Shown: piece after piece, positions 1 to 64,000 of the stretch
Numbering within the stretch: the stretch's first letter is position 1
Layout: every line of letters begins with the position of its first letter
Source of the DNA: Noviherbaspirillum massiliense JC206
Lineage (GTDB): Bacteria > Pseudomonadota > Gammaproteobacteria > Burkholderiales > Burkholderiaceae_D
Direction of reading: 5' to 3'
Assembly (NCBI RefSeq): GCF_000312045.1
Contig: NZ_HE978634.1
Coordinates: 3,053,838-3,117,837, forward strand
DNA: 64,000 nucleotides
Notes under the pieces: generated by a model
Seen by the model: the letters and a program-made list of their open reading frames with translations, nothing else
What the model was told of the DNA's origin: nothing
Database searches by the model: none
Made by a program: the position numbers and the translations under genes

Positions 1-696
1 CCATTTGAACTGCACGCCGTCAGTCTTGTATTGCCCGCCGAAAAATGCCTGATAGGCCAGCGGCGCATCGACGAAATCCCACGCATGCGCATGGATACTG
101 TTGAGATAGCCGATCGAGGACAGCATGCGCCCGGCTGTCAGATTCAGGCCATTCGACAGGCCCTTGGCCTGGAAGAAGGCTTCCTCGACGCCGACGCTGT
201 TGTCGGAACCGAGGGCAAAGGTCAGCTGGCCGGCGAACAGCGGATCGATATTCGCGCTGAGCGTGAGCTCCGACTCGCCGAGATTGAAGCTGCGGCTGCC
301 CGGGCCGATCTCCTCGCCGCCCGGCACGAAGCCCTGGATGCGGAATTGTTTCGGGTCCTGCGACAGGTTGGCATAAGTGCCCCCCAAGATAGCGGAGATG
401 GCGGGATTGAAGGCATTGGCAGATGCTGCGGCGACGGGAGAAGAAGGCACGGCTTCCTGCGCCATGGTGGTTGCTGCGGCCGGCTGTGCTGCTGCGGGCT
501 GGGCGGGAGCGCTTACCTGGACTTCGGTTGCCTGGAGGCGCTGCTCGAGCGCTTGGATGCGCGCTTCATAGTCTTGCCTCATCTGCCGGATTTCTTCGCG
601 CAGCTGCGCCAGTTCGCGCTCGTCCGCGGCATGCGCGGCGAAAGGCATGGCAAAGGCGGCCGCCAGCGCCGCCGCCAGAACGGTAGGTTTGAACAC
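1..696 (-). CDS. Outer-membrane beta-barrel protein (porin or TonB-receptor-like), 3' end cut by the window
   Basis: Reading leftward from a GTG at 694-696 the frame stays open to base 1 (232 codons); the 3' end lies outside the window. GAGG eight bases upstream of the GTG supports this start. The product begins with a signal peptide (hydrophobic Ala-rich residues 5-22, AHA/AD cleavage near residue 24). A short coiled coil follows (residues 27-60, heptads of Leu/Ile with Glu/Arg), then an Ala/Pro linker, then alternating polar/hydrophobic strands typical of a barrel (for example the SELTLSANIDP segment). An N-terminal coiled coil before a barrel is common in porin-like proteins; I infer an outer-membrane location. 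The DUF2946-like gene lies 75 bases upstream on the same strand, so the two may be co-transcribed. The substrate is not determinable; metal uptake is one guess. Confidence 0.65.
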   Translation of the reverse strand, partial: MFKPTVLAAALAAAFAMPFAAHAADERELAQLREEIRQMRQDYEARIQALEQRLQATEVQVSAPAQPAAAQPAAATTMAQEAVPSSPVAAASANAFNPAISAILGGTYANLSQDPKQFRIQGFVPGGEEIGPGSRSFNLGESELTLSANIDPLFAGQLTFALGSDNSVGVEEAFFQAKGLSNGLNLTAGRMLSSIGYLNSIHAHAWDFVDAPLAYQAFFGGQYKTDGVQFKW

Positions 697-771
697 GATG
701 GGTTCCTCGCTTGAAAGACGAAACGTAGCCAGCACAGCAGGCTGCGCCGGTTTGTGCGTGAACAGTAATCT

Positions 772-1092
772 TTAAGCGAGTACGGGTGGGGCGCGTGAAT
801 CGAATGCGCGAATCGTGGAAGGAAGCCGCCTTGCGGTCGGGGAAGCAATTGCCATTTCCCGGATGACCGGATCAGCGCGCCAGCTTGGCGGCGATCCGGT
901 GAGCGCCGCGCCGATGGAGGCAAAGGCGGTGCACTGGTCGCAGTGCAGTTCACCCGGCAACTGCTTGCCGGGTGCGGTGCTCGAAGCGATATCCGTCGAA
1001 AGATGCGACACGGCGTGCGTCATCCCGAGTTGCTGAGACAGCAACAGGAACAGTGCCAGCACCAGGTGGATCGTAGTTTGGCGGAGTTTCAC
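772..1092 (-). CDS. Small DUF2946-like exported protein
   Basis: A 106-residue protein with a hydrophobic N-terminal segment (residues 8-23), a central Cys-x-x-Cys pair (HCDQC, about residues 50-54) and a C-terminal SRAPP motif. The Cys pair followed by a C-terminal RAPP is the pattern of the DUF2946 family, small exported proteins often found beside metal-related outer-membrane receptors. The start is GTG and no good ribosome site precedes it, so the exact start is uncertain. It sits between an AraC gene and the outer-membrane protein gene, all on the same strand with 75-91 base gaps. Its function is unknown; the CxxC pair would be compatible with metal binding. Confidence 0.6.
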   Translation of the reverse strand: MKLRQTTIHLVLALFLLLSQQLGMTHAVSHLSTDIASSTAPGKQLPGELHCDQCTAFASIGAALTGSPPSWRADPVIREMAIASPTARRLPSTIRAFDSRAPPVLA

Positions 1093-1183
1093 GGAGGGCG
1101 GCCTATAGGGAGCGGCGCAGGTTGGCGAAGCGCTGATATTAAATGCAAGCGGCCGAGGTTTGCAAATTCATGGTTGTCCGGAG

Positions 1184-2227
1184 TCACTCGTCAGGCTGTC
1201 GCGGACTTCCCGCGGGCTTCCGGAAAGTATTGGGCGGCACGCCGAACCAGCGGCGGAAAGTGCGGCTGAAGTTGGAGGTGTCGAGGTACCCCAGCCGTTC
1301 GGCGATCGATTCCACCGAATAGGTGGTGTGCGCCAGGTACCAGAGCGCCTGTTCCTTGCGCACTTCATCCAGCAGCGCCTGATAGCTGCTGCCGTGCTGC
1401 TTCAGCTTGCGGATCAGGGTGCGCGCCGACATGTGCAATTGCGCGGCCATGGCTTCGCAACCCGGATAGCTCTCGCCGCACATCCGCAGGCGCAGCCGCA
1501 CCTGGCGCACCACATCCTGATCCGGAGCGAGCCGGGCGAGGGCATCTTCGCAATCGCGTTGTGCCGACAGGTAGGCGGCCGCATCGGAGGTCACGCAGGG
1601 CAGGGCCAGCAACTCGTCCGGCAGCCGGATCTCCATGCCGTCCGCATTGAAGCGGATCCTGCCCCTGAAGCGCGCGGTATATGCCGACTGCCAGGGCGGA
1701 GCGGCGTAGGGCAGGTGGAATTCCGCGTCCTCCGGCGCAAAGCCGAGCACGGCTTCGATCAATTGCATGACGCCCATCAGCACGGCTTCCAGGATCGGAA
1801 TGCGCACATCGCCCAACGCGAACCGTTCATGCACCTGCAGGCGGAAATTCCCTTCGGCGCGGACTAGGCAAAAGTCGACGGCGCCGCTGCGCAGCCTGCC
1901 GTAACGGGCGATGCCTTCCAGCGCCTGCGCCAGGTTCCTGCTCGCCACGACTGCATTTCCGACCTGCCCATGGGCGGACACCGGCATGACGAGGCCCAAT
2001 TGCATGCCCAGCCCGGGCGCGCCGCTCAGCTGGATGGCGGTGAGGATCAGACGGCGCATCTGGGCAAAGCTGACGTCGCGCCGGCCTTCCAGCAGGTCCG
2101 CCCATGCCAGTCCGGTACCGGCCAGGAGGCGCTGCGTCTCGATGCCTCGTCTGCGCAGGAGCGCGCACAGCACCCGGGCATAGGTGGGATGGAATACCGG
2201 TTCGGGCAATGGTAAAGCCGAGGCCAT
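1184..2227 (-). CDS. AraC-family transcriptional regulator, divergent from alkB
   Basis: A 347-residue regulator. The N-terminal ~230 residues match the arabinose-binding-like effector domain seen in the OruR/AlkR subgroup, and the C-terminal ~100 residues form the double helix-turn-helix (AQLHMSARTLIRKLKQHG and the SVESIAERLGYLDTSNFSRTFRRWFG region). I chose the ATG at 2225-2227 because AAGGAAAAC precedes it; an in-frame start 24 codons upstream lacks such a site. It is transcribed away from the alkane hydroxylase gene with 194 bases between the starts. Because AraC-type AlkR controls alkane hydroxylase in Acinetobacter, I infer it regulates alkB here. It could also control the downstream DUF2946/outer-membrane pair. 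Confidence 0.9.
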   Translation of the reverse strand: MASALPLPEPVFHPTYARVLCALLRRRGIETQRLLAGTGLAWADLLEGRRDVSFAQMRRLILTAIQLSGAPGLGMQLGLVMPVSAHGQVGNAVVASRNLAQALEGIARYGRLRSGAVDFCLVRAEGNFRLQVHERFALGDVRIPILEAVLMGVMQLIEAVLGFAPEDAEFHLPYAAPPWQSAYTARFRGRIRFNADGMEIRLPDELLALPCVTSDAAAYLSAQRDCEDALARLAPDQDVVRQVRLRLRMCGESYPGCEAMAAQLHMSARTLIRKLKQHGSSYQALLDEVRKEQALWYLAHTTYSVESIAERLGYLDTSNFSRTFRRWFGVPPNTFRKPAGSPRQPDE

Positions 2228-2421
2228 GTTTTCCTTCTGGAAAAGACAGTTGCATTGCCGGCGCAGCGCCTGCCGCTTGTCCGAAACCACGGACGCCATA
2301 ATCAGGATATGGTCAGGCGCTCCTTGTCATCTTATGACGATAGATTGCCAGTTCTTTCGGTGTTCGGCGAAGCCATATCACGCCATTCTTTGCGCATCAT
2401 CATGACAAGGAAGAGAACAAC
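2228..2421. promoter_or_regulatory. Divergent promoter region between the AraC regulator and alkB
   Basis: This 194-base gap separates two divergent starts and must hold both promoters and presumably the AraC-type operator. I could not single out convincing -35/-10 boxes. The AAGGAAGAG before alkB is a good ribosome-binding site. Confidence 0.4.
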
Positions 2422-3609
2422 ATGGAGACGATGCAACTGCCATCCACCCTCGGCGGCTATCGCGACCGCAAGCGCTACGCCTGGCTGATGTCGCTCGTGG
2501 TGCCCTGCCTGATCTGCACCGGACCGCTGCTGTACACCATGACGGGCCAGGCCCTGCTGCTGTGGACGCCGGTATTCCTGAATTACCTGGTGATTCCCTT
2601 CATCGACATCCTGCTCGGCGATGACCTCAGCAATCCGCCGGAAGACGTGGTGCCGGCACTGGAAGCCGACCGCTACTACCGCTATGTCACCTATGCGCTG
2701 GTACCGCTCCTGTGGGGCGGCTTCATCTTCGGCGTCTGGTTCTTCACCACCCATCCGCTGCCCTGGCATGCGATGGTCGCCGGCGTGATGACGACCGGCG
2801 GGGTGGGCGGCTTCGGCATCAACCTCGGCCATGAACTCGGGCACAAGCGCGGCCGGCTGGAACGCAACCTGGCAAAGGCGGTGCTGGCGATGACGGGCTA
2901 CGGCCACTTCACCATTGAACACAATCGCGGCCATCACCGCGACGTGGCGACACCGGCCGATCCGGCTTCTTCCCGCATGGGCGAAAACATCTACCGCTTC
3001 CTGCTGCGCGAAATGCCGGGTGGCTTCAAGCGCGCCTGGCAACTGGAGAAACAGCGCCTGGCGCAGGAAGGCAAATCGGTATGGTCACTCCAGAATGAAA
3101 TCCTGCAACCCCTGTTGCTGACGGTGATTTTCTTCGGCGCGATGACAGCCTGGCTCGGCTGGACCGCGCTTCCTTTCATGCTGCTCGCCGCCTTCTGGAG
3201 CAATTTCCAGCTGACTTCAGCCAACTACATCGAACACTACGGCCTGCTGCGCCAGAAGCTTCCCAGCGGCCGCTACGAGCCCTGCCAGCCGCGCCATTCC
3301 TGGAACAGCAACCAGCTGTTTTCCAACTGGGCGGTGTTCCACCTGCAGCGTCATTCCGATCATCACGCCCATCCGCTGCGGCGCTATCAATCGCTGCGCC
3401 ACTTCGAGGATGTACCGCAGCTGCCGAACGGCTATTTCGGCATGTTCCCGATCTCTTACATTCCGCCGCTCTGGTTCCGGATGATGGACCGGCGTCTGGT
3501 CGAGGCCGTCAAGGGCGATCCGGAGCGGATCAATTTCGATCCGGCAAAGCGCGAGCGGCTGATGCGCCGTTATGGAATGCAGGTGAGGGCGGCCGAGGCT
3601 GCGGGCTGA
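2422..3609 (+). CDS. alkB: Alkane 1-monooxygenase (AlkB)
   Basis: A 395-residue integral-membrane non-haem di-iron hydroxylase that oxidises the terminal methyl group of medium-chain alkanes to 1-alkanols, using electrons from rubredoxin. The histidine clusters that bind the iron pair are all visible: HELGH from residue 137, EHNRGHHRD about 30 residues later, NYIEHYG, and LQRHSDHHAHP near residue 310. Paired hydrophobic segments between them give the six-helix fold. Length and motifs fit the AlkB family. The start has AAGGAAGAG upstream. No rubredoxin or rubredoxin reductase gene is adjacent, so the electron-transfer partners must be encoded elsewhere. Its divergent AraC-type neighbour is the likely regulator. 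Confidence 0.95.
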   Translation: METMQLPSTLGGYRDRKRYAWLMSLVVPCLICTGPLLYTMTGQALLLWTPVFLNYLVIPFIDILLGDDLSNPPEDVVPALEADRYYRYVTYALVPLLWGGFIFGVWFFTTHPLPWHAMVAGVMTTGGVGGFGINLGHELGHKRGRLERNLAKAVLAMTGYGHFTIEHNRGHHRDVATPADPASSRMGENIYRFLLREMPGGFKRAWQLEKQRLAQEGKSVWSLQNEILQPLLLTVIFFGAMTAWLGWTALPFMLLAAFWSNFQLTSANYIEHYGLLRQKLPSGRYEPCQPRHSWNSNQLFSNWAVFHLQRHSDHHAHPLRRYQSLRHFEDVPQLPNGYFGMFPISYIPPLWFRMMDRRLVEAVKGDPERINFDPAKRERLMRRYGMQVRAAEAAG

Positions 3610-3655
3610 AGGAGCGCCGACGAGAGGAAGGGAGTACCACCATCACAACGAGAAG

Positions 3656-4366
3656 TTACCGGCCCCGCGCCACCTTGATCGAGCGCTCCTGCAGGAATTC
3701 CGCCAGGTCCACCAGGCGGTTAATGTTCGACTGGGTCAAGGTGTGACCGGCAGCAAGCAGCAAGGGGCCTTCGCGGAAATAGATGTCTTCCGCCACCAGC
3801 ATGTCGGGTTGCAGGTGGCGGATTTCGACCTGCTGCACCGGGTCATCGGCATGGCGCAGGATCCGGGCACCGGGCTGGCGACCGAAAGCCCGGGCGGGGG
3901 CAGAGCTGGTCGCATCGGTCGCTACGCCAAGATACGCCGCGGGCGGCCTGGCGGCAAAAGGCTCGTTGAGCGCCTGCTCGATCTTGCTCTGGGCGGTGCC
4001 GATGCGGATGGGCTTGACCAGGAAACCGTTGGCGTCGAGCGCGAGCGCGGCACTCAGGACTTCCACGTTGGAATATGAAGTGAGGATGACGGCGCGCAGA
4101 TCCGGTGCGGCATGCGTCTGTCCGGTCCTGATGTGCTTGATGAGTTCCAGCCCGTTCATCTCAGGCATCTCCACGTCGGTCACGATCAGATCCCAGGGTT
4201 CGCGCTCGAACAAGGCCATTGCCGTTTTGCCGTTCGGCGCTTCCGCGAGCCGTAAAAAATGAAACGTCCGCAACACCTGAACGACGATTCTTCTGGTGAA
4301 GGCATCATCGTCCACCACCAGCACGCGGGTGTTTTGAAAAGAGCCAGGAGCGGGATTACTGTTCAT
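3656..4366 (-). CDS. Response regulator with a short C-terminal output-like segment
   Basis: A 236-residue protein. The receiver domain occupies about residues 12-130: the acidic pair is in VLVVDDDAF, the phosphoacceptor Asp in LIVTDVEMPEMNG, the Thr/Ser in ILTSYS and the Lys in LVKP. After a variable linker, the last ~55 residues (LQPDMLVAEDIYFREGPLLLAAGHTL type) match the small conserved region seen at the ends of many HD-GYP/HDOD-type response regulators, but no HD-GYP domain is present. The ATG at 4364-4366 is chosen because the receiver begins ten residues later; its ribosome site is weak. It lies 224 bases downstream of a GGDEF-EAL gene on the same strand, suggesting a shared c-di-GMP theme. 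Its partner kinase is unknown. Confidence 0.85.
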   Translation of the reverse strand: MNSNPAPGSFQNTRVLVVDDDAFTRRIVVQVLRTFHFLRLAEAPNGKTAMALFEREPWDLIVTDVEMPEMNGLELIKHIRTGQTHAAPDLRAVILTSYSNVEVLSAALALDANGFLVKPIRIGTAQSKIEQALNEPFAARPPAAYLGVATDATSSAPARAFGRQPGARILRHADDPVQQVEIRHLQPDMLVAEDIYFREGPLLLAAGHTLTQSNINRLVDLAEFLQERSIKVARGR

Positions 4367-4589
4367 GGATACGGCAGATGGACTTGACCGATGCGGATCT
4401 TGATCGTTGTGGAGAAGCTGCTCGCATCGAGCGCCCATTATGCGCTTGAACCTGCCCGTGATGGGCATGCCTGCCGCTCGCGCGCAACAATGCTGCGCAT
4501 GCGGCGGACGCCATGTAACCGACTCTCTGATTGGAAAATTGACCGCAAATAGCACACGTGAGGGCGGACGTGTGCGCCACCCTCCTGCG

Positions 4590-6884
4590 CTATCTCGTCG
4601 ACGGCACGAGGGATTGCATGGCCAGGCTGCGCCGAGGCTCATGGCTGGCGGCGAAATGCGAAACGATTTCCGAAGCCGGCATCGGTTTGCCCAGCAAGAA
4701 GCCTTGCATCACATCGCAGCCGGCCAGGCGCAGGAAGCGCGCCTGAGCTTCGGTTTCCACGCCTTCGCCCACCACCTTGAGCCGCATCTTGCGGGCAATC
4801 GCGATGATGGCTTCGGTGATCGCGATATCGTCCTGGTCGAGCGGGAGATTTTCCACGAAGCTGCGGTCGATTTTCAGGTTGTCGAGCGGGTAGTGCTTGA
4901 GGCTGTTGAGCGAGGAGTAACCGGTGCCGAAATCATCGATCGACAGCGATACACCCATTTTGCGGATGCGGTGCAGCAGGGTGACCGCTTCTTCCGGATC
5001 CTGCATGATCGTGCTCTCGGTAATTTCCAGCTCGAGCATCGATGGCGGAAAATCATGATCGTCGAGCGCGGCGCGGATGGTATCGAGCAGCCGGGAAGAA
5101 GAAAACTGCTGCGCCGACAGGTTGACCGCGATGCGCCCGAAGCGCCAGCCGGCGTCCAGCCAGGCGCGACCCTGGCGGCATGCCTCGTTCAGGGCCCAGG
5201 AACCGATCGGAACGATCAGGCCGTTCTGCTCGGCCAGGGTAATGAAGCTGGTGGGCAGCACCAGCCCATGCCCGGGGCGATGCCAGCGCAACAGCGCTTC
5301 CACACCGGTGATGGTGCCGCTCACGCTGGCAAACTGCGGCTGGTAGTACAGCTCGAATTCGCCGCGCTCGAGCGCATGGCGCAGGCTGTTTTCCAGCAGC
5401 ATCTGGGCGATGGCCTGCGCCGTCATGTTGCTCTCGAAGAACTGGAAGGTGTTCTTGCCGCGCTGCTTGGCGCGATACATCGCCGCATCCGCATTCTTCA
5501 GCAGGGTTGCCGCATCCTGCCCGTCCATGGGATAGGAAGCGATGCCGATGCTGGCCGTCACGAACACTTCCTGGCCATCGATCACGAAGGGCTGCGCGAT
5601 ACAGGAAATCAGGCGCTCTGCCTGCTTGGCCGCGGCGCCGGAACCAGCCGGGTCGTCCAGCAGCACCGTGAATTCATCGCCCCCCAGCCGTCCGATCACG
5701 TCGCCGCCCTTGACCTGGTTGCGCATCCGTTCCGCCGCCGCGATCAGCAGCCGGTCGCCGGCGGCATGGCCGAGCGTGTCATTGACGGCCTTGAAGCGGT
5801 CGAGGTCGATGAACAGCAATGCCAGCTGCCGGTTCCAGGCGCGCGCCTGATCGATCTCGGTAGAAAAGCGCAGCATCAGGCCGCTGCGGTTCAGCATCCC
5901 GGTCAGGCTGTCATGGCTCGCAAGGTGCTGCAGCCGGTTCTCGGCTTCCTTGCGGCTGGTGTTGTCGCTGAACACGCCGACATAGTTCGTGATGTCGCCG
6001 TTCTCGTTGCGCACGGTCGAGATCGACAGCCAGGCGGGGTACCATTCGCCGGTCTTGCGCCGGTCCGGCATCTCTCCCTGCCAGCGGCCTTCCTGCGCCA
6101 GGTGCTCCAGCATGGCGCGGTTGATCTCGGCCTGCGCGCCGGGGCCGGTCATCATGCGCGAGAGCTTGCCGATCGCTTCGGCGGCGGGATAGCCGGTGAT
6201 GCGGGTGAAGGCGGGATTGACGGCTTCGATGCGGCACTGGGCATCGGTAATGACGATGCCTTCGCCGGCTGATTCGAATACACGGTTGGACAGGCGCGAT
6301 GCCTGTTCGAAGGCGACCTGCCGGCTCACATCGAGGGCCACGCCCATCACCGCCGGCTGGCCGTTGAATTCGCATACTGCGCCCTGCACCTCTGCCCACA
6401 CCATGGAGCCGTCGCGCCGCACCGCGCGGTAGGTATAGCGGATGCTGGCGACTTCGCCGGACAAGCGGCGCCTGTGGTTTTCCAGCAGCAGGGGCAAGTC
6501 CTCGGGCGCGGTATGCGTCGCCACCGACAGGCCGATGAGCTGCGCCGGATCATCGTAGCCAAGCAGTTCCGCGGTCTTCTTGTTGACGTAGACGAAATTG
6601 CCATCCTGGACTACGTACAGGCCGACCAGCGACTGGTCGACGAAGCTGCGCAGCCTCAGCTCCGCTTCGCGCAGCACGATGTCGGCCTGGCGCACCGGCA
6701 TGGTCACGGTGATCCAGGCAAAATACGCGAGCAGGCCGGCGATGACCATCACCAGCCAGTCCGGCAGCACGGTCGCCAGCAGGGCAAAGATGGCGATGCT
6801 TGCCCCCAATGCCGGCCCGGCCCAGCGGCGGTGCTTGCTGATCATGCGGATCAAAGCGTCCGGCTGTGTCAGGGGTTTGAACAT
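4590..6884 (-). CDS. Membrane-anchored PAS-PAS-GGDEF-EAL c-di-GMP enzyme
   Basis: A 764-residue protein with two N-terminal membrane helices (residues 22-65), two PAS domains (about 80-200 and 205-325), a GGDEF domain with intact GGDEF at residues 401-405, and an EAL domain with EAL at 529-531 and DDFGTGYSS further on. GGDEF domains make cyclic di-GMP and EAL domains hydrolyse it; both catalytic signatures are present, so the protein may be bifunctional with PAS-controlled switching. It is probably an inner-membrane sensor. It starts at 6884 and is the first gene of a possible two-gene unit with the response regulator downstream. A 621-codon ORF on the opposite strand is a codon-bias shadow. 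Confidence 0.93.
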   Translation of the reverse strand: MFKPLTQPDALIRMISKHRRWAGPALGASIAIFALLATVLPDWLVMVIAGLLAYFAWITVTMPVRQADIVLREAELRLRSFVDQSLVGLYVVQDGNFVYVNKKTAELLGYDDPAQLIGLSVATHTAPEDLPLLLENHRRRLSGEVASIRYTYRAVRRDGSMVWAEVQGAVCEFNGQPAVMGVALDVSRQVAFEQASRLSNRVFESAGEGIVITDAQCRIEAVNPAFTRITGYPAAEAIGKLSRMMTGPGAQAEINRAMLEHLAQEGRWQGEMPDRRKTGEWYPAWLSISTVRNENGDITNYVGVFSDNTSRKEAENRLQHLASHDSLTGMLNRSGLMLRFSTEIDQARAWNRQLALLFIDLDRFKAVNDTLGHAAGDRLLIAAAERMRNQVKGGDVIGRLGGDEFTVLLDDPAGSGAAAKQAERLISCIAQPFVIDGQEVFVTASIGIASYPMDGQDAATLLKNADAAMYRAKQRGKNTFQFFESNMTAQAIAQMLLENSLRHALERGEFELYYQPQFASVSGTITGVEALLRWHRPGHGLVLPTSFITLAEQNGLIVPIGSWALNEACRQGRAWLDAGWRFGRIAVNLSAQQFSSSRLLDTIRAALDDHDFPPSMLELEITESTIMQDPEEAVTLLHRIRKMGVSLSIDDFGTGYSSLNSLKHYPLDNLKIDRSFVENLPLDQDDIAITEAIIAIARKMRLKVVGEGVETEAQARFLRLAGCDVMQGFLLGKPMPASEIVSHFAASHEPRRSLAMQSLVPSTR

Positions 6885-7029
6885 CGGCCTGGGAATTGTC
6901 GTGAGTGGATGTCGCCGGACATACTAGCGGCATGTTTGCATTAGGGCAACTACGTTGTGAAGCTGCGGTGGCGCGCATCCTCCACTACTATGCGGGGGAC
7001 ATGTGACCCCACTCCATTTCCGAAAACCC

Positions 7030-7404
7030 ATGACCGACCTTGATACCTTGCGCGACGCGCTCATCCGCTTCCGTGACGAGCGCAACTGGCAGCAATTCCA
7101 TACCCTGAAGAATCTGATCGTCTCCGTCAGCCTGGAAGCATCCGAACTGCTGGAGCTGACGCAGTGGAAGACGGATGAAGAACTGGTGCAGCTGAAGGCG
7201 GACGAGAGCTTCCGGCAGCAGCTGAAGGATGAATGCGCCGACGTGCTCATGTACCTGCTGCTGGTCGCCAACGAGGCTGGCATCGACCTCGCCGCTGCCA
7301 CGCGGGAAAAGATGGCCAGGAATGCGCAGCGCTATCCGGTGGAGGCATCGTATGGTTTGGCACGGAAATATATGGAGCGGGAGAGGAAGGACGGGCAGTC
7401 CTGA
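7030..7404 (+). CDS. MazG-like nucleotide pyrophosphohydrolase
   Basis: A 124-residue all-alpha protein of the MazG/dCTPase-like superfamily, which hydrolyses (d)NTPs to the monophosphate and pyrophosphate, often as a house-cleaning enzyme. The metal-binding signature is visible: LEASELLEL (ExxE type) and, about 40 residues later, DECADVLMYLL (ExxD type). The ATG at 7030 gives the family's usual MTDLDTLRDAL start; an upstream in-frame GTG at 7003 with GGGGGA before it would add nine residues. It stands alone between the GGDEF-EAL gene and ahpC. Confidence 0.85.
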   Translation: MTDLDTLRDALIRFRDERNWQQFHTLKNLIVSVSLEASELLELTQWKTDEELVQLKADESFRQQLKDECADVLMYLLLVANEAGIDLAAATREKMARNAQRYPVEASYGLARKYMERERKDGQS

Positions 7405-7806
7405 GCCGCACGCATGTGCATGGGCCGACACGGACTCTGACTCCTTGGAGCAGAGCTGAATATCTCGCGCGTCGTGCAAGCCGGTCGCATCACGGTGTGC
7501 ATTCCACGGTGGCGTTGGCGCCGCTCGCTCGGTCGGACTGCTCCGGGTCCTCCAACGCGGTGGAGCATATTGAAATACACTAGCTTAGGCTCCACGTATT
7601 GCCGATATTGGCTGCTTTCCGGCACGTGCCTCATAGGCCAGATCAGGCTTTCTGCGCGGCCACACTCCGCACGACCAGATCCTAGGCATAACGCCCAGCC
7701 AATATAGTTCAGCTATTTGATTAATTAAATAAATCAAATTGCAAGAACAATAGATTTATTTAATAATTACACCTGTACCGTTCAACACCACAAAGAGAGG
7801 AAAAAC
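7405..7806. other. Intergenic region upstream of ahpC
   Basis: These 402 bases contain no convincing gene. The last ~110 bases are strikingly AT-rich compared with the surroundings and carry two inverted repeats (listed separately), as expected for a regulated promoter of a strongly expressed gene. The ribosome site of ahpC (GAGAGGAAAAAC) ends the gap. Confidence 0.6.
7704..7738 (+). promoter_or_regulatory. Paired inverted repeats in the AT-rich ahpC promoter region
   Basis: ATAG-TTCAG-CTAT (7704-7716) is a perfect 4-bp-arm palindrome. It is followed directly by TTTGATT-N9-AATCAAA (about 7716-7738), a perfect 7-bp-arm repeat. The ATAG/CTAT arms recall the OxyR half-site, but the 5-base spacer is shorter than OxyR's 7, so I call it only a candidate operator. 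Confidence 0.35.
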
Positions 7807-8370
7807 ATGTCTTTGATCAATACCACCGTTAAACCCTTCAACGCTACCGCCTACCACAACGGCAAGTTCGTGCCGGTATCCGATGCCGACCTGAAAGGCA
7901 AATGGTCCGTCGTGGTCTTCTATCCGGCCGACTTCACCTTCGTCTGCCCGACCGAACTCGGCGACCTGGCAGATCACTATGCCACCTTCAAGTCGCTCGG
8001 CGTGGAAATCTATGCTGTGTCGACCGACACCCATTTCACCCACAAGGCATGGCACGACACTTCGGACACGATCCGCAAGATCCAGTATCCGATGATCGGC
8101 GACCCGACCGGTGCCATCACCCGCAACTTCGACGTGATGATCGAAGAAGAAGGCCTGGCGCTGCGCGGTACCTTCGTGATCAATCCGGAAGGCCAGATCA
8201 AGCTGTGCGAAATCCATGACAACGGCATCGGCCGCGACGCCAAGGAACTGCTGCGCAAGGTACAGGCTGCCCAGTACGTCGCATCGCACCCGGGCGAAGT
8301 CTGCCCCGCCAAGTGGACTCCGGGCGCAGAAACCCTGGCTCCTTCGCTCGACCTCGTCGGCAAGATCTAA
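7807..8370 (+). CDS. ahpC: Alkyl hydroperoxide reductase C (peroxiredoxin AhpC)
   Basis: A 187-residue typical two-cysteine peroxiredoxin that reduces H2O2, organic hydroperoxides and peroxynitrite in the cytoplasm. The peroxidatic cysteine is C47 in the DFTFVCPTE signature and the resolving cysteine is C166 in EVCPAKW. The conserved FYPADFTF lead-in and GTFVINPEG are also present. The length equals that of E. coli AhpC. It has a strong ribosome site (GAGAGGAAAAAC). The next gene encodes AhpF, its disulfide reductase, 183 bases downstream on the same strand, so the two form the standard system. Confidence 0.98.
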
Positions 8371-8400
8371 ATCTAAACGCTGCGAACCTGCCGCATGCCT

Positions 8401-8426
8401 TTTCCTTCCCCGCAAGGGGAAGGAAA
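8401..8426 (+). other. Perfect hairpin with GCAA tetraloop between ahpC and ahpF
   Basis: TTTCCTTCCCC (8401-8411) pairs perfectly with GGGGAAGGAAA (8416-8426) around a GCAA loop of the stable GNRA class. No T-run follows, so it is not a standard terminator. It may stabilise the upstream ahpC message or attenuate ahpF relative to ahpC, which is normally needed in excess. Confidence 0.6.
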
Positions 8427-8553
8427 CCGGCAAGCCGGCAACACCGCAGTACCACTCTCCGATCGGCATTTTCCTGATCCGGCAGCGAAAGGCTGATCCG
8501 GCAGTGGCACTGCACACCTGACAATCATCGACACCAGGAATGGGAGAACCATC

Positions 8554-10134
8554 ATGCTGGATACCAACATCAAGAACCAACTGCAAGCCTATCTCGAAAA
8601 AGTCACGCAACCCATCGAGATCACCGCATCGCTCGACGACGGCGACAAGTCGCGCGAAATGCAAGCCCTGCTGAACGACATCGCCGCGCTGTCGAACCGC
8701 ATCACGCTGATCGAACGGCGCGGCGACGGCGAACGCGCACCGTCGTTCGCGCTGAATCGCAGCGGCGCCGACCTCGGCATCCGCTTCGCCGGCATTCCGA
8801 TGGGCCATGAATTCACCTCGCTGGTGCTGGCGCTCCTGCAGGTCGGCGGCCATCCGCCGAAAGCGGACGCCGATGTGCTGGAACAGATCCGCAACCTCGA
8901 AGGCGATTTCGTTTTCGAAACCTATGTGTCGCTGTCCTGCCAGAACTGCCCGGAAGTGGTGCAGGCGCTGAACCTAATGGCAGTGATCAATCCGCGCATC
9001 CGCCACGTCATGATCGACGGCGCCCTGTTCCAGGACGAAGTGAACGCGCGTCAGATCATGGCGGTGCCGACGATTTACCTGAACGGCCAGGTGTTCGGCC
9101 AGGGCCGCATGGGCCTGGAAGAGATTCTCGCCAAGCTCGATAGCGGCGCCGCGCAGCGCGAAGCAGCGAAGATCGCGCAGAAGGATGTGTTCGACCTGCT
9201 GGTGGTGGGCGGGGGCCCGGCCGGCGCGTCGGCGGCGATCTACTCGGCACGCAAGGGGATCCGCACCGGCGTGGTGGCGGAACGTTTCGGCGGCCAGGTG
9301 CTCGACACGCTGGGCATCGAAAACTTCATCTCGGTGAAGGAAACCGAGGGGCCGAAGCTGGCGGTCGCGCTGGAACAGCATGTGAAGGAATATGACGTCG
9401 ATATCATGAACCTGCAGCGCGCTTCTGCACTGGTTCCCGGCGACGTCATTGAAATCAAGCTCGAAAGCGGCGCCAGCCTGAAGGCGAAGACCGTGGTGCT
9501 GGCCACCGGCGCGCGCTGGCGCGAGATGAACGTGCCGGGCGAGAAGGAATACCGCAATCGCGGCGTTGCCTACTGCCCGCACTGCGACGGTCCGCTGTTC
9601 AAGGGCAAGCGCGTGGCAGTGATCGGCGGCGGCAACTCCGGTGTGGAAGCGGCGATCGACCTCGCCGGCATCGTGGCCCATGTCACGCTGCTCGAATTCG
9701 GCAGCGAATTGCGCGCCGACGCAGTATTGCAGCGCAAGCTGCACAGCCTGCCGAACGTGACCGTGATCACGGATGCGCAGACCACCGCAGTCACCGGCGA
9801 CGGCAACAAGGTGAACGGCTTGCGCTATACCGATCGCAAGAGCGGCCAGTCGCACGCCATCGAACTCGAAGGCATCTTCGTGCAGATCGGCTTGCTGCCG
9901 AACACCGACTGGCTCAAGGGCACGCTTGCGCTGTCGAATCGCGGCGAGATCGAAGTGGATGCGCGCGGACAGACCTCGGTGCCCGGCGTATTCGCTGCCG
10001 GCGACGTGACCACTGTGCCCTACAAGCAGATCATCATCGCAATGGGCGAGGGATCGAAAGCGGCGCTGAGCGCGTTCGACCACCTGATCCGCACCTCCGC
10101 GCCGGCGGAACAGCCGATCGCCGCTGTGGCATGA
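8554..10134 (+). CDS. ahpF: Alkyl hydroperoxide reductase subunit F (NADH:peroxiredoxin reductase)
   Basis: A 526-residue flavoprotein that passes electrons from NADH to AhpC. The N-terminal tandem-thioredoxin domain holds the CQNC redox pair (C129/C132). The FAD site begins with the GGGPAG signature near residue 220. The NAD(H) site shows GGGNSG, and the second redox pair is C341/C344 in [10 protein letters not shown] further FAD motif (VFAAGDVTT) is near the C terminus. Length and layout match E. coli AhpF. The start has GGGAGAACCATC upstream. A strong rho-independent terminator follows immediately. Confidence 0.97.
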
Positions 10135-10141
10135 CAAGAGT

Positions 10142-10178
10142 CCCGGCCCTGACGCACGTATGACAGGGCCGGGCTTTT
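10142..10178 (+). terminator. Rho-independent terminator after ahpF
   Basis: CCCGGCCCTG (10142-10151) pairs perfectly with CAGGGCCGGG (10164-10173), followed by CTTTT. It lies 8 bases after the ahpF stop. Confidence 0.9.
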
Positions 10179-10640
10179 GCATGACCTTTGCACGGGCGGC
10201 ATTTCCTGAAGCCTCCCGGCGGCCGATGACACCGCGCCCCGCCCTTTCCTTTCATTGCGGTAACCCGGCAAGAAACAGCCGGTCCGCATCCACTGCCCTT
10301 CAGCCTCTGCAATCCCTGTCTTCATAATCTTCCCGCTTGACCGATGCGCTCAGCGCTTCATGAAGCGTGGCTCGTCAGTCGCGCAGGATCACGGACGCGG
10401 CATCGGTGTCGGCACTCCATCTGCGTAGGCGAATTGCTCGCTTCCAGCATCTATCGCGTCTTTCGGCGTTGCAAGGAACACTTTTTGCTCAAAGGACCGA
10501 TGACGCTGGAATGAATTTCCCTATAACGCCTGCGTCTGATTCAGGGAAGGGCAAGCTGCGACAGCTGGTGTTGCACTTGCTCATGCTGCCGCGGTGTTTT
10601 TGCCGCTGGTCAAAAGAAACTGGAGCGCAGGAGAACCTTC
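10179..10640. other. Intergenic region before the second GGDEF-EAL gene
   Basis: About 460 bases in which I see no supportable gene, RNA or repeat. The downstream GGDEF-EAL gene has a good ribosome site (AGGAGAACC) at the right edge of this gap. Confidence 0.5.
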
Positions 10641-12818
10641 ATGCCCTTGTCTGAAAATCCCGCCGGAAGGCCGCTGGAGGATGGTTCGAAAGCCGGAATC
10701 CCCAAACCCGATGGCGAGGTCTTGCCGGTGACGGAGACGTGCCTGCGCGAGATCCTGGACAACCTGAATCCCTCTATCCTTGTCGCCCTGCTGACGGTGG
10801 ATGGCAGGGTCACTTATGTGAACCAGACGGCACTGGAAATCGTTGACAGGGATCTCAAGGATGTCCTGTTCGAGCCCTTTCCCAGCACGCCGTGGTGGCA
10901 GTTTTCCGGCACTGCACGGGCCCGTCTGGCCGAGGCGATCAGGAAAGCTGGCACCGGCCAGTCCTCGCATTTTGAGCATATGCTGCGCGATCATGAAGGC
11001 AAGCCGCGCGCCATGGATTTCTGGCTGCATGCGCTGTTCAATCCGGAAGGTCGCGTCGTGGCTCTGGTGGCGTCGGCACAGGACATCACCGAGCGCATGC
11101 TGGCGGAGAATGCCTTGCGGCGCACGCAATTCGCGGTGGACCATGCGTATGGGGCGATGTTCGAGCTGGGAATGGACGGCCGGCTGCAGTATGCGAATGA
11201 TGCGGCGTGCCGGCTGGTCGGCTATTCGCGGGAAGAATTGCTGAAGCTGTCGATCGGGCAGATCGACATTGAGCTGGAAGGCGCGAACTGGCAGTCCCGC
11301 TGGGACCGGCTGAAATCCGAAGGCAGCCTGCGCTTCGAATCGCGGTTCCGGCGGCGTGACGGGCGCGACATCCCGGTTGACGTGGCAACGGTCTATCTCG
11401 AGCACGAGGGACAGCAGTACGGCTTCGCCTATGTGGAAGACATCAGCGAGAGGAAGGCGGCACGCGAGCGGATCGAACACATCACCTACTACGACGCGCT
11501 GACCGGCTTGCCCAACCGGGCCCTGCTGAACGATCGCCTGCGCCAGGCAATCCAGTTCGCTGCGCTGCACCGGCTGCGGCCCGGCATCCTGTGCATCGGG
11601 CTGGACCGCTTCAAGCTGGTCAACGATACCCTCGGTTCGGCGCGCGGCGACGAGGTGCTGCGCATTGCCGCACGCAGGATCGCGGGCTGCGTGCGCTCGG
11701 TGGACACCGTGGCCCGCGCCGGTTCCGATGAATTCGTGATTCTGCTGGCTGACGGGCAGGAGGTGCGCTGCGACCCGGGCGCCACCGCCAGCTGCATCCT
11801 CGAAGCTTTCCAGGCGCCGATGGATGTGCCGGGGCACCAGCTGTTCGTCAGCTGCAGCATCGGCCTCGCACTCTATCCGGAAGGCGGGACCGACCCCGAT
11901 GAATTGCTCAAGAATGCCTATGCCGCCATGCAGAGGGCAAAAGCCTATGGCGGCGGCTCCATGAGCACCTATTCATCCGCAACCAGCAGACGCGATACCG
12001 AACGGCTGGCGCTGGAAGCGGCATTGCGGCGCGCTTCGGAGCGCAGCGAACTGCGCCTGTTCTACCAGCCGCAGGTGGACCTCGACAGCGGCCGTATCGT
12101 CAGCGCGGAAGCGCTCCTGCGCTGGCATCCTCCGCACCGGGAAATGGTGGCACCGTCACGCTTCATTCCGATCGCGGAAGAAACCGGCCTGATCATCCCG
12201 ATCGGCGAGTGGGCCTTGCGCTCTGCCTGCGGGCGTATCAAGGCCTGGTGCCAGCCGGGCTCGGCGCTGAAGCAGATCGCAGTCAACCTGTCCGCACGCC
12301 AGTTCCGGAACAGGAACCTGGTCAGGATGGTGGCAGGACTGCTGGAGGAATTCGGGATCGATCCCGGCTGCCTCGAACTCGAACTCACCGAAAGCATGCT
12401 GATGGAAGACATCGAAACGACAACGCGCACCATGGCCGAACTAAAAGACCTCGGCGTGCGCATGGCGCTCGACGACTTCGGAACCGGCTATTCCAGCCTG
12501 AGCTATCTGCGGCGCTTTCCGATCGATGCGCTCAAGATCGACCAGTCCTTCATCCGCGAGATCGCCACCGACCGGAACAGCGCGGCAATCTCCGAGGGCA
12601 TTATCACCCTGGGTCGTTCGATGGGCCTGAGCGTCATCGCGGAAGGTGTGGAAAACGAGGATCAGTTCGCGGCGCTGCAGGCCAGTGGCTGCGATATCGG
12701 CCAGGGCAACCTGTTTTCGCGGCCCCTGCCGGCCGAGGAATTTTCCGGCCTGCTGGCGCAGGCGCCGCCCTTCGCGGGACATGCCGGCCGTGAAGGTGCG
12801 GCGGGCAGGCCGATGTAA
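10641..12818 (+). CDS. PAS-PAS-GGDEF-EAL protein with an altered GGDEF motif, likely a c-di-GMP phosphodiesterase
   Basis: A 725-residue soluble protein with no membrane helix. Two PAS domains cover about residues 30-155 and 160-280, then GGDEF (about 290-440) and EAL (about 460-710). The diguanylate cyclase signature reads GSDEF at residues 361-365: the second glycine of GGDEF is replaced by serine, which usually lowers or abolishes cyclase activity. The EAL motif is intact at 490-492, as are LELELTES and DDFGTGYSS. I therefore infer a c-di-GMP phosphodiesterase, possibly activated by GTP bound at the degenerate GGDEF site. It starts at the ATG preceded by AGGAGAACC and stands alone, with a convergent gene downstream. 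Confidence 0.92.
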   Translation: MPLSENPAGRPLEDGSKAGIPKPDGEVLPVTETCLREILDNLNPSILVALLTVDGRVTYVNQTALEIVDRDLKDVLFEPFPSTPWWQFSGTARARLAEAIRKAGTGQSSHFEHMLRDHEGKPRAMDFWLHALFNPEGRVVALVASAQDITERMLAENALRRTQFAVDHAYGAMFELGMDGRLQYANDAACRLVGYSREELLKLSIGQIDIELEGANWQSRWDRLKSEGSLRFESRFRRRDGRDIPVDVATVYLEHEGQQYGFAYVEDISERKAARERIEHITYYDALTGLPNRALLNDRLRQAIQFAALHRLRPGILCIGLDRFKLVNDTLGSARGDEVLRIAARRIAGCVRSVDTVARAGSDEFVILLADGQEVRCDPGATASCILEAFQAPMDVPGHQLFVSCSIGLALYPEGGTDPDELLKNAYAAMQRAKAYGGGSMSTYSSATSRRDTERLALEAALRRASERSELRLFYQPQVDLDSGRIVSAEALLRWHPPHREMVAPSRFIPIAEETGLIIPIGEWALRSACGRIKAWCQPGSALKQIAVNLSARQFRNRNLVRMVAGLLEEFGIDPGCLELELTESMLMEDIETTTRTMAELKDLGVRMALDDFGTGYSSLSYLRRFPIDALKIDQSFIREIATDRNSAAISEGIITLGRSMGLSVIAEGVENEDQFAALQASGCDIGQGNLFSRPLPAEEFSGLLAQAPPFAGHAGREGAAGRPM

Positions 12819-12871
12819 TTCGCATGCCGGCTGTGGCCAAGGGACCGGTCCGGCATGGAGCGGGCTTTTGC

Positions 12872-13765
12872 CTATTCGCTTTCCCGCACCCGCAAGAAGC
12901 TTGCAAACCTCGGCAAGCCGCTCGACGTCACGTCACGGTAGCGATAGGTGACGGTGCTGCCGATGGCCGGAGGCGTGCGGCGCATCGCGTCGCTGAAGCC
13001 GGTACCCAGCCGGAAGCGCCGGCCTTCCGGTGTCATCACGATGACGGCGCCCATCATGCCCTCGTATTTTCCCCGTCCTGCTTCATAGGCGACGACGACC
13101 GCCTCCGCATCCCGGTGGGGCTTCAGCTTCAGCAAGACATCCGAGCGCCCACTCTGCCACGATGCGTCGGCGCGATGCAGCATCAAGCCTTCGCCGCCCT
13201 CAGCCGTGACCTGCGCCAGCTTGCGCTTCAAGCCTGCCTTGTCGGCCACGCGCGTCTGCGGCAGCACCTGCAGCCAGGGCACGCCTGCTTGCGCGACACT
13301 CGTTTCCAGGGCGGCGATGCGCTCCCCAAAGCTGCCTGCTCCACCGGGCAATTCATAGACCTGGTAAGTGATGCCCTTCCACTCCGCATCGAGCGGCTCC
13401 TGCCTGCGCACCGCGGCCGACAGGCGATCGAAGCTGCGCCGCCCCATCCACAATTCCCCATCCAGTGCATGTGCCGGAAATTGCGCCGTGAACCAGGCGG
13501 GCGCATGGATAGGCTTGCCGCTGCGGAATTTCAGGCTGCTGCCATCCCAGTAGGCCCGCACGCCGTCGAGCTTTTCGCTGACCAGATACAGCGCGGGGTC
13601 GTGCCGGTCCGAATACTCCTGGGCGAGCAGGAGCGGCGGCGCCGAGAGGTCCACGCCAATCGGCGCATGTTCGGCGGAATGCGCCGGCAGGGTCGGCTGC
13701 AGGACGCCACTGAGAATCAGCAGGGCGAGCAAAGGATGCAGGGAAGGAAAGCGGATGGGCTTCAT
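12872..13765 (-). CDS. Exported ATP-dependent DNA ligase (LigE type)
   Basis: A 297-residue minimal ligase consisting of a nucleotidyltransferase domain plus an OB-fold, without extra DNA-binding domains. The nucleophilic lysine is K65 in SEKLDGVRAYWDG. Later motifs are also visible (DGELW, EGGEGLMLHR, LLKLKP). Residues 1-31 form a signal peptide, which is the hallmark of the LigE group found in competent or biofilm-forming proteobacteria, where the ligase acts on nicked DNA in the periplasm. The gene is convergent with the GGDEF-EAL gene, with 53 bases between the stops. The start ATG is at 13763-13765 and its ribosome site is weak. Confidence 0.92.
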   Translation of the reverse strand: MKPIRFPSLHPLLALLILSGVLQPTLPAHSAEHAPIGVDLSAPPLLLAQEYSDRHDPALYLVSEKLDGVRAYWDGSSLKFRSGKPIHAPAWFTAQFPAHALDGELWMGRRSFDRLSAAVRRQEPLDAEWKGITYQVYELPGGAGSFGERIAALETSVAQAGVPWLQVLPQTRVADKAGLKRKLAQVTAEGGEGLMLHRADASWQSGRSDVLLKLKPHRDAEAVVVAYEAGRGKYEGMMGAVIVMTPEGRRFRLGTGFSDAMRRTPPAIGSTVTYRYRDVTSSGLPRFASFLRVRESE

Positions 13766-13790
13766 TGGGCTTGAAAGAGGTTGTTGGAAT

Positions 13791-13818
13791 AAAAAGCCGG
13801 CTGCGCGGCCGGCTTTTT
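13791..13818. terminator. Symmetric terminator hairpin upstream of the ligase gene
   Basis: AAAAAGCCGGC (13791-13801) pairs perfectly with GCCGGCTTTTT (13808-13818) around a 6-base loop. With A-run and T-run on either side it could stop transcription in both directions. It lies 25 bases upstream of the ligase start, so it insulates that gene. Any gene it once terminated on the left-going strand would have been to the right, where the chemoreceptor remnant and the IF-1 gene now lie. Confidence 0.8.
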
Positions 13819-13908
13819 AATTATACATTTTGCAACTTTCCATCAGCCAGAAGACGCCCGTAATCCGGGTTCCTGCCCTTCGTCCTAATTGTGAAGATCC
13901 TTGAAGCT

Positions 13909-14161
13909 AGGCTGGCCGGCCACACGGAGGTAGCGCGCAACATCATGCTGGCACAGGCGAAACCGGCCTTCGCCGAATGGCCGGCATCGACAAATTCATC
14001 AACCTGCAGGAAAAGATGAGCTGCCTTCCAGACCAATATCTTGGCCTTGAATGCAGCGGTGGAAGCGGCGCGTGCCGGTAGAGAAGGGCGCGGCGAATGC
14101 CGCTTTCCTGCAAGATCAGGCCGCCATGCTTTCGCGGGCGGTGAGCGTGTTCAAGCTTTGA
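13909..14161 (+). pseudogene. Frameshifted and internally deleted remnant of a methyl-accepting chemotaxis protein gene
   Basis: Three blocks of chemoreceptor sequence appear in three different frames. Block 1 (13921-13980) reads HTEVARNIMLAQAKPAFAEW, typical of the 4-helix-bundle ligand domain. Block 2 (13983-14018) continues it as GIDKFINLQEKM after a frameshift. Block 3 (14035-14094) reads NILALNAAVEAARAGREGRG, the near-invariant MCP signalling hairpin tip. After another frameshift the last 20 codons (14099-14158) read AAFLQDQAAMLSRAVSVFKL then TGA, the normal MCP C terminus. Several hundred codons between these blocks are missing. The gene is therefore dead. It ends two bases from the IF-1 gene's stop codon. 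Confidence 0.85.
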
Positions 14162-14163
14162 AC

Positions 14164-14421
14164 TCAGTGGCGGCGCCGATGTGTCGGTGCCGGGCCGCGC
14201 TTTTCGAGGTGGCGGAAGGTAATGCGGCCCTTGGTGAGATCGTATGGCGACAGTTCCAGCGTCACCTTGTCACCCGCCAGGATGCGGATATGGTGCTGGC
14301 GCATCTTGCCGGCGCTATAGGCAACCAGCTGATGGCCATTCTCGAGGCTTACGCGATAACGGGAGTCCGGCAGGATTTCGGTAACCTGCCCCTGCATTTC
14401 AAGAAGTTCTTCTTTCATCAT
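14164..14421 (-). CDS. infA: Translation initiation factor IF-1-like protein
   Basis: An 85-residue S1/OB-fold protein. Residues 2-72 match IF-1: [12 protein letters not shown] at the start, [19 protein letters not shown] (IF-1 usually has LENG...AHISGKMR), and [22 protein letters not shown]-1 binds the ribosomal A site during initiation. The protein carries a 13-residue basic tail beyond the usual ~72 residues. It has neither the usual ribosomal-protein neighbours nor a strong ribosome site, so it is probably the second, non-spc-operon IF-1 copy common in betaproteobacteria; I cannot see whether another copy exists. It may begin at either of two adjacent ATG codons (14421 or 14418). Confidence 0.88.
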
Positions 14422-15044
14422 TCACACTTTCATGTCATGGGTCTGCGGTTGCATGAGCAACCGGCGGCAAGCCAACACGTGAAGCGGGCTTGCATGGGAA
14501 CCCGGTTGGAGGACCGGCCTGCATGAGCGGTCGGACGGGAGTGCTGCCGTACAGTCTGTGTGCAGCGAACGAGCGAGGCGCCTCTGAAAGGTGCGTGGTC
14601 AGAATGCCATTGTGTGCATGGAACCAATGGGAGCCATCGTCATGCCGGAAGGGAGCGGAAGAGAAGGACGATGAAGGCCATCGAATCGGGGAGATCGTTC
14701 AGGCAGCTTGATATGGATATGGGGCCGTTCTTCCGGAACGCAAGACCTGATTTCGGGAGCAGCTCGATTCTTCGCCTCGATCACCCGCATGGTACTGCCA
14801 TGGCACTTGTGTCATCGGGCGCAATCTGCAATCGGGACAGGACTGCTGCGGGAAAAGGGAACCGGCGGGGAACTGACAGGATGAGGAGCGGCTGATTCCG
14901 CATTTCTCTCGTGCTTGATCAGCACGTCATGTCTGTATCGCCATCGCAATGGAAGAACGGGTGGAGGGGAGATCGATCAGCCGTCGACGGGATGTTGAAC
15001 GTCGATCATCATCCCGTCGATAAGCTGTCGGTCTTGCGTGCGAT
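14422..15044. other. Intergenic region between the IF-1 gene and the double-glycine peptide gene
   Basis: About 620 bases without a supportable gene. Short open frames occur on both strands but lack ribosome sites, domain signals or sensible composition. It must hold the promoter of the IF-1-like gene. Together with the chemoreceptor remnant on its left, the stretch looks like decaying DNA. Confidence 0.45.
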
Positions 15045-15239
15045 TTAGAGCGGATGCAGATCGCCGCGCAGATCCATCGACCATTTCGACCCGTCACCAA
15101 AAGTCAGGACACCGCTCGTCGCGTCGATGTGGGTCGGCTTCCCTGCCGGCTGTTTCTTGTCACCTCCGACTACACGGGCCATGGCCGATGCATCCATTTC
15201 TTCAGCGCGCTCCAGGTCAGCAATCTTCAGGGTTGTCAT
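15045..15239 (-). CDS. Small peptide with a double-glycine leader (possible bacteriocin-like or RiPP precursor)
   Basis: A 64-residue ORF whose ATG (15237-15239) has a textbook ribosome site (AGGAGAACTGCC). Residues 1-26 (TTLKIADLERAEEMD...VVGG) match the double-glycine leader pattern: hydrophobic residues at spaced positions, acidic residues, and GG at 25-26. C39-peptidase ABC exporters cut after such leaders. The remaining 38 residues contain no cysteine and are polar with a TSGVLTFGDGSKW core. An in-frame upstream start exists but lacks a ribosome site. No C39 exporter or modification enzyme is beside it; the ABC exporter 3 kb to the right has no peptidase domain. The coding call is firm, the function is inference. 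Confidence 0.65.
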   Translation of the reverse strand: MTTLKIADLERAEEMDASAMARVVGGDKKQPAGKPTHIDATSGVLTFGDGSKWSMDLRGDLHPL

Positions 15240-15690
15240 GGCAGTTCTCCTAAAAGTTGAATTAGCAAAAAGCTTCGGATTCATGATGAGCAAATACTGT
15301 TTCGCTCGTGAAGACATAGAGCATGGCGCGTGCCAGCCTCATCTTCGCGACTCGATGCCGATCCTAAGGGCCTGTAAACAAAGGAGATATCGATCGAGAC
15401 CGGGAATTTTCAGTCCTTCTGAAGGAGGCGTGATGGTGGGTCAACTCCCAACAGTTCCCAAGCTGGTGTTGGTTGAGGCGCGACATGTTGAGGAATCTCC
15501 GCCAGTGAGCATGAATGCAGGCTTGCAGCGACGGCAAGCGAAGTGCGCGGCCCCCCACGGCAATTGCCATCAGCCGCAGAGTGGAGTCGGGGATTGCACT
15601 GTCGAAGCCGACAAGCCTTGTCAAACTGCGATGCAAGAAGTGAAAAGGCCGGCTGCCGCCGGCCCGAACTTGATCAGGTTGGTGCGCCTG
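15240..15690. other. Intergenic region between the peptide gene and fadH
   Basis: About 450 bases with no supportable gene on either strand. The promoter of the double-glycine peptide gene should lie at its left end; fadH ends at its right edge. I saw no convincing terminator for fadH. Confidence 0.45.
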
Positions 15691-18145
<2,455 letters not shown>

Positions 18146-20041
18146 ATGCTTCTCAAGTTCATGCCGTCCGCACGTCTCAGGCGAGCGGGTGCGCGCAACC
18201 CCATAGGGATGCGCAACATCTTCCTACCCAAACCGGATGGTCTCTACTTCAACATGTGGCGCTATGCGTCAGGCGCACGGCTCAAGCTGGCTTTCGCATG
18301 GCTGCTGCTGATTGGCGCTGCCTTGATGGAGTTGCTGTCTCCATGGCTGGGCGCGCAGGCGCTCAACGTGCTGCAGAAGGAAGGTACACAGGCACTCTCG
18401 ACTGCCGCCTGGTATGGCGCTGCCATTCTGCTTGCCGCAGTGGTCGCCTGGTCCCTGCATGGCCCTGGCCGGGTGGGCGAGCGCAGGATTGCCCTGCTCG
18501 TTCGAAGAAACTTCAGCAACGCGCTGTATGCAAAACTGATGCGTCTTCCCATGGCGTGGCATGACCGTCACCATTCGGGCGAAGTGCAGCAGCGCATCAG
18601 CCAGGCATCGCTGGCCTTGCACAACTTCACGCAGAACCAGTTCCAGTACCTCAAGGCCACGGTCCACTTCCTCGGCGCTGCCATTGCCATCATGCTGTTT
18701 TCCCCGCTGCTCGGATTGGTCGCCATGCTTGGATACAGCCTGGTCGGCATTGTGATGATGCGCTTCGATGTGGTCCTGATGCAGCTGGCCAGGGAAGAAA
18801 ACGCCGCCGAGCGCAAGTACCAGGCCAAGCTGCTGGATTTTCTGGGCAATATCGCCACTGTCATGGCGTTCCGCATGCAGGACAGTTCGGGGCGCCAGGT
18901 CGACGAAAGACTCGGCAAGGTCTTTGTCCCGGCCAGGAAAGCGATCACGCTGGTGGAGGTCAAGTGGTGCATCGCCGACCTCTTCAGCGTGGCGCTCACC
19001 TGGGGACTGGTGGGCGCAGCGGTATGGATGAGCAAGCGCAACGGGACCATTCTGATCGGCGGGATCTTCCTCGTTCATCAGTATGCGCAGCAGGCACGGA
19101 CAGTCGTCCTCGGCCTGGCGGACAAATTTCAGACAGTGGCGCGCTCGCGCACCGACCTGGCCAGCGCGGATGCGATCTGGACTGCAGCCGAGCGGCCCGA
19201 ATCGGGCGCGGCGATCGCGCCGGAGTGGCAGCGCATCGAGGTGAGCAATCTGCACTACGACCACAGCGCAGCCGGTGCATCGGATTTGCACGCCGACAGC
19301 GGAAGCAAGACCGCCCCTGCAGGTGCCGGCCTGAAGAAAGTCGCGATCACGCTCGAACGCGGCGACCGCATCGCGCTGGTCGGCCCCAGTGGCGCCGGGA
19401 AAAGCACCCTCATGCGTGTACTGGCCGGGCATTACAGCGCGCATGGCCAGCACATTGCTGTCGACGGAAATCAGGTCCCGGCCGCGCTCCACCTTGGCAG
19501 CATTGCCACGCTCATTCCCCAGGAAGCCGATGTGTTCGAAGCTTCCATCCGGGACAACATCTCGCTGTCAGGTGATCATGGCGACAACGAGATCGGCGAG
19601 GCCATTCATGTCAGCGCATTCGCCGCCGTCATGGCCGACATGGCCCTGGGGCTGGATACGCCGCTGTCGGAACGTGGCTGCAATCTATCGGGCGGCCAGC
19701 GTCAGCGGCTGTGCCTCGCACGCGGTCTGCTCGCCGCGCGTGGCAACTCTCTCATCTTCCTGGATGAGCCGACCAGCGCGCTCGACCCGGTCACCGAGGA
19801 AACCGTGTTCGCGCGCATCACGGCGGCCTTGCCCGACGCCTGCATCGTGGCATCCGTGCACCGCATGAACCTTCTGCGTCACTTCAACAAGGTGGTGCTG
19901 ATGGCAAACGGCGAGGTTCAGGATATCGGCACCATGGGCGAATTGTTGAGTCGCCAGCCCGCATTCCGGGAAATGCTGGCGCAGCACGGGAGCGAGGACG
20001 GCATATCTGCGGTGCCATCCATGGAACAGATCGACCGCTGA
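18146..20041 (+). CDS. ABC exporter, fused permease and ATPase
   Basis: A 631-residue half-transporter of the ABC type-I exporter fold. About six membrane helices fall between residues 45 and 330. The ATPase domain has Walker A GPSGAGKST at 413-421, the LSGGQRQR signature, and Walker B LIFLDEPTSALD followed by a Q/H-loop region (ASVH). An Ala/Gly/Ser-rich insertion of about 20 residues precedes Walker A. It would work as a dimer in the inner membrane; the substrate is unknown. There is no C39 peptidase domain. The first ATG has no ribosome site; a second ATG at 18209 is an alternative giving 610 residues. A bidirectional terminator follows. Confidence 0.9.
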   Translation: MLLKFMPSARLRRAGARNPIGMRNIFLPKPDGLYFNMWRYASGARLKLAFAWLLLIGAALMELLSPWLGAQALNVLQKEGTQALSTAAWYGAAILLAAVVAWSLHGPGRVGERRIALLVRRNFSNALYAKLMRLPMAWHDRHHSGEVQQRISQASLALHNFTQNQFQYLKATVHFLGAAIAIMLFSPLLGLVAMLGYSLVGIVMMRFDVVLMQLAREENAAERKYQAKLLDFLGNIATVMAFRMQDSSGRQVDERLGKVFVPARKAITLVEVKWCIADLFSVALTWGLVGAAVWMSKRNGTILIGGIFLVHQYAQQARTVVLGLADKFQTVARSRTDLASADAIWTAAERPESGAAIAPEWQRIEVSNLHYDHSAAGASDLHADSGSKTAPAGAGLKKVAITLERGDRIALVGPSGAGKSTLMRVLAGHYSAHGQHIAVDGNQVPAALHLGSIATLIPQEADVFEASIRDNISLSGDHGDNEIGEAIHVSAFAAVMADMALGLDTPLSERGCNLSGGQRQRLCLARGLLAARGNSLIFLDEPTSALDPVTEETVFARITAALPDACIVASVHRMNLLRHFNKVVLMANGEVQDIGTMGELLSRQPAFREMLAQHGSEDGISAVPSMEQIDR

Positions 20042-20083
20042 GCACAACGGCGCAGGCCGCGATTCAATTTCGCGGTCCGGAAG

Positions 20084-20115
20084 AAAAAGGCCAGCCGAAT
20101 CCGGCTGGCCTTTTT
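20084..20115. terminator. Bidirectional rho-independent terminator between convergent genes
   Basis: AAAAAGGCCAGCC (20084-20096) pairs perfectly with GGCTGGCCTTTTT (20103-20115), so it works for both the ABC exporter gene on its left and the MFS gene on its right. Confidence 0.92.
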
Positions 20116-20133
20116 CTGTTTCAGGTATCGCAG

Positions 20134-21333
20134 TCACTTCTTCACAGCTGATCCGGCAACGAAGCGCACCAGCGCCAGCAGGGGAAACAGGCTGCCGGCG
20201 AGCGCTATCCACTGCCATCCGCCGTGGCTGTACAGAGGGCTCGCCACGCTCGAGCCTATGGCGCCGCCGATGAAAATGCTGGTCATGTACAGGGCGTTCA
20301 GTCGGCTGCGGCTTGCCGGATCCAGCGAATAGATTTCGCGCTGCCCCAGCACCATATTCATCTGCACGCAAAAATCCAGCACGATCGCGGCGAAGGCCAG
20401 TCCGATGAAGCCCCACTGCGGATGGACCAAACCCGGCAGGTAACTCAGCACGCCGCCAAGAAGCGCTGCCAGCGTGGCAACCTGTGTGTGACCGGCATCT
20501 GCCAGGCGCCCGCTGATGGGTGCCGCGATCGCACCGATGGCACCGACCAGGCAGAAGATGGCAATCTGCGACTGCGAGAATCCATGCACCCGCACCAGTT
20601 CCAGTGGAGCGGCCGTCCAGAACAGGCTGAACGTGGCAAACATGCAGGCCTGGAAAAAGGCGCGCTGACGCAAGGCCGGAAAGCGCAGCATCAGCGTGCC
20701 GAGCGAACGCAGCAGTTCACCGTACGTTGCCTTGTGATCGGGCTCGCGCTTCGGCATCTTGGCGAACAGCATGGTGAAACCGGCCATCAATACTGCTGCA
20801 ATGCCGAACACGGCGCGCCAGCTCAGATGGCCGGCAATGAAACTCGACAGCGGCCGTGCCAGCAGGATGCCCAACACCAGACCGCTCATGACGGCACCCA
20901 CGACGCGTCCGCGCGAGGCCTCCGGCGCGAGATGCGCAGCCAGCGGAATCATGATCTGCACCGACACCGAACTGAACCCGATGAGCAGCGACAGCACCAG
21001 GAAGATGTTTGCCGACGAGGTCATGGCCGCCGCGGCCAGACTCAGGATGGAAACCGAGGTCGTGAGCATCATGAGCCGCCGGTTTTCCACCAGGTCGCCC
21101 AGGGGCACCAGAAAGAACAAGCCGAGCGCATAGCCGATCTGGGTCAGCGACACGATCAGACTGGCCAGGAAGGGCGACATGTGAATGTCCGGCGCAATCA
21201 GGCCGATGATGGGTTGGGCGTAGTACAGATTCGCGACGATCGCTCCGCAGCAGAACGCGAACAGCCCGATCGTGCCACTTGTCATGGTCGCAGCGGGCGT
21301 TCCCGCAGAAGCAATGCCTTGACGCATTTGCAT
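20134..21333 (-). CDS. MFS drug/metabolite efflux transporter
   Basis: A 399-residue protein with about 12 hydrophobic helices. Motifs of the major facilitator superfamily are visible: LGDLVENRR between helices 2 and 3 (variant of GxxxDRxGRR) and the GxxxGPxxxG-like region GLVLGILLARPLSSFIAG in helix 5, as in the DHA1 drug-export group. The start is set at 21333 because AAAAGGATGG precedes it; the frame extends 29 codons upstream without another good site. It is followed by a terminator shared with the ABC exporter gene. The LysR gene downstream of its 5' end is on the same strand but 219 bases away. Substrate unknown. Confidence 0.88.
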   Translation of the reverse strand: MQMRQGIASAGTPAATMTSGTIGLFAFCCGAIVANLYYAQPIIGLIAPDIHMSPFLASLIVSLTQIGYALGLFFLVPLGDLVENRRLMMLTTSVSILSLAAAAMTSSANIFLVLSLLIGFSSVSVQIMIPLAAHLAPEASRGRVVGAVMSGLVLGILLARPLSSFIAGHLSWRAVFGIAAVLMAGFTMLFAKMPKREPDHKATYGELLRSLGTLMLRFPALRQRAFFQACMFATFSLFWTAAPLELVRVHGFSQSQIAIFCLVGAIGAIAAPISGRLADAGHTQVATLAALLGGVLSYLPGLVHPQWGFIGLAFAAIVLDFCVQMNMVLGQREIYSLDPASRSRLNALYMTSIFIGGAIGSSVASPLYSHGGWQWIALAGSLFPLLALVRFVAGSAVKK

Positions 21334-21552
21334 GATTCCATCCTTTTCAATCTTTTCAACAGCTGCCGGCTGGCGGCAAAAGCCGTGCATGATGCCAGCA
21401 AGTTGGAATTCGTGCTTCACGAGGCAGCAATAGAAGGCAGTCGGAAGGATGGATGGCCGAGCGACCGGGGGATCACCGGGAGCAGGATGTCGAACCGCCT
21501 CGCGTAGCGTGGTCGCCTTACTGAGCGCCGGCAGCAGCGACGCTTAGTCGCC

Positions 21553-22446
21553 TCACTGGAACCGATCTTGCTGGTCCCGGATGCTTTCGCGGATGATCAC
21601 GTGCAGCCTCTCGCAGGCAGGGGTCAGTGCGGACTCGGCGCGATGAATTGCCAGCTCCATGCTCGGCAGAGGTGGCAGCCCCAGCTCCCCGTCTGCCATC
21701 ACACGCAGGCTGGCCGTCATGCCGAAGCGGCTGCGCACCGTCACCCCCAGTCCTGCAGCCACTGCCGCCCAGACGCCACCCAGGCTCGGACTGGTAAAGA
21801 CCAGCCGCCAGGGAATGCCGGCATGGTCGAGGGCCTCGGTGGCGAATGTGCGCATGACACATGGAGCATCGAATGCCACCAGCGGAATCGGCTCGCGCTT
21901 TTCCTGCCAGCGCAGGAGCGACCGGTCGGCCGGCCCGATCCACTGCAGGGCATACGTGCCGATGGTTTCCATGTGCGGCGTACCACTCCCCGCGTTCCAG
22001 GCAAGCGCGAGGTCGAGATGTGCCGCTTGCACCTGGGAGATGAGTTCCGCATTGCGCGCCACCCTGGCCTCGATCCGGACGGATGGATGGGTGCGCGCAA
22101 ATCGCCCCAGCATCTCGGATAAGAGCTGTTCTCCGAAATCTTCCTGCAGGCCGAGCCTGACCCTGCCTTCGAGGCCCGCACCGCCCAGCGCCATGCATGC
22201 TTCGTCGTTCAATTCCAGAATCCGGCGCGCATAACTGAGCAGCAGCTCTCCGGCGTCGGTGAGCATCAGGCCGCGCCCGGACTTGCGCACGATCGCCGTG
22301 CCTGCCTGCTCTTCCAGCTTCTTCAGCTGCGCGCTCACCGCCGAGGTCGAGCGGCCGAGCCGGTCGGCGGCCTTGGCGAAACTGCCCAGTTCCACGCCCG
22401 CGCTGAAAGTGCGCATGGCATCCAGATCGAAATTGATTTTGCGCAT
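21553..22446 (-). CDS. LysR-family transcriptional regulator
   Basis: A 297-residue regulator. The N-terminal winged helix-turn-helix (residues 5-65, with SFAKAADRLGRSTSAVSAQLKKLE) and a periplasmic-binding-like effector domain (about 90-290) are clear. It is divergent from the carboxymuconolactone decarboxylase/tautomerase/DUF4865 operon with 107 bases between the starts. In the LysR family this layout usually means that the regulator controls the divergent operon. An inverted repeat sits just upstream of its start. It may also influence the MFS gene downstream. Confidence 0.92.
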   Translation of the reverse strand: MRKINFDLDAMRTFSAGVELGSFAKAADRLGRSTSAVSAQLKKLEEQAGTAIVRKSGRGLMLTDAGELLLSYARRILELNDEACMALGGAGLEGRVRLGLQEDFGEQLLSEMLGRFARTHPSVRIEARVARNAELISQVQAAHLDLALAWNAGSGTPHMETIGTYALQWIGPADRSLLRWQEKREPIPLVAFDAPCVMRTFATEALDHAGIPWRLVFTSPSLGGVWAAVAAGLGVTVRSRFGMTASLRVMADGELGLPPLPSMELAIHRAESALTPACERLHVIIRESIRDQQDRFQ

Positions 22447-22453
22447 TCAATCG

Positions 22454-22468
22454 TCCTGATTTTCAGGA
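22454..22468. promoter_or_regulatory. Inverted repeat, candidate LysR operator
   Basis: TCCTGA-TTT-TCAGGA is a perfect 6-bp-arm inverted repeat 8 bases upstream of the LysR start, inside the 107-base divergent promoter region. A partial copy (CTGATTTTCC) recurs about 30 bases further on. Dyad sites of this size in this position are typical for LysR autoregulation. Inferred, not demonstrated. Confidence 0.45.
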
Positions 22469-22553
22469 TCATGGGTTCAAAACTTTCTGATTTTCCAAAC
22501 GATGATCCGGAAATATCATGAGCCTGTCAATTTAACCCGAAAGGAAAATCACG

Positions 22554-22883
22554 ATGAGCACATCGACAGGAAATGGACAGAAGGCGCTGGGCGCAATCGC
22601 ACCGAAGCTGGCCGAGGTGACGGATAAGGTGCTGTTCGGAGATATCTGGGAACGCACCGAGCTTTCCAGCCGGGAGCGCAGCCTGATTACGGTAGCGGCC
22701 CTCATCGCGCTGTATCGGCTGGAGCAATTGCCTTTTCATCTCGCCAAAGCCGTCGAAAACGACATATCGCGGGAAGAACTCGCCGAAGTCGCTACTCACC
22801 TCGCCTTCTATGCCGGGTGGCCTTGCGCGGCAAGCGCGGTGAAGCTGCTGCAGAACCTCGAACCCGCAGCCCGCGCCGCCTGA
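22554..22883 (+). CDS. Carboxymuconolactone decarboxylase family protein
   Basis: A 109-residue all-alpha protein with the CMD fold: LSSRERSLITVAALIALYR, then FHLAKAVENDISREELAEVATHLAFYAGWPCA. The catalytic CxxC of AhpD-like members is absent; only one Cys (GWPC) is present, so it is nearer to the decarboxylase-type or uncharacterised CMD branch. It starts at an ATG with GAAAGGAAAATC upstream and is the first gene of a tight three-gene operon with a tautomerase and a DUF4865 protein. That grouping suggests a small aromatic- or lactone-metabolising or detoxifying unit. The exact reaction is unknown. Confidence 0.9.
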   Translation: MSTSTGNGQKALGAIAPKLAEVTDKVLFGDIWERTELSSRERSLITVAALIALYRLEQLPFHLAKAVENDISREELAEVATHLAFYAGWPCAASAVKLLQNLEPAARAA

Positions 22884-22899
22884 AGGGGAGGGCCGCTCC

Positions 22900-23307
22900 A
22901 TGCCCTATGTTCGCATCACGCTTCTACGGGGAAAACCGCCATCGTTTCTGAAGGTGCTTTCGGACAGCGTGCACCGCGCGCTGGTCGAGGACTTCGAAGT
23001 GCCTGTTGCGGATCGCTTTCAGATCATCCACCAATGTGAACCGAGTGAACTGGTCTTTGACCGGCATTACCTGTGCGGGCCGCGTTCGGACGACTTCGTG
23101 CTGATCAACGTTACGGCCGGCCGGCCGCGCACGGATGAGGTCAAGCAGGCGTTCTATCGGCGTCTTGTGGAGTTTCTCGGCGCTGCACCCGGCATGCGGC
23201 CGCAGGACGTGATGGTGGTCATCCAGACCACGGAGGCGGTGGACTGGTCCTTCGGCGAAGGAATTGCCGCCATTCAGAAAATTCCACTCGAAAGGGATGC
23301 ACGATGA
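22900..23307 (+). CDS. Tautomerase-family protein (4-oxalocrotonate tautomerase-like)
   Basis: A 135-residue protein starting MPYVRITLLRG. Proline 2, which becomes the N-terminal catalytic base after Met removal in this superfamily, is in place. The length (two beta-alpha-beta repeats) fits the MIF/fused-4-OT group rather than the 62-residue single-repeat 4-OT. It lies 16 bases after the CMD gene, preceded by GGGGAGGG, and overlaps the DUF4865 gene by 4 bases (ATGA). It probably isomerises an unsaturated keto acid in the same pathway as its neighbours; the substrate is unknown. Confidence 0.88.
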   Translation: MPYVRITLLRGKPPSFLKVLSDSVHRALVEDFEVPVADRFQIIHQCEPSELVFDRHYLCGPRSDDFVLINVTAGRPRTDEVKQAFYRRLVEFLGAAPGMRPQDVMVVIQTTEAVDWSFGEGIAAIQKIPLERDAR

Positions 23308-23867
23308 TCGCAATGCAATACAGCTTTGTTTTACCGGCGGACTATGACATGTCGATTATCGATCGACGCATCGCCGAGAAAGGCCGCTTCACCGACGGCC
23401 TGACGGGCCTCGTGTTCAAAGCCTACCTGAGCACCCGCAAGGCAGTTGCGCAGGGGCCGGAAAGCGAGAACCGCTATGCGCCCTTTTACCTGTGGGAGTC
23501 TTCGGCAGGAATGAACGACTTCCTGAGCGGTCCAGGCTTCGTCGCCGTGTCGCAGTCCTTCGGCTGGCCTTCGGTGAAGACCTGGTCGGTGTGGCATGCG
23601 GAAGTGTCAGAGTTCATTGCGAACGCCCGCTTTGCCAGCCGCGAAGTGATTCCCATCCGTCCCCATGCGCGGCTGGATGAGTTGCGCGGCAGGGAAACCC
23701 GGTACGCGCGGGAATTCGTGGAACAGCATGGCGCATTGGCCGCGGTGGCCGGCTTTGAACCGACGACCTGGAGCATCGTCCGCTTTCAGTTGTGGAAGGA
23801 GACTCCGCCAGCCGCCTTGGTTGCGGATGACTGCATTTATGCTGTCGGGCATATCTCGAGACGATAA
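23304..23867 (+). CDS. DUF4865 family protein
   Basis: A 187-residue soluble protein resembling DUF4865 (N-terminal MQYSFVLPADYDM, then FKAYLSTRKA and APFYLWES). The family has no assigned function and commonly sits with a LysR regulator, a tautomerase and a CMD protein, exactly as here. Its start overlaps the tautomerase stop by 4 bases, indicating translational coupling. It is the last gene of the operon. The next gene (LysE type) is convergent. Confidence 0.82.
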   Translation: MIAMQYSFVLPADYDMSIIDRRIAEKGRFTDGLTGLVFKAYLSTRKAVAQGPESENRYAPFYLWESSAGMNDFLSGPGFVAVSQSFGWPSVKTWSVWHAEVSEFIANARFASREVIPIRPHARLDELRGRETRYAREFVEQHGALAAVAGFEPTTWSIVRFQLWKETPPAALVADDCIYAVGHISRR

Positions 23868-23931
23868 GCCGAGCAAATCCTATCGTGCAAATGCCGCGGC
23901 TCGAATACCCGCCGGTGCAAAGAGCGAACCC

Positions 23932-24549
23932 TCAAGCCTCACGCCGTGCCAGCGCCAGGTAGGCACCCAGTCCCAGCATTGTGATGCCTGACGCCTTAGT
24001 GAGCAGTCGAGCGCGTGCGGCACGCGCGACGCCCGACTTGAGCAAGCGCGCAGCTGCGAAAACCGCAACGACATCGACGAGCGTATTGAGGGCAACACAG
24101 ATGCTTCCAAGCAGCACCAGTTGCGGAATCAAGGGCTCGCCCGGCGAGACAAACTGTGGCAGGAACGCCAGAAAGAACAGTGCGGTCTTGACGTTGAAGG
24201 CTTCAACGACGATTCCCTCCAAAAAAGCGCGATGCGCTCCTTGCGAAGCGACAGGTTCGAATGAGAGCGCCTGATCCTTGCGCAGAAGCAGGCGGATGCC
24301 CATGTAGAGGAGATAAGCAGCGCCGAGGTACTTGACCAGGTTGAAGGCCAGGGCAGACTGGGCAACGATCAGCGACAAGCCGAGTGCCGACGCGAGAACG
24401 TGGAGCATTCCACCAATTCCGGTACCAAAGCACGAGGCCAAACCTTCTGCGCGACCACAGGCGACCGTACGAGCGACAACATAGGCAATGCCTGGACCAG
24501 GGGTGATGGCAAGGACGGCGGCGGCGATGACGAAGGTCAGGAATGACAT
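23932..24549 (-). CDS. LysE-family amino-acid/metabolite exporter
   Basis: A 205-residue inner-membrane protein with about six helices, matching the LysE/RhtB family. The N-terminal signature (ITPGPGIAYVVAR) and the conserved GRAEGLASCFGTGIGG loop are visible. The family exports amino acids and related compounds by proton exchange. I chose the ATG at 24547-24549 (MSFLTF), which places the first helix at the very N terminus as is usual; a start 12 codons upstream is possible and neither has a strong ribosome site. Substrate unknown. Confidence 0.88.
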   Translation of the reverse strand: MSFLTFVIAAAVLAITPGPGIAYVVARTVACGRAEGLASCFGTGIGGMLHVLASALGLSLIVAQSALAFNLVKYLGAAYLLYMGIRLLLRKDQALSFEPVASQGAHRAFLEGIVVEAFNVKTALFFLAFLPQFVSPGEPLIPQLVLLGSICVALNTLVDVVAVFAAARLLKSGVARAARARLLTKASGITMLGLGAYLALARREA

Positions 24550-24976
24550 GGTCTTGGTGGCATTCAGGATATGGGCCAGTACCATCCGGCGTCGAGCTTC
24601 GGATCGGTAAGCACCAGGAGCCGGACATTGTCACACTCATACTGGTGTTGCAAGCCAGAACAAAGGGCTGCCCGGATGGCCAGCCCTGCATTCCTCAATG
24701 TGCTTCAATCCAAGCCACATTTGATGCAATCAGCCAATTGTAGCGTCAAATATATTGCAGTCATAAACATCCGGCCTTCAGCTGAGTATCTGCTTGCTGT
24801 CCGCATTTGCGCGCCGCTTCGTGAACTACGGGTTTATTGGAGCTGCCTGGGCGGCTGGAACGCCTTCTTCATACCTTGCCTTCCCATTGGGTCGCAAAAA
24901 AGAGCGGAGCATGTCACATTTCTAAATTCCCATTCGTCTTTGCATCAGGAAGGAATTTTTGACGAAAGGAGCAAAC
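24550..24976. other. Divergent intergenic region between the LysE-type gene and the ECF41-associated operon
   Basis: About 430 bases without a gene. It holds the candidate ECF41 promoter (listed separately) and a hairpin near 24663-24686 (AGGGCTG paired with CAGCCCT) of unknown role. Confidence 0.5.
24912..24938 (+). promoter_or_regulatory. Candidate ECF41-type sigma-factor promoter
   Basis: TGTCACA (24912-24918), then a 16-base spacer, then CGTC (24935-24938), 38 bases before the AhpD-like start. This matches the known ECF41 target promoter (TGTCACA at -35, CGTC at -10). The operon it precedes encodes an ECF41-type sigma factor, so it is very likely autoregulated. Confidence 0.75.
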
Positions 24977-25417
24977 ATGAAAGCAAGACTGGACCCCTTT
25001 GCCGTAGCCCCTCAGATGATGCAAGCGATGCTCAAGCTTGAAAATGCCGTGCGGGAAAGCGGCCTGGAACAGAGCCTGGTGGAACTGGTCAAGATCCGGG
25101 CTTCGCAGATCAACGGATGCGCCTATTGCCTGCATATGCATACCCGCGACGCACGCTCTTACGGCGAGTCGGAGGAGCGACTATACTTGCTCAACGGCTG
25201 GCGCGAATCGCCTCTGTATAGCCCGAAGGAACGCGCGGCGCTCGCATGGACCGAGGCCCTGACCCTGATCGCACAAACCCAGGCGCCGGACGAGGTCTAT
25301 GCCGGGCTGGATGCCCACTTCGACGACACGGAGAAGGTGAAGCTGACCTTGCTGATCATGACCATCAATGCCTGGAACCGCCTGGCGGTCGGCTTCCGCG
25401 CGGTCCACCCCCATTGA
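24977..25417 (+). CDS. AhpD-like alkylhydroperoxidase / carboxymuconolactone decarboxylase domain protein
   Basis: A 146-residue helical protein. The redox centre is visible as C48-x-x-C51-x-x-x-H55 (GCAYCLHMH), as in AhpD-type peroxidases, so a thiol-dependent peroxide or electrophile defence role is likely. The start ATG has AAAGGAGCAAAC upstream; an in-frame codon six positions earlier is less likely. The sigma-factor ATG overlaps this gene's stop region at 25417-25419, indicating one operon. CMD-family genes are the classic neighbours and targets of ECF41 sigma factors. Confidence 0.92.
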   Translation: MKARLDPFAVAPQMMQAMLKLENAVRESGLEQSLVELVKIRASQINGCAYCLHMHTRDARSYGESEERLYLLNGWRESPLYSPKERAALAWTEALTLIAQTQAPDEVYAGLDAHFDDTEKVKLTLLIMTINAWNRLAVGFRAVHPH

Positions 25418-25418
25418 C

Positions 25419-26288
25419 ATGGCTGCCCTCCCATCAAACAGTGCCGAAAGCTTCATGCGGATCAGGCCGCGCCTGGTCCGCATTGCCTATCGCATGCTCG
25501 GCTCCGTGGCGGAAGCGGAAGATGTCGTGCAAGACGCGTATTTGCGCTGGCATCGTACTGACCATGACGCGATTGAAAGCCATGATGCGTTTCTGGTCAG
25601 GATGGTGACGAGGCTTTGCCTGGATGTGCTGAAATCCGCGCGGGTTCAGCGTGAAGAGTACATTGGCTCCTGGCTGCCCGAGCCCTTTATCGATACGGAA
25701 GAAAGCCGCAGCGACGACATTACGCTGTCCCTGATGATGGTGCTGGAAAGGCTGTCGCCGCTGGAGCGTGCCGCCTTTCTTTTGTACGATGTCTTCGGGC
25801 TGGACTTCGAAGAAGTTGCACGAGCGGTGGAACGCGACGCGTCCACTTGCCGCAAGTTGGCCAGCCGGGCTCGGGAGCATGTACAGCAGGCGCGCCCGCG
25901 TTACCCGGTGCCGCCTGAGCTCGGCAAGAAAATGGCTGCCGCTTTCTTTGCGGCTTCTCGGGAGGGAAATCTTCAGGTTCTTGAAACGCTGCTTGCCGCC
26001 GATGTGACGCTTTATTCCGATGGAGGAGGGAAGCGCGTGGCCACCATCAAGCCGGTTTACGGTTCTCAGAAGGTAATCCGGTTTTTCATAGGCCTGTCTC
26101 AAAAGCCTGACTATGTGGCAGGGCGATTGCTGGCGGAATGCCTGATTGATGGCTTGCCGGGATATGTCACGCTGGAGCGGGACGACATCGTGCAGACCAC
26201 CGCGCTGTCGATTGAAGCCGACAAGATCACGGGTATTTACGTGGTACGCAATCCCGACAAACTCAAGCATGTCCTTTCTTTCATCTAG
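25419..26288 (+). CDS. sigJ: ECF41-type RNA polymerase sigma factor (SigJ-like) with SnoaL-like C-terminal domain
   Basis: A 289-residue sigma factor. Region 2 (FMRIRPRLVRIAYRMLGS and AEDVVQDAYLRW) and region 4 (LSPLERAAFLLYDVFGLDFEEVARAV) occupy about residues 10-165. The C-terminal ~120 residues are a SnoaL/NTF2-like domain. The ECF41 signatures WLPEP, DGGGK and NPDKL are all present. In this group no anti-sigma factor is used; the C-terminal domain modulates activity. The ATG at 25419 begins two bases after the AhpD-like stop. The upstream TGTCACA-N16-CGTC promoter is probably its own target. The inducing signal is unknown. Confidence 0.93.
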   Translation: MAALPSNSAESFMRIRPRLVRIAYRMLGSVAEAEDVVQDAYLRWHRTDHDAIESHDAFLVRMVTRLCLDVLKSARVQREEYIGSWLPEPFIDTEESRSDDITLSLMMVLERLSPLERAAFLLYDVFGLDFEEVARAVERDASTCRKLASRAREHVQQARPRYPVPPELGKKMAAAFFAASREGNLQVLETLLAADVTLYSDGGGKRVATIKPVYGSQKVIRFFIGLSQKPDYVAGRLLAECLIDGLPGYVTLERDDIVQTTALSIEADKITGIYVVRNPDKLKHVLSFI

Positions 26289-26590
26289 TGCTCTTTGAGT
26301 GATGGCAATGGGTCACCAAACATGGTGCAATCGTCCGCTTATGTGAGTCGATCACTTGCAAAGGATTGCGTCAAAGTGCGGAATCGGCCCAAGCCCGGCT
26401 TGATGCAGTGGATCTGATTTAGTGCTTGTCTATTGCAAGCGTGAATTCACCTGCGTAGTGCAGCACCGGCCGCCAGAAGCCCCCATTCTTTCCTCGGGCA
26501 TAATCACATTGTTTCGGCGCCGGGCAGGCGCCGCCATGCAGGCGGTATTTGCCTTGCAGAGCCCCAATCATTTTCAGGCATTGAGAAGTA
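26289..26590. other. Intergenic region before the qseE-qseG-qseF operon
   Basis: About 300 bases with no supportable gene. It should contain the promoter of the kinase operon. A GC-rich self-complementary patch (GGCGCC-N5-GGCGCC near 26516) could fold but has no T-run. Confidence 0.45.
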
Positions 26591-28027
26591 ATGCGTAAAC
26601 CTATACTGGACGGCATGTCGGTCCGCCATTTGTTGCTCCTGGTATTTACCCTGATCGTCCTTCCCTTAAGCGGCACCTCGATCCATGCGCTTTTCACATT
26701 GGAGCGCCTGGTCGAGGACAGCCGGGAAGCGACGTATGACGCCATTCGCCTGACGGAAGATGTGCAGCGTTTAAGCGGAAGAACCATTGCAATGGAACGC
26801 AGCGCGCGCCAGTACCTGATTCTGAACGACCAGACTTTCGAGGCGCTTTACGAGGACGCATGGAAGGATGCGCAGGAACTGCTTGGTTCGCTGTCTGTCG
26901 CCTTACCCGGCATGGCGCCCAAGGCGTTTGAACAATGGCGTAACGAAAGCACGGCGGCATGGGGCATTCTGCAGCATCACTCACAGTACCTGCCCGCCAC
27001 CAATGCAGCGAACCTGAGCCAGATTTTTTCGCGGCTTGCGCAGATCAACAACCAGCTCGCGGCGGAAAGCAAGAATGAAGTCGAGCGGCAGAATCAGCGG
27101 CTGCTGGCGGATCTCAAGCAGCGGCAGAACGTGCTGGCCTGGATGGTCATTTCCATGGTGCTGCTAGCGGCAGGACTGGCATCCGTTTTCGGTATATGGC
27201 TGTCGCGCTCGCTCGCGCAGATCGAGTCCGCCATCGGCGATCTCGGCAAAAACCGCCTGGACCAGCCGATAGAAGTGAAGGGGCCTGCCGACCTGCGGCA
27301 ATTGGGCCTGCAATTGAACTGGCTGCGGCAGCGGCTGGGCGACCTGGAAAACGACAAGGCGCGCTTCCTGAGGCATATCTCGCATGAATTGAAAACACCG
27401 CTGGCGGCCCTGTCCGAAGGCGTTGCGCTGTTGGGCGAGGAGGTGGTCGGCGGACTCACGCAGCGCCAGCATGAAGTCGTGCGCATCCTGCGCCAGAACA
27501 CTTCCGCCTTGCACGGGCAGATCGAGGATCTGCTGCGCTACAACGCTGCCGCTTTCGACGTGCAGCATCTCAAGCTGCAGCCGGTTGACCTTGAAGCGCT
27601 GTTGCATCAGGTGATAGACAGCCAGCGCCTGCAATGGCAGGCGCGCTCCTTATGCGTAAAGTTAGCGGGTTCCGCCAAACCGGTCATGGCCGACAGTGAC
27701 AAGTTTTCCATTGTCTTCGGGAACCTGCTGTCGAACGCCATTCGCTTCAGTCCCGATGGTGGTACCATTCAGTTCACTTTGTCGGATGGACACGAGCATG
27801 TCCATATCGACTGCGCCGACGAAGGGCCGGGCGTGGCGACTGCGGACGTAACGCGCATTTTCGAGCCCTTCTATCAGGGCATCCATCAGCCCGCAGGGGC
27901 CCGCCGCGGCAGCGGCATCGGCCTTTCCATCGTGCGCGAATACGTCGAAGCACACCGTGGTACCGTTCAATTGCTGCCCAGCGAGAGGGGAGCTCACTTC
28001 CGTATCGAATTAGCCAATGAGAATTAA
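26591..28027 (+). CDS. qseE: Sensor histidine kinase of the QseE/GlrK type
   Basis: A 478-residue inner-membrane kinase. A first membrane helix (residues 12-34), a helical periplasmic region (about 35-175), a second helix (about 177-200) and a HAMP-like linker precede the HisKA domain, with the phosphorylated H265 in RHISHELKTPLA. The ATPase domain follows with N (NLLSNAIRFSPDGG), G1 (DEGPGV) and G2 (GSGIGLSIV) boxes. The order kinase, lipoprotein, sigma-54 regulator matches glrK-yfhG-glrR (qseE-qseG-qseF). Its stop overlaps the lipoprotein gene by 11 bases. It should phosphorylate QseF; the physiological signal is unsettled. Confidence 0.9.
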   Translation: MRKPILDGMSVRHLLLLVFTLIVLPLSGTSIHALFTLERLVEDSREATYDAIRLTEDVQRLSGRTIAMERSARQYLILNDQTFEALYEDAWKDAQELLGSLSVALPGMAPKAFEQWRNESTAAWGILQHHSQYLPATNAANLSQIFSRLAQINNQLAAESKNEVERQNQRLLADLKQRQNVLAWMVISMVLLAAGLASVFGIWLSRSLAQIESAIGDLGKNRLDQPIEVKGPADLRQLGLQLNWLRQRLGDLENDKARFLRHISHELKTPLAALSEGVALLGEEVVGGLTQRQHEVVRILRQNTSALHGQIEDLLRYNAAAFDVQHLKLQPVDLEALLHQVIDSQRLQWQARSLCVKLAGSAKPVMADSDKFSIVFGNLLSNAIRFSPDGGTIQFTLSDGHEHVHIDCADEGPGVATADVTRIFEPFYQGIHQPAGARRGSGIGLSIVREYVEAHRGTVQLLPSERGAHFRIELANEN

Positions 28028-28562
28028 ATACCTGGCATGCTTGCTTACCGTGCTGATCACCGGATGCGCTGCGCAGCCTCCAGCGCCGCTTCCGCCGGAG
28101 CCACAGGAAGTCATGATCGTTTCCCGTCCCAGCGAAGTGGAGGAATTGCTTTCATATCATCAGTCCCTGCTGATCCTCCCGCGCGCCGAAATCACCAGGG
28201 AACTCGAGAAACTGGATGTCCAGCCGAAAAGCCCGAAGCTTGCTATCCAAAAGGCAATGGCCCTGGCGCTGCTGGGCCGCAAGGCAGACCTCGCGCTCGC
28301 CCAGACGCATCTTCAGGGCGTAATAAATACCGACGACACGGTGCCGCTGAATCTCCGTGCATTCGCGCAGATGCTGTCGTCGAATGTTGCAAGCTCCCAG
28401 CGGCTGGCCGAACAACTCGACAAGACGGAACGGCAACTCGCTGAAAGCCAGCGCAACGCGGAACACTTCCACAGAATGCTGGATCAACTCAAGGCGATCG
28501 AGAGCACGCTGCCGGCTCGCCGCAGCAATTCGCCCTTGATCAGGCAGGACGGAACACGATGA
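28017..28562 (+). CDS. qseG: QseG/YfhG-like outer-membrane lipoprotein
   Basis: A 181-residue lipoprotein with signal peptide and lipobox LITGC (Cys17), followed by a Pro-rich stretch. The C-terminal half is helical and probably coiled coil (residues 110-165). QseG of enterobacteria interacts with the kinase QseE and tunes its activity. Here the gene overlaps the kinase gene by 11 bases and the regulator gene by 4 bases (ATGA), so the three proteins are translationally coupled. Sequence conservation outside the lipobox is low in this family, so the assignment rests mainly on position. Confidence 0.82.
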   Translation: MRIKYLACLLTVLITGCAAQPPAPLPPEPQEVMIVSRPSEVEELLSYHQSLLILPRAEITRELEKLDVQPKSPKLAIQKAMALALLGRKADLALAQTHLQGVINTDDTVPLNLRAFAQMLSSNVASSQRLAEQLDKTERQLAESQRNAEHFHRMLDQLKAIESTLPARRSNSPLIRQDGTR

Positions 28563-29923
28563 ACGATTTGCATATTCTGCTGGTAGACGACGATCCCGAC
28601 CTGCTGCGCCTGTTGTCCATGCGGCTGACGGCTGCCGGCTATCGCGTTACCGAGGCCGCCAGCGCGGAAGCGGCCCAGCTGCAGCTGGCATTGGGCCGCC
28701 CTTCGCTGGTCATCACCGATGTGCGCCTTCCGGGCCGCGACGGACTGGCACTCTTTGACGACATCCGCACCCAGTATGCCGGCCTGCCGGTCATCCTGCT
28801 GACCGCGCACGGCACGATTCCGGATGCGGTCGATGCCATCGCACGTGGCGCGTTCGCCTATCTGACCAAACCTTTCGACGGCAAGGTGCTGCTGGATAAA
28901 GTATCGCAGGCGCTCAGCCTGGCCATGCCTGTGGCGCCGCATGCCCACGGCGACGAATCATGGCGGGCTGATATCGTCAGCCGCAGCCATTGCATGGAAG
29001 AACTGCTGGCCGAGGCCAAGCTGGTGGCCGGATCGGATGCCAGCATCCTGATTCGCGGCGAAAGCGGCACCGGCAAGGAAATGCTGGCGCGCGCCATCCA
29101 CCGCGCCAGCCCGCGCGCGCAGGCACCTTTCGTTGCCATCAATTGCGGCGCGATTCCCGAACACCTGCTCGAGTCCGAGCTGTTCGGCCACATGAAAGGC
29201 GCGTTTACCGGTGCCGCGCAGAACCGGCGCGGCCTGCTGCAGGCGGCCGATGGCGGAACCCTCTTTCTCGACGAGATCGGCGACATGCCGCTTGTGCTGC
29301 AGGTGAAGCTGCTGCGCGTGCTGCAGGAACGCATGGTGCGGCCCCTGGGCTCGGACGTCGCGACGCCGATCGATGTGCGCATTCTGTCGGCAACCCACCG
29401 CGACCTGGACAAGGCCATGGCCGAAGGCCAGTTCCGCGACGACCTGTATTACCGGCTGAATGTGGTGACCTTGTGGATGCCGTCGCTGAATGAACGGCGC
29501 GAAGACATCGCGCCGCTTGCCAAGCATTTCATCCGCCTGCTCGCGGCCAAGTACCAGAAATCGGTCAACGGCTTCGCCCCCGATGCGCTGGAAGCCCTGG
29601 TGTCCGCCTCCTGGCCCGGCAACGTGCGCCAGCTGTACAACGTGGTGGAACAGCTTTGCGCGCTGGCCATCACGCCGCTCATCCCCCTTTCCCTCGTGCA
29701 GAGGGCGTTGCGGGTGCCCTCGCTGGAAGTATTGAGCTACGCCGAAGCGAAGCTGCGCTTTGAACGCAACTATCTGATCCACCTCTTGAAGCTCACCGAC
29801 GGCAATGTCTCGGATGCGGCCCGGCTCGCCGAGCGCAACCGTACCGAGTTCTATCGCCTGCTGCAAAAACACGAGCTCACGCCCAACCTGTTCCGGCAGG
29901 ATGGCGATCCTGTCGCCGAATAG
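28559..29923 (+). CDS. qseF: Sigma-54-dependent response regulator of the QseF/GlrR type
   Basis: A 454-residue NtrC-class activator. The receiver has D54 as phosphoacceptor ([12 protein letters not shown]). The AAA+ domain (about 145-380) shows Walker A GESGTGKE from residue 167, the sigma-54-contacting GAFTGA loop at 214-219, and Walker B LFLDEIGD. The C-terminal Fis-type helix-turn-helix ([20 protein letters not shown]) lies at about 415-445. GlrR is known to bind TGTC-N10-GACA. Two such sites lie directly after this gene, one overlapping its stop codon, upstream of a sigma-54 promoter for the cyanophycin genes. Confidence 0.93.
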
Positions 29924-29928
29924 CGACA
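29911..29928 (+). promoter_or_regulatory. QseF/GlrR-type activator site 1
   Basis: TGTC (29911-29914), ten bases, then GACA (29925-29928). The full site TGTCGC-N6-GCGACA is a perfect 6-bp-arm dyad. It overlaps the qseF stop codon. It matches the known GlrR consensus TGTC-N10-GACA exactly, about 142 bases upstream of the sigma-54 -24 element. Confidence 0.75.
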
Positions 29929-29944
29929 GGAACAAACCCTTTCG

Positions 29945-29957
29945 AATCAATCACTTG
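29945..29957 (+). promoter_or_regulatory. Candidate IHF-binding site
   Basis: AATCAA-TCAC-TTG fits the IHF consensus WATCAANNNNTTR at every defined position. It lies between the two QseF-type sites. IHF bending is a standard part of sigma-54 promoters. The consensus is short, so a chance match is possible. Confidence 0.5.
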
Positions 29958-29977
29958 CCATAAGCAGATAGCAACCG

Positions 29978-29995
29978 TGTCGCCATACAGCGACA
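29978..29995 (+). promoter_or_regulatory. QseF/GlrR-type activator site 2
   Basis: A second exact TGTC-N10-GACA (29978-29981 and 29992-29995), again with extended arms TGTCGC/GCGACA. It is 67 bases after the first site (about six helical turns) and about 75 bases upstream of the -24 element, which is a normal activator distance. Confidence 0.78.
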
Positions 29996-30070
29996 AGCTC
30001 GGCTGCTTCCGGCCGGCACGGCATGTCTTCTTTTCATTTAAGTCGCTGAATTCATTCACCTTTTCCTGAG

Positions 30071-30086
30071 TGGCACAGGCCTTGCT
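30071..30086 (+). promoter_or_regulatory. Sigma-54 (-24/-12) promoter of the cyanophycin genes
   Basis: TGGCACAGGCCTTGCT matches the sigma-54 consensus TGGCAC-N5-TTGC(A/T), with exactly ten bases between the GG and GC pairs. The -12 element lies in a perfect 8-bp inverted repeat (GCCTTGCT-CTA-AGCAAGGC, 30079-30097). The first cyanophycin gene starts 53 bases downstream. Confidence 0.82.
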
Positions 30087-30138
30087 CTAAGCAAGGCATT
30101 GTTCATCTGCCCATGGCAGCAAAGAGTAAAGGTAAGAA

Positions 30139-32181
30139 ATGAAAATAGAGGCATGGCAGCTGGCGAACCCGCAATCCGACGAGATGCCGCTTTCCCCGGA
30201 GAAGGAAAAGGCGCGCATCGACATCCTCAGGACATTTTTCCTGCGCGGCCCCAGCATCTGGACTTACCGTCCCATCCTGGAAGCATGGATCGACATCGGC
30301 CATCTTGAAGAACGGCCTTCCAATACCATCCCGGGCCTGTACGAGCGCCTGTGCGCCTGGCTGCCCGGACTGATCGAGCACCACTGCGGCGTCGGCACGC
30401 GCGGCGGTTTCCTGGAACGGCTGCGCGACGGGACATGGGCCGGCCATATCCTCGAACACCTCATGATCGAGCTGCAGATGCTGGCCGGCATTCCGACCGG
30501 CTTCGGCAGGGCGCGGGAAAGCTCCAGGCGCGGCGTCTATAAAGTCGTGGTCAGAACGCCCGACGAGAAAATCGGTCTGGCAGCGCTGCACGCAGCGCGC
30601 GACCTGCTGATTGCAGCGATCGAAGGCGACGCATTCGACGTCGACGCAGCTGTCCTGCGTCTGCGCGGCATGTTGTCGGAAAGCGGGCTCGATCCCAATA
30701 CGCTCTGCCTGCTTGAAGCAGCCACGGAGCGGCGCATCCCCGCCATCCGCCTGAATGATGGCGGGCTGCTGCAGCTCGGCTACGGCAAGAACCAGCGGCG
30801 CGTCTGGATGAACAAGGTGCCGCAGGGCGGCGCGATTGGCCAGAGCATCGCCGACGACCCCATGCTGGCGCGTGGCCTGCTCCAATCATGCGGCATACCG
30901 GTGCCTTACATGGAGCGGGTGGAAAGCGCAGAGGAAGCCTGGGCGCTGCGGCAGGACCGGGAGCGGCCGCTGGTGATCACGCCGGCGAATGCCGATGGCC
31001 GCAATGCCGCGCGCCAGGCAGCGGATACCCGCGAACAGATTGAAGCGGCATACCGCGCCGCCCGCGAAGAAGACAGCGAGGTGCTGGCCGAGGATTACCT
31101 TGCCGGAAACGACTATCGGCTGCTGATCGTCGGCAACCGGATTGCCGCCGCCGCTCAGTGCAACGCGGCCGATGGCACGAGTATGGCGCAGATCGCGGTC
31201 GCTGCTATCCACCCGGAGTTCGATGCAATGGCTACCCTGGCGCTGCGTGTCGTAGGACTGGACATCGCGGAAGTGCGCCTTGTCGCGGCCAACCTTTCCC
31301 GGCCGCTTTCCGAGCAGGACGGCTGCAAGGCTTGCATCACCCGCATCAACCCCTTGCCTGACCTGCAACACTACGGCAGCCGGGAACAGGGCAGCCTGCG
31401 TCCGATAGGACTGGCGATCGTCGATCACCTGATGGGGCACGTCAAGGAAGATCCGCTGCCCATCGTCGGCGTCAGCGGAAGCAGAGGAAAAACGGCAGTG
31501 GCGCGCCTGGTGGCAAAGCTGCTGCAGGACAGGTACAAGAAAGTCGGCTTGGCATGCGCGGACGGTCTTTACCTTGGATCACGACAGGTCGAGCGCGGCA
31601 ATCAGGCTGGCTGGCACGCCGCGCAGCGCGTATTGCGCAATTCGCACATCGATGCCGCGGTGTTCGAACACGGCTGGCAGGAAATCCTCTCCGAAGGCCT
31701 CGGGTACGAACGCTGCATGATCGCCGTCGTCACGGGCTGGGACAGCCGGGATACCGTGCCCGAATACGACATGCGCAATGCGGAGCAGATGAAGAAAGTG
31801 ATCCGTACGCCGGTTGACGTGGTGCTGCCCGAGGGCGCGGCTGTGCTCAATGCCGACGATCCTGCGGTCGCCTCCCTAGCGGACTATGCAGACGGCGAAG
31901 TGATTTTCTTCAGCCGTAGCGGCGAGGCGCCGTGCCTGGCCGAGCACCGGAACAAGGGCGGCCGCGCCGTGTTCCTGCGCAACGGGGATATCGTCTTCGC
32001 CGTAGGGCGGCACACCATCGCCATCCAGCTCGCTGCGGTGCAAGCTTCCGCACACAGCGCGGACAACATGCTCGCCGCCGCTGCCGCCGCCTGGGCGCTG
32101 GGCATGTCTCCTTCATCCATCTGCACCACGCTGAAAGCCGTTCACACGCAGCCTTCCGTGGCCGCACTTACCGCTGAATAA
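30139..32181 (+). CDS. Cyanophycin synthetase-like protein CphA', apparently with degenerate ATP-binding sites
   Basis: A 680-residue homologue of cyanophycin synthetase, about 190 residues shorter than its neighbour. It keeps the N-terminal domain (residues 20-210), an ATP-grasp-like middle part (about 210-440) and a Mur-ligase-like part, but lacks the C-terminal Mur domain. Key positions differ from the intact paralogue. The ATP-grasp loop that reads VVKPRDGNQGKG in CphA is VITPANADGRNA here, losing the lysine and glycines. The Mur P-loop is GSRGKTA instead of GNNGKTT. I infer a weakly active or non-catalytic partner subunit. AAAGGTAAGAA precedes the ATG. CphA' paralogues beside cphA are known in Burkholderiales such as Cupriavidus. 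Confidence 0.88.
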   Translation: MKIEAWQLANPQSDEMPLSPEKEKARIDILRTFFLRGPSIWTYRPILEAWIDIGHLEERPSNTIPGLYERLCAWLPGLIEHHCGVGTRGGFLERLRDGTWAGHILEHLMIELQMLAGIPTGFGRARESSRRGVYKVVVRTPDEKIGLAALHAARDLLIAAIEGDAFDVDAAVLRLRGMLSESGLDPNTLCLLEAATERRIPAIRLNDGGLLQLGYGKNQRRVWMNKVPQGGAIGQSIADDPMLARGLLQSCGIPVPYMERVESAEEAWALRQDRERPLVITPANADGRNAARQAADTREQIEAAYRAAREEDSEVLAEDYLAGNDYRLLIVGNRIAAAAQCNAADGTSMAQIAVAAIHPEFDAMATLALRVVGLDIAEVRLVAANLSRPLSEQDGCKACITRINPLPDLQHYGSREQGSLRPIGLAIVDHLMGHVKEDPLPIVGVSGSRGKTAVARLVAKLLQDRYKKVGLACADGLYLGSRQVERGNQAGWHAAQRVLRNSHIDAAVFEHGWQEILSEGLGYERCMIAVVTGWDSRDTVPEYDMRNAEQMKKVIRTPVDVVLPEGAAVLNADDPAVASLADYADGEVIFFSRSGEAPCLAEHRNKGGRAVFLRNGDIVFAVGRHTIAIQLAAVQASAHSADNMLAAAAAAWALGMSPSSICTTLKAVHTQPSVAALTAE

Positions 32182-32218
32182 GGAAAAAGGGCGCCCTTCC
32201 AGGGGCGCACAAGCAGTT

Positions 32219-34828
32219 ATGGAAATAACACGCATCAAGGCCTTGCGCGGGCCAAACCGCTGGAGCAGGAAAACCGCCATCGAAGCGACGGTCACCTGTC
32301 TGCCGCATGAACGGAACATCGACGGCATTGCCCGCTTCCTGGACCGGCTGAACACGCTGGCATCGCCGGAATCCATCCTGCAGAAGAAGGAAGACGGCAC
32401 GCTGACGCTTGCGCACATTCTGGGCTCGGCCGCCCTGCATCTGCAGCGGCGCGCCGGATGCGAGATCAGCACATGCGTCGTTACGCGCACCTCGGACCCG
32501 GCAGTACTGCAGGTAGTCGTCGAGTATGCGGAAGAACCGGTAGGCCGGCTGGCCTTCGACATGGCCGCCGCGCTCTGCAATGCGCTGATGGAAGGCGCGG
32601 CATACGATATGCCGGCCGCCGTTGCACAATTACACGAGCTGTATGAAGACGTGCGCCTGGGCCCGAGCACCGGAGCGATCGTCGACGCAGCGGTCAGGCG
32701 CGGCATTCCCTATCACCGTTTGACCGAAGGCAGCATGGTGCAGTTCGGCTGGGGCAAGCGCCAGCGCCGCATCCAGGCAGCCGAGATGGACCGTACCGAA
32801 GCGATCGCCGAAGCGATTGCACAGGACAAGGACCTGACCAAGAGCCTGTTGCGCGATGCCGGTGTCCCGGTGCCGCAAGGGCAGGTTGTTTCCAGCGCGG
32901 AAGCGGCATGGGAAGCGGCGCGCGCGCTGGGCGGCCGGGTCGTCGTCAAGCCGCGCGACGGCAATCAGGGCAAGGGCGTGGCGGCCGGCATCAGCACATG
33001 CGAAGAAGTGATGGCAGCTTGCGTGCGTGCACAGGAAATCGATAGCGACGTCATTGTGGAGCGCTATCTTCCCGGCCGCGATTTCCGCCTGCTCGTAGTG
33101 GATGGAAAGCTGGTTGCTGCAGCCCGTCGGGACCCTCCGCAGGTGCGGGGCGACGGCAAACGCAGCATCCGTGAACTGGTGGAGCACATCAACCAGGACC
33201 CGCGCCGCGGCGACGGGCATGCCACGCCACTGACCCGCATCCGTCTCGACAAGCTGGCGATCGCCACTCTTGAAAACCAGGGCTTTGGTCCGGACAGCGT
33301 GCCTCCTGCGGGCGTGACGGTGCTGCTGCGTAACAATGCCAACCTTAGCACCGGCGGCAGCGCGACCGACGTCACGGACGAAGTGCATCCCGAACTGGCG
33401 GCGCGTGCGGTTGAAGCAGCATTGATGGTCGGCATCGACATCTGCGGCGTCGATGTCGTCTGCGAAACCGTCAGCAAGCCATTGGAAGAACAGGGCGGCG
33501 GCATCGTCGAGGTGAATGCTGCGCCGGGTTTGCGCATGCATCTGCAACCTTCTTTCGGCGCCGGGCGCCCGGTGGGCGAAGCCATCATTTCAGCCATGTT
33601 CGAAGACGGTGACAACGGCCGCATTCCCATAGTGGCAGTCACCGGCAACAATGGCAAGACCACGACGGCTCGCCTGATTACGCATGTGCTAAAGCAAACC
33701 GGGAGGCATGTCGGCATGACCAATACCGACGGCATCTACATCGACGGCCAGCGCATCGATTCCGGCGACTGCAGCGGCCCCAAGAGCGCGCGCAACGTGC
33801 TGCTGCATCCGGACGTGGACGCTGCCGTATTCGAGACGGCGCGCGGCGGCATCCTGCGCGAAGGACTGGGCTTCGATTATTGCGACGTGGCAGTCGTCAC
33901 CAATCTGGGCGACGGCGATCATCTGGGCATGAATTACATCGATACGGTGGAGCAGCTTGCCGAGGTCAAGCGCGTGATCGTGCAGAGCGTATCGCCTTCC
34001 GGCATGGCCGTGCTGAATGCGGCCGATCCTCTCGTGGCCGCCATGGCCGATCATTGCGCCGGGAATATCACTTATTTTGCGCACGACCCGGACCATCCGG
34101 TCATGCTTGCGCACGCCAAAGCCGGCGGGCGCATCGTGTACCGCGACGGCGACAGGATCGTTGCTTGCGAAGGGCAATTCCGGCATGCCATTCCGCTGTC
34201 CAAGATTCCATTGACCATGCGCGGTGCGCTCGGCTTCCAGGTCGACAACGCGATGGCGGCCATCGCCGCCGCCTGGGCGCTGGGCATTGCATGGGACGAC
34301 ATGGCTGCCGCGCTGGCCCGCTTTGCCAGCGATGCGCAGACCGTGCCCGGCCGGTTCAACCGCTTCGACTGGCGCGGTGCAACCATCATTGCCGATTACG
34401 GCCACAATCCGGATGCGATGAAGGCATTGGTCCAGGCAGTCGGCAATCTGCCCGCACGGCGGCGCACGGTCGTCATCAGCGGCGCCGGCGACCGCCGCGA
34501 CGAAGACCTTCGCCGCCAGACCGAGATCGTGGGCGACTTGTTCGACCGCGTAATCCTGTATGAAGACCAGTGCCAGCGCGGGCGTGCCGACGGCGAAGTG
34601 ATCGCGCTGCTGAAGCAGGGACTGTCGTCAGTCGGCCGAGTATCCGAGGTGCAGGAAATCCATGGCGAAATGGCAGCGATCGATGCAGCGCTGAGTGGAC
34701 TGCACGCAGGCGACTTGTGTCTCGTTCTGGTCGACCAGGTGGAAGAGGCGCTTGCCCATATCGGCCGGCGCACCACGGAGGCGCCTGATGCATGTAACGG
34801 GACGGTGGTACACGAGGCTGTGGCATGA
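32219..34828 (+). CDS. cphA: Cyanophycin synthetase CphA
   Basis: An 869-residue enzyme that makes the storage polymer cyanophycin (poly-aspartate with arginine side chains) by alternate ATP-dependent addition of Asp and Arg in the cytoplasm. The N-terminal domain is at about 1-190. The ATP-grasp domain (about 200-460) contains VVKPRDGNQGKGVA and the metal-binding EVNAAPGLRMH. The Mur-ligase domain (about 470-869) contains the P-loop VTGNNGKTTTARL, ETARGGILREGLGFD and the DYGHNPDA motif. Length is normal for CphA. It starts 37 bases after the cphA' stop, so both genes should share the sigma-54 promoter. No cyanophycinase gene is adjacent. Confidence 0.95.
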   Translation: MEITRIKALRGPNRWSRKTAIEATVTCLPHERNIDGIARFLDRLNTLASPESILQKKEDGTLTLAHILGSAALHLQRRAGCEISTCVVTRTSDPAVLQVVVEYAEEPVGRLAFDMAAALCNALMEGAAYDMPAAVAQLHELYEDVRLGPSTGAIVDAAVRRGIPYHRLTEGSMVQFGWGKRQRRIQAAEMDRTEAIAEAIAQDKDLTKSLLRDAGVPVPQGQVVSSAEAAWEAARALGGRVVVKPRDGNQGKGVAAGISTCEEVMAACVRAQEIDSDVIVERYLPGRDFRLLVVDGKLVAAARRDPPQVRGDGKRSIRELVEHINQDPRRGDGHATPLTRIRLDKLAIATLENQGFGPDSVPPAGVTVLLRNNANLSTGGSATDVTDEVHPELAARAVEAALMVGIDICGVDVVCETVSKPLEEQGGGIVEVNAAPGLRMHLQPSFGAGRPVGEAIISAMFEDGDNGRIPIVAVTGNNGKTTTARLITHVLKQTGRHVGMTNTDGIYIDGQRIDSGDCSGPKSARNVLLHPDVDAAVFETARGGILREGLGFDYCDVAVVTNLGDGDHLGMNYIDTVEQLAEVKRVIVQSVSPSGMAVLNAADPLVAAMADHCAGNITYFAHDPDHPVMLAHAKAGGRIVYRDGDRIVACEGQFRHAIPLSKIPLTMRGALGFQVDNAMAAIAAAWALGIAWDDMAAALARFASDAQTVPGRFNRFDWRGATIIADYGHNPDAMKALVQAVGNLPARRRTVVISGAGDRRDEDLRRQTEIVGDLFDRVILYEDQCQRGRADGEVIALLKQGLSSVGRVSEVQEIHGEMAAIDAALSGLHAGDLCLVLVDQVEEALAHIGRRTTEAPDACNGTVVHEAVA

Positions 34829-35175
34829 CGAGGCGCACCTGGCGCTCTTTCTAGGAGAGGAAAGATTGGCGCGGCAGGGGATAGCACCTGGAGCGGTCGT
34901 GCGATCGCGCGGAACATTTCGTGAGCCGGCACGACCGCGCGGGCATGGTGAAGCTGCATGAACAGGATAGGCGGGTCGCCGCCTGAATTTAATCGAGTGC
35001 TTTGCCCGCACGCGCGACACAACCGGCCGTCGCGTAAGCCCACTACCCGCACTTCAAAACGGCGCTGGCATCTCCTTCCTGCGAGAAATGCGGGGTTTGC
35101 GATGCCGCGGCGGGTTTCATGAGCAGCTCGCACATTTTGACTGACAATAAAAAAGACCCATAAATTTTCCAATTT
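34829..35175. other. Region downstream of cphA
   Basis: About 350 bases with no supportable gene up to the terminator hairpin at its right end. The base composition changes from GC-rich to AT-richer near 35130, marking the left edge of the accessory stretch that runs to about 38.5 kb. Confidence 0.5.
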
Positions 35176-35189
35176 ATGGGTCGGCTTTT
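35155..35189 (+). terminator. Rho-independent terminator after the cyanophycin genes
   Basis: GACCCATAAATT (35155-35166) pairs perfectly with AATTTATGGGTC (35171-35182) around TTCC, followed by GGCTTTTC; an A-run precedes the hairpin. It lies about 330 bases after the cphA stop. Confidence 0.75.
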
Positions 35190-35436
35190 CTCAGATTATC
35201 CGTCTATCTACACGGAGGCCACCAAAGTTATAGCAATCGCGGGAGCGGGGGAGGACATAAATCAACGGCTTAGGGATCTCTGCTTCAACACGCAGCCTGG
35301 CGGGTGGGCAGAGTTAATGCAATTTGCCTACTTCCGCACCATAGTTGTTGCAATGAGCCTATTGAGAGATACCGACCCTGTAGGATCGCGAGCAACCCTC
35401 TGGGAGGCCCTTAAGATTTCTGATCCGGACCAGTAG
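35176..35436 (+). CDS. Possible small hypothetical protein, 86 codons
   Basis: An open frame whose ATG lies inside the right arm of the terminator hairpin. The composition looks protein-like (ten acidic residues, AYFRTIVVAMSLLRD helix), but there is no clear ribosome site, no recognised domain, and its 3' end overlaps another small candidate on the opposite strand. It may be real, a fragment of a larger lost gene, or chance. Confidence 0.3.
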   Translation: MGRLFSDYPSIYTEATKVIAIAGAGEDINQRLRDLCFNTQPGGWAELMQFAYFRTIVVAMSLLRDTDPVGSRATLWEALKISDPDQ

Positions 35437-35607
35437 CGTCTTCAGTTCGGTCCACTTGTGGGCACTTACCGGATACAGCAAGAGCATGGGTGTACGCCGC
35501 CTGTCGATCCACAACGGACGTTCGTCTTGCTCCGAAGCGGGCGTGCAATGTTCACAATGACCGACCCAGAAGCGTTCGGTGTCGATTGAATCGGCAAGAG
35601 TCGTCAC
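35359..35607 (-). CDS. Possible small hypothetical protein, 82 codons
   Basis: A GTG-started frame (GTG at 35605-35607) beginning one base after the TAA of the upstream secreted-protein gene, so it could be translated by coupling. It contains a CEHC pair and a Trp/Arg-rich middle. I do not recognise it. It overlaps the opposite-strand candidate at 35176-35436, so at most one of the two is likely real. Confidence 0.3.
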   Translation of the reverse strand: MTTLADSIDTERFWVGHCEHCTPASEQDERPLWIDRRRTPMLLLYPVSAHKWTELKTLLVRIRNLKGLPEGCSRSYRVGISQ

Positions 35608-35608
35608 C

Positions 35609-36064
35609 TTATTTCTGGCGTGCTATTTTCCCATTCGCCCAGCGGTATCGTTTGACCCTTTGTTTCTGACCTGTGCCATACGGCGATCTTAGCTCGATGA
35701 CCGCGCCCGTTGACAGATACTTTGCGCCGACTAACTCGTTGCACTCGCCGAACGGCTTTGAGAACTTTACCGCTGTCGCCGACGTAATCTCCAGTACAGC
35801 AAATTCATGTCTGCAATGTAAGCCGTTAGTGCCTATATCAACGATTAGGTATTCGGAATCGCCTTTAGGAATTATTCGATATAGATCGATCCCATTACCG
35901 TCATACCTGGCAATTTCCTTCCCATTAAAGAAGACGGCGTAGCTGCCTGCTTCTTCTCGTACTTCGGCCGCCCCGTAATGTGTTTCGACCGGACCGCAAT
36001 AGGCGGTTGCGGCATGCAACGAGAACAGCAGGAGACACGAGCGAAAGAGCGACATTAGTCTCAT
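35609..36064 (-). CDS. Hypothetical secreted protein
   Basis: A 151-residue protein with an N-terminal signal peptide (hydrophobic residues 4-20, cleavage near TAYCG). The rest is beta-rich (YAVFFNGKEIARYDGNGIDLYR, EYLIVDIGTNGLHC, AVLEITSA). Two cysteines follow the signal region, enough for one disulfide. I do not recognise the family. The ATG at 36062-36064 is used; a TTG one codon upstream is also in frame. It is one of a run of small exported proteins on this strand in the AT-richer accessory stretch. Start and function are uncertain, but the signal peptide and composition support a real gene. Confidence 0.6.
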   Translation of the reverse strand: MRLMSLFRSCLLLFSLHAATAYCGPVETHYGAAEVREEAGSYAVFFNGKEIARYDGNGIDLYRIIPKGDSEYLIVDIGTNGLHCRHEFAVLEITSATAVKFSKPFGECNELVGAKYLSTGAVIELRSPYGTGQKQRVKRYRWANGKIARQK

Positions 36065-36133
36065 CAACGGACCCGCTTAACGATATAGGTTGACCAGCGC
36101 GGAGCGCCAGCATTGAACCGCGAGTTAAACCAG

Positions 36134-36637
36134 CTATTCACCAAAATCCCCTTCCAGGACAACTGTTCCTAATCCGTCTAGCCTACCCTGAGCCGGTTCA
36201 CTGCACTTTTTTGAAGACACAATGCCCTCAGAAGTCACATTGACGCCGTGTCGATATGCAGGCCGCTTGTCATCGGTACCATGGTCCTCAATGGAGTAGA
36301 CGCTGTACACGAACTTTCCGGCTTTAAACGTGAGCCAAGTATCAAATACTTCAGCATGAGAGTTCGCTTTTAGCCTAAAAGCTCGTTGCGTCCCAATCTT
36401 TGAAGCGGGATATGTCATTTCAATAGCACCTAGCCGACCGTAGCGATATTGCATATATCCTGTGGTGGCGGCCAGTGGTTTTGAGCTGCAAATTGAAAGT
36501 ATTTTGTCCGACTTCTCAATCCGGCAACTTAGAACGATCTCTTCATTTGAGGCGCATAACGTAACGCCTAACGCGTCTGTTGAGGTGCAAAGCCCTGCCG
36601 CGATCGCCCAAGTTATGCGCTTCGTCAGCTTCTTCAT
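36134..36637 (-). CDS. Hypothetical secreted protein
   Basis: A 167-residue protein with a signal peptide (KKLTKRITWAIAAGLCTS, residues 2-20) followed by a mature part with several cysteines (LCASNEE, LSCRIEK, ICSSKP, KKCSEP) suggesting disulfides in the periplasm. Its sequence is beta-rich. I do not recognise the family. The ATG at 36635-36637 is chosen because the signal peptide begins there; a TTG six codons upstream has AGGA close by and is an alternative. It lies between two other small exported proteins on the same strand. Confidence 0.6.
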   Translation of the reverse strand: MKKLTKRITWAIAAGLCTSTDALGVTLCASNEEIVLSCRIEKSDKILSICSSKPLAATTGYMQYRYGRLGAIEMTYPASKIGTQRAFRLKANSHAEVFDTWLTFKAGKFVYSVYSIEDHGTDDKRPAYRHGVNVTSEGIVSSKKCSEPAQGRLDGLGTVVLEGDFGE

Positions 36638-36700
36638 GTTGTTTAACGTGCGCAATTCCTGGAGCGCGTAAGCGCGTCCGCGTTGATTGAAACGTTGAAC

Positions 36701-37177
36701 TTAGTCATTGTCGATAGACTTGACTGGTAGGCTTTTTCGATATTGATCGATGCTGACGAGGATAGCGCGGTCGCCTTTGATAAATCTGCCCGTACAGACC
36801 GCGTTATATCCGTCTCCGCAGAGCACTTCTGGATATTGACCATACGTCAGCTTTTGATGCACTCCGGAGCGGCCCCATTCAGAATCGAGTTTCCAACCTT
36901 GACGAAGCAATCTGGCGCGAGCGTTCGCGTAACCTTCACCCTCCTTATGCGTCGGCTTGACGTCGCCAGCAATAGCCAGGCCACTAAAGATAAGAAACGT
37001 TACGAGCAATAGTACAGCAGAGATTCGGCTAACCGGACGTATGCGGATTGCAGCAGAATACTGAAGACAACATGGGCATGGATGGCAACGTCCATTAACA
37101 AGGTTAAATTGGCCTAACATCTGCGGCTGATGGAAGTATGGATGATTAGTGATAGGGCATTTCAACCTAGTGTGCAA
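36701..37177 (-). CDS. Hypothetical exported protein, start uncertain
   Basis: The convincing part is the last ~105 codons: a hydrophobic segment (SAVLLLVTFLIFSGLAIAGD) that looks like a signal peptide, then GYANARARLLRQGWKLDSEW and YPEVLCGDGYNAVCTGRF with a likely disulfide pair. This resembles small exported proteins of unknown function common in proteobacteria. The frame extends upstream to 37177, but those first ~55 codons are Cys/Pro/His-rich and unlike a normal N terminus. No ATG lies just before the signal segment, so the true start may be a rare codon or the gene may be 5'-damaged. Confidence 0.5.
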   Translation of the reverse strand: MHTRLKCPITNHPYFHQPQMLGQFNLVNGRCHPCPCCLQYSAAIRIRPVSRISAVLLLVTFLIFSGLAIAGDVKPTHKEGEGYANARARLLRQGWKLDSEWGRSGVHQKLTYGQYPEVLCGDGYNAVCTGRFIKGDRAILVSIDQYRKSLPVKSIDND

Positions 37178-37180
37178 AAC

Positions 37181-37405
37181 TCATCCCGTCAACGTGTTTG
37201 GGACAAAACGGAGATACCCGGCAATATCGGGACGGCTGCCGACAGCTTTGTCTTTAGGATGAGTTCGGCCTTCATTAACGGGGACCTCAGTGAAGTCAAA
37301 TGGGCTTATGCCTTCCACGCATACTGCATTTATGCCGTACTGATTCGGGTTGGAGCGGCGCCGATGGTAGGTATAGATCCGGCACTCCGAACAAATTTGG
37401 TTCAA
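37181..37405 (-). pseudogene. 5'-truncated GFA (CENP-V) domain gene remnant
   Basis: The 74 codons match the C-terminal half of glutathione-dependent formaldehyde-activating (GFA/CENP-V) proteins: a CSEC zinc-ligand pair, the signature YHRRRSNPNQYGINAVCVEG (usually HHxRRSNPxxYGVNVACLEG), then FDFTEVPVNEG and RTHPKD. The N-terminal half with the first zinc ligands (SCHCGAV type) is missing: 4 bases upstream lies the stop of the lipoprotein gene. There is no ATG; a TTG opens the frame. I read it as a remnant cut off by the insertion or deletion that brought in the lipoprotein gene. Confidence 0.7.
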
Positions 37406-37409
37406 CGAC

Positions 37410-38048
37410 TTACTTTGCCAATGCGTTCTTTATAACAACCGACCCTAACCTTGGGTCCAGGCTTTTTAGCTCTCGCACATCTCGGTCGAAATCGTTTTTG
37501 ACCGACATGTTGATGTAGCTCGGAACGAACTCCCCGCCATACTTGTTAGCCCGAGCATCAAACATCACCCCATAAGACATCTGGATGCTGCCGATATACG
37601 TCACCTGACCCGCGACGACCTCGAATTCCCTTGGGTTCGTTATGTTCTTTTCCTTGAGGAGAAACGATCTGTTTGACGCCATTGGCGTGACATCGCCCTG
37701 CGTCAAGCGGTACTTGCCCGGCTTGACGACGGCGAGGAGAAGTTTGGCATAGTCTTCGTCAGGCAGTGCGCGCGGGTCCTTGGACCAAAAATAGCGGTTG
37801 TCCGACCTGTTCAGCAGCCATTCCTCGCCCTGCCCATCCGTCGGCCCATAACGGAGGTGGAAGTTGAAATGCAACGTCGTAGGAGCAGGGTGCGGAGTCG
37901 CAAAATAGACGGTTGCCGCCACCAGGCCCGAACCTTCGGGCATCAATGGCTGGGTGGTGTCGCCAATCTTAGTTTGGGTGGCGCAAGCGGCTAAGCTAAG
38001 GAGAATTGCCGAAATCAGAAGACGGCGGCCAGCGTTAATAAATTGCAT
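37410..38048 (-). CDS. Hypothetical lipoprotein
   Basis: A 212-residue protein with signal peptide and lipobox LAAC (Cys22). The mature part is beta-rich with no recognised domain (LVAATVYFATP, LHFNFHLRYG, VVAGQVTYIGSIQMSYG). The KPGKYRLTQG and TYIGSI elements recall small beta-sandwich lipoproteins, but I cannot place it in a family. Its promoter region contains two adjacent palindromes (listed separately). It is the most upstream gene of the accessory stretch on this strand, and is separated from gyrB by 549 bases. Confidence 0.7.
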   Translation of the reverse strand: MQFINAGRRLLISAILLSLAACATQTKIGDTTQPLMPEGSGLVAATVYFATPHPAPTTLHFNFHLRYGPTDGQGEEWLLNRSDNRYFWSKDPRALPDEDYAKLLLAVVKPGKYRLTQGDVTPMASNRSFLLKEKNITNPREFEVVAGQVTYIGSIQMSYGVMFDARANKYGGEFVPSYINMSVKNDFDRDVRELKSLDPRLGSVVIKNALAK

Positions 38049-38099
38049 ATCGTTTCTTCATGAAGGTAAAAGACAGCTGGAGCGTTCTCTCGAATGCGC

Positions 38100-38133
38100 T
38101 ATATTGCCAATAAGCAATATACTGTTGCAACAG
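38100..38133 (-). promoter_or_regulatory. Two adjacent palindromes upstream of the lipoprotein gene
   Basis: TATATTGC-CAATAA-GCAATATA (38100-38121) is a perfect 8-bp-arm inverted repeat, followed without a gap by the perfect 12-bp palindrome CTGTTGCAACAG (38122-38133). A TTGACA box on the minus strand (38143-38148) suggests the lipoprotein promoter overlaps them. They may be a repressor operator. Confidence 0.5.
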
Positions 38134-38455
38134 TTAAAGTTGTGTCAAGTAGGCTACCGTCTTTTCGCCAATAGCTTTAATTTCGGATGTGCAGGACTCG
38201 CTCTGACATCCCGATGTAGCGACTAATATGATTTGTGCTCACGCGCTTTTTCGAGATGTCCAAGGGGTCGTATGCCCGCCCGACCGGATTGGATGCAGCC
38301 AGTCCGGGTTTCGATGTCCGCTTTCGGGCATTGAACAGATGCTATGGGTGTCTGCAATTGGCCGGCTGTCGACATACACATCGCCTGTCGCTTTGACCAA
38401 TTAGTGCCTGCAAGCGGACATAGCTGCCATCACTACTGTTCCCGCATCAGAAATG

Positions 38456-38481
38456 AAAAGGGCCAACCAAATGGTCAGCCC
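38456..38481 (-). terminator. Rho-independent terminator after gyrB
   Basis: On the minus strand GGGC-TG-ACCA-TT-TGGT-TG-GCCC forms an 8-bp stem with one internal mismatch pair, followed by TTTTC. It lies about 120 bases past the gyrB stop. Confidence 0.7.
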
Positions 38482-38597
38482 TCTACTCCCGAAACTACTC
38501 ATTCCATCTTGTAGGCCAGTTGCATTAACTAGCACCCGCTAGTTGCACTTCTGTGGCGCCAGCTGCAATTACTTTGGCGGCCTCGCTACACAAAAGC

Positions 38598-41120
<2,523 letters not shown>

Positions 41121-41147
41121 CTACTGGGACATCAATATTTCTGCAAT

Positions 41148-41190
41148 CGGCAAAGGGGCCGCATCCACTGCTGCGAGCCTCCCTTTGCCG
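41148..41190 (-). other. Long hairpin between dnaN and gyrB
   Basis: CGGCAAAGGG (41148-41157) and CCCTTTGCCG (41181-41190) are perfect 10-base complements separated by 23 bases. There is no T-run on either strand, so it is unlikely to be a classic terminator. It may set relative expression or mRNA processing between dnaN and gyrB. Confidence 0.5.
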
Positions 41191-41208
41191 TATTGTTTGC
41201 GAGCGATA

Positions 41209-42315
41209 TCAAATGCGCATCGGCATCACGACATACTTGAAATCAGCATTGTCGGGCACCGTGATCAGCGCGGATGAGTTGGCGTCGCCAAGCGCGATGT
41301 TGATCTGGTCGCACTTGAGGTTGTTTAACACGTCGAGCAGGTAGGTGACATTGAAGCCGATATCGATGCTGTCGCCGCCGTAGTCGATTTCGATTTCCTC
41401 CACGGCCTCTTCCTGGTCGGCATTGGTGGAACTGATCTTCAGGCTGCCGGGGCTGATGATGCAGCGCACGCCCTTGAATTTGTCGCTGGTCATGATGGCG
41501 GCGCGCTGCAGAGAGCGCAGCAGCTGCTCGCGGCTCATCGTGAAATTGTTCTTGTATCCCTTCGGGACCACCCGGGTGTAATCCGGGAACTTGCCTTCGA
41601 CCAGCTTCGAGATCAGTTCGATGTCGGCGAAGGTGAGCTTGACCTGGTTGTTGGCGATTTCCACGTCGACCGGATTGTCGTTTTCTTCCAGCAGGCGCTG
41701 CAGTTCCAGGATGGTCTTGCGCGGGATGATCACTTCCTGGCGCGCGAATTCCTGTTCCGCCTCGACTTGGCAGAAGGCGAGGCGGTGGCCGTCGGTCGCA
41801 ACCGCAATCACGTTCTTGCCGTCAACTACCAGCAGCAGGCCGTTCAGGTAATAGCGGATGTCCTGCTGGGCCATGGCGAAATGGACCATGTTGAACAGGT
41901 GCTTCAGGGTCTTTTGCGGCAGTGTCACTTTCGCGTTGTACTGCTCGGCCTGCGCCACCGTCGGGAATTCCTCGGCAGCCAGGGTCTGCAGGGCGAAGCG
42001 CGACTTGCCGCTCTGCACCGTCATGCGCTTGTTGGCCAGGGACAGCGACACGTCGCCGGAATCGGGCAGGGCGCGCAGGATGTCGAGCAGCTTGCGCGCG
42101 GCGACGGTCGTGGCGGCGACATCACCGCCGGTGCCGACTTGCGCATGCGTCGTGATCTGCACTTCGATGTCGGTCGACAGGAAGGACACCTTTTCGCCGT
42201 CCTTGCGAATGAGGATATTGGCCAGAATCGGCAAAGTGTGCCGACGCTCGACAATACCGCTCACAATCTGCAGAGGCCGGAGTAGCGTGTCTCTCTGGGC
42301 TTTAACCAATTGCAT
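41209..42315 (-). CDS. dnaN: DNA polymerase III beta subunit (sliding clamp)
   Basis: A 368-residue clamp protein that dimerises around DNA and tethers polymerase III. Three repeated clamp domains of about 120 residues are evident. Family landmarks include the start MQLVKAQRDTLLRPLQIVSGIVERR, ATDGHRLAFC in the second domain and the C-terminal YVVMPMRI. Length matches E. coli DnaN (366). It lies 211 bases downstream of dnaA in the standard order. The start ATG is preceded by AAGGATAAAAGC. Confidence 0.98.
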   Translation of the reverse strand: MQLVKAQRDTLLRPLQIVSGIVERRHTLPILANILIRKDGEKVSFLSTDIEVQITTHAQVGTGGDVAATTVAARKLLDILRALPDSGDVSLSLANKRMTVQSGKSRFALQTLAAEEFPTVAQAEQYNAKVTLPQKTLKHLFNMVHFAMAQQDIRYYLNGLLLVVDGKNVIAVATDGHRLAFCQVEAEQEFARQEVIIPRKTILELQRLLEENDNPVDVEIANNQVKLTFADIELISKLVEGKFPDYTRVVPKGYKNNFTMSREQLLRSLQRAAIMTSDKFKGVRCIISPGSLKISSTNADQEEAVEEIEIDYGGDSIDIGFNVTYLLDVLNNLKCDQINIALGDANSSALITVPDNADFKYVVMPMRI

Positions 42316-42526
42316 GCTTTTATCCTTGTATGAGTGTGACGGTGAGGTTGATAAATGAAGTTAATAAGATGAGGCAAAATTCCGATAAATCAATTGCTTA
42401 CCACGTGAATCCGGCGCAAAAACATCCTCTATTTTGACAGAAAGATTGCCGCCAAAAAACCGGCAGTTTTGCGGATCATTGCCTGTTTGCACATGCAAAC
42501 TTATCCACAGGCTGCCGGGCAGCAGT
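42316..42526. other. dnaA-dnaN intergenic region
   Basis: A 211-base AT-rich gap that contains one perfect DnaA box with an abutting palindrome (listed separately), presumably an internal dnaN promoter, and several TTATC-like fragments. It is a secondary candidate for origin or autoregulatory function. Confidence 0.5.
42485..42509 (+). promoter_or_regulatory. Palindrome abutting a perfect DnaA box downstream of dnaA
   Basis: GTTTGCACATGCAAAC (42485-42500) is a 7-bp-arm inverted repeat. It touches the consensus DnaA box TTATCCACA (42501-42509), 18 bases beyond the dnaA stop. Confidence 0.65.
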
Positions 42527-43906
42527 TCATCCCTTCAAGGTTTGCTCCAGCACGTGCAGTTCATGATTGAGTTCGGGGTTCTTGGTACGGTCGGCGGCAA
42601 TCTTGCGCACGGCATGTAGCACGGTCGTGTGGTCGCGGCCACCGAACAATTCGCCGATTTCCGGCAAGCTCTTCTGGGTCAGCTCCTTGGCCAGGTACAT
42701 CGCAATCTGGCGCGGCCGCGCGATATTGGCCGGCCGCTTCTTCGAATACATGTCGGCCACCTTGATATTGAAGAAATCGGCGACCGTCTTCTGGATGTTT
42801 TCCACTGAAATCTGGCGGTTCTGCACCGACAGCAAATCCTTCAGCGCTTCCTTGACCACGTCGATGGTGATGTCCTTGCCGTGAAAGCGCGAGTACGCAA
42901 GGATCTTGCGCAGAGCACCTTCGAGTTCGCGCACGTTCGAGCGCAGGTGCTTGGCCACGAAAAACGCCACATCGTCGGACAGGCCCACGCCTTCCTGCGA
43001 CGCTTTCTTGAGCAGGATCGCCACCCGCATTTCCAGCTCCGGCGGTTCGACCGCGACCGTGAGGCCGGAATCGAAGCGGGAAATCAGGCGGTCATCCATG
43101 CCGCTGATTTCCTTCGGATACGTATCGCTGGTGATGATGATCTGCTTCTTGGCGGCGATCAGGGCTTCGAAAGCGTAGAAGAATTCTTCCTGGGTGCGGC
43201 TCTTGCCGGCGAAGAACTGGATATCGTCGATCAGCAGCAGGTCGAGCGAGTGGTAATAGCGCTTGAAGTCATCGAAACCCTTGCGCTGGTAAGCAGTCAC
43301 TACGTCGCGAACATATTGTTCCGCGTGAATGTAGCGAATCCTGGCGCTCGGATTTTCCTCCAGCACCTGATTCCCGATTGCATGGATCAGGTGGGTCTTG
43401 CCGAGACCGACACCGCCGTACAGAAACAGGGGGTTATACGAAACACCGGGATTGCTGGCAACCTGCACGGCGGCCGCGCGTGCCAGCTGGTTGGCCTTAC
43501 CGGTCACGAAGCTTTCGAAGGTCAGCGCAGGATTGATCTTGCTCTGCTCGCGCCGCGGACTGCTGTCGATGACTATGTCCGGCCGCTCGTTGATTTCGCC
43601 GATATCCGGCACAGCATGGGGGGTGGCAGCGGCAGGAGTGGGTGCCGATTTTCTGGCACCGCCGGCTTTCGGGTCGAGCACGAACAGCACCTCGATCGGT
43701 GCATCCCAGTACTGGCTTGCAAGTGTGGTGATGCGGCTGGCGAACTGGGTCTTCACCCAGTCCAGCTTGAAACGGTTCGGCGCGGCAATGCGCAGGCGGC
43801 CATCTTCGAAATCAAGCGGCGCCAGTGGCTTGATCCAGGCACTGAACTGCTGCGGCGTGAGCTCCTGCTCCAGCATTGCGGAGCAGGTCTGCCAAAAATT
43901 TTCCAT
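42527..43906 (-). CDS. dnaA: Chromosomal replication initiator protein DnaA
   Basis: A 459-residue AAA+ initiator that binds DnaA boxes at oriC and melts DNA. Domain I occupies residues 1-80, a variable Pro/Ala-rich linker about 80-125, the ATPase domain about 125-340 with Walker A GGVGLGKT at 164-171 and Walker [10 protein letters not shown], and the C-terminal DNA-binding domain contains [14 protein letters not shown] and the signature [15 protein letters not shown]. The length is normal. The gene is divergent from rpmH, and the 392-base gap between them is the origin candidate. Confidence 0.99.
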
Positions 43907-44298
43907 GAAACGTCTAAAGAAAGGGTGCGGAATAACGGGTCGCTTTTGCCCTTGAGTCGATCAACAGAACTCCCTCACTTCCTTCGCCCATCTTTTTATC
44001 AGGATATGCGAGCGTCTGGAAAATGAACTGTTTATCAACAAGAATGCGCCATACGATCCCGCTATTTTACCCTTCCCGAGGAAAGTTATCCACAGGCTGC
44101 ACTGCTTTTCGGACGCATCCGCTTCCAGGCCGCACTTGACAAATCCGGCTAAGTGATTGACAGAGAAGCAGAAAATGCTGTCTAATTCAGGGTTCCCCGC
44201 TCGTTGCCTTGGCTTGCCCTGTGGCCGGCTGGCATCCGACACGCAAACAGGGCGAGGGGCTTCCTTCCCGTTTATTTTGCTGAATAGCGAGACCAATA
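43907..44298. other. Candidate replication origin (oriC) between dnaA and rpmH
   Basis: This gap lies between divergent dnaA and rpmH, the usual place for oriC in many proteobacteria. It has one perfect DnaA box TTATCCACA (44086-44094), a one-mismatch box TTATCAACA (44032-44040) and a weaker TTATCAGGA (43997-44005). AT-rich patches near 44023-44070 could be the unwinding element. Genes run outward on both sides, consistent with leading-strand orientation. The dnaA and rpmH promoters must also lie here. Confidence 0.6.
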
Positions 44299-44433
44299 AT
44301 GAAACGTACTTACCAACCTTCCGTCGTTCGCCGCAAGCGCACCCATGGTTTTCGCGTGCGCATGGCAACCCGCAGTGGCCGCGCCGTACTGAACGCACGC
44401 CGCGCCAAAGGCCGCAAGCGCCTCGCCGTCTAA
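44299..44433 (+). CDS. rpmH: 50S ribosomal protein L34
   Basis: A 44-residue, strongly basic ribosomal protein. [18 protein letters not shown] at the start and the C-terminal [12 protein letters not shown] are diagnostic of L34, with the usual full length. It is the first gene of the conserved series rpmH-rnpA-yidD-yidC-mnmE and is divergent from dnaA. Confidence 0.98.
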
Positions 44434-44465
44434 GCAGGCGCGGCATTGCTGTTCAAGCTGCTGGC

Positions 44466-44840
44466 GTGAGCGAAGATTATTCACGCGCTCGGCGCATCAT
44501 CAAAACGGATGAGTTTTCATCCGTTTTTCGTTTGCGGCCCGTGCGGCGGACAGCGCATTTCGTGCTCTATGCCCGCAGCAATGCTTTGACACATGCGCGC
44601 CTGGGCATTGTCGCCGCCAAGCGCTTCGCCCCACGGGCAGTCACCCGCAACACCATCAAGCGCGTCACCCGTGAATTGTTCCGGCAGGCGTCCCTGCCTT
44701 CGACCGACTATGTTGTCCGGCTGTCCAGTCCGGTGAACGCCAGGACCGGCCCGGCGACTTCTTCACGCCTGAAAGCCGAGTTGCGCGTAGAATTGGCGCG
44801 CCTGCTGCTATCGCAGGGCAGGACGGAGACGGCATCATGA
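44466..44840 (+). CDS. rnpA: Ribonuclease P protein component
   Basis: A 124-residue basic protein that assists the RNase P RNA in tRNA 5'-end processing. The family signature is visible as [29 protein letters not shown], and [21 protein letters not shown] precedes it. The start is taken as GTG at 44466-44468 because it gives the usual N-terminal length and lies 33 bases after rpmH; no ATG is available in the right place. The 3' end overlaps yidD by 4 bases. Confidence 0.93.
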
Positions 44841-45085
44841 AGACGGTGCTGTTGCTGCTGTTGCGTGCTTATCAATTGGGAATCAGCCCCTTCCTCGGAC
44901 AGAGGTGCCGCTTTTACCCGAGCTGCTCCAGTTATGCCGCAGACGCAATCCGCGAACATGGCGCTCTGAAGGGCAGCGTGCTCGCAACCAGGCGCTTGTG
45001 CAAATGCCATCCCTGGCATCCGGGCGGCTTCGATCCGGTGCCGAAAAAATCCTGCGACCATCCGGCCGACACCGCCCGCGGTTGA
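44837..45085 (+). CDS. yidD: Membrane protein insertion efficiency factor YidD
   Basis: An 82-residue protein that supports YidC-dependent membrane insertion. A hydrophobic or amphipathic N-terminus ([18 protein letters not shown]) is followed by the invariant [15 protein letters not shown] and [15 protein letters not shown]. The ATG overlaps the rnpA stop (ATGA), and yidC starts 40 bases downstream. Confidence 0.97.
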
Positions 45086-45125
45086 AGCCGTTCCGAATCC
45101 GGGATTACTTTTTTTAAATACATTT

Positions 45126-46787
45126 ATGGATATTAAACGTACCGTCCTGTGGGTTGTGTTCTCGTTGTCCCTGCTTCTGCTTTGGGATAACTGGATGCGC
45201 TATAACGGCAAGCCTTCGATGTTTTTCCCGACTGCGACGCAGCAGCAGGCCAAGCCGGCAGCAGGTGCAGGCGCGCCGGCCGGCAATGTCAACCCGGATG
45301 TGCCGCAAGCGAGCGCCGCAGCCCCGACTACGCCCGCCGTCGTGCCCGGCACGAGTGCCGCAGCGCAAGGCGAGCGCATCACCATTACGACCGATGTGAT
45401 CAAGGCGGATATCGATACGCTCGGCGGCGAACTGGTACGACTGGAACTGCTCAAGCAGAAGGACACGCTCGATCCGAGCAAGAACGTGGTGCTGTTCGAT
45501 TCGAGCGCGCAGCGTACCTACCTTGCCCAGACCGGCCTGATCGGCGGTCCGTTCCCGAACCACAAGTCGAACTTTGTCGCCAAGCCCGGCCCGCGCTCGC
45601 TCGACGGCCGCAATGACGTGCAACTGGTGCTGGAGTCGGAGCAGAACGGCGTCAAGCTGACCAAGACCTATACCTTCCAGCGTGGCAGCTACACGATCGA
45701 CCTCAAGCACGAGGTCGCGAACCAGAGCGGCGCGCCGGTCAATCCCTCGCTCTACCTGCAGCTGGTGCGCGACGGCAGCAAGCCGGAAGGCGAATCCCGC
45801 TTCTACAGCACCTTCACCGGTCCGGCGATCTACACCGATGCCGAGAAATTCCAGAAGCTGGATTTCAAGAAGATCGAAGAAGGCAAGGCCGAGCATGCGA
45901 CCAAGGCCGACAATGGCTGGTTCGCGCTGGTGCAGCACTATTTCGTCTCGGCCTTCATCCCGCCGCAGAATGTGGCGCGCGAGATCTACACCAAGAAGGT
46001 TGGTAACAACCTGTATGCGGTCGGCGAAATCCTGCCGCTGGGCACGGTCGCACCGGGCGCCACCGCAACGATGGATACGCACCTGTATTCCGGCCCGCAG
46101 GAATCGGCCGTGCTGGAAAAGATCGCTCCGGGCCTGGAACTGGTCAAGGACTATGGCTGGCTGACGATCGTGGCCAAGCCGATCTTCTGGCTGATGACCC
46201 AGATCCACAAGCTGCTCGGCAACTGGGGCTGGACCATCATCGTGCTGACCATCCTGATCAAGCTGGCCTTCTTCCCGCTGTCGGCTGCCAGCTATCGCAG
46301 CATGGCGAAGATGAAAACGGTTACGCCGCGCATGCAAGCGATCCGCGAGCGCTACAAGTCCGATCCGCAAAAGATGAACCAGGCGATGATGGAACTGTAC
46401 AAGACCGAGAAGATCAACCCGCTCGGCGGCTGCCTGCCGATCGTGGTCCAGATCCCGGTGTTCATCGCGCTGTACTGGGTGCTGCTGGCATCCGTGGAAA
46501 TGCGCGGCGCGCCGTGGCTCGGCTGGATCCATGACCTGACCGCGCCCGACCCGTTCTACATCCTGCCCATCCTGATGGCCGTGTCGATGTTCATCCAGAC
46601 CAAGCTGAACCCGACGCCGCCGGATCCGGTGCAGGCCAAGGTGATGATGTTCATGCCGATCGTGTTCTCAGTCATGTTCTTCTTCTTCCCGGCCGGCCTG
46701 GTGCTGTACTGGGTGGTGAACAATGTCCTGTCGATCGCCCAGCAATGGGTCATCACCAGGAACATGGCAGGCAGCAAGACCGCCTGA
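45126..46787 (+). CDS. yidC: Membrane protein insertase YidC
   Basis: A 553-residue inner-membrane insertase, acting alone or with SecYEG. An N-terminal signal-anchor helix (residues 5-22) is followed by an Ala/Pro-rich linker and the periplasmic beta-supersandwich domain (about 75-335). The C-terminal five-helix insertase core begins with [19 protein letters not shown], which contains the conserved hydrophilic-groove arginine further on (SYRSMAKMK), and ends with [19 protein letters not shown]. Full length for gram-negative YidC. A strong terminator follows, separating it from mnmE. Confidence 0.98.
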
Positions 46788-46832
46788 TGCATAGTGCCCG
46801 GCACCGATGCCGGGCTGCCTAAGAAGAAAAAG

Positions 46833-46861
46833 GCCCGTGAATCGTATTCACGGGCTTTTTT
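46833..46861 (+). terminator. Rho-independent terminator after yidC
   Basis: GCCCGTGAAT (46833-46842) pairs perfectly with ATTCACGGGC (46846-46855) around CGT and is followed by six T residues. Confidence 0.93.
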
Positions 46862-47012
46862 CTTGGTTTGAAAAATCGTGGGTTGCCGCATCATCTGGTC
46901 GACATACCATCGGCAACCATGTCACTTCGCCGCTTGCAAGCGGCTCGGATGGTCGCGCCGCAAAGCAATGCTATGCGAAACCCCGCCTCCATTCCTCGCT
47001 ACAATCACATCC

Positions 47013-48407
47013 ATGAACTACGACTCTTCTCCCATCGCTGCAATCGCCACTGCACCTGGACGCGGCGGCATTGGCGTCGTGCGCATCTCCGGCAAGGATC
47101 TGACATCCGTGATTCAGTCAGTGTGCGGGCCGCAGGTGCAGCTCCAGCCGCGTCATGCGACTTATCTGCCGTTCAGGGATGCCGACGGCAGCGCGATCGA
47201 CCAGGGCATCGCCATCTATTTCAAGGCGCCGCACTCCTATACCGGCGAGGATGTGCTGGAATTGCAAGGGCATGGTGGTCCGGTGGTAATGCAGATGCTG
47301 CTGACGCGCTGCCTGCAGGCTGGAAAGGAGATCGGGCTGCGGCTGGCACAACCGGGCGAATTCACGCATCGCGCCTTCCTGAATGACAAGCTCGATCTCG
47401 CACAGGCGGAAGCGGTGGCGGACCTGATCGAGGCTTCGACCGAAGCCGCGGCGAAATCGGCCTCGCAATCCCTGTCCGGCGTGTTTTCAAAAACGATCCA
47501 CGAACTGGTCGACAAGGTGATTCACCTGCGCATGCTGGTCGAAGCCACGCTCGATTTTCCGGAAGAGGAAATCGACTTTCTGGAAAAGTCCGATGCACGC
47601 GGACAGCTTGAACGCATCCGCACCAGCCTTGATGCCATCTTTGCACAGGCATCGCAGGGCGCGCTGCTGCGTGAAGGATTGAACGTGGTGCTCGCCGGCC
47701 AGCCGAATGTCGGCAAGTCGTCGCTGCTCAATGCCCTGGCGGGCGCCGAAGTCGCCATCGTCACGCCGATTGCCGGCACCACCCGCGACAAGGTGACCGA
47801 AACCATCCAGATGGAAGGCATCCCGTTGCACATCATCGATACCGCCGGAATACGGGATGCACTCGATGCCAGCGACGAAGTCGAGCGCATCGGCATCGAG
47901 CGTACCTGGGGCGAAGTGCGCAAGGCCGATGTGATCCTGCACCTGCTCGACGCCACCCGCGGGCCGACACGCGGCGACGAAGACATCGTCGCGCGCCTGC
48001 CCGACAACGTACCGGTGCTGCGGGTATGGAACAAGATCGACCTGTCGGGACACAAGGCGGAGGTCGAACGCCTGCCGGAAGCAACGCACATCTACCTGTC
48101 GGCGACCGAGCGGCTCGGCATGGACCTGCTGCGCACGGAATTATTGCGGGTGGCAGGCTGGCAGCAGACAGGTGAATCACGCTTCCTCGCACGCGAGCGC
48201 CACTTGCTGGCGCTGAAAGCGGCGCGTGATCATCTCGACATCGCAGCCGAGTATGCGCAGAACAATAATCAGGTCAACGACCAGGCGCTGGACCTGCTGG
48301 CGGAGGAATTGCGGCTGGCGCAGGAACGCCTGAACAGCATCACTGGGGAATTCACGTCGGATGATTTGCTGGGGGTGATCTTCAGCCGCTTCTGCATCGG
48401 GAAATAG
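47013..48407 (+). CDS. mnmE: tRNA modification GTPase MnmE (TrmE)
   Basis: A 464-residue GTPase that, with MnmG, adds carboxymethylaminomethyl groups to the wobble uridine of several tRNAs. The N-terminal folate-binding domain starts [20 protein letters not shown]. The helical domain is interrupted by the G domain with G1 [10 protein letters not shown]3 DTAGI and G4 NKID. The C-terminal motif is FCIGK, whose cysteine is catalytic. The ATG at 47013 gives the standard N terminus; an in-frame start 45 codons upstream is spurious. A terminator precedes the gene, so it has its own promoter within 46862-47012. Confidence 0.97.
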
Positions 48408-48473
48408 CGGGACCGCTTGAGCACGGCCGCATTCGGGCAATGCGGCACATGCCTGACGATGGGGCGCGGCTGA

Positions 48474-48701
48474 TTACCAGCCGGTTCCAATGCCGATGCC
48501 GGCTCCGCCGCCATGGCCCCAGCTGCCGATCCCGAGGCCGAGGCCGATGTTCGGCGCAACGCTGCCGTGGTAAGGCGCAATCGGCCTGCCGTCCATGTCG
48601 GTCATCTGCTGCGTTTCGCGCAGGCCTTCATGTTCATAACCGGGACTTGCACATCCGGCAAGCATTGATGCGAGTGCCAATGGAAGAAACAGGCGTTTCA
48701 T
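48474..48701 (-). CDS. Small glycine-rich lipoprotein
   Basis: A 75-residue protein with a signal peptide and lipobox LAGC (Cys16), followed by a polar stretch and a Gly-rich tail (IGLGLGIGSWGHGGGAGIGIG). The start ATG at 48699-48701 has GAGGA about ten bases upstream; the frame continues 28 codons further without another such site. It has no recognised domain and stands alone. Outer-membrane attachment is inferred from the lipobox. Confidence 0.7.
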   Translation of the reverse strand: MKRLFLPLALASMLAGCASPGYEHEGLRETQQMTDMDGRPIAPYHGSVAPNIGLGLGIGSWGHGGGAGIGIGTGW

Positions 48702-48797
48702 CTGCGGCGTCCTCATCGAAGGGATGAATATTCTTTCGACAGAATCTCGCCTGAGGGGTTCTGGATGCGCCGGGTTCCGGCGCAATGGGAGGGCGGC

Positions 48798-49004
48798 TTA
48801 GGACAGGGAGGCAGGCTGATCAGGATTGGTTGTATCCGGAGTACCGGCGAGCATCTCCTGCAATCGCCCGGCCATCCGATTCAGGTTGCGCAGCCTCGAA
48901 TGATCAGTGTAGTAGCTGTCGCACAAGGGAGATGCCGTTGCCTTCTTGAGAGCATCGATCTCCGCATTAATCCTGTTGAGTTTCCACTTATAAAACCATT
49001 TCAT
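48798..49004 (-). CDS. Small hypothetical protein, probably helical
   Basis: A 68-residue basic protein (KWFYKWKLNRINAEIDALKK, then RLRNLNRMAGRLQEML) that looks like an amphipathic helical pair with possible membrane or nucleic-acid contact. The start ATG at 49002-49004 has AAAGGGGAAA upstream, a good ribosome site. No family is recognised. It follows the same strand as the glycine-rich lipoprotein gene but is separated by 96 bases. Confidence 0.6.
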   Translation of the reverse strand: MKWFYKWKLNRINAEIDALKKATASPLCDSYYTDHSRLRNLNRMAGRLQEMLAGTPDTTNPDQPASLS

Positions 49005-49321
49005 TGCATTTCCCCTTTTGTTGCCAAACACGTGGCATTAGCGGATAGACCAATCCGCTCTCTATTTGTTCCCTTGGAGAAAAATGTTTTTGTCACTTCC
49101 GGCCAGGTCTCGTAAAGCAAGCGCAGGCAGGGTGGATGCTACGTCGGCCACATGCCGCGCGTGATGGCATTCGGCTTCAGCGCGATCATTCTCGCGCAGG
49201 CTGCCGGGCCTCCTGATGCAAGTCTGCTTGCCAATGCATCGCCAGGCGAACACTCAAGGCCTTTGCTATACCTCAATGACGGATTCGGCCTGCGGACTAC
49301 CATTGGTCCTGTACACGGATT
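49005..49321. other. Intergenic region before tRNA-Thr
   Basis: About 315 bases with no supportable gene. It should hold the tRNA promoter; I did not identify firm -35/-10 boxes. Confidence 0.45.
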
Positions 49322-49397
49322 GCCGGCTTAGCTCATCGGGTAGAGCAGTTGATTTGTAATCATCAGGTGGGAGGTTCGAGTCCTTCAGCTGGCACCA
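49322..49397 (+). tRNA. tRNA-Thr (anticodon UGU)
   Basis: A 76-nt cloverleaf including an encoded CCA end. The acceptor stem GCCGGCT/AGCTGGC pairs fully with one G-U. The D stem is GCTC/GAGC, the anticodon loop TTTGTAA (TGT anticodon), and the T stem GGAGG/CCTTC with loop TTCGAGT. The anticodon stem GTTGA/TCATC contains one U-U mismatch at its second pair. UGU reads ACA and, with wobble, other Thr codons. Confidence 0.95.
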
Positions 49398-49554
49398 TCC
49401 TCAACACTCTCTGGCATCGCAGTTCCACCATCAACCGCGCGGATTGGCATTGCATCAACGTGCATGACCGCCGCTTCTGCGGGATGGATGCTCATCACGC
49501 TGAACCGGGACCGGTTTTATTTGTTCCTCTCCATACCGGATTGAAAGAGCGGCC

Positions 49555-49758
49555 ATGAGCAACACTTCCATCGGAAAAACCGTCGAGCAGTTGGAGAACA
49601 GCTTCTCCTTCAGGGATGATCAGGTCAGACGCCTGGCGATCGTGATGTCGCATTTCCTGAAAATCCGGGAAGAACTGATTGCCGAGGGCATTACCGCCAA
49701 TACCGATGAAATCGCAGCGCAGCTGACCCGGGCTGCCTTGTCCCTTCCGTCCGAATAA
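49555..49758 (+). CDS. Small hypothetical protein
   Basis: A 67-residue, mostly helical protein (FRDDQVRRLAIVMSHFLKIREELIAEGI) with an acidic C terminus. The ATG has AAAGAGCGG upstream. It lies about 160 bases after the tRNA gene and is followed by a convergent NinX-like gene. No domain is recognised. Composition and ribosome site support a real gene, but weakly. Confidence 0.5.
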   Translation: MSNTSIGKTVEQLENSFSFRDDQVRRLAIVMSHFLKIREELIAEGITANTDEIAAQLTRAALSLPSE

Positions 49759-49800
49759 TCCTGACCGGCATTGCTCCCCTGTGGCGGGACGCGCCAGCCG

Positions 49801-50229
49801 CTATAGCCTCAAGCGGTTGAGCACCCTCTGCTGTTCTTCCATTCCGCTCAATTCCGCCGGTTCCGCGTCGGGCACCGCAGCGCCGAAGCGGCTTGTCACA
49901 TAAGCACGCATGGCCGCTTCCAGCATGGTGCTGCCATCGGACTTGATCTCGGGCGGATGCAGCTTCCTGGCATGCCAGACTTCACCTTGCTTCGACAGCT
50001 CGATGCATTCGCGCTCGATGATCGGGCCGCCCTGCGACCAGTCGGTCGAAGGCCGGTAATCGGTCCACCAGCCGTCGTCATCGGGAGCATAGTAATGATG
50101 GATGTACTGGCACCATTCCCTTTGTTCGCCGCTTGCGGTGACAATGTGGGCCACTTCCGGCTTTTCCAGGTGTTCGGCTCGCGCCACCCAATAATCCAGC
50201 AATGCGCCGTGCAGCTCCGCTGCTTTCAT
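49801..50229 (-). CDS. NinX/DUF2591-like phage-type protein
   Basis: A 142-residue protein matching the phage NinX (DUF2591) pattern: N-terminal AELHGALLDYWVARAE, then YRPSTDWSQGGPIIERECIEL, then MLEAAMRAYVTSRFG. The family is found in lambdoid phages and as stray chromosomal genes; its function is unknown. It is the only phage-like gene near the tRNA-Thr, and no integrase or att duplication is visible. The ATG at 50227-50229 is clear. It is convergent with the small hypothetical gene after the tRNA. Confidence 0.8.
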   Translation of the reverse strand: MKAAELHGALLDYWVARAEHLEKPEVAHIVTASGEQREWCQYIHHYYAPDDDGWWTDYRPSTDWSQGGPIIERECIELSKQGEVWHARKLHPPEIKSDGSTMLEAAMRAYVTSRFGAAVPDAEPAELSGMEEQQRVLNRLRL

Positions 50230-50299
50230 GATCAGGCCTCCGATTGGCTGTGCTCTCCCCGGATTGCCGTCGCTGCGCGGCCTACATCATCGATCACGC

Positions 50300-51280
50300 T
50301 TAGCGCGCCGCTGCCGTGGTGAAGGACCAGGAGCGGCTCACCGGCGCCTTGTCGAGCGTGCCGCTGAAACTGACGTCGTAGGTCGTGGCAGGCTTCAATA
50401 CATCCAGGGGAATGATGGCTGCCGCCGACAAGGGCGTGTGCTCGGCATCATTGGAACCGGTCAGCAATTGCACCGGCAGGGTCGCGCCGCCGCGCTCCTG
50501 TACGGTAAAGCTGCGCACCGTGAGAATGGCAATACCATCCGCATGCACGCTGATCGGATAGCCGACGGCATTCTTGGAGGGCACAGGGTCGGGCACTTCA
50601 TTGTCACTCAGGAAGCCGATCGGCACCAGCTGCTGGTCGGGATAGGGATAAGTGACGATCTTTGCATCCGCCAGCTGGCGCTGCAATCCCTTGCCGGACT
50701 CCGCCAGGACGGCGAAATTGGCAGTGAAAAATGTCTCGCCCCGAGCAGAAATGCTGCTGCCGGCACCAGCATCCCGGTACATCGGTTCGAACGCCACGAA
50801 GCGATGGTAGATCGCGGCAATCAATCCTTCTGCCGCATTGAAGCCCGAAGGATCGCTGGTCATCGAAATGACTTCGCCGATCGCATAGCCTTCCGCCGGT
50901 ACCGCATAATCCGCCGCACGCAAGCGGTCTATCAGCGTCGCGCCGGTAAAGCCAGGCTTGCCGGCCGTCTCGTCATGGGAGATTCCGTTAAGCACCTGAT
51001 AATCCGAATGGGCCTTGGCAGCCACATCGATCTTGGCATTGCGTTCGACGGCTTGCAAACCCATTTTCTGGCGACGGAAATTGAACCAGGCAAGCCCGTC
51101 GGTCGCGGTATCGCCTGTTGCCTGCGGCGCGCTCGGGTCCGAAGCGGTAACGGCATTCGCGGGCTGCAATGCCACGCTGCGGTTACCGCCGCCGCCGTCG
51201 CTTCCGCCACCGCATGCGGTCAGCAAAAGTGAAGTCAAGAGCGTTGACAGCAGCAGAGCCGCGCGTATCGATCGCACCAT
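50300..51280 (-). CDS. CAP-domain lipoprotein
   Basis: A 326-residue lipoprotein with lipobox LTAC (near residue 23), then a Gly-rich linker. The CAP/SCP domain covers about residues 60-210: FNFRRQKMGLQAVERNAKIDVAAKAHSDYQVLN is the canonical N-terminal helix with the HS pair, and GEVIS is the later acidic motif. A beta-sandwich-like C-terminal part (ATTYDVSFSGTLDKAPVSRSWSFTT) resembles Ig-like or fibronectin-type extensions. The ATG at 51280 is preferred to one at 51286 because GAGGA is better spaced. CAP proteins in bacteria are extracytoplasmic and of varied or unknown function. Confidence 0.87.
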   Translation of the reverse strand: MVRSIRAALLLSTLLTSLLLTACGGGSDGGGGNRSVALQPANAVTASDPSAPQATGDTATDGLAWFNFRRQKMGLQAVERNAKIDVAAKAHSDYQVLNGISHDETAGKPGFTGATLIDRLRAADYAVPAEGYAIGEVISMTSDPSGFNAAEGLIAAIYHRFVAFEPMYRDAGAGSSISARGETFFTANFAVLAESGKGLQRQLADAKIVTYPYPDQQLVPIGFLSDNEVPDPVPSKNAVGYPISVHADGIAILTVRSFTVQERGGATLPVQLLTGSNDAEHTPLSAAAIIPLDVLKPATTYDVSFSGTLDKAPVSRSWSFTTAAAR

Positions 51281-51674
51281 CCGCATTTCCTCGAAATGAA
51301 AAGTTAAACAGGTATTGGTTTAATTGCACCGGGCTACCAGGCGCTTTGTATCGCGACGGATAATCCCCCAGTCCCGGCCGACGCATGCAGGTTCGCCATG
51401 AGCGTGCAGGCCAGGGATGGGAGTTCCGCACGACACCAACCCGCGCCCGCAGCAAGGCTGCGTAAGAATCTGCGTTCGCACGGGAAGGGCATTCCTGGCA
51501 GGCCAGACCTGACGTACGGCATGAACTGCAAGCCGCAATTTTTCCTTTGATGCCCACGCAAGAAGACGGTTGCAGATTCGCTGAAAATTTTTTCGCTGAA
51601 CAGGCATGATTGCGCGCCGGGTTTGCGGTTTGTCACGAAGGGAGGCGCAAACCGGAAGTGATGAGGTGGGCAGC
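51281..51674. other. Intergenic region between tctE and the CAP-domain gene
   Basis: About 390 bases with no supportable gene. It lies between two genes on the minus strand and should hold the promoter of the CAP-domain gene. I saw no strong terminator for tctE. Confidence 0.45.
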
Positions 51675-53099
51675 TTATACCGGCGGGAAGCAAACAGTCA
51701 CACGCAAACCAGCGCCGTCTGTTCCTTCTGACAAGTTGACCTGTGCTTCATGCAGGTCTGCGATGTCGCGCACGATGGTCAGTCCCAAGCCGGTACCGCC
51801 GGCATTCATTGTCAGTGCGGAAGCGACGCGATAGAAGGGTGCAAATACCTTTTCCCGCTCGCCGGCCGGAATGCCCGGTCCGGTGTCTTCCACCTGCAAG
51901 ACCGGTTTCCCGTCATGCAATACGCGCAGAATGACTCTGCCGCCAGCAGGCGTATAGCGAATGGCGTTGTCCACCAGATTGACGATCAGCTCATGCAGCA
52001 GCAGGGCATGGCCGATCACCTTCACCTCGGCCTCTGCTTCCAGAGACAGGTCCAGGCCTTTCTTCACCGCTTCCTGCGCCAGCTCCAGTCCCACCTGACG
52101 CGCGGCATCAACCAGTGACAGCACCCGCATCTCGCTGTCGTTTCCATGCTCTGCCCTCGCCAGTGTCAACAGGCGATTGGCCAGGTGTACGGTCGCGTCG
52201 GTTGTCCTTGCGATGCTTTCCACGATTTCGCGCATCGCCTGTGCATCATTGGCCCGCAGTGCAAGTTCGGACTGGGTCTTCAGCACCGTCAGCGGCGTGC
52301 GCAGCTGGTGCGAGGCATCGGCAATGAAGCGGCGCTGGCCGGCCATCAACGCCTGCAGCCTTGCCATATAGCCATTCATCGCTTCCACTAGCGGCCGCAC
52401 CTCCTTGTGTACCAGCGCCGCATCGAACCCGGACAAGTCGGTCGGCGCACGCGATGCCACATCGGCACGCAGCCGCATCAGCGGCCGCAGCCCGAAGCGC
52501 ACCGCAACCCACACCAGCAGTGCCGCGGCCAGCACCAGGGCTGCCTGGCGCGCGAGCGTATCGAACAGGATCTTGCGCGACAGGCCGTGCCGCGCTTCGT
52601 AAGACTCGCCCACCTGAATCAAGGCGATGCCGCGCATGGAGTCGTCGTAGACCGGCTGGTACAGCGCGGCGATGCGCACCGGTTCGCCGTGGTAGTCAGC
52701 ATGATAGAAATACACGAGAGCAGGATAGGCGTCGGAGCGCTTTACCTTGGCGGGCAGGGGCGGCAGATCGTCATAACCGGACACGAATTCGCCATGGATG
52801 CCCGTGACCTTGTAATAGATGCGGCCGAGGGTATCGGTCTCGAAACTGTCGAGGGCAACATAAGGCACATCGGCCACGACCCTGCCGTGGTCGATCGATA
52901 CCCGTTCGGCAAGGGCGCGGGTCGAGGCGAGCAGCGAGCGGTCATAGGCGAGATCGGCCACTTCCAGAGCATGCCGGTAGACCGAAACGGCATTGATGGC
53001 CACCAGTACGGCCAGCGGGATCAGCAGCCAGCGCAGCAGCTGGTTGCGCAGGCTGCCGACCGGCTTGCCGGCAACCGGCCTTTCCGCTTGTTGCATCAT
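51675..53099 (-). CDS. tctE: Sensor histidine kinase TctE-like
   Basis: A 474-residue inner-membrane kinase with two helices (residues 25-46 and about 182-205) flanking a periplasmic domain of the TctE/2CSK_N type. The HisKA His is in FIADASHQLRTPLTVLK. The ATPase domain has NLVDNAIRYTPAGG, DTGPGIP and GGTGLGLTIV. TctE senses tricarboxylates such as citrate in Salmonella. The gene overlaps the upstream tctD by 4 bases (ATGA). Because the neighbour on the other side is an orphan TctC-like binding protein, carboxylate sensing is likely, but the ligand is not shown. Confidence 0.92.
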   Translation of the reverse strand: MMQQAERPVAGKPVGSLRNQLLRWLLIPLAVLVAINAVSVYRHALEVADLAYDRSLLASTRALAERVSIDHGRVVADVPYVALDSFETDTLGRIYYKVTGIHGEFVSGYDDLPPLPAKVKRSDAYPALVYFYHADYHGEPVRIAALYQPVYDDSMRGIALIQVGESYEARHGLSRKILFDTLARQAALVLAAALLVWVAVRFGLRPLMRLRADVASRAPTDLSGFDAALVHKEVRPLVEAMNGYMARLQALMAGQRRFIADASHQLRTPLTVLKTQSELALRANDAQAMREIVESIARTTDATVHLANRLLTLARAEHGNDSEMRVLSLVDAARQVGLELAQEAVKKGLDLSLEAEAEVKVIGHALLLHELIVNLVDNAIRYTPAGGRVILRVLHDGKPVLQVEDTGPGIPAGEREKVFAPFYRVASALTMNAGGTGLGLTIVRDIADLHEAQVNLSEGTDGAGLRVTVCFPPV

Positions 53100-53779
53100 C
53101 GCGTCTCCGGCGCTTCCAGGAGGTAACCGAGCCCGCGCAGGGTCGTGATCACCACCCTGCCCTGCTCGGCGCGCTCGAGCTTCTTGCGCAGGCGATGAAT
53201 GTAAATCTCGATCGCATCGAGGTTGGCATCGTCATCCAGGGCGAACACTTCGTCGAACAGCTTTTCCTTGGACACTGCGCGGCCGGCGCGGGTGAGCAAG
53301 GCTTCCAGCACCGCATGCTCGCGCGGAGTCAGGGCCAGCGGCTCGCCGCCATAGGTGAACATGCGCGACACCGTATCGAAGGACAGGGCGCCGCAGGACT
53401 GGGTGACGGCTTCATTGCCCTGCGAACGCCGCAGCAGGGCCTTGACGCGCGCCTCGAGCTCGGCCAGTTCGAAAGGCTTGGAGAGATAGTCGTCGGCGCC
53501 GAGGTTCAATCCCTGCACCCGCTCATGCAAGCCGCCGCGCGCCGTCAATACCAGCACCGGCGTCTTGCTGCCGCGTGCGCGCAGCCGCTTGAGCACGTCG
53601 AGACCGTCCATCTTCGGCAGAGTCAGGTCGAGAATCACCAGCGCATACTCCTGGGTATGCAGCAGCGCATCGGCATCCGCGCCGTTCATCACGCATTCCA
53701 CCGGAAGGCGTGCATCATGCAGCGCCCTCGCAATCCAGCGCGAGAGTTCGGCATGGTCTTCTACCAGCAGGATACGCAT
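53096..53779 (-). CDS. tctD: OmpR-family response regulator TctD-like
   Basis: A 227-residue regulator. The receiver domain (residues 1-115) has the acidic pair at LLVEDHAE, the phosphoacceptor in LVILDLTLPKMDG and the Lys in YLSKPF. The winged helix-turn-helix (about 130-222) ends with EIYIHRLRKKLE and ITTLRGLGYLLE. It is transcribed divergently from the TctC-like gene with 231 bases between and is translationally coupled to tctE. By analogy with Salmonella TctD it likely controls the divergent carboxylate-uptake gene and perhaps the ABC importer downstream. Confidence 0.93.
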   Translation of the reverse strand: MRILLVEDHAELSRWIARALHDARLPVECVMNGADADALLHTQEYALVILDLTLPKMDGLDVLKRLRARGSKTPVLVLTARGGLHERVQGLNLGADDYLSKPFELAELEARVKALLRRSQGNEAVTQSCGALSFDTVSRMFTYGGEPLALTPREHAVLEALLTRAGRAVSKEKLFDEVFALDDDANLDAIEIYIHRLRKKLERAEQGRVVITTLRGLGYLLEAPETR

Positions 53780-54010
53780 GAGGACAGGTGTCTAAAACGA
53801 TTGGGTTCCGAATTCCGAGTATGGTGCGTCCGAGAAAAACAGACAAGGGGATGCTGTTTCGGCTTTTTTACGTATTTCGGATTCCTTAGGGCAAAACATC
53901 ATGCACGATTTTTTCCCTCCTGCCTGCCGGATGGTGGTCCGGAATGAAAGCAAAATGAAAGAAAGGGCATTTACTATGTCCTGAGCTGACCCGGGACTTG
54001 GCAGGATGGC

Positions 54011-54991
54011 ATGAGAATCAAGATAGCGATGATGCGGGCTGGACTGCTGCTGAGTGCCGCGATGACATGCGTACATGCAGTCGCGACGCCGCAATGCATC
54101 GTGCCCGCGAAGCCGGGCGGTGGCATGGATTTGACCTGCAAGCTGACGCGTCAGGGCTTGCAGCAGGAGACGCGGGATGCGGGCAAGGATGCGGAACTGC
54201 GCATCAGTTATATGCCCGGGGGGATCGGTGCCGTCGCATGGAATTCGGTGCTGTCGCAGAGGCGGGCGGAGCCCGATACCCTGATCGCCTTTTCCGGCGG
54301 CTCACTGTTCAACCTGGCCGAAGGCAAATACGGCAGGGTGTCTGCCTCGGACGTGCGCTGGGTGGCGGCGATCGGCATCGATTACGGCATGATCGCCGTG
54401 CGCAGCGATTCGCCCTACAAGAACTTGCGCGACCTGGTGGAAGCACTCAGGCGCGACCCGGAGAAAGTAAGCTTTGGCGCCAGCGGCACCGTGGGCAGCC
54501 AGGACTGGCTGAAAGTCGCGTTGATCGCCAAGCAGGGCGGTGTCGATCCCAAGTCCCTGCGGCCGGTGGCATTCGAAGGCGGAGGGGAATCGTTCACCGC
54601 CTTGCTTGCCGGTTACGTGCAAGCGGTATCCGGCGATGCATCGGAAGCGACCCTGCATGCGCTTGACGGCAAGATCCGGGTGCTGGCGGTGCTGTCGGAT
54701 GCGCGCCTGAGCGGGGCATTGGCGAATGTGCCCACCGCGCGCGAACAAGGCTTCGATGTTACCTGGCCGATCATCCGCGGCCTGTACATGGGGCCGCAGG
54801 TGGGCGAGGCCGATTACCGGAAGTGGGTCAAGACCTTTGACCGCATGATGGCCAAGCCGGAATTCGATCGGATGCGCGCGGCCCATGGCCTGTATCCGTT
54901 TGCGATGACGGGCGCTGCGCTGACTGATTACATCAAGAAGACCGTGGACAACTACGGCAAGCAGGCCAAAGAGTTTGGCTTGGTTCGATAA
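54011..54991 (+). CDS. Tripartite tricarboxylate transporter receptor (TctC/Bug family)
   Basis: A 326-residue periplasmic binding protein. A signal peptide covers residues 1-25 (cleavage near AVA). The Bug family landmarks are PAKPGGGMDLTCKL (ligand loop), FGASGTVGSQDW and the ARGE-like PTAREQGFDVTW motif. Bug proteins bind carboxylates such as citrate, glutarate or aspartate. The usual partners TctA and TctB are absent; instead a complete ABC importer follows. The gene is divergent from tctD. It may act as an orphan receptor that feeds ligand to TctE, or work with distant TctAB proteins. Confidence 0.9.
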   Translation: MRIKIAMMRAGLLLSAAMTCVHAVATPQCIVPAKPGGGMDLTCKLTRQGLQQETRDAGKDAELRISYMPGGIGAVAWNSVLSQRRAEPDTLIAFSGGSLFNLAEGKYGRVSASDVRWVAAIGIDYGMIAVRSDSPYKNLRDLVEALRRDPEKVSFGASGTVGSQDWLKVALIAKQGGVDPKSLRPVAFEGGGESFTALLAGYVQAVSGDASEATLHALDGKIRVLAVLSDARLSGALANVPTAREQGFDVTWPIIRGLYMGPQVGEADYRKWVKTFDRMMAKPEFDRMRAAHGLYPFAMTGAALTDYIKKTVDNYGKQAKEFGLVR

Positions 54992-55069
54992 GCCGACCTC
55001 TTTTCCCCAATGGGCGGGCGCATGCCTTTCCATCGGCGAAATATATTCTCAACAACAAGGAGCAGACAA

Positions 55070-56170
55070 ATGTTTCCCAAGAAAACCATTGCCGCCGCAT
55101 TTGCCACAGCCTTTGCCGCTGTTGCACTCCAAGCTTCCGCACAGGTGCCGGCCGGCTATCCTGCCGACTACGCCAAGATCGTCGATGGCGCAAAGAAGGA
55201 AGGCAAGCTGGTGATTTATTCGGCAACCGATACCAAGGCGGCCGAACCGCTGGTGCGGGATTTCAATGCGCTCTATCCGGGCGTCAGCGTCGAGTACAAC
55301 GACATGAACTCGACCGAGATCTACAACCGCTACATTTCCGAAGCCGCGGCCGGCGGCGCAAGCGCCGACGTGCTGTGGTCGTCGGCGATGGATTTGCAGA
55401 TCAAGCTGGTGCAAGACGGCTACGCCATGAAATACAAGTCGCCGGAAGCGGGCGCGCTGCCGAAATGGGCGGCGATGAACGACACTGCGTATGGCACCAC
55501 CTTCGAGCCGGCAGTCTTCATCTACAACAAGCGCCAGGTGACGGGCGATGAAATCCCGAAGACGCATGACGATTTCGCCAAGCTGCTGACCACCAAGACC
55601 GACAAGTACCAGGGCAAGGTGATCAGCTATGACATCGAGAAATCCGGCGTCGGCTTCATGTTCATCACCCAGGACCTGGCCAACTACAAGAATTTCTGGA
55701 ACCTGGCCAAGGCCTTCGGCGCGGTCAACCTGCGGGTGCAGTCCTCGACCGGCACCATGCTGGAGCGCGTCTCGTCCGGTGAGAACCTGCTGGGCTACAA
55801 CATCCTCGGCTCCTACGCCCTGGTACGCGCCAAGAAGGATCCCAACATCGGCGTCGTGATCCCGAAGGATTACACACTGGTGCTGTCGAGGGTGCAGTTC
55901 ATCAGCAAGAACACCAAGCATCCGAATGCGGCCAAGCTGTGGGTGGATTACATCCTGTCCAAGCGCGGACAGACCATGATCGCCAACGAAGCCAAGCTGT
56001 ATGCAATTCGCAGCGACGTGACCGGCGAAACCACCTCGGCCGAGCTCATCAAGGAAATCGGTGACGGCTTGAAGCCGCTGCCGGTAGATGCGTCCCTGCT
56101 GCAGTATCTGGACCAGTCCAAGCGTCTGGCTTTCCTGAAGCAGTGGAAGGACGCGGCTTCCCGCAAGTAA
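55070..56170 (+). CDS. ABC transporter substrate-binding protein (Fe3+/organic-acid type)
   Basis: A 366-residue periplasmic binding protein with a signal peptide (residues 1-24, ASA/QV cleavage). The fold belongs to the bacterial extracellular solute-binding family 1 group that includes ferric-iron (FbpA/AfuA), 2-aminoethylphosphonate and phosphoglycerate receptors (EGKLVIYSATD, DVLWSSAMDLQ, ISKNTKHPNAAKLWVDYILS). The typical FbpA twin-Tyr iron ligands are not evident at the C terminus, so iron is not proven. The ATG has an ideal AAGGAGCAGAC site. First gene of a three-gene importer operon. Confidence 0.88.
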   Translation: MFPKKTIAAAFATAFAAVALQASAQVPAGYPADYAKIVDGAKKEGKLVIYSATDTKAAEPLVRDFNALYPGVSVEYNDMNSTEIYNRYISEAAAGGASADVLWSSAMDLQIKLVQDGYAMKYKSPEAGALPKWAAMNDTAYGTTFEPAVFIYNKRQVTGDEIPKTHDDFAKLLTTKTDKYQGKVISYDIEKSGVGFMFITQDLANYKNFWNLAKAFGAVNLRVQSSTGTMLERVSSGENLLGYNILGSYALVRAKKDPNIGVVIPKDYTLVLSRVQFISKNTKHPNAAKLWVDYILSKRGQTMIANEAKLYAIRSDVTGETTSAELIKEIGDGLKPLPVDASLLQYLDQSKRLAFLKQWKDAASRK

Positions 56171-56298
56171 GCGACTGATGCACCGGCGGAGGCTGCGCCG
56201 GCTCCCCGTGCCTCCCGCGGCCGGGGAGCCGGCTTCCTCCGCGGCCTGGCTGCCGTATGCCGCATTCCGCAGCCATACCACCTCACATCGAGATTTCC

Positions 56299-58095
56299 AT
56301 GGAAACCCTGACTCTCCCCCATGCCGCTTCAGCGCGCCCCAGGTCTTGGTTGGCGCGGCTGAACTGGCCGCGCGGCATCGTCGTGACGCTCACGGCACTG
56401 GCGATCTTCCTGCCGCTGCTCCTGATCTTCTACCAGAGCTTCCTGTCCGCGCCGTTCTTCGTGCCGTCCAAGACTCTTGGCCTGGATTCCTATCGCTTCA
56501 TCTTCGACGATCCAGATTTCCGCCAGTCCTTTACCAATGCCATGATCCTTGCCGGAGGCCTGACCTTGATCGCCGTGCCGCTGGGTGCCATGCTGGCTTT
56601 CCTGATGGTGCGCACCGACCTGCCGGGCCGCGGCTGGATCGGCCCTCTGCTGCTGGTGCCGGTCTTCGTGTCGCCGATGGTGATCGCCTTCGGTTACGTG
56701 GTCGCCATGGGGCCGGTCGGTTTCTATACGCTGTGGGTCAAGCAGCTGATCGGTGTGGAGCCATGGAACATCTATTCCTTCACCAGTATCGTGATCATTG
56801 CCGGCCTCACCCATGTGCCGCATGTCTATCTCTACTCCTCCTCGGCGCTGAAGAGCCTGGGCTCTGACGTGGAAGAAGCGGCGCGCGTGGCGGGTGCATC
56901 GCCGCTGCAGGTCGCACTGAACGTGTCGCTGCCGATGATCATGCCGGCGCTCGCCTATGCGGCAGTGCTGGTGTTTTTCCTCGGCTTCGAAGTATTCGGC
57001 CTGGTGCTGGTACTGGGCGATCCGGAAGGACACCTCGTGGTGTCAACTTATCTGTACAAGCTGACTAACAAGCTGGGCACGCCCTCCTACCACCTGATGG
57101 CGGCAGTGGCGGTGTGCCTGGTGGCAGTGACGATGCCGCTGGTGCTGCTGCAGCGCTGGCTGCTGAAATCGGCGAACAAGTATGTCTCCATCAAGGGCAA
57201 GGGCGCACGCCAGAAGCCACTTCCCCTGGGCAAATGGAAATGGCTGGCGTTCGCATTCATCACCGCCTGGCTGATCTTTACGGTATTCGTGCCGCTGTCC
57301 GGCGTTGCGCTGCGCTCCTTCGTGTCCTACTGGGGTGAGGGCGTGAAGCTGTCGGAAGCCTTCACCACCCAGCATTTCCGCGACATCCTCGAACAGCCTT
57401 CGCTGGTACGCGGCATCGTCAACACGGTGCTGATCGGCGTGGTCGGCGGCGCGATCGCGGTCGCCTGCTATGCTGCGATTGCACTGGCCGGTCACCGCAA
57501 GCAGGATGGCATCACCCGCTTCCTCGACTATAGCGTGCTGATTCCGCGCGCCGTGCCGGGGCTGCTGGCTGGCCTGGCCTTCCTCTGGGTGTTCCTGTTC
57601 GTGCCGGCCGCCTTGGAAAACCTGCTGCAATCCTTTGACAACAGCATTGCCCAATGGCTGGTCGATAACCTGATCCCGCAGATGCGCGCGCTGCGCTCGA
57701 CCATCTTCTCGGTATGGCTGGCGTATTCGGTAGTGTGGCTGGCTTACGGCCTGCGCCTGATCTCGGCTTCTCTGCTGCAGGTGGGACCGGAACTGGAAGA
57801 GGCCGCACGCGCGGTCGGTGCCCGGCGCGGGCAGGTGACGCGCGATGTGACGCTGCCGCTGGTGCGCTTCGGCATGCTCGGCGCCTGGCTGATGGTATTC
57901 CTGATCTTCGAACGCGAATACTCGACCGGCGTCTACCTGCTGTCGCCCGGCACCGAAGTGATCGGCGCCATGCTGGTTTCGATGTGGGCCTCCGGCGCGG
58001 TCGACCTGGTGTCGGCGCTGTCGTTCATCAACATCGTGCTGGTGGCGATCGGCCTGGGCATCGCCCTGCGTTTCGGCATCAAGCTCCACGACTGA
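56299..58095 (+). CDS. ABC transporter permease (fused double-permease, FbpB type)
   Basis: A 598-residue inner-membrane protein containing two binding-protein-dependent permease units of about six helices each, with the EAA loops EEAARVAGASPLQVALNVSLPM (near residue 195) and EEAARAVGARRGQVTRDVTLPL (near residue 495). The single-chain double permease is typical of the ferric-iron/AEP type. The ATG at 56299 is favoured; an in-frame ATG at 56257 would add 14 residues. It lies 128 bases after the binding-protein gene and 66 bases before the ATPase gene. Confidence 0.92.
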   Translation: METLTLPHAASARPRSWLARLNWPRGIVVTLTALAIFLPLLLIFYQSFLSAPFFVPSKTLGLDSYRFIFDDPDFRQSFTNAMILAGGLTLIAVPLGAMLAFLMVRTDLPGRGWIGPLLLVPVFVSPMVIAFGYVVAMGPVGFYTLWVKQLIGVEPWNIYSFTSIVIIAGLTHVPHVYLYSSSALKSLGSDVEEAARVAGASPLQVALNVSLPMIMPALAYAAVLVFFLGFEVFGLVLVLGDPEGHLVVSTYLYKLTNKLGTPSYHLMAAVAVCLVAVTMPLVLLQRWLLKSANKYVSIKGKGARQKPLPLGKWKWLAFAFITAWLIFTVFVPLSGVALRSFVSYWGEGVKLSEAFTTQHFRDILEQPSLVRGIVNTVLIGVVGGAIAVACYAAIALAGHRKQDGITRFLDYSVLIPRAVPGLLAGLAFLWVFLFVPAALENLLQSFDNSIAQWLVDNLIPQMRALRSTIFSVWLAYSVVWLAYGLRLISASLLQVGPELEEAARAVGARRGQVTRDVTLPLVRFGMLGAWLMVFLIFEREYSTGVYLLSPGTEVIGAMLVSMWASGAVDLVSALSFINIVLVAIGLGIALRFGIKLHD

Positions 58096-58161
58096 ATGAT
58101 TGAATAATTGATGAGGCCGCGGTGCCATGATGGCTGCCGCGGCGCACGAAGGGAAATGAAC

Positions 58162-59235
58162 ATGTCCGAACTTACCGTCAACAACCTGTACCTCGACTAC
58201 GGCAGTGGTGCCAGTGCCAACCCCATCCTGAAAGGCGTGTCGATGGAATTGCAGCGCGGGGAAGTGGTCGCGCTGCTCGGCCCGTCCGGCAGCGGCAAGA
58301 CCACGCTGCTGCGCGCCGTCGCCGGCCTGGAAAGCCCGAAGGCCGGCACGATCCGCATTGGCGATCGTGTCGTGTATGAGGGCGAACGCGGACTGGAACT
58401 GCCGGCCGAAGAACGCAACCTCGGCCTCGTGTTCCAGTCGTATGCGCTGTGGCCGCACAAGACCGTGTTCGACAACGTGGCCTACGGCCTGAAGCTGCGC
58501 AAGATGAGTGGCAGCGAGATTTCTGAACGGGTGAAGAAGGTCCTGCTGCAACTCGGCCTTGGCCATCTTGCGGACCGCTTTCCGCACCAGCTGTCCGGCG
58601 GTCAGCAGCAGCGTGTCGCGATTGCGCGCGCCCTCGTCTACAACCCCCCGGTGATCCTGCTGGACGAACCCTTGTCCAACCTCGACGCCAAGTTGCGCGA
58701 AGAAGCGCGCGCCTTCCTGCGTGAACTGATCGTGCGCCTCGGCCTGTCGGCGCTGATGGTGACGCATGACCAGAGCGAGGCGATGGCGATCTCCGACCGC
58801 ATCCTCCTGCTCAACAATGGCAAGATCGAGCAGCAGGGTGTGCCGCAGGCCATGTATGAGGCGCCGGATACCTTGTTTACCGCGGAATTCATGGGTAGCA
58901 ACAACCGCCTGCCGGGCCAGGTGCTGCGGCGCGACGGACAGCGCGTGACGCTGCAGGTCAATGGCACGACGATGTATGGCACGGCACGCGGCAGCAACCT
59001 GAATACCGATATCACCACCATCATCCGCCTCGAACAGGTGCGGGTATCGGATACAGAGACTGCGAATGCGATCAGGCTGCCGCTGTCGACCTGCATGTAT
59101 CTGGGCGACCGCTGGGAATGCCTGTTCCATAGCGGTGCTGGCGCCGATATCAGCCTGCGCGCCTATACGCCGTTCAGGCTGCAGCCCGGGGAATACTGGC
59201 TGCATCTGCCGGAGGAGAAATTGTGGGTGTTTTAA
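58162..59235 (+). CDS. ABC transporter ATP-binding protein
   Basis: A 357-residue ATPase with Walker A GPSGSGKTT (about residue 42), Q-loop FQSYALWPH, signature LSGGQQQR and Walker B VILLDEPLSNLDA. A C-terminal TOBE-like domain (about 245-350) is present, as in the iron/spermidine/AEP importers. The second ATG (58162) has AAGGG eight bases upstream; the first (58156) is too close to it. It completes the binding protein-permease-ATPase operon. No terminator is obvious after it. Confidence 0.93.
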   Translation: MSELTVNNLYLDYGSGASANPILKGVSMELQRGEVVALLGPSGSGKTTLLRAVAGLESPKAGTIRIGDRVVYEGERGLELPAEERNLGLVFQSYALWPHKTVFDNVAYGLKLRKMSGSEISERVKKVLLQLGLGHLADRFPHQLSGGQQQRVAIARALVYNPPVILLDEPLSNLDAKLREEARAFLRELIVRLGLSALMVTHDQSEAMAISDRILLLNNGKIEQQGVPQAMYEAPDTLFTAEFMGSNNRLPGQVLRRDGQRVTLQVNGTTMYGTARGSNLNTDITTIIRLEQVRVSDTETANAIRLPLSTCMYLGDRWECLFHSGAGADISLRAYTPFRLQPGEYWLHLPEEKLWVF

Positions 59236-59538
59236 TCCATTGACAACACAAGAGAAGGCATCCTTCCCCGCCTGATGCCTTCCATCCCTCCATCCCTTGC
59301 GTTTCCCATCGAGGCTGGTAAGCCGGTAACGGCAGCCTCGATCCCCGGCTTTCCCCCGGATGAGGAGGACGTCCGGGCGACGCTTGCCGTAGCGGCGTAT
59401 CCCGAGACGCAAGCTTGCCGTAGCGGCGTATCCCGAGACGCAACAGTGTTGTCGAAAATGCTGCCGGCCTGTTCGCTGTTTTCAAAACGAGGCGATAATG
59501 CTTGCCTCCGTGTCAAATTCAGTTGCAACCCGGCTTTC
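59236..59538. other. Region between the ABC importer and the AbrB-family gene, with a tandem duplication
   Basis: About 300 bases without a supportable gene. It holds the 31-bp tandem duplication (listed separately) and presumably the AbrB-family gene's promoter. Confidence 0.5.
59382..59443. repeat. Perfect 31-bp tandem duplication
   Basis: Two identical copies, 59382-59412 and 59413-59443, abut without a spacer. The unit begins GCTTGCCGTAGCGG and ends CCCGAGACGCAA. It lies about 100 bases upstream of the AbrB-family start. Only two copies are present. Confidence 0.95.
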
Positions 59539-60606
59539 ATGCAATTTCTGAAACGATCCAATCTGCTTCCGGTCCTCGAAACCTTGTCCCTGGGACTGGT
59601 CGCAGCCCTAATCTGCGTCTGGCTCAATACACCCCTGCCCTGGATGATCGGTCCGCTGTTCTTCACTGCGGCGGCACGCATGGCGGGCAAGAATCTGCGC
59701 AGTCCGGTGAAGCTGCGCGAAGCCGGGCAATGGGCAATCGGCACCGCGCTCGGCCTGTATTTCACGCCTCAGGTGATTACCGTGGTGGCACACAATGTCG
59801 GCTTTATCGCGGCCGGCGTGGTATTTGCCATTCTGCTCGGCGCCCTGTGCGCATGGGTGCTGCACAAGCTGTCGGGTGTGGACAAGACCACGGCGTTTTT
59901 TGCGATGGCGATCGGCGGGGCTTCCGAGATGGCGACCCAGGGCGAACGGCATGGCGCGCGCGTGGACCGGGTTGCGGCCTCGCACAGCCTGCGCATCATG
60001 ATGGTGGTGGCGATCATCCCCTTTGCCTTCAAGTTTTCCAATGTCCATGGACTGGACGCCTATGTTCCGGCTGCGCGCGTCGTTCACTATGGCGGACTGG
60101 CACTCCTGATCGTGCTGACATCGATCTGCGCGATGATCTTTAAGCGGATGGATGTGCCGAATGCCTGGGTGATCGGGCCGCTGGTGGTGACCATCGCGCT
60201 GACTGCCTCCAGCATCACGCTGTCGGCGCTGCCCGAGTGGATGGTGCATCTCGGCCAGTTGCTCATCGGCGTGTCGCTCGGCACGCGCTTCACGCCGGAG
60301 TTCCTGCACACTGCGCCGCGCTACCTGATCAGCGTTGCAATTTGCACGCTGCTGGCGATGCTGCTGGCGGCCGGCTTCGGCCTGGCATTGGCTGCGGTGA
60401 GCGGCATTCACCCGGCGACGGCCATGCTGGCGACTTCACCGGGCGGCATCGCGGAAATGAGCCTGACAGCCAAGACCCTGCAGCTTGGGGTGCCGATCGT
60501 GACCGCCTTCCACGTCTCGCGCCTAGTCATCCTGGTGCTGGTCATCGGTCAGGTGTTCAAGCTAGGCAAAGGCTGGCGCAGCCGCAGCAAGGCGGCAAAC
60601 CTGTAA
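59539..60606 (+). CDS. AbrB-family membrane protein (putative ammonia monooxygenase-like transporter)
   Basis: A 355-residue polytopic membrane protein with about ten hydrophobic helices in two homologous halves. It matches the AbrB/YdgA family (Pfam AbrB), whose members are often mis-named ammonia monooxygenase; a transport role is inferred from the fold. Conserved features include LPWMIGPLF near the start and its repeat NAWVIGPLVV in the second half, and IGGASEMA and SPGGIAEM (paired half-helix motifs). The ATG at 59539 gives the usual N terminus; its ribosome site is weak and the frame extends upstream through the tandem repeat. Function unknown. Confidence 0.85.
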   Translation: MQFLKRSNLLPVLETLSLGLVAALICVWLNTPLPWMIGPLFFTAAARMAGKNLRSPVKLREAGQWAIGTALGLYFTPQVITVVAHNVGFIAAGVVFAILLGALCAWVLHKLSGVDKTTAFFAMAIGGASEMATQGERHGARVDRVAASHSLRIMMVVAIIPFAFKFSNVHGLDAYVPAARVVHYGGLALLIVLTSICAMIFKRMDVPNAWVIGPLVVTIALTASSITLSALPEWMVHLGQLLIGVSLGTRFTPEFLHTAPRYLISVAICTLLAMLLAAGFGLALAAVSGIHPATAMLATSPGGIAEMSLTAKTLQLGVPIVTAFHVSRLVILVLVIGQVFKLGKGWRSRSKAANL

Positions 60607-60625
60607 GGGCGAAGTTCGCCTTTAC
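60603..60625 (+). terminator. Hairpin at the end of the AbrB-family gene, weak terminator candidate
   Basis: GTAAGGGCG pairs with CGCCTTTAC (one G-T pair) around AAGTT, directly at the stop codon. No T-run follows, so termination is uncertain. Confidence 0.35.
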
Positions 60626-61003
60626 GAGTTACTAGTCCACGCAATTTACGTACGGGCAACATTGCCGGGCTCGATTGCCGACGAATTTCCGCTTTTTTTC
60701 GCCCCGGCTTGCGGCAGAACGAAAAACGCGCGACCATGCGGCCTTCGCTGGCCCGGATTGCGGCTACACTTTCTCAAAGAGTTCGTTTGCAAGTGCTTCG
60801 CTTGAAAACGCATTGCCCGGGACGAAACCCATCATTCGCGATAAAAGACGTCTGCTTCGATGCGCACCGGGTTTGATTTCGGCCGCGTCTTGCGCGAAGC
60901 CTTTTTCAGACATCGCCAACGAACGCATTTTTCATCGAACTCGCTGAAACCCCGAGCGCTGAAAACAGTCATACGGGACCTGTCTATCGATTTGCATTTG
61001 CCA
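60607..61003. other. Intergenic region before the uncharacterised protein gene
   Basis: About 400 bases in which I see no supportable gene apart from a possible 48-codon N-terminal extension of the downstream gene (from 60860). Confidence 0.4.
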
Positions 61004-61750
61004 ATGAAACCAGTTGCCCCCGGCACCATCGTCTTCCACCGCCATCGCGGCTATGGCGTGATCACCGCCGTCAATTTGCTGACCGGTTGGGTATCCGCGC
61101 GCTTCGGCAGCGAGGTGCGCACGCTCGATCTGAATCTTTCATCCGACGAACTGCAGCATGCCGATGGCGAACCAATCCGCTTTCGGCGCACGCCGCCGGA
61201 CCGCATGCCTCATGCGCGTCTGATGGCCATGGTGCGCGAGCTGCATCGTGCCGGCTATGAGCGGCTCTATCTCTACAGCTGGCCCAAGCCTTCCGGCCTG
61301 CACTGGCGCTGGCATTTATTCACCGGGCCGCGCAACTGGATCGAACGTCCCTGGCGCGAAGGCTGGTATGGCTCGGGCGCCGATTACAATTTCAATCCGG
61401 TGATGGGCTGGGGCGATGCGCCCGGTATGTCGGCGCAGGAGCTGGCGGGCATGTTGGCCCAATTCGATCCGCAGGGCCTGGCCCATGCGCTCGGGCGCGA
61501 CGAGGACCATACCCGCTGGTTCGATGAAGTATGCGAAGCCTTGCTGCCGAATTATGCGTACACGATAGGCTGGGATTTCCGCGACGGGCCGACGCCCGAG
61601 TTTCTGCCGGTGATCCCGGTACGGCGCGGCGTGCCTGCGTATGCCGGCCCGCCCTTGCCCTGGCCACCAGGCTGGACCAAGCTGTGGACCGGCCGGCACA
61701 CTACGCTCAGAACAAATCCCTCTGGCGTCCCATACGACGCCGTTCGTTGA
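61004..61750 (+). CDS. Conserved-looking hypothetical protein
   Basis: A 248-residue soluble protein. The first ~60 residues form a small beta-barrel-like region (PGTIVFHRHRGYGVITAVNLLTGWVSARFGSEVRTLDL) reminiscent of CarD/SH3-type folds. The rest is rich in Trp, Arg and Pro (SWPKPSGLHWRWHLFTGPRNW) with a C-terminal PGWTKLWTG. I do not recognise the family and infer no function. The ATG at 61004 is chosen because this fold starts there; an upstream in-frame ATG (60860) would add 48 basic residues. Its 3' end overlaps the convergent MOSC gene by 44 bases. Confidence 0.65.
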   Translation: MKPVAPGTIVFHRHRGYGVITAVNLLTGWVSARFGSEVRTLDLNLSSDELQHADGEPIRFRRTPPDRMPHARLMAMVRELHRAGYERLYLYSWPKPSGLHWRWHLFTGPRNWIERPWREGWYGSGADYNFNPVMGWGDAPGMSAQELAGMLAQFDPQGLAHALGRDEDHTRWFDEVCEALLPNYAYTIGWDFRDGPTPEFLPVIPVRRGVPAYAGPPLPWPPGWTKLWTGRHTTLRTNPSGVPYDAVR

Positions 61751-62297
61751 TCTGCACGAGCGCCACTTCGCGCGGGCCGGGTACCAGCTCGATGGCGTCG
61801 CCGGCGCGTACTGCGCCGGTCTCTACCACGCTCAGGTAAAAGCCGCTGATCCCGCCCTGCAGCATCAGTTTTGCGGCATGGGAAAATCCCATCTTTGCAT
61901 TGAACTTGAAGCAGGGCTGGCGCGGCTCGGTGACTTCCAGGATGGCGCTGCCGATCAGAAGCCGGTCACCGACCCAGACATCTTTTTCCAGCAATCCCTG
62001 CAGCGTCAGGTTTTCCCCCATCGATCCGGGCGGCAGGGCTTCTTCCCGCTTGAGGGCGGCCAGGCGCTGCGCCATCCAGAACGGGTAATGCTCCGAGGGA
62101 TAGGCGTACACCGCCTTGCGCAATCCGCCGTGGACAGTCAGGTCAGCCTGCTCGTCACCTGCCAGTCCCAGCTTTCCGACCGCTACGGGCCCTTCGACCG
62201 GGCGCTTATGAATGCCGGTCACGATGCGATGGGTATGGCTGGACTGGGTGATGAACAGTTCGCCGACGGAAGCGGTGTTCACGCTGAGGACTTTCAT
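61707..62297 (-). CDS. MOSC-domain protein (YiiM type)
   Basis: A 196-residue MOSC protein. The family features are GDEQADLTVHGGLRKAVYAYP, then GENLTLQGL and the conserved cysteine in EPRQPCFKFN. The C-terminal extension (GPREVALVQINERRRM) is the 3-alpha type found in YiiM. MOSC proteins handle molybdopterin-bound sulfur or detoxify N-hydroxylated bases. The ATG at 62295-62297 overlaps the stop of the upstream MFS gene (ATGA), so the two are coupled. Its 3' end overlaps the convergent hypothetical gene by 44 bases. Confidence 0.92.
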   Translation of the reverse strand: MKVLSVNTASVGELFITQSSHTHRIVTGIHKRPVEGPVAVGKLGLAGDEQADLTVHGGLRKAVYAYPSEHYPFWMAQRLAALKREEALPPGSMGENLTLQGLLEKDVWVGDRLLIGSAILEVTEPRQPCFKFNAKMGFSHAAKLMLQGGISGFYLSVVETGAVRAGDAIELVPGPREVALVQINERRRMGRQRDLF

Positions 62298-63457
62298 GCC
62301 ACCTCCGCCACGGTCTGCCTGGCCGACCTGTGGGCCGCTGCGCGCGAGACCAGCATGGCCGCAGCCATGAAGGCTGCGCCGATGTAGGACAGCCCGGCCG
62401 GCCCCTGGGCAGACACGACCAGGCCGCCGACGAAGGCGCCCGCAGCCTGCCCGAGATAGATCGCCGACGAATTCAGGGACACCGACGCCGAAGCCAGCGA
62501 AGGCGCCATCGCGACCAGGCGCGCCTGCTGCGAACTGTTCACCGAAAAGCAGCCGAGGCCCCACAACAGGATCAGCAGCACCGTCAGCAGCAGCGAGCCG
62601 CGGGTGAACGGCCACAATGCAATGGCGGCGAACATGCAGGCCATCGCGATCATGCCGACCCGTACCGGGCCGATGCGGTCCATCATGCGCGCGCCGGCGA
62701 GATTGCCGATCACGCCGGTGCTGCCGAAGCAGAGGAAGACCAGGCTGATGGTGGTGGGCGTGGCACCGATGAACTGCTTCAGGATCAGCGCCATGTAGGA
62801 AAACACGGTGAACATGCCGATGGCCTGGATGGCGGTTACCGAAATGGCCAGCAGCAGGGACCGGTTGTCGAACAGGGTTTTCCAGGCGGCGCGGTTCATC
62901 GGCGCGATATGCAGGCCGGCTGGAATCTGGCGCCATACGGCCACGGCGAACAGCGCTGACAGCACGCCCACCAGCCCCGTGGTCGGGCGCCATCCGATAT
63001 GTGCGCCGAGATAGGCGCCGAGCGGCGTGCCGGCCACGGCGGCGATCGACCAGCCGAGGAAGACCATGCCGATCGCCTTGCCCCGCGCTTCCGGCGTCAC
63101 TATCAGTCCGGCAGTGGCTGCAGCCTGGGCGGTAAACAGGGCAGCGCCGATGGCGGTCACCATACGGACCACCAGCAGGCTCTGGTAACCCGGAGCGAGC
63201 GCCGCCAGCACATGCGTTACCGCATAGAGCGCTAATGCGGCAGTAAGCAGCTTGCGGCGATCGACAGCGCTGGTCCAGCTAGCGAGGAAGGGCCCGCCGA
63301 TGCAGACGGTCATAGCGAAGGCGGAGATCAGCATGCCGATCTGCGCCGGCGATGCTTCCAGACTGGCGCTAAGTTCGTTCAGCATGCCGGGCACGATCAT
63401 CGCGCCCGTGCCGATGGCGAAATTACCGAGTGTCAGGGACCACAGTCTGGGCTGCAT
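62294..63457 (-). CDS. MFS transporter, drug/metabolite efflux type
   Basis: A 387-residue protein with about 12 hydrophobic helices, beginning SLTLGNFAIGTGAMIVPGML, the start typical of the DHA1/YdhP-like arabinose-efflux group. The loop-2 motif is degenerate (SWTSAVDRRKLL), and helix 5 has GWSIAAVAGTPLGAYLG. It is the first gene of a two-gene operon with the MOSC protein, overlapping it by 4 bases. This coupling suggests export of a toxic compound that the MOSC protein also handles, but that is inference. Confidence 0.9.
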   Translation of the reverse strand: MQPRLWSLTLGNFAIGTGAMIVPGMLNELSASLEASPAQIGMLISAFAMTVCIGGPFLASWTSAVDRRKLLTAALALYAVTHVLAALAPGYQSLLVVRMVTAIGAALFTAQAAATAGLIVTPEARGKAIGMVFLGWSIAAVAGTPLGAYLGAHIGWRPTTGLVGVLSALFAVAVWRQIPAGLHIAPMNRAAWKTLFDNRSLLLAISVTAIQAIGMFTVFSYMALILKQFIGATPTTISLVFLCFGSTGVIGNLAGARMMDRIGPVRVGMIAMACMFAAIALWPFTRGSLLLTVLLILLWGLGCFSVNSSQQARLVAMAPSLASASVSLNSSAIYLGQAAGAFVGGLVVSAQGPAGLSYIGAAFMAAAMLVSRAAAHRSARQTVAEVA

Positions 63458-63570
63458 GAACGCTCCTTGAAGGTATTACTGGCCATTTGGCAAGGAGCGG
63501 CTAGTGTAGTGCCTGTGCGGAATTGTTGCTGGCGGCATGCAAAACCGGCAATGCCGTCCAGCACCAAATG

Positions 63571-64000
63571 CTACTTCAGCGCCTCTGGGTTCAGAATGTT
63601 TTTCGGCGCGCCGTTGGCGAAGTCGACCACGTTCTGGAAGGCGGCGCGGAAGTAGAGTTCATAGCTGTCCTGTTCCACGTAGCCGAGGTGCGGTGTCGCG
63701 AGCACGTTCTCCATCTGCAGCAAGGGCGAATCGGCGGGCAGTGGTTCGGTTTCGAACACGTCGAGCGCCGCGCGGCCGGGACGCCCCTGGCGCAGGGCAG
63801 CTTCGAGCGCGCCGGCTTCCACCAATTCGGCGCGGCTGGTATTGACGAACAGGGCGGACGGCTTCATGCGTGCGAGGTCGGCTGCGGTGACGATGCCGCG
63901 TGTCGCGTCGTTCAGGCGCAGGTGCAGGGACAGCACGTCGGCCTGCGCAAAGAATTCCTCCTTTGATGCCGCCGCCTGGTAGCCATCCTGCTGCGCCTTT
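63571..64000 (-). CDS. D-isomer-specific 2-hydroxyacid dehydrogenase, 5' part outside the window
   Basis: The visible C-terminal ~142 codons run from the window edge to a stop at 63571-63573. They contain the NAD-domain and catalytic motifs of the SerA/LdhA superfamily: DVLSLHLRLNDATRGIV, MKPSALFVNTSRAELV, the catalytic Glu in DVFETEPLP, and the catalytic His in ATPHLGY. The enzyme oxidises or reduces a 2-hydroxy acid with NAD(P). The exact substrate cannot be read from this part. The end codons (NILNPEALK) are normal for the family. Confidence 0.92.
   Translation of the reverse strand, partial: KAQQDGYQAAASKEEFFAQADVLSLHLRLNDATRGIVTAADLARMKPSALFVNTSRAELVEAGALEAALRQGRPGRAALDVFETEPLPADSPLLQMENVLATPHLGYVEQDSYELYFRAAFQNVVDFANGAPKNILNPEALK

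Follow-up and report, generated by a model that had tools for sequence, protein, structure and literature searches.

A conserved QseF-type sigma-54 promoter that serves envelope-protein genes in relatives probably drives an extra cyanophycin synthetase operon

Which regulator controls an extra pair of cyanophycin synthetase genes that lies directly behind qseF in a Massilia-related genome? The locus was examined within a 64 kb stretch of DNA (the window). We suggest, with a probability of about three in four, that the QseE/QseG/QseF system, together with RpoN and IHF, drives this extra operon.

The regulatory genes are encoded on the + strand. The qseE-type sensor kinase (26591-28027, 478 aa) is named from its Pfam HAMP, HisKA and HATPase_c domains and from the gene order, and it reaches no NCBIfam equivalog cut-off. 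The qseG-like lipoprotein (28017-28562, 181 aa) has no Pfam or NCBIfam match and is assigned by its position between qseE and qseF; a lipobox-like LITGCAA is seen in it by eye. The third gene (28559-29923, 454 aa) encodes a response regulator with Pfam Response_reg and Sigma54_activat domains. Its best match among 107 NCBIfam families is PRK15115 (GlrR) with 599 bits, below the curated cut-off of 763, and we therefore label it GlrR/QseF-type and do not file it as the equivalog. It shares 253 of 442 aligned residues with GlrR of E. coli K-12, as well as the HTH stretch NRTEFY(R/K)LL, in agreement with the initial annotation, which had named the upstream gene a sigma-54 activator of this type. 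The receiver, the sigma-54 domain, the HTH and the qseE-qseG-qseF order, with QseG recognised by position only, make it a GlrR/QseF orthologue in the wider sense. QseE is present in 1 of the 15 genomes of the genus. In the QseF tree the protein of the window is on an unresolved branch, and either transfer into this genome or loss from the other 14 may account for that distribution.

The gap between qseF and cphA' (29924-30138, 215 nt) contains two TGTC-N10-GACA sites, an IHF site and a -24/-12 promoter, all exactly placed. UAS1 (TGTCGCCGAATAGCGACA, 29911-29928, unstranded) is a palindromic predicted QseF site, whose position is kept in relatives and which overlaps the stop codon and the final 13 nt of the qseF ORF. 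UAS2 (TGTCGCCATACAGCGACA, 29978-29995, unstranded), likewise an exact match and predicted QseF site, starts 67 nt after the start of UAS1. Between them on the + strand is AATCAATCACTTG (29945-29957), which matches the IHF consensus WATCAANNNNTTR exactly and is aligned in relatives. The alignment also points to a mirror-image IHF-like element on the - strand (30039-30052), which reads TAAGT-N2-TTGATTT in relatives and is degenerate in the window (TAAGTCGCTGAATT). The predicted sigma-54 promoter TGGCACAGGCCTTGC (30071-30085, + strand) is an exact TGGCAC-N5-TTGC, 68 nt upstream of the cphA' ATG, and the transcript would be expected to start near 30096. A Shine-Dalgarno-like AAAGG (30128-30132, + strand) precedes cphA'. 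The RpoN DNA-binding domain is found once in the genome, which corresponds to a single rpoN gene, so that UAS, IHF site, -24/-12 element and an encoded RpoN, the parts of a QseF/GlrR-activated sigma-54 promoter, are all present. Our pattern scans reproduce the two UAS, the IHF match, the promoter and the gap length as they had been annotated initially.

How readily would such sites arise by chance? Within the window TGTC-N10-GACA occurs 3 times against 0.74 expected, the third copy being at 26206-26223, and the IHF consensus 3 times against 0.78. The window has a single exact TGGCAC-N5-TTGC, the one at 30071-30085; once a mismatch is tolerated, 9 matches appear against 8.0 expected. In 200,000 sequences simulated with a first-order Markov model built from 29881-30138, at least two UAS appeared with a frequency of 5e-6 and a strict -24/-12 element with 1.2e-3. 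The UAS alone is not rare, with 78 sites in 4.19 Mb compared to 34 for the reversed control pattern. The composite of a UAS, a spacer of 50 to 80 nt and a -24/-12 element is met once in the whole genome, at the locus studied here, and its control pattern never.

The same parts make up the glmY promoter of E. coli K-12 MG1655 (NC_000913.3): three TGTC-N10-GACA sites, an IHF match and TGGCACAGTTACTGC. Both promoters share TGTC-N10-GACA, IHF and a -24/-12 element with TGGCACAG, are served by activators with the same HTH stretch, and adjoin the qseEGF genes, ordered glrK-qseG-glrR in E. coli. They differ in that glmY is a small RNA upstream of glrK with three UAS, whereas the window has two UAS downstream of qseF and a two-gene protein operon. 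At glmY, QseF binds UAS of the consensus TGTN12ACA together with IHF, according to PMC6075780.

Relatives retain this layout. Among 68 other genomes of the family (52 further qseF-positive family genomes are outside this sample), at least two exact UAS follow the qseF orthologue in 53, a -24/-12 element in 66 and a strict IHF match in 45, while control stretches from the same 68 loci give 0-1. The alignment with relatives matches the whole layout up to the leader. Where two exact sites precede the promoter, as they do in 54 loci, UAS1 and UAS2 are spaced by 66 or 67 nt in 26 and by 77 nt in 27. The UAS-to-promoter gaps cluster near 42, 63-64, 72-75, 83-86 and 93-95, about 10 bp apart; none of 5000 shuffles reached the observed helical-phase value, in a test that is lenient, uses related genomes and has five loci beyond the shuffled range. 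Eleven loci from elsewhere in the order keep the layout weakly, with two exact UAS in 1 and the -24/-12 element in 6. Judged by these comparisons of sequence, the gap between qseF and cphA' is an ancient QseF promoter, which follows qseF in many Burkholderiales.

What changes between lineages is the gene behind it. In 66 of the 68 family genomes this is a gene for an exported BON-domain protein, which starts at about the same distance from the promoter as cphA' in the window. These Oxalobacteraceae-type promoters (for example G019, L065; Massilia arenosa, L221) resemble that of the window in having UAS1 across the qseF stop or close to it, the IHF site, UAS2 66-77 nt further on, the mirror element and the -24/-12 promoter; they differ in having the BON protein where the window has cyanophycin synthetase. 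The BON proteins encoded elsewhere in the genome under study have no QseF-type promoter. Other lineages place OpgG-, OpgH- or glycine-zipper-type genes after the promoter. In Pseudorhodoferax, Variovorax, Rubrivivax and Saezia it directly follows qseF, as in the window, with MdoG (Pfam) or a family-2 glycosyltransferase, which we take to be OpgH, in place of cphA'-cphA.

Cyanophycin genes are found behind none of the 80 other qseF loci, the window alone having cphA'-cphA there, and at none of 118 loci that a search with the promoter pattern retrieved. Hence, of the conservation that the initial annotation had proposed to look for, that of the sites stands, and that of the qseF-cphA adjacency does not. 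Likewise, its idea that the QseF system drives cyanophycin genes gains a conserved QseF-type promoter but no conserved qseF-cphA link, with cph genes at 0 of 80 qseF loci and 0 of 118 pattern loci and QseF sites in 0 of 28 ordinary cphA' upstream regions. Conserved sites without conserved adjacency point to an exchange of cargo, known from a single genome. We are inclined to regard the stretch behind qseF as a conserved plug-in promoter with a lineage-exchanged output gene, which here has captured a cyanophycin synthetase, so that nitrogen storage would answer directly to an envelope-sensing sigma-54 system.

In the proposed mechanism phosphorylated QseF would bind UAS1 and UAS2, IHF would bend the DNA, and QseF would activate RpoN-RNA polymerase at 30071-30085. 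In relatives the same switch would turn on a periplasmic BON-domain protein; here cphA'-cphA stand in place of the BON gene directly after the promoter, and cyanophycin would presumably be made in response to an envelope-related signal. Since cphA'-cphA stands behind a conserved envelope-protein switch in a Massilia-related genome, the envelope-sensing system probably controls these extra storage genes.

It is possible, though rather doubtful, that the QseF promoter works but serves an extra gene copy that is in decay or was inserted recently, cyanophycin being made from the second locus, so that control by QseF would be without physiological importance. The genome does contain a second, ordinary cphA'-cphA locus (L064), the arrangement behind qseF is known from one genome only, and CphA' (30139-32181, + strand, 680 aa) looks catalytically impaired and fast-evolving. 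This protein, without a C-terminal Mur ligase domain, has a degenerate ATP-grasp domain, in which VITPANADGRN replaces VVVKPSDGNHGRG with loss of the lysine, and about 70 residues are gone; its end branch is 2.08 against a median of 0.33, and it stays below both cut-offs (TIGR02068, 499 against 850 bits; PRK14016, 671 against 877). On the other hand, both ORFs are open, with GC3 of 0.77 and 0.75, the UAS and the -24/-12 element are exact and free of decay, and CphA (32219-34828, + strand, 869 aa) looks intact by its sequence, exceeding both cut-offs (967 and 1193 bits, respectively) and keeping the ATP-grasp KP-x-DGN and Mur ligase GNNGKTT motifs.

It is unlikely that cphA' owes its expression to transcripts running on from qseEGF or to a sigma-70 promoter that escaped notice, with the QseF promoter inactive or minor. 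The genes are co-directional across the 215-nt gap, and an inverted repeat, GCCTTGC(T)-CTA-(A)GCAAGGC (30079-30097, unstranded), covers the -12 element, is not seen by eye in the aligned relatives and could disturb the promoter. If it were a working terminator, however, it would also cut read-through; a scan of 29700-30300 covering one promoter type gives no sigma-70-like match (0.2 expected), and relatives keep the sites with selection-like spacing. That the promoter in fact serves a small RNA or a leader, with cphA' merely downstream, is suggested by glmY, an sRNA behind the same type of promoter, and is very improbable, as only about 42 nt separate the expected start from the cphA' ATG with its Shine-Dalgarno-like sequence, and the BON gene of relatives starts about equally far away. 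Least credible of all is that the assembly brought together two loci that lie far apart: the junction is seen in one genome only, but GC and GC3 are similar on both sides, the window is inside a 3.15 Mb contig, and the genome has no further copy at such divergence that could have been mis-joined. As to the QseF-driven operon itself, we have counted against it the fusion in a single genome, the QseF score below the cut-off, the degenerate second IHF-like element, the impaired-looking CphA', the repeat over the -12 element and the weakly kept layout of the eleven loci from elsewhere in the order.

Ordinary Burkholderiales cphA'-cphA loci have the same gene pair and order as the window. Compared with the second locus of the same genome, CphA is 67% and CphA' 52% identical. 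In two ordinary CphA' proteins the ATP-grasp lysine is intact and the P-loop lysine absent, the reverse of the window protein. The 500 nt upstream of ordinary cphA' genes (the second locus and 27 relatives) contain a UAS or a strict -24/-12 element in 0 of 28 cases, and a general sigma-54 dependence of cphA is rejected on this ground. Close relatives of the window CphA' are found in none of 391 other family and 398 other order genomes; 24 stretches in named genomes fit its peptide pattern, none being confirmed, and the 23 plasmid records with matches all stay below 60% identity.

We found no paper joining QseF and cyanophycin, nor, in the texts read, one on RpoN control of cphA; a Flavobacterium study mentions both CphA and sigma-54, but the passages in question connect CphA with proteases instead of sigma-54 (PMC9723704). 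If the proposal is true, the synthesis of a polymer that stores nitrogen is under the direct control of a two-component system sensing the envelope. The comparison also shows that the promoter cassette after qseF stays the same while the genes it serves vary, which predicts QseF targets outside enterobacteria, namely BON, OpgG/OpgH, glycine-zipper and possibly bactofilin proteins, and offers a readable case of a promoter that stays in place while its gene is replaced.

The overlap of UAS1 with qseF, the second cphA'-cphA locus, the use of the promoter for BON genes in relatives and the degenerate ATP-grasp domain of CphA' are additions to the earlier reading of this DNA. Downstream of cphA there is a 12-bp hairpin (35155-35182, unstranded), which is terminator-like on both strands.

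The 215-nt gap between qseF (28559-29923) and cphA' (30139-32181) contains all the motifs that the initial annotation described there: two exact TGTC-N10-GACA sites (UAS1, 29911-29928, sharing its first 13 nt with the 3' end of qseF, and UAS2, 29978-29995), a match to the IHF consensus (29945-29957) and an exact -24/-12 promoter, TGGCAC-N5-TTGC (30071-30085). The UAS pair is unlikely to be present by chance; in first-order Markov sequences of 258 nt the probability is 5e-6 for two or more UAS and 1.2e-3 for the strict promoter. The UAS alone is found 78 times in the 4.19-Mb genome, versus 34 times for the reversed control pattern, and its combination with a -24/-12 element at 50-80 nt occurs genome-wide in this gap only. 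Transcription is predicted to start near 30096, as placed from the -12 position, and AAAGG and a 42-nt leader lie between this start and the cphA' ATG. No sigma-70-like site was found near the cphA' promoter. A perfect 8-bp inverted repeat spans the -12 element (30079-30097) and is not seen in the aligned relatives; it may bind a repressor or block read-through.

The three genes 5' of the gap encode a kinase with HAMP, HisKA and HATPase domains, a small protein that resembles a lipoprotein and has no family match in profile searches, and a receiver-sigma54-HTH regulator. The top NCBIfam match of the regulator is GlrR (599 bits, below the cut-off of 763). Its alignment with GlrR of E. coli K-12 has 253 identities over 442 positions, and the HTH stretch NRTEFY(R/K)LL occurs in both proteins. 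The RpoN DNA-binding domain is encoded once in the genome. As a positive control for the site reading we used the K-12 glmY promoter: TGTC-N10-GACA occurs three times in it, alongside TGGCACAGTTACTGC and, on the opposite strand, an IHF match. The accessible parts of PMC6075780 describe three UAS at glmY (consensus TGTN12ACA) bound by QseF with IHF, activation of rpoE P2 by QseF as well, and envelope homeostasis as the role of the E. coli system.

QseF orthologues (E <= 1e-150) are present in 121 of 392 family genomes, counting JC206, and the surroundings were compared in 68 of the 120 others. At least one exact UAS is found at 58 of these 68 loci and at least two at 53, the strict TGGCAY-N5-TTGC at 62, the looser TGGCAY-N6-TGC at 66 and a strict IHF match at 45, many of the genomes being closely related, so that the counts are not independent. 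Control stretches taken from these loci (five, in 61-68 loci each) gave 0-1 UAS, no promoters and no IHF matches. Outside the family the layout is weaker: of 11 loci elsewhere in the order, 5 have a UAS, 1 has two, 6 have the looser promoter and none has a strict IHF match. In the alignment UAS1, IHF, UAS2, a mirror-image IHF-like TAAGT-N2-TTGATTT and the -24/-12 element stand in register, and the window agrees with them except in the mirror element, where it is degenerate. The UAS spacing is 67 nt in the window; among 54 loci with two exact sites it is 66/67 nt in 26, 77 nt in 27 and 96 nt in one.

The gene behind this promoter in relatives is typically that of an exported BON-domain protein. 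A BON-type gene lies within 1.5 kb after qseF at 68 of 81 loci examined: 66 of the 68 family genomes and 1 of the 11 order loci. In two of the proteins the BON domain was confirmed by Pfam. Of the two family loci without it, one is on a contig ending 258 nt past qseF and the other has a different exported protein. CphA or CphA' relatives are found at 0 of 80 other qseF loci within the fetched stretches, which reach 258-10,146 nt downstream (<1.5 kb in 36 of 80). The best reading of the compared sequences is a QseF/RpoN/IHF promoter with a replaced gene: the promoter would have stayed in place and the gene behind it would have been swapped. The kind of promoter is known; its cargo is new. The regulatory logic is well supported, the cph function is predicted, and the base is one genome.

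A scan of named genomes for a UAS followed by the promoter after 62-92 nt gave at least 118 loci. Among the 118 matches listed, qseF directly precedes the sites at 40, with BON (16), OpgG (6), OpgH (5), glycine-zipper (2) or unassigned (11) cargo, and lies elsewhere in the stretch at 8 (bactofilin 4, BON 2, unassigned 2); the names MdoG, bactofilin and glycine-zipper derive from Pfam matches of one or two proteins per type. The OpgH-type cargo is a family-2 glycosyltransferase by Pfam, which we take to be OpgH. The other 70 have no qseF in the stretch, 60 of them without assigned cargo, and many are probably chance matches. No cph genes were found near any of the 118 matches listed. Seven of these have the UAS and -24/-12 before bactofilin-type genes of Rhodocyclaceae that are not next to qseF (L166, L181 and L213 among them; the L181 product has a Pfam Bactofilin match). 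At three Serratia loci (L151, L201, L207) the pattern precedes an osmY-like double-BON gene, with qseF absent from the stretch.

CphA (E <= 1e-200) is found in 196 of 245 family genomes, counting JC206, which has a second cphA'-cphA locus (C1:3024300-3029201) whose CphA' and CphA are 52% and 67% identical to those of the window. Upstream of ordinary cphA' (27 relatives and this second copy, one further locus without the N-terminus being left out) a UAS or strict -24/-12 is found at 0 of 28 and loose matches at 3. Because the window CphA exceeds both curated cut-offs and retains KP-x-DGN and GNNGKTT, it may carry the cyanophycin synthetase activity. The window CphA' may be decaying or serve as an accessory subunit, since it falls below the cut-offs, has VITPANADGRN versus VVVKPSDGNHGRG in two ordinary CphA', with loss of the lysine and of about 70 residues nearby, and has an end branch of 2.08 versus a median of 0.33. 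Its P-loop is GSRGKT, with lysine, versus GSHGTT or GSHGMT in the two ordinary proteins. In ordinary CphA' (L002 and the second copy) the ATP-grasp lysine is present and the Mur P-loop lysine absent; the window CphA' is the reverse.

The qseF-promoter-cphA'-cphA arrangement is known from one genome, since QseE is found in one of 15 genus genomes, JC206 itself, and no close CphA' is found elsewhere: CphA' is absent at 1e-130 from 391 other family genomes and at 1e-118 from 398 other order genomes, and the named-genome scan gave no close relative. QseF at 1e-150 was found in none of the 14 other genus genomes, and the QseF tree is compatible with an inherited or an acquired module. A literature search not covering subscription papers and outside preprints found no paper with both QseF and cyanophycin. 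Two papers mention both cyanophycin and sigma54, one of them PMC9723704. In the parts accessible, PMC3162934 lists QseF-like activators without cyanophycin, and PMC10206079 has cyanophycin gene clusters as its subject.

Further downstream, open reading frames at 38598-43906 and 45126-46787 presumably correspond to gyrB, dnaN and dnaA (minus strand) and yidC. The window thus likely spans the replication origin, with the qseEGF-cph module within about 10 kb of it. Between cphA and these genes, at 35000-38500, the GC content is 0.50-0.55 versus 0.61, and the region holds small orphan genes without a family match.
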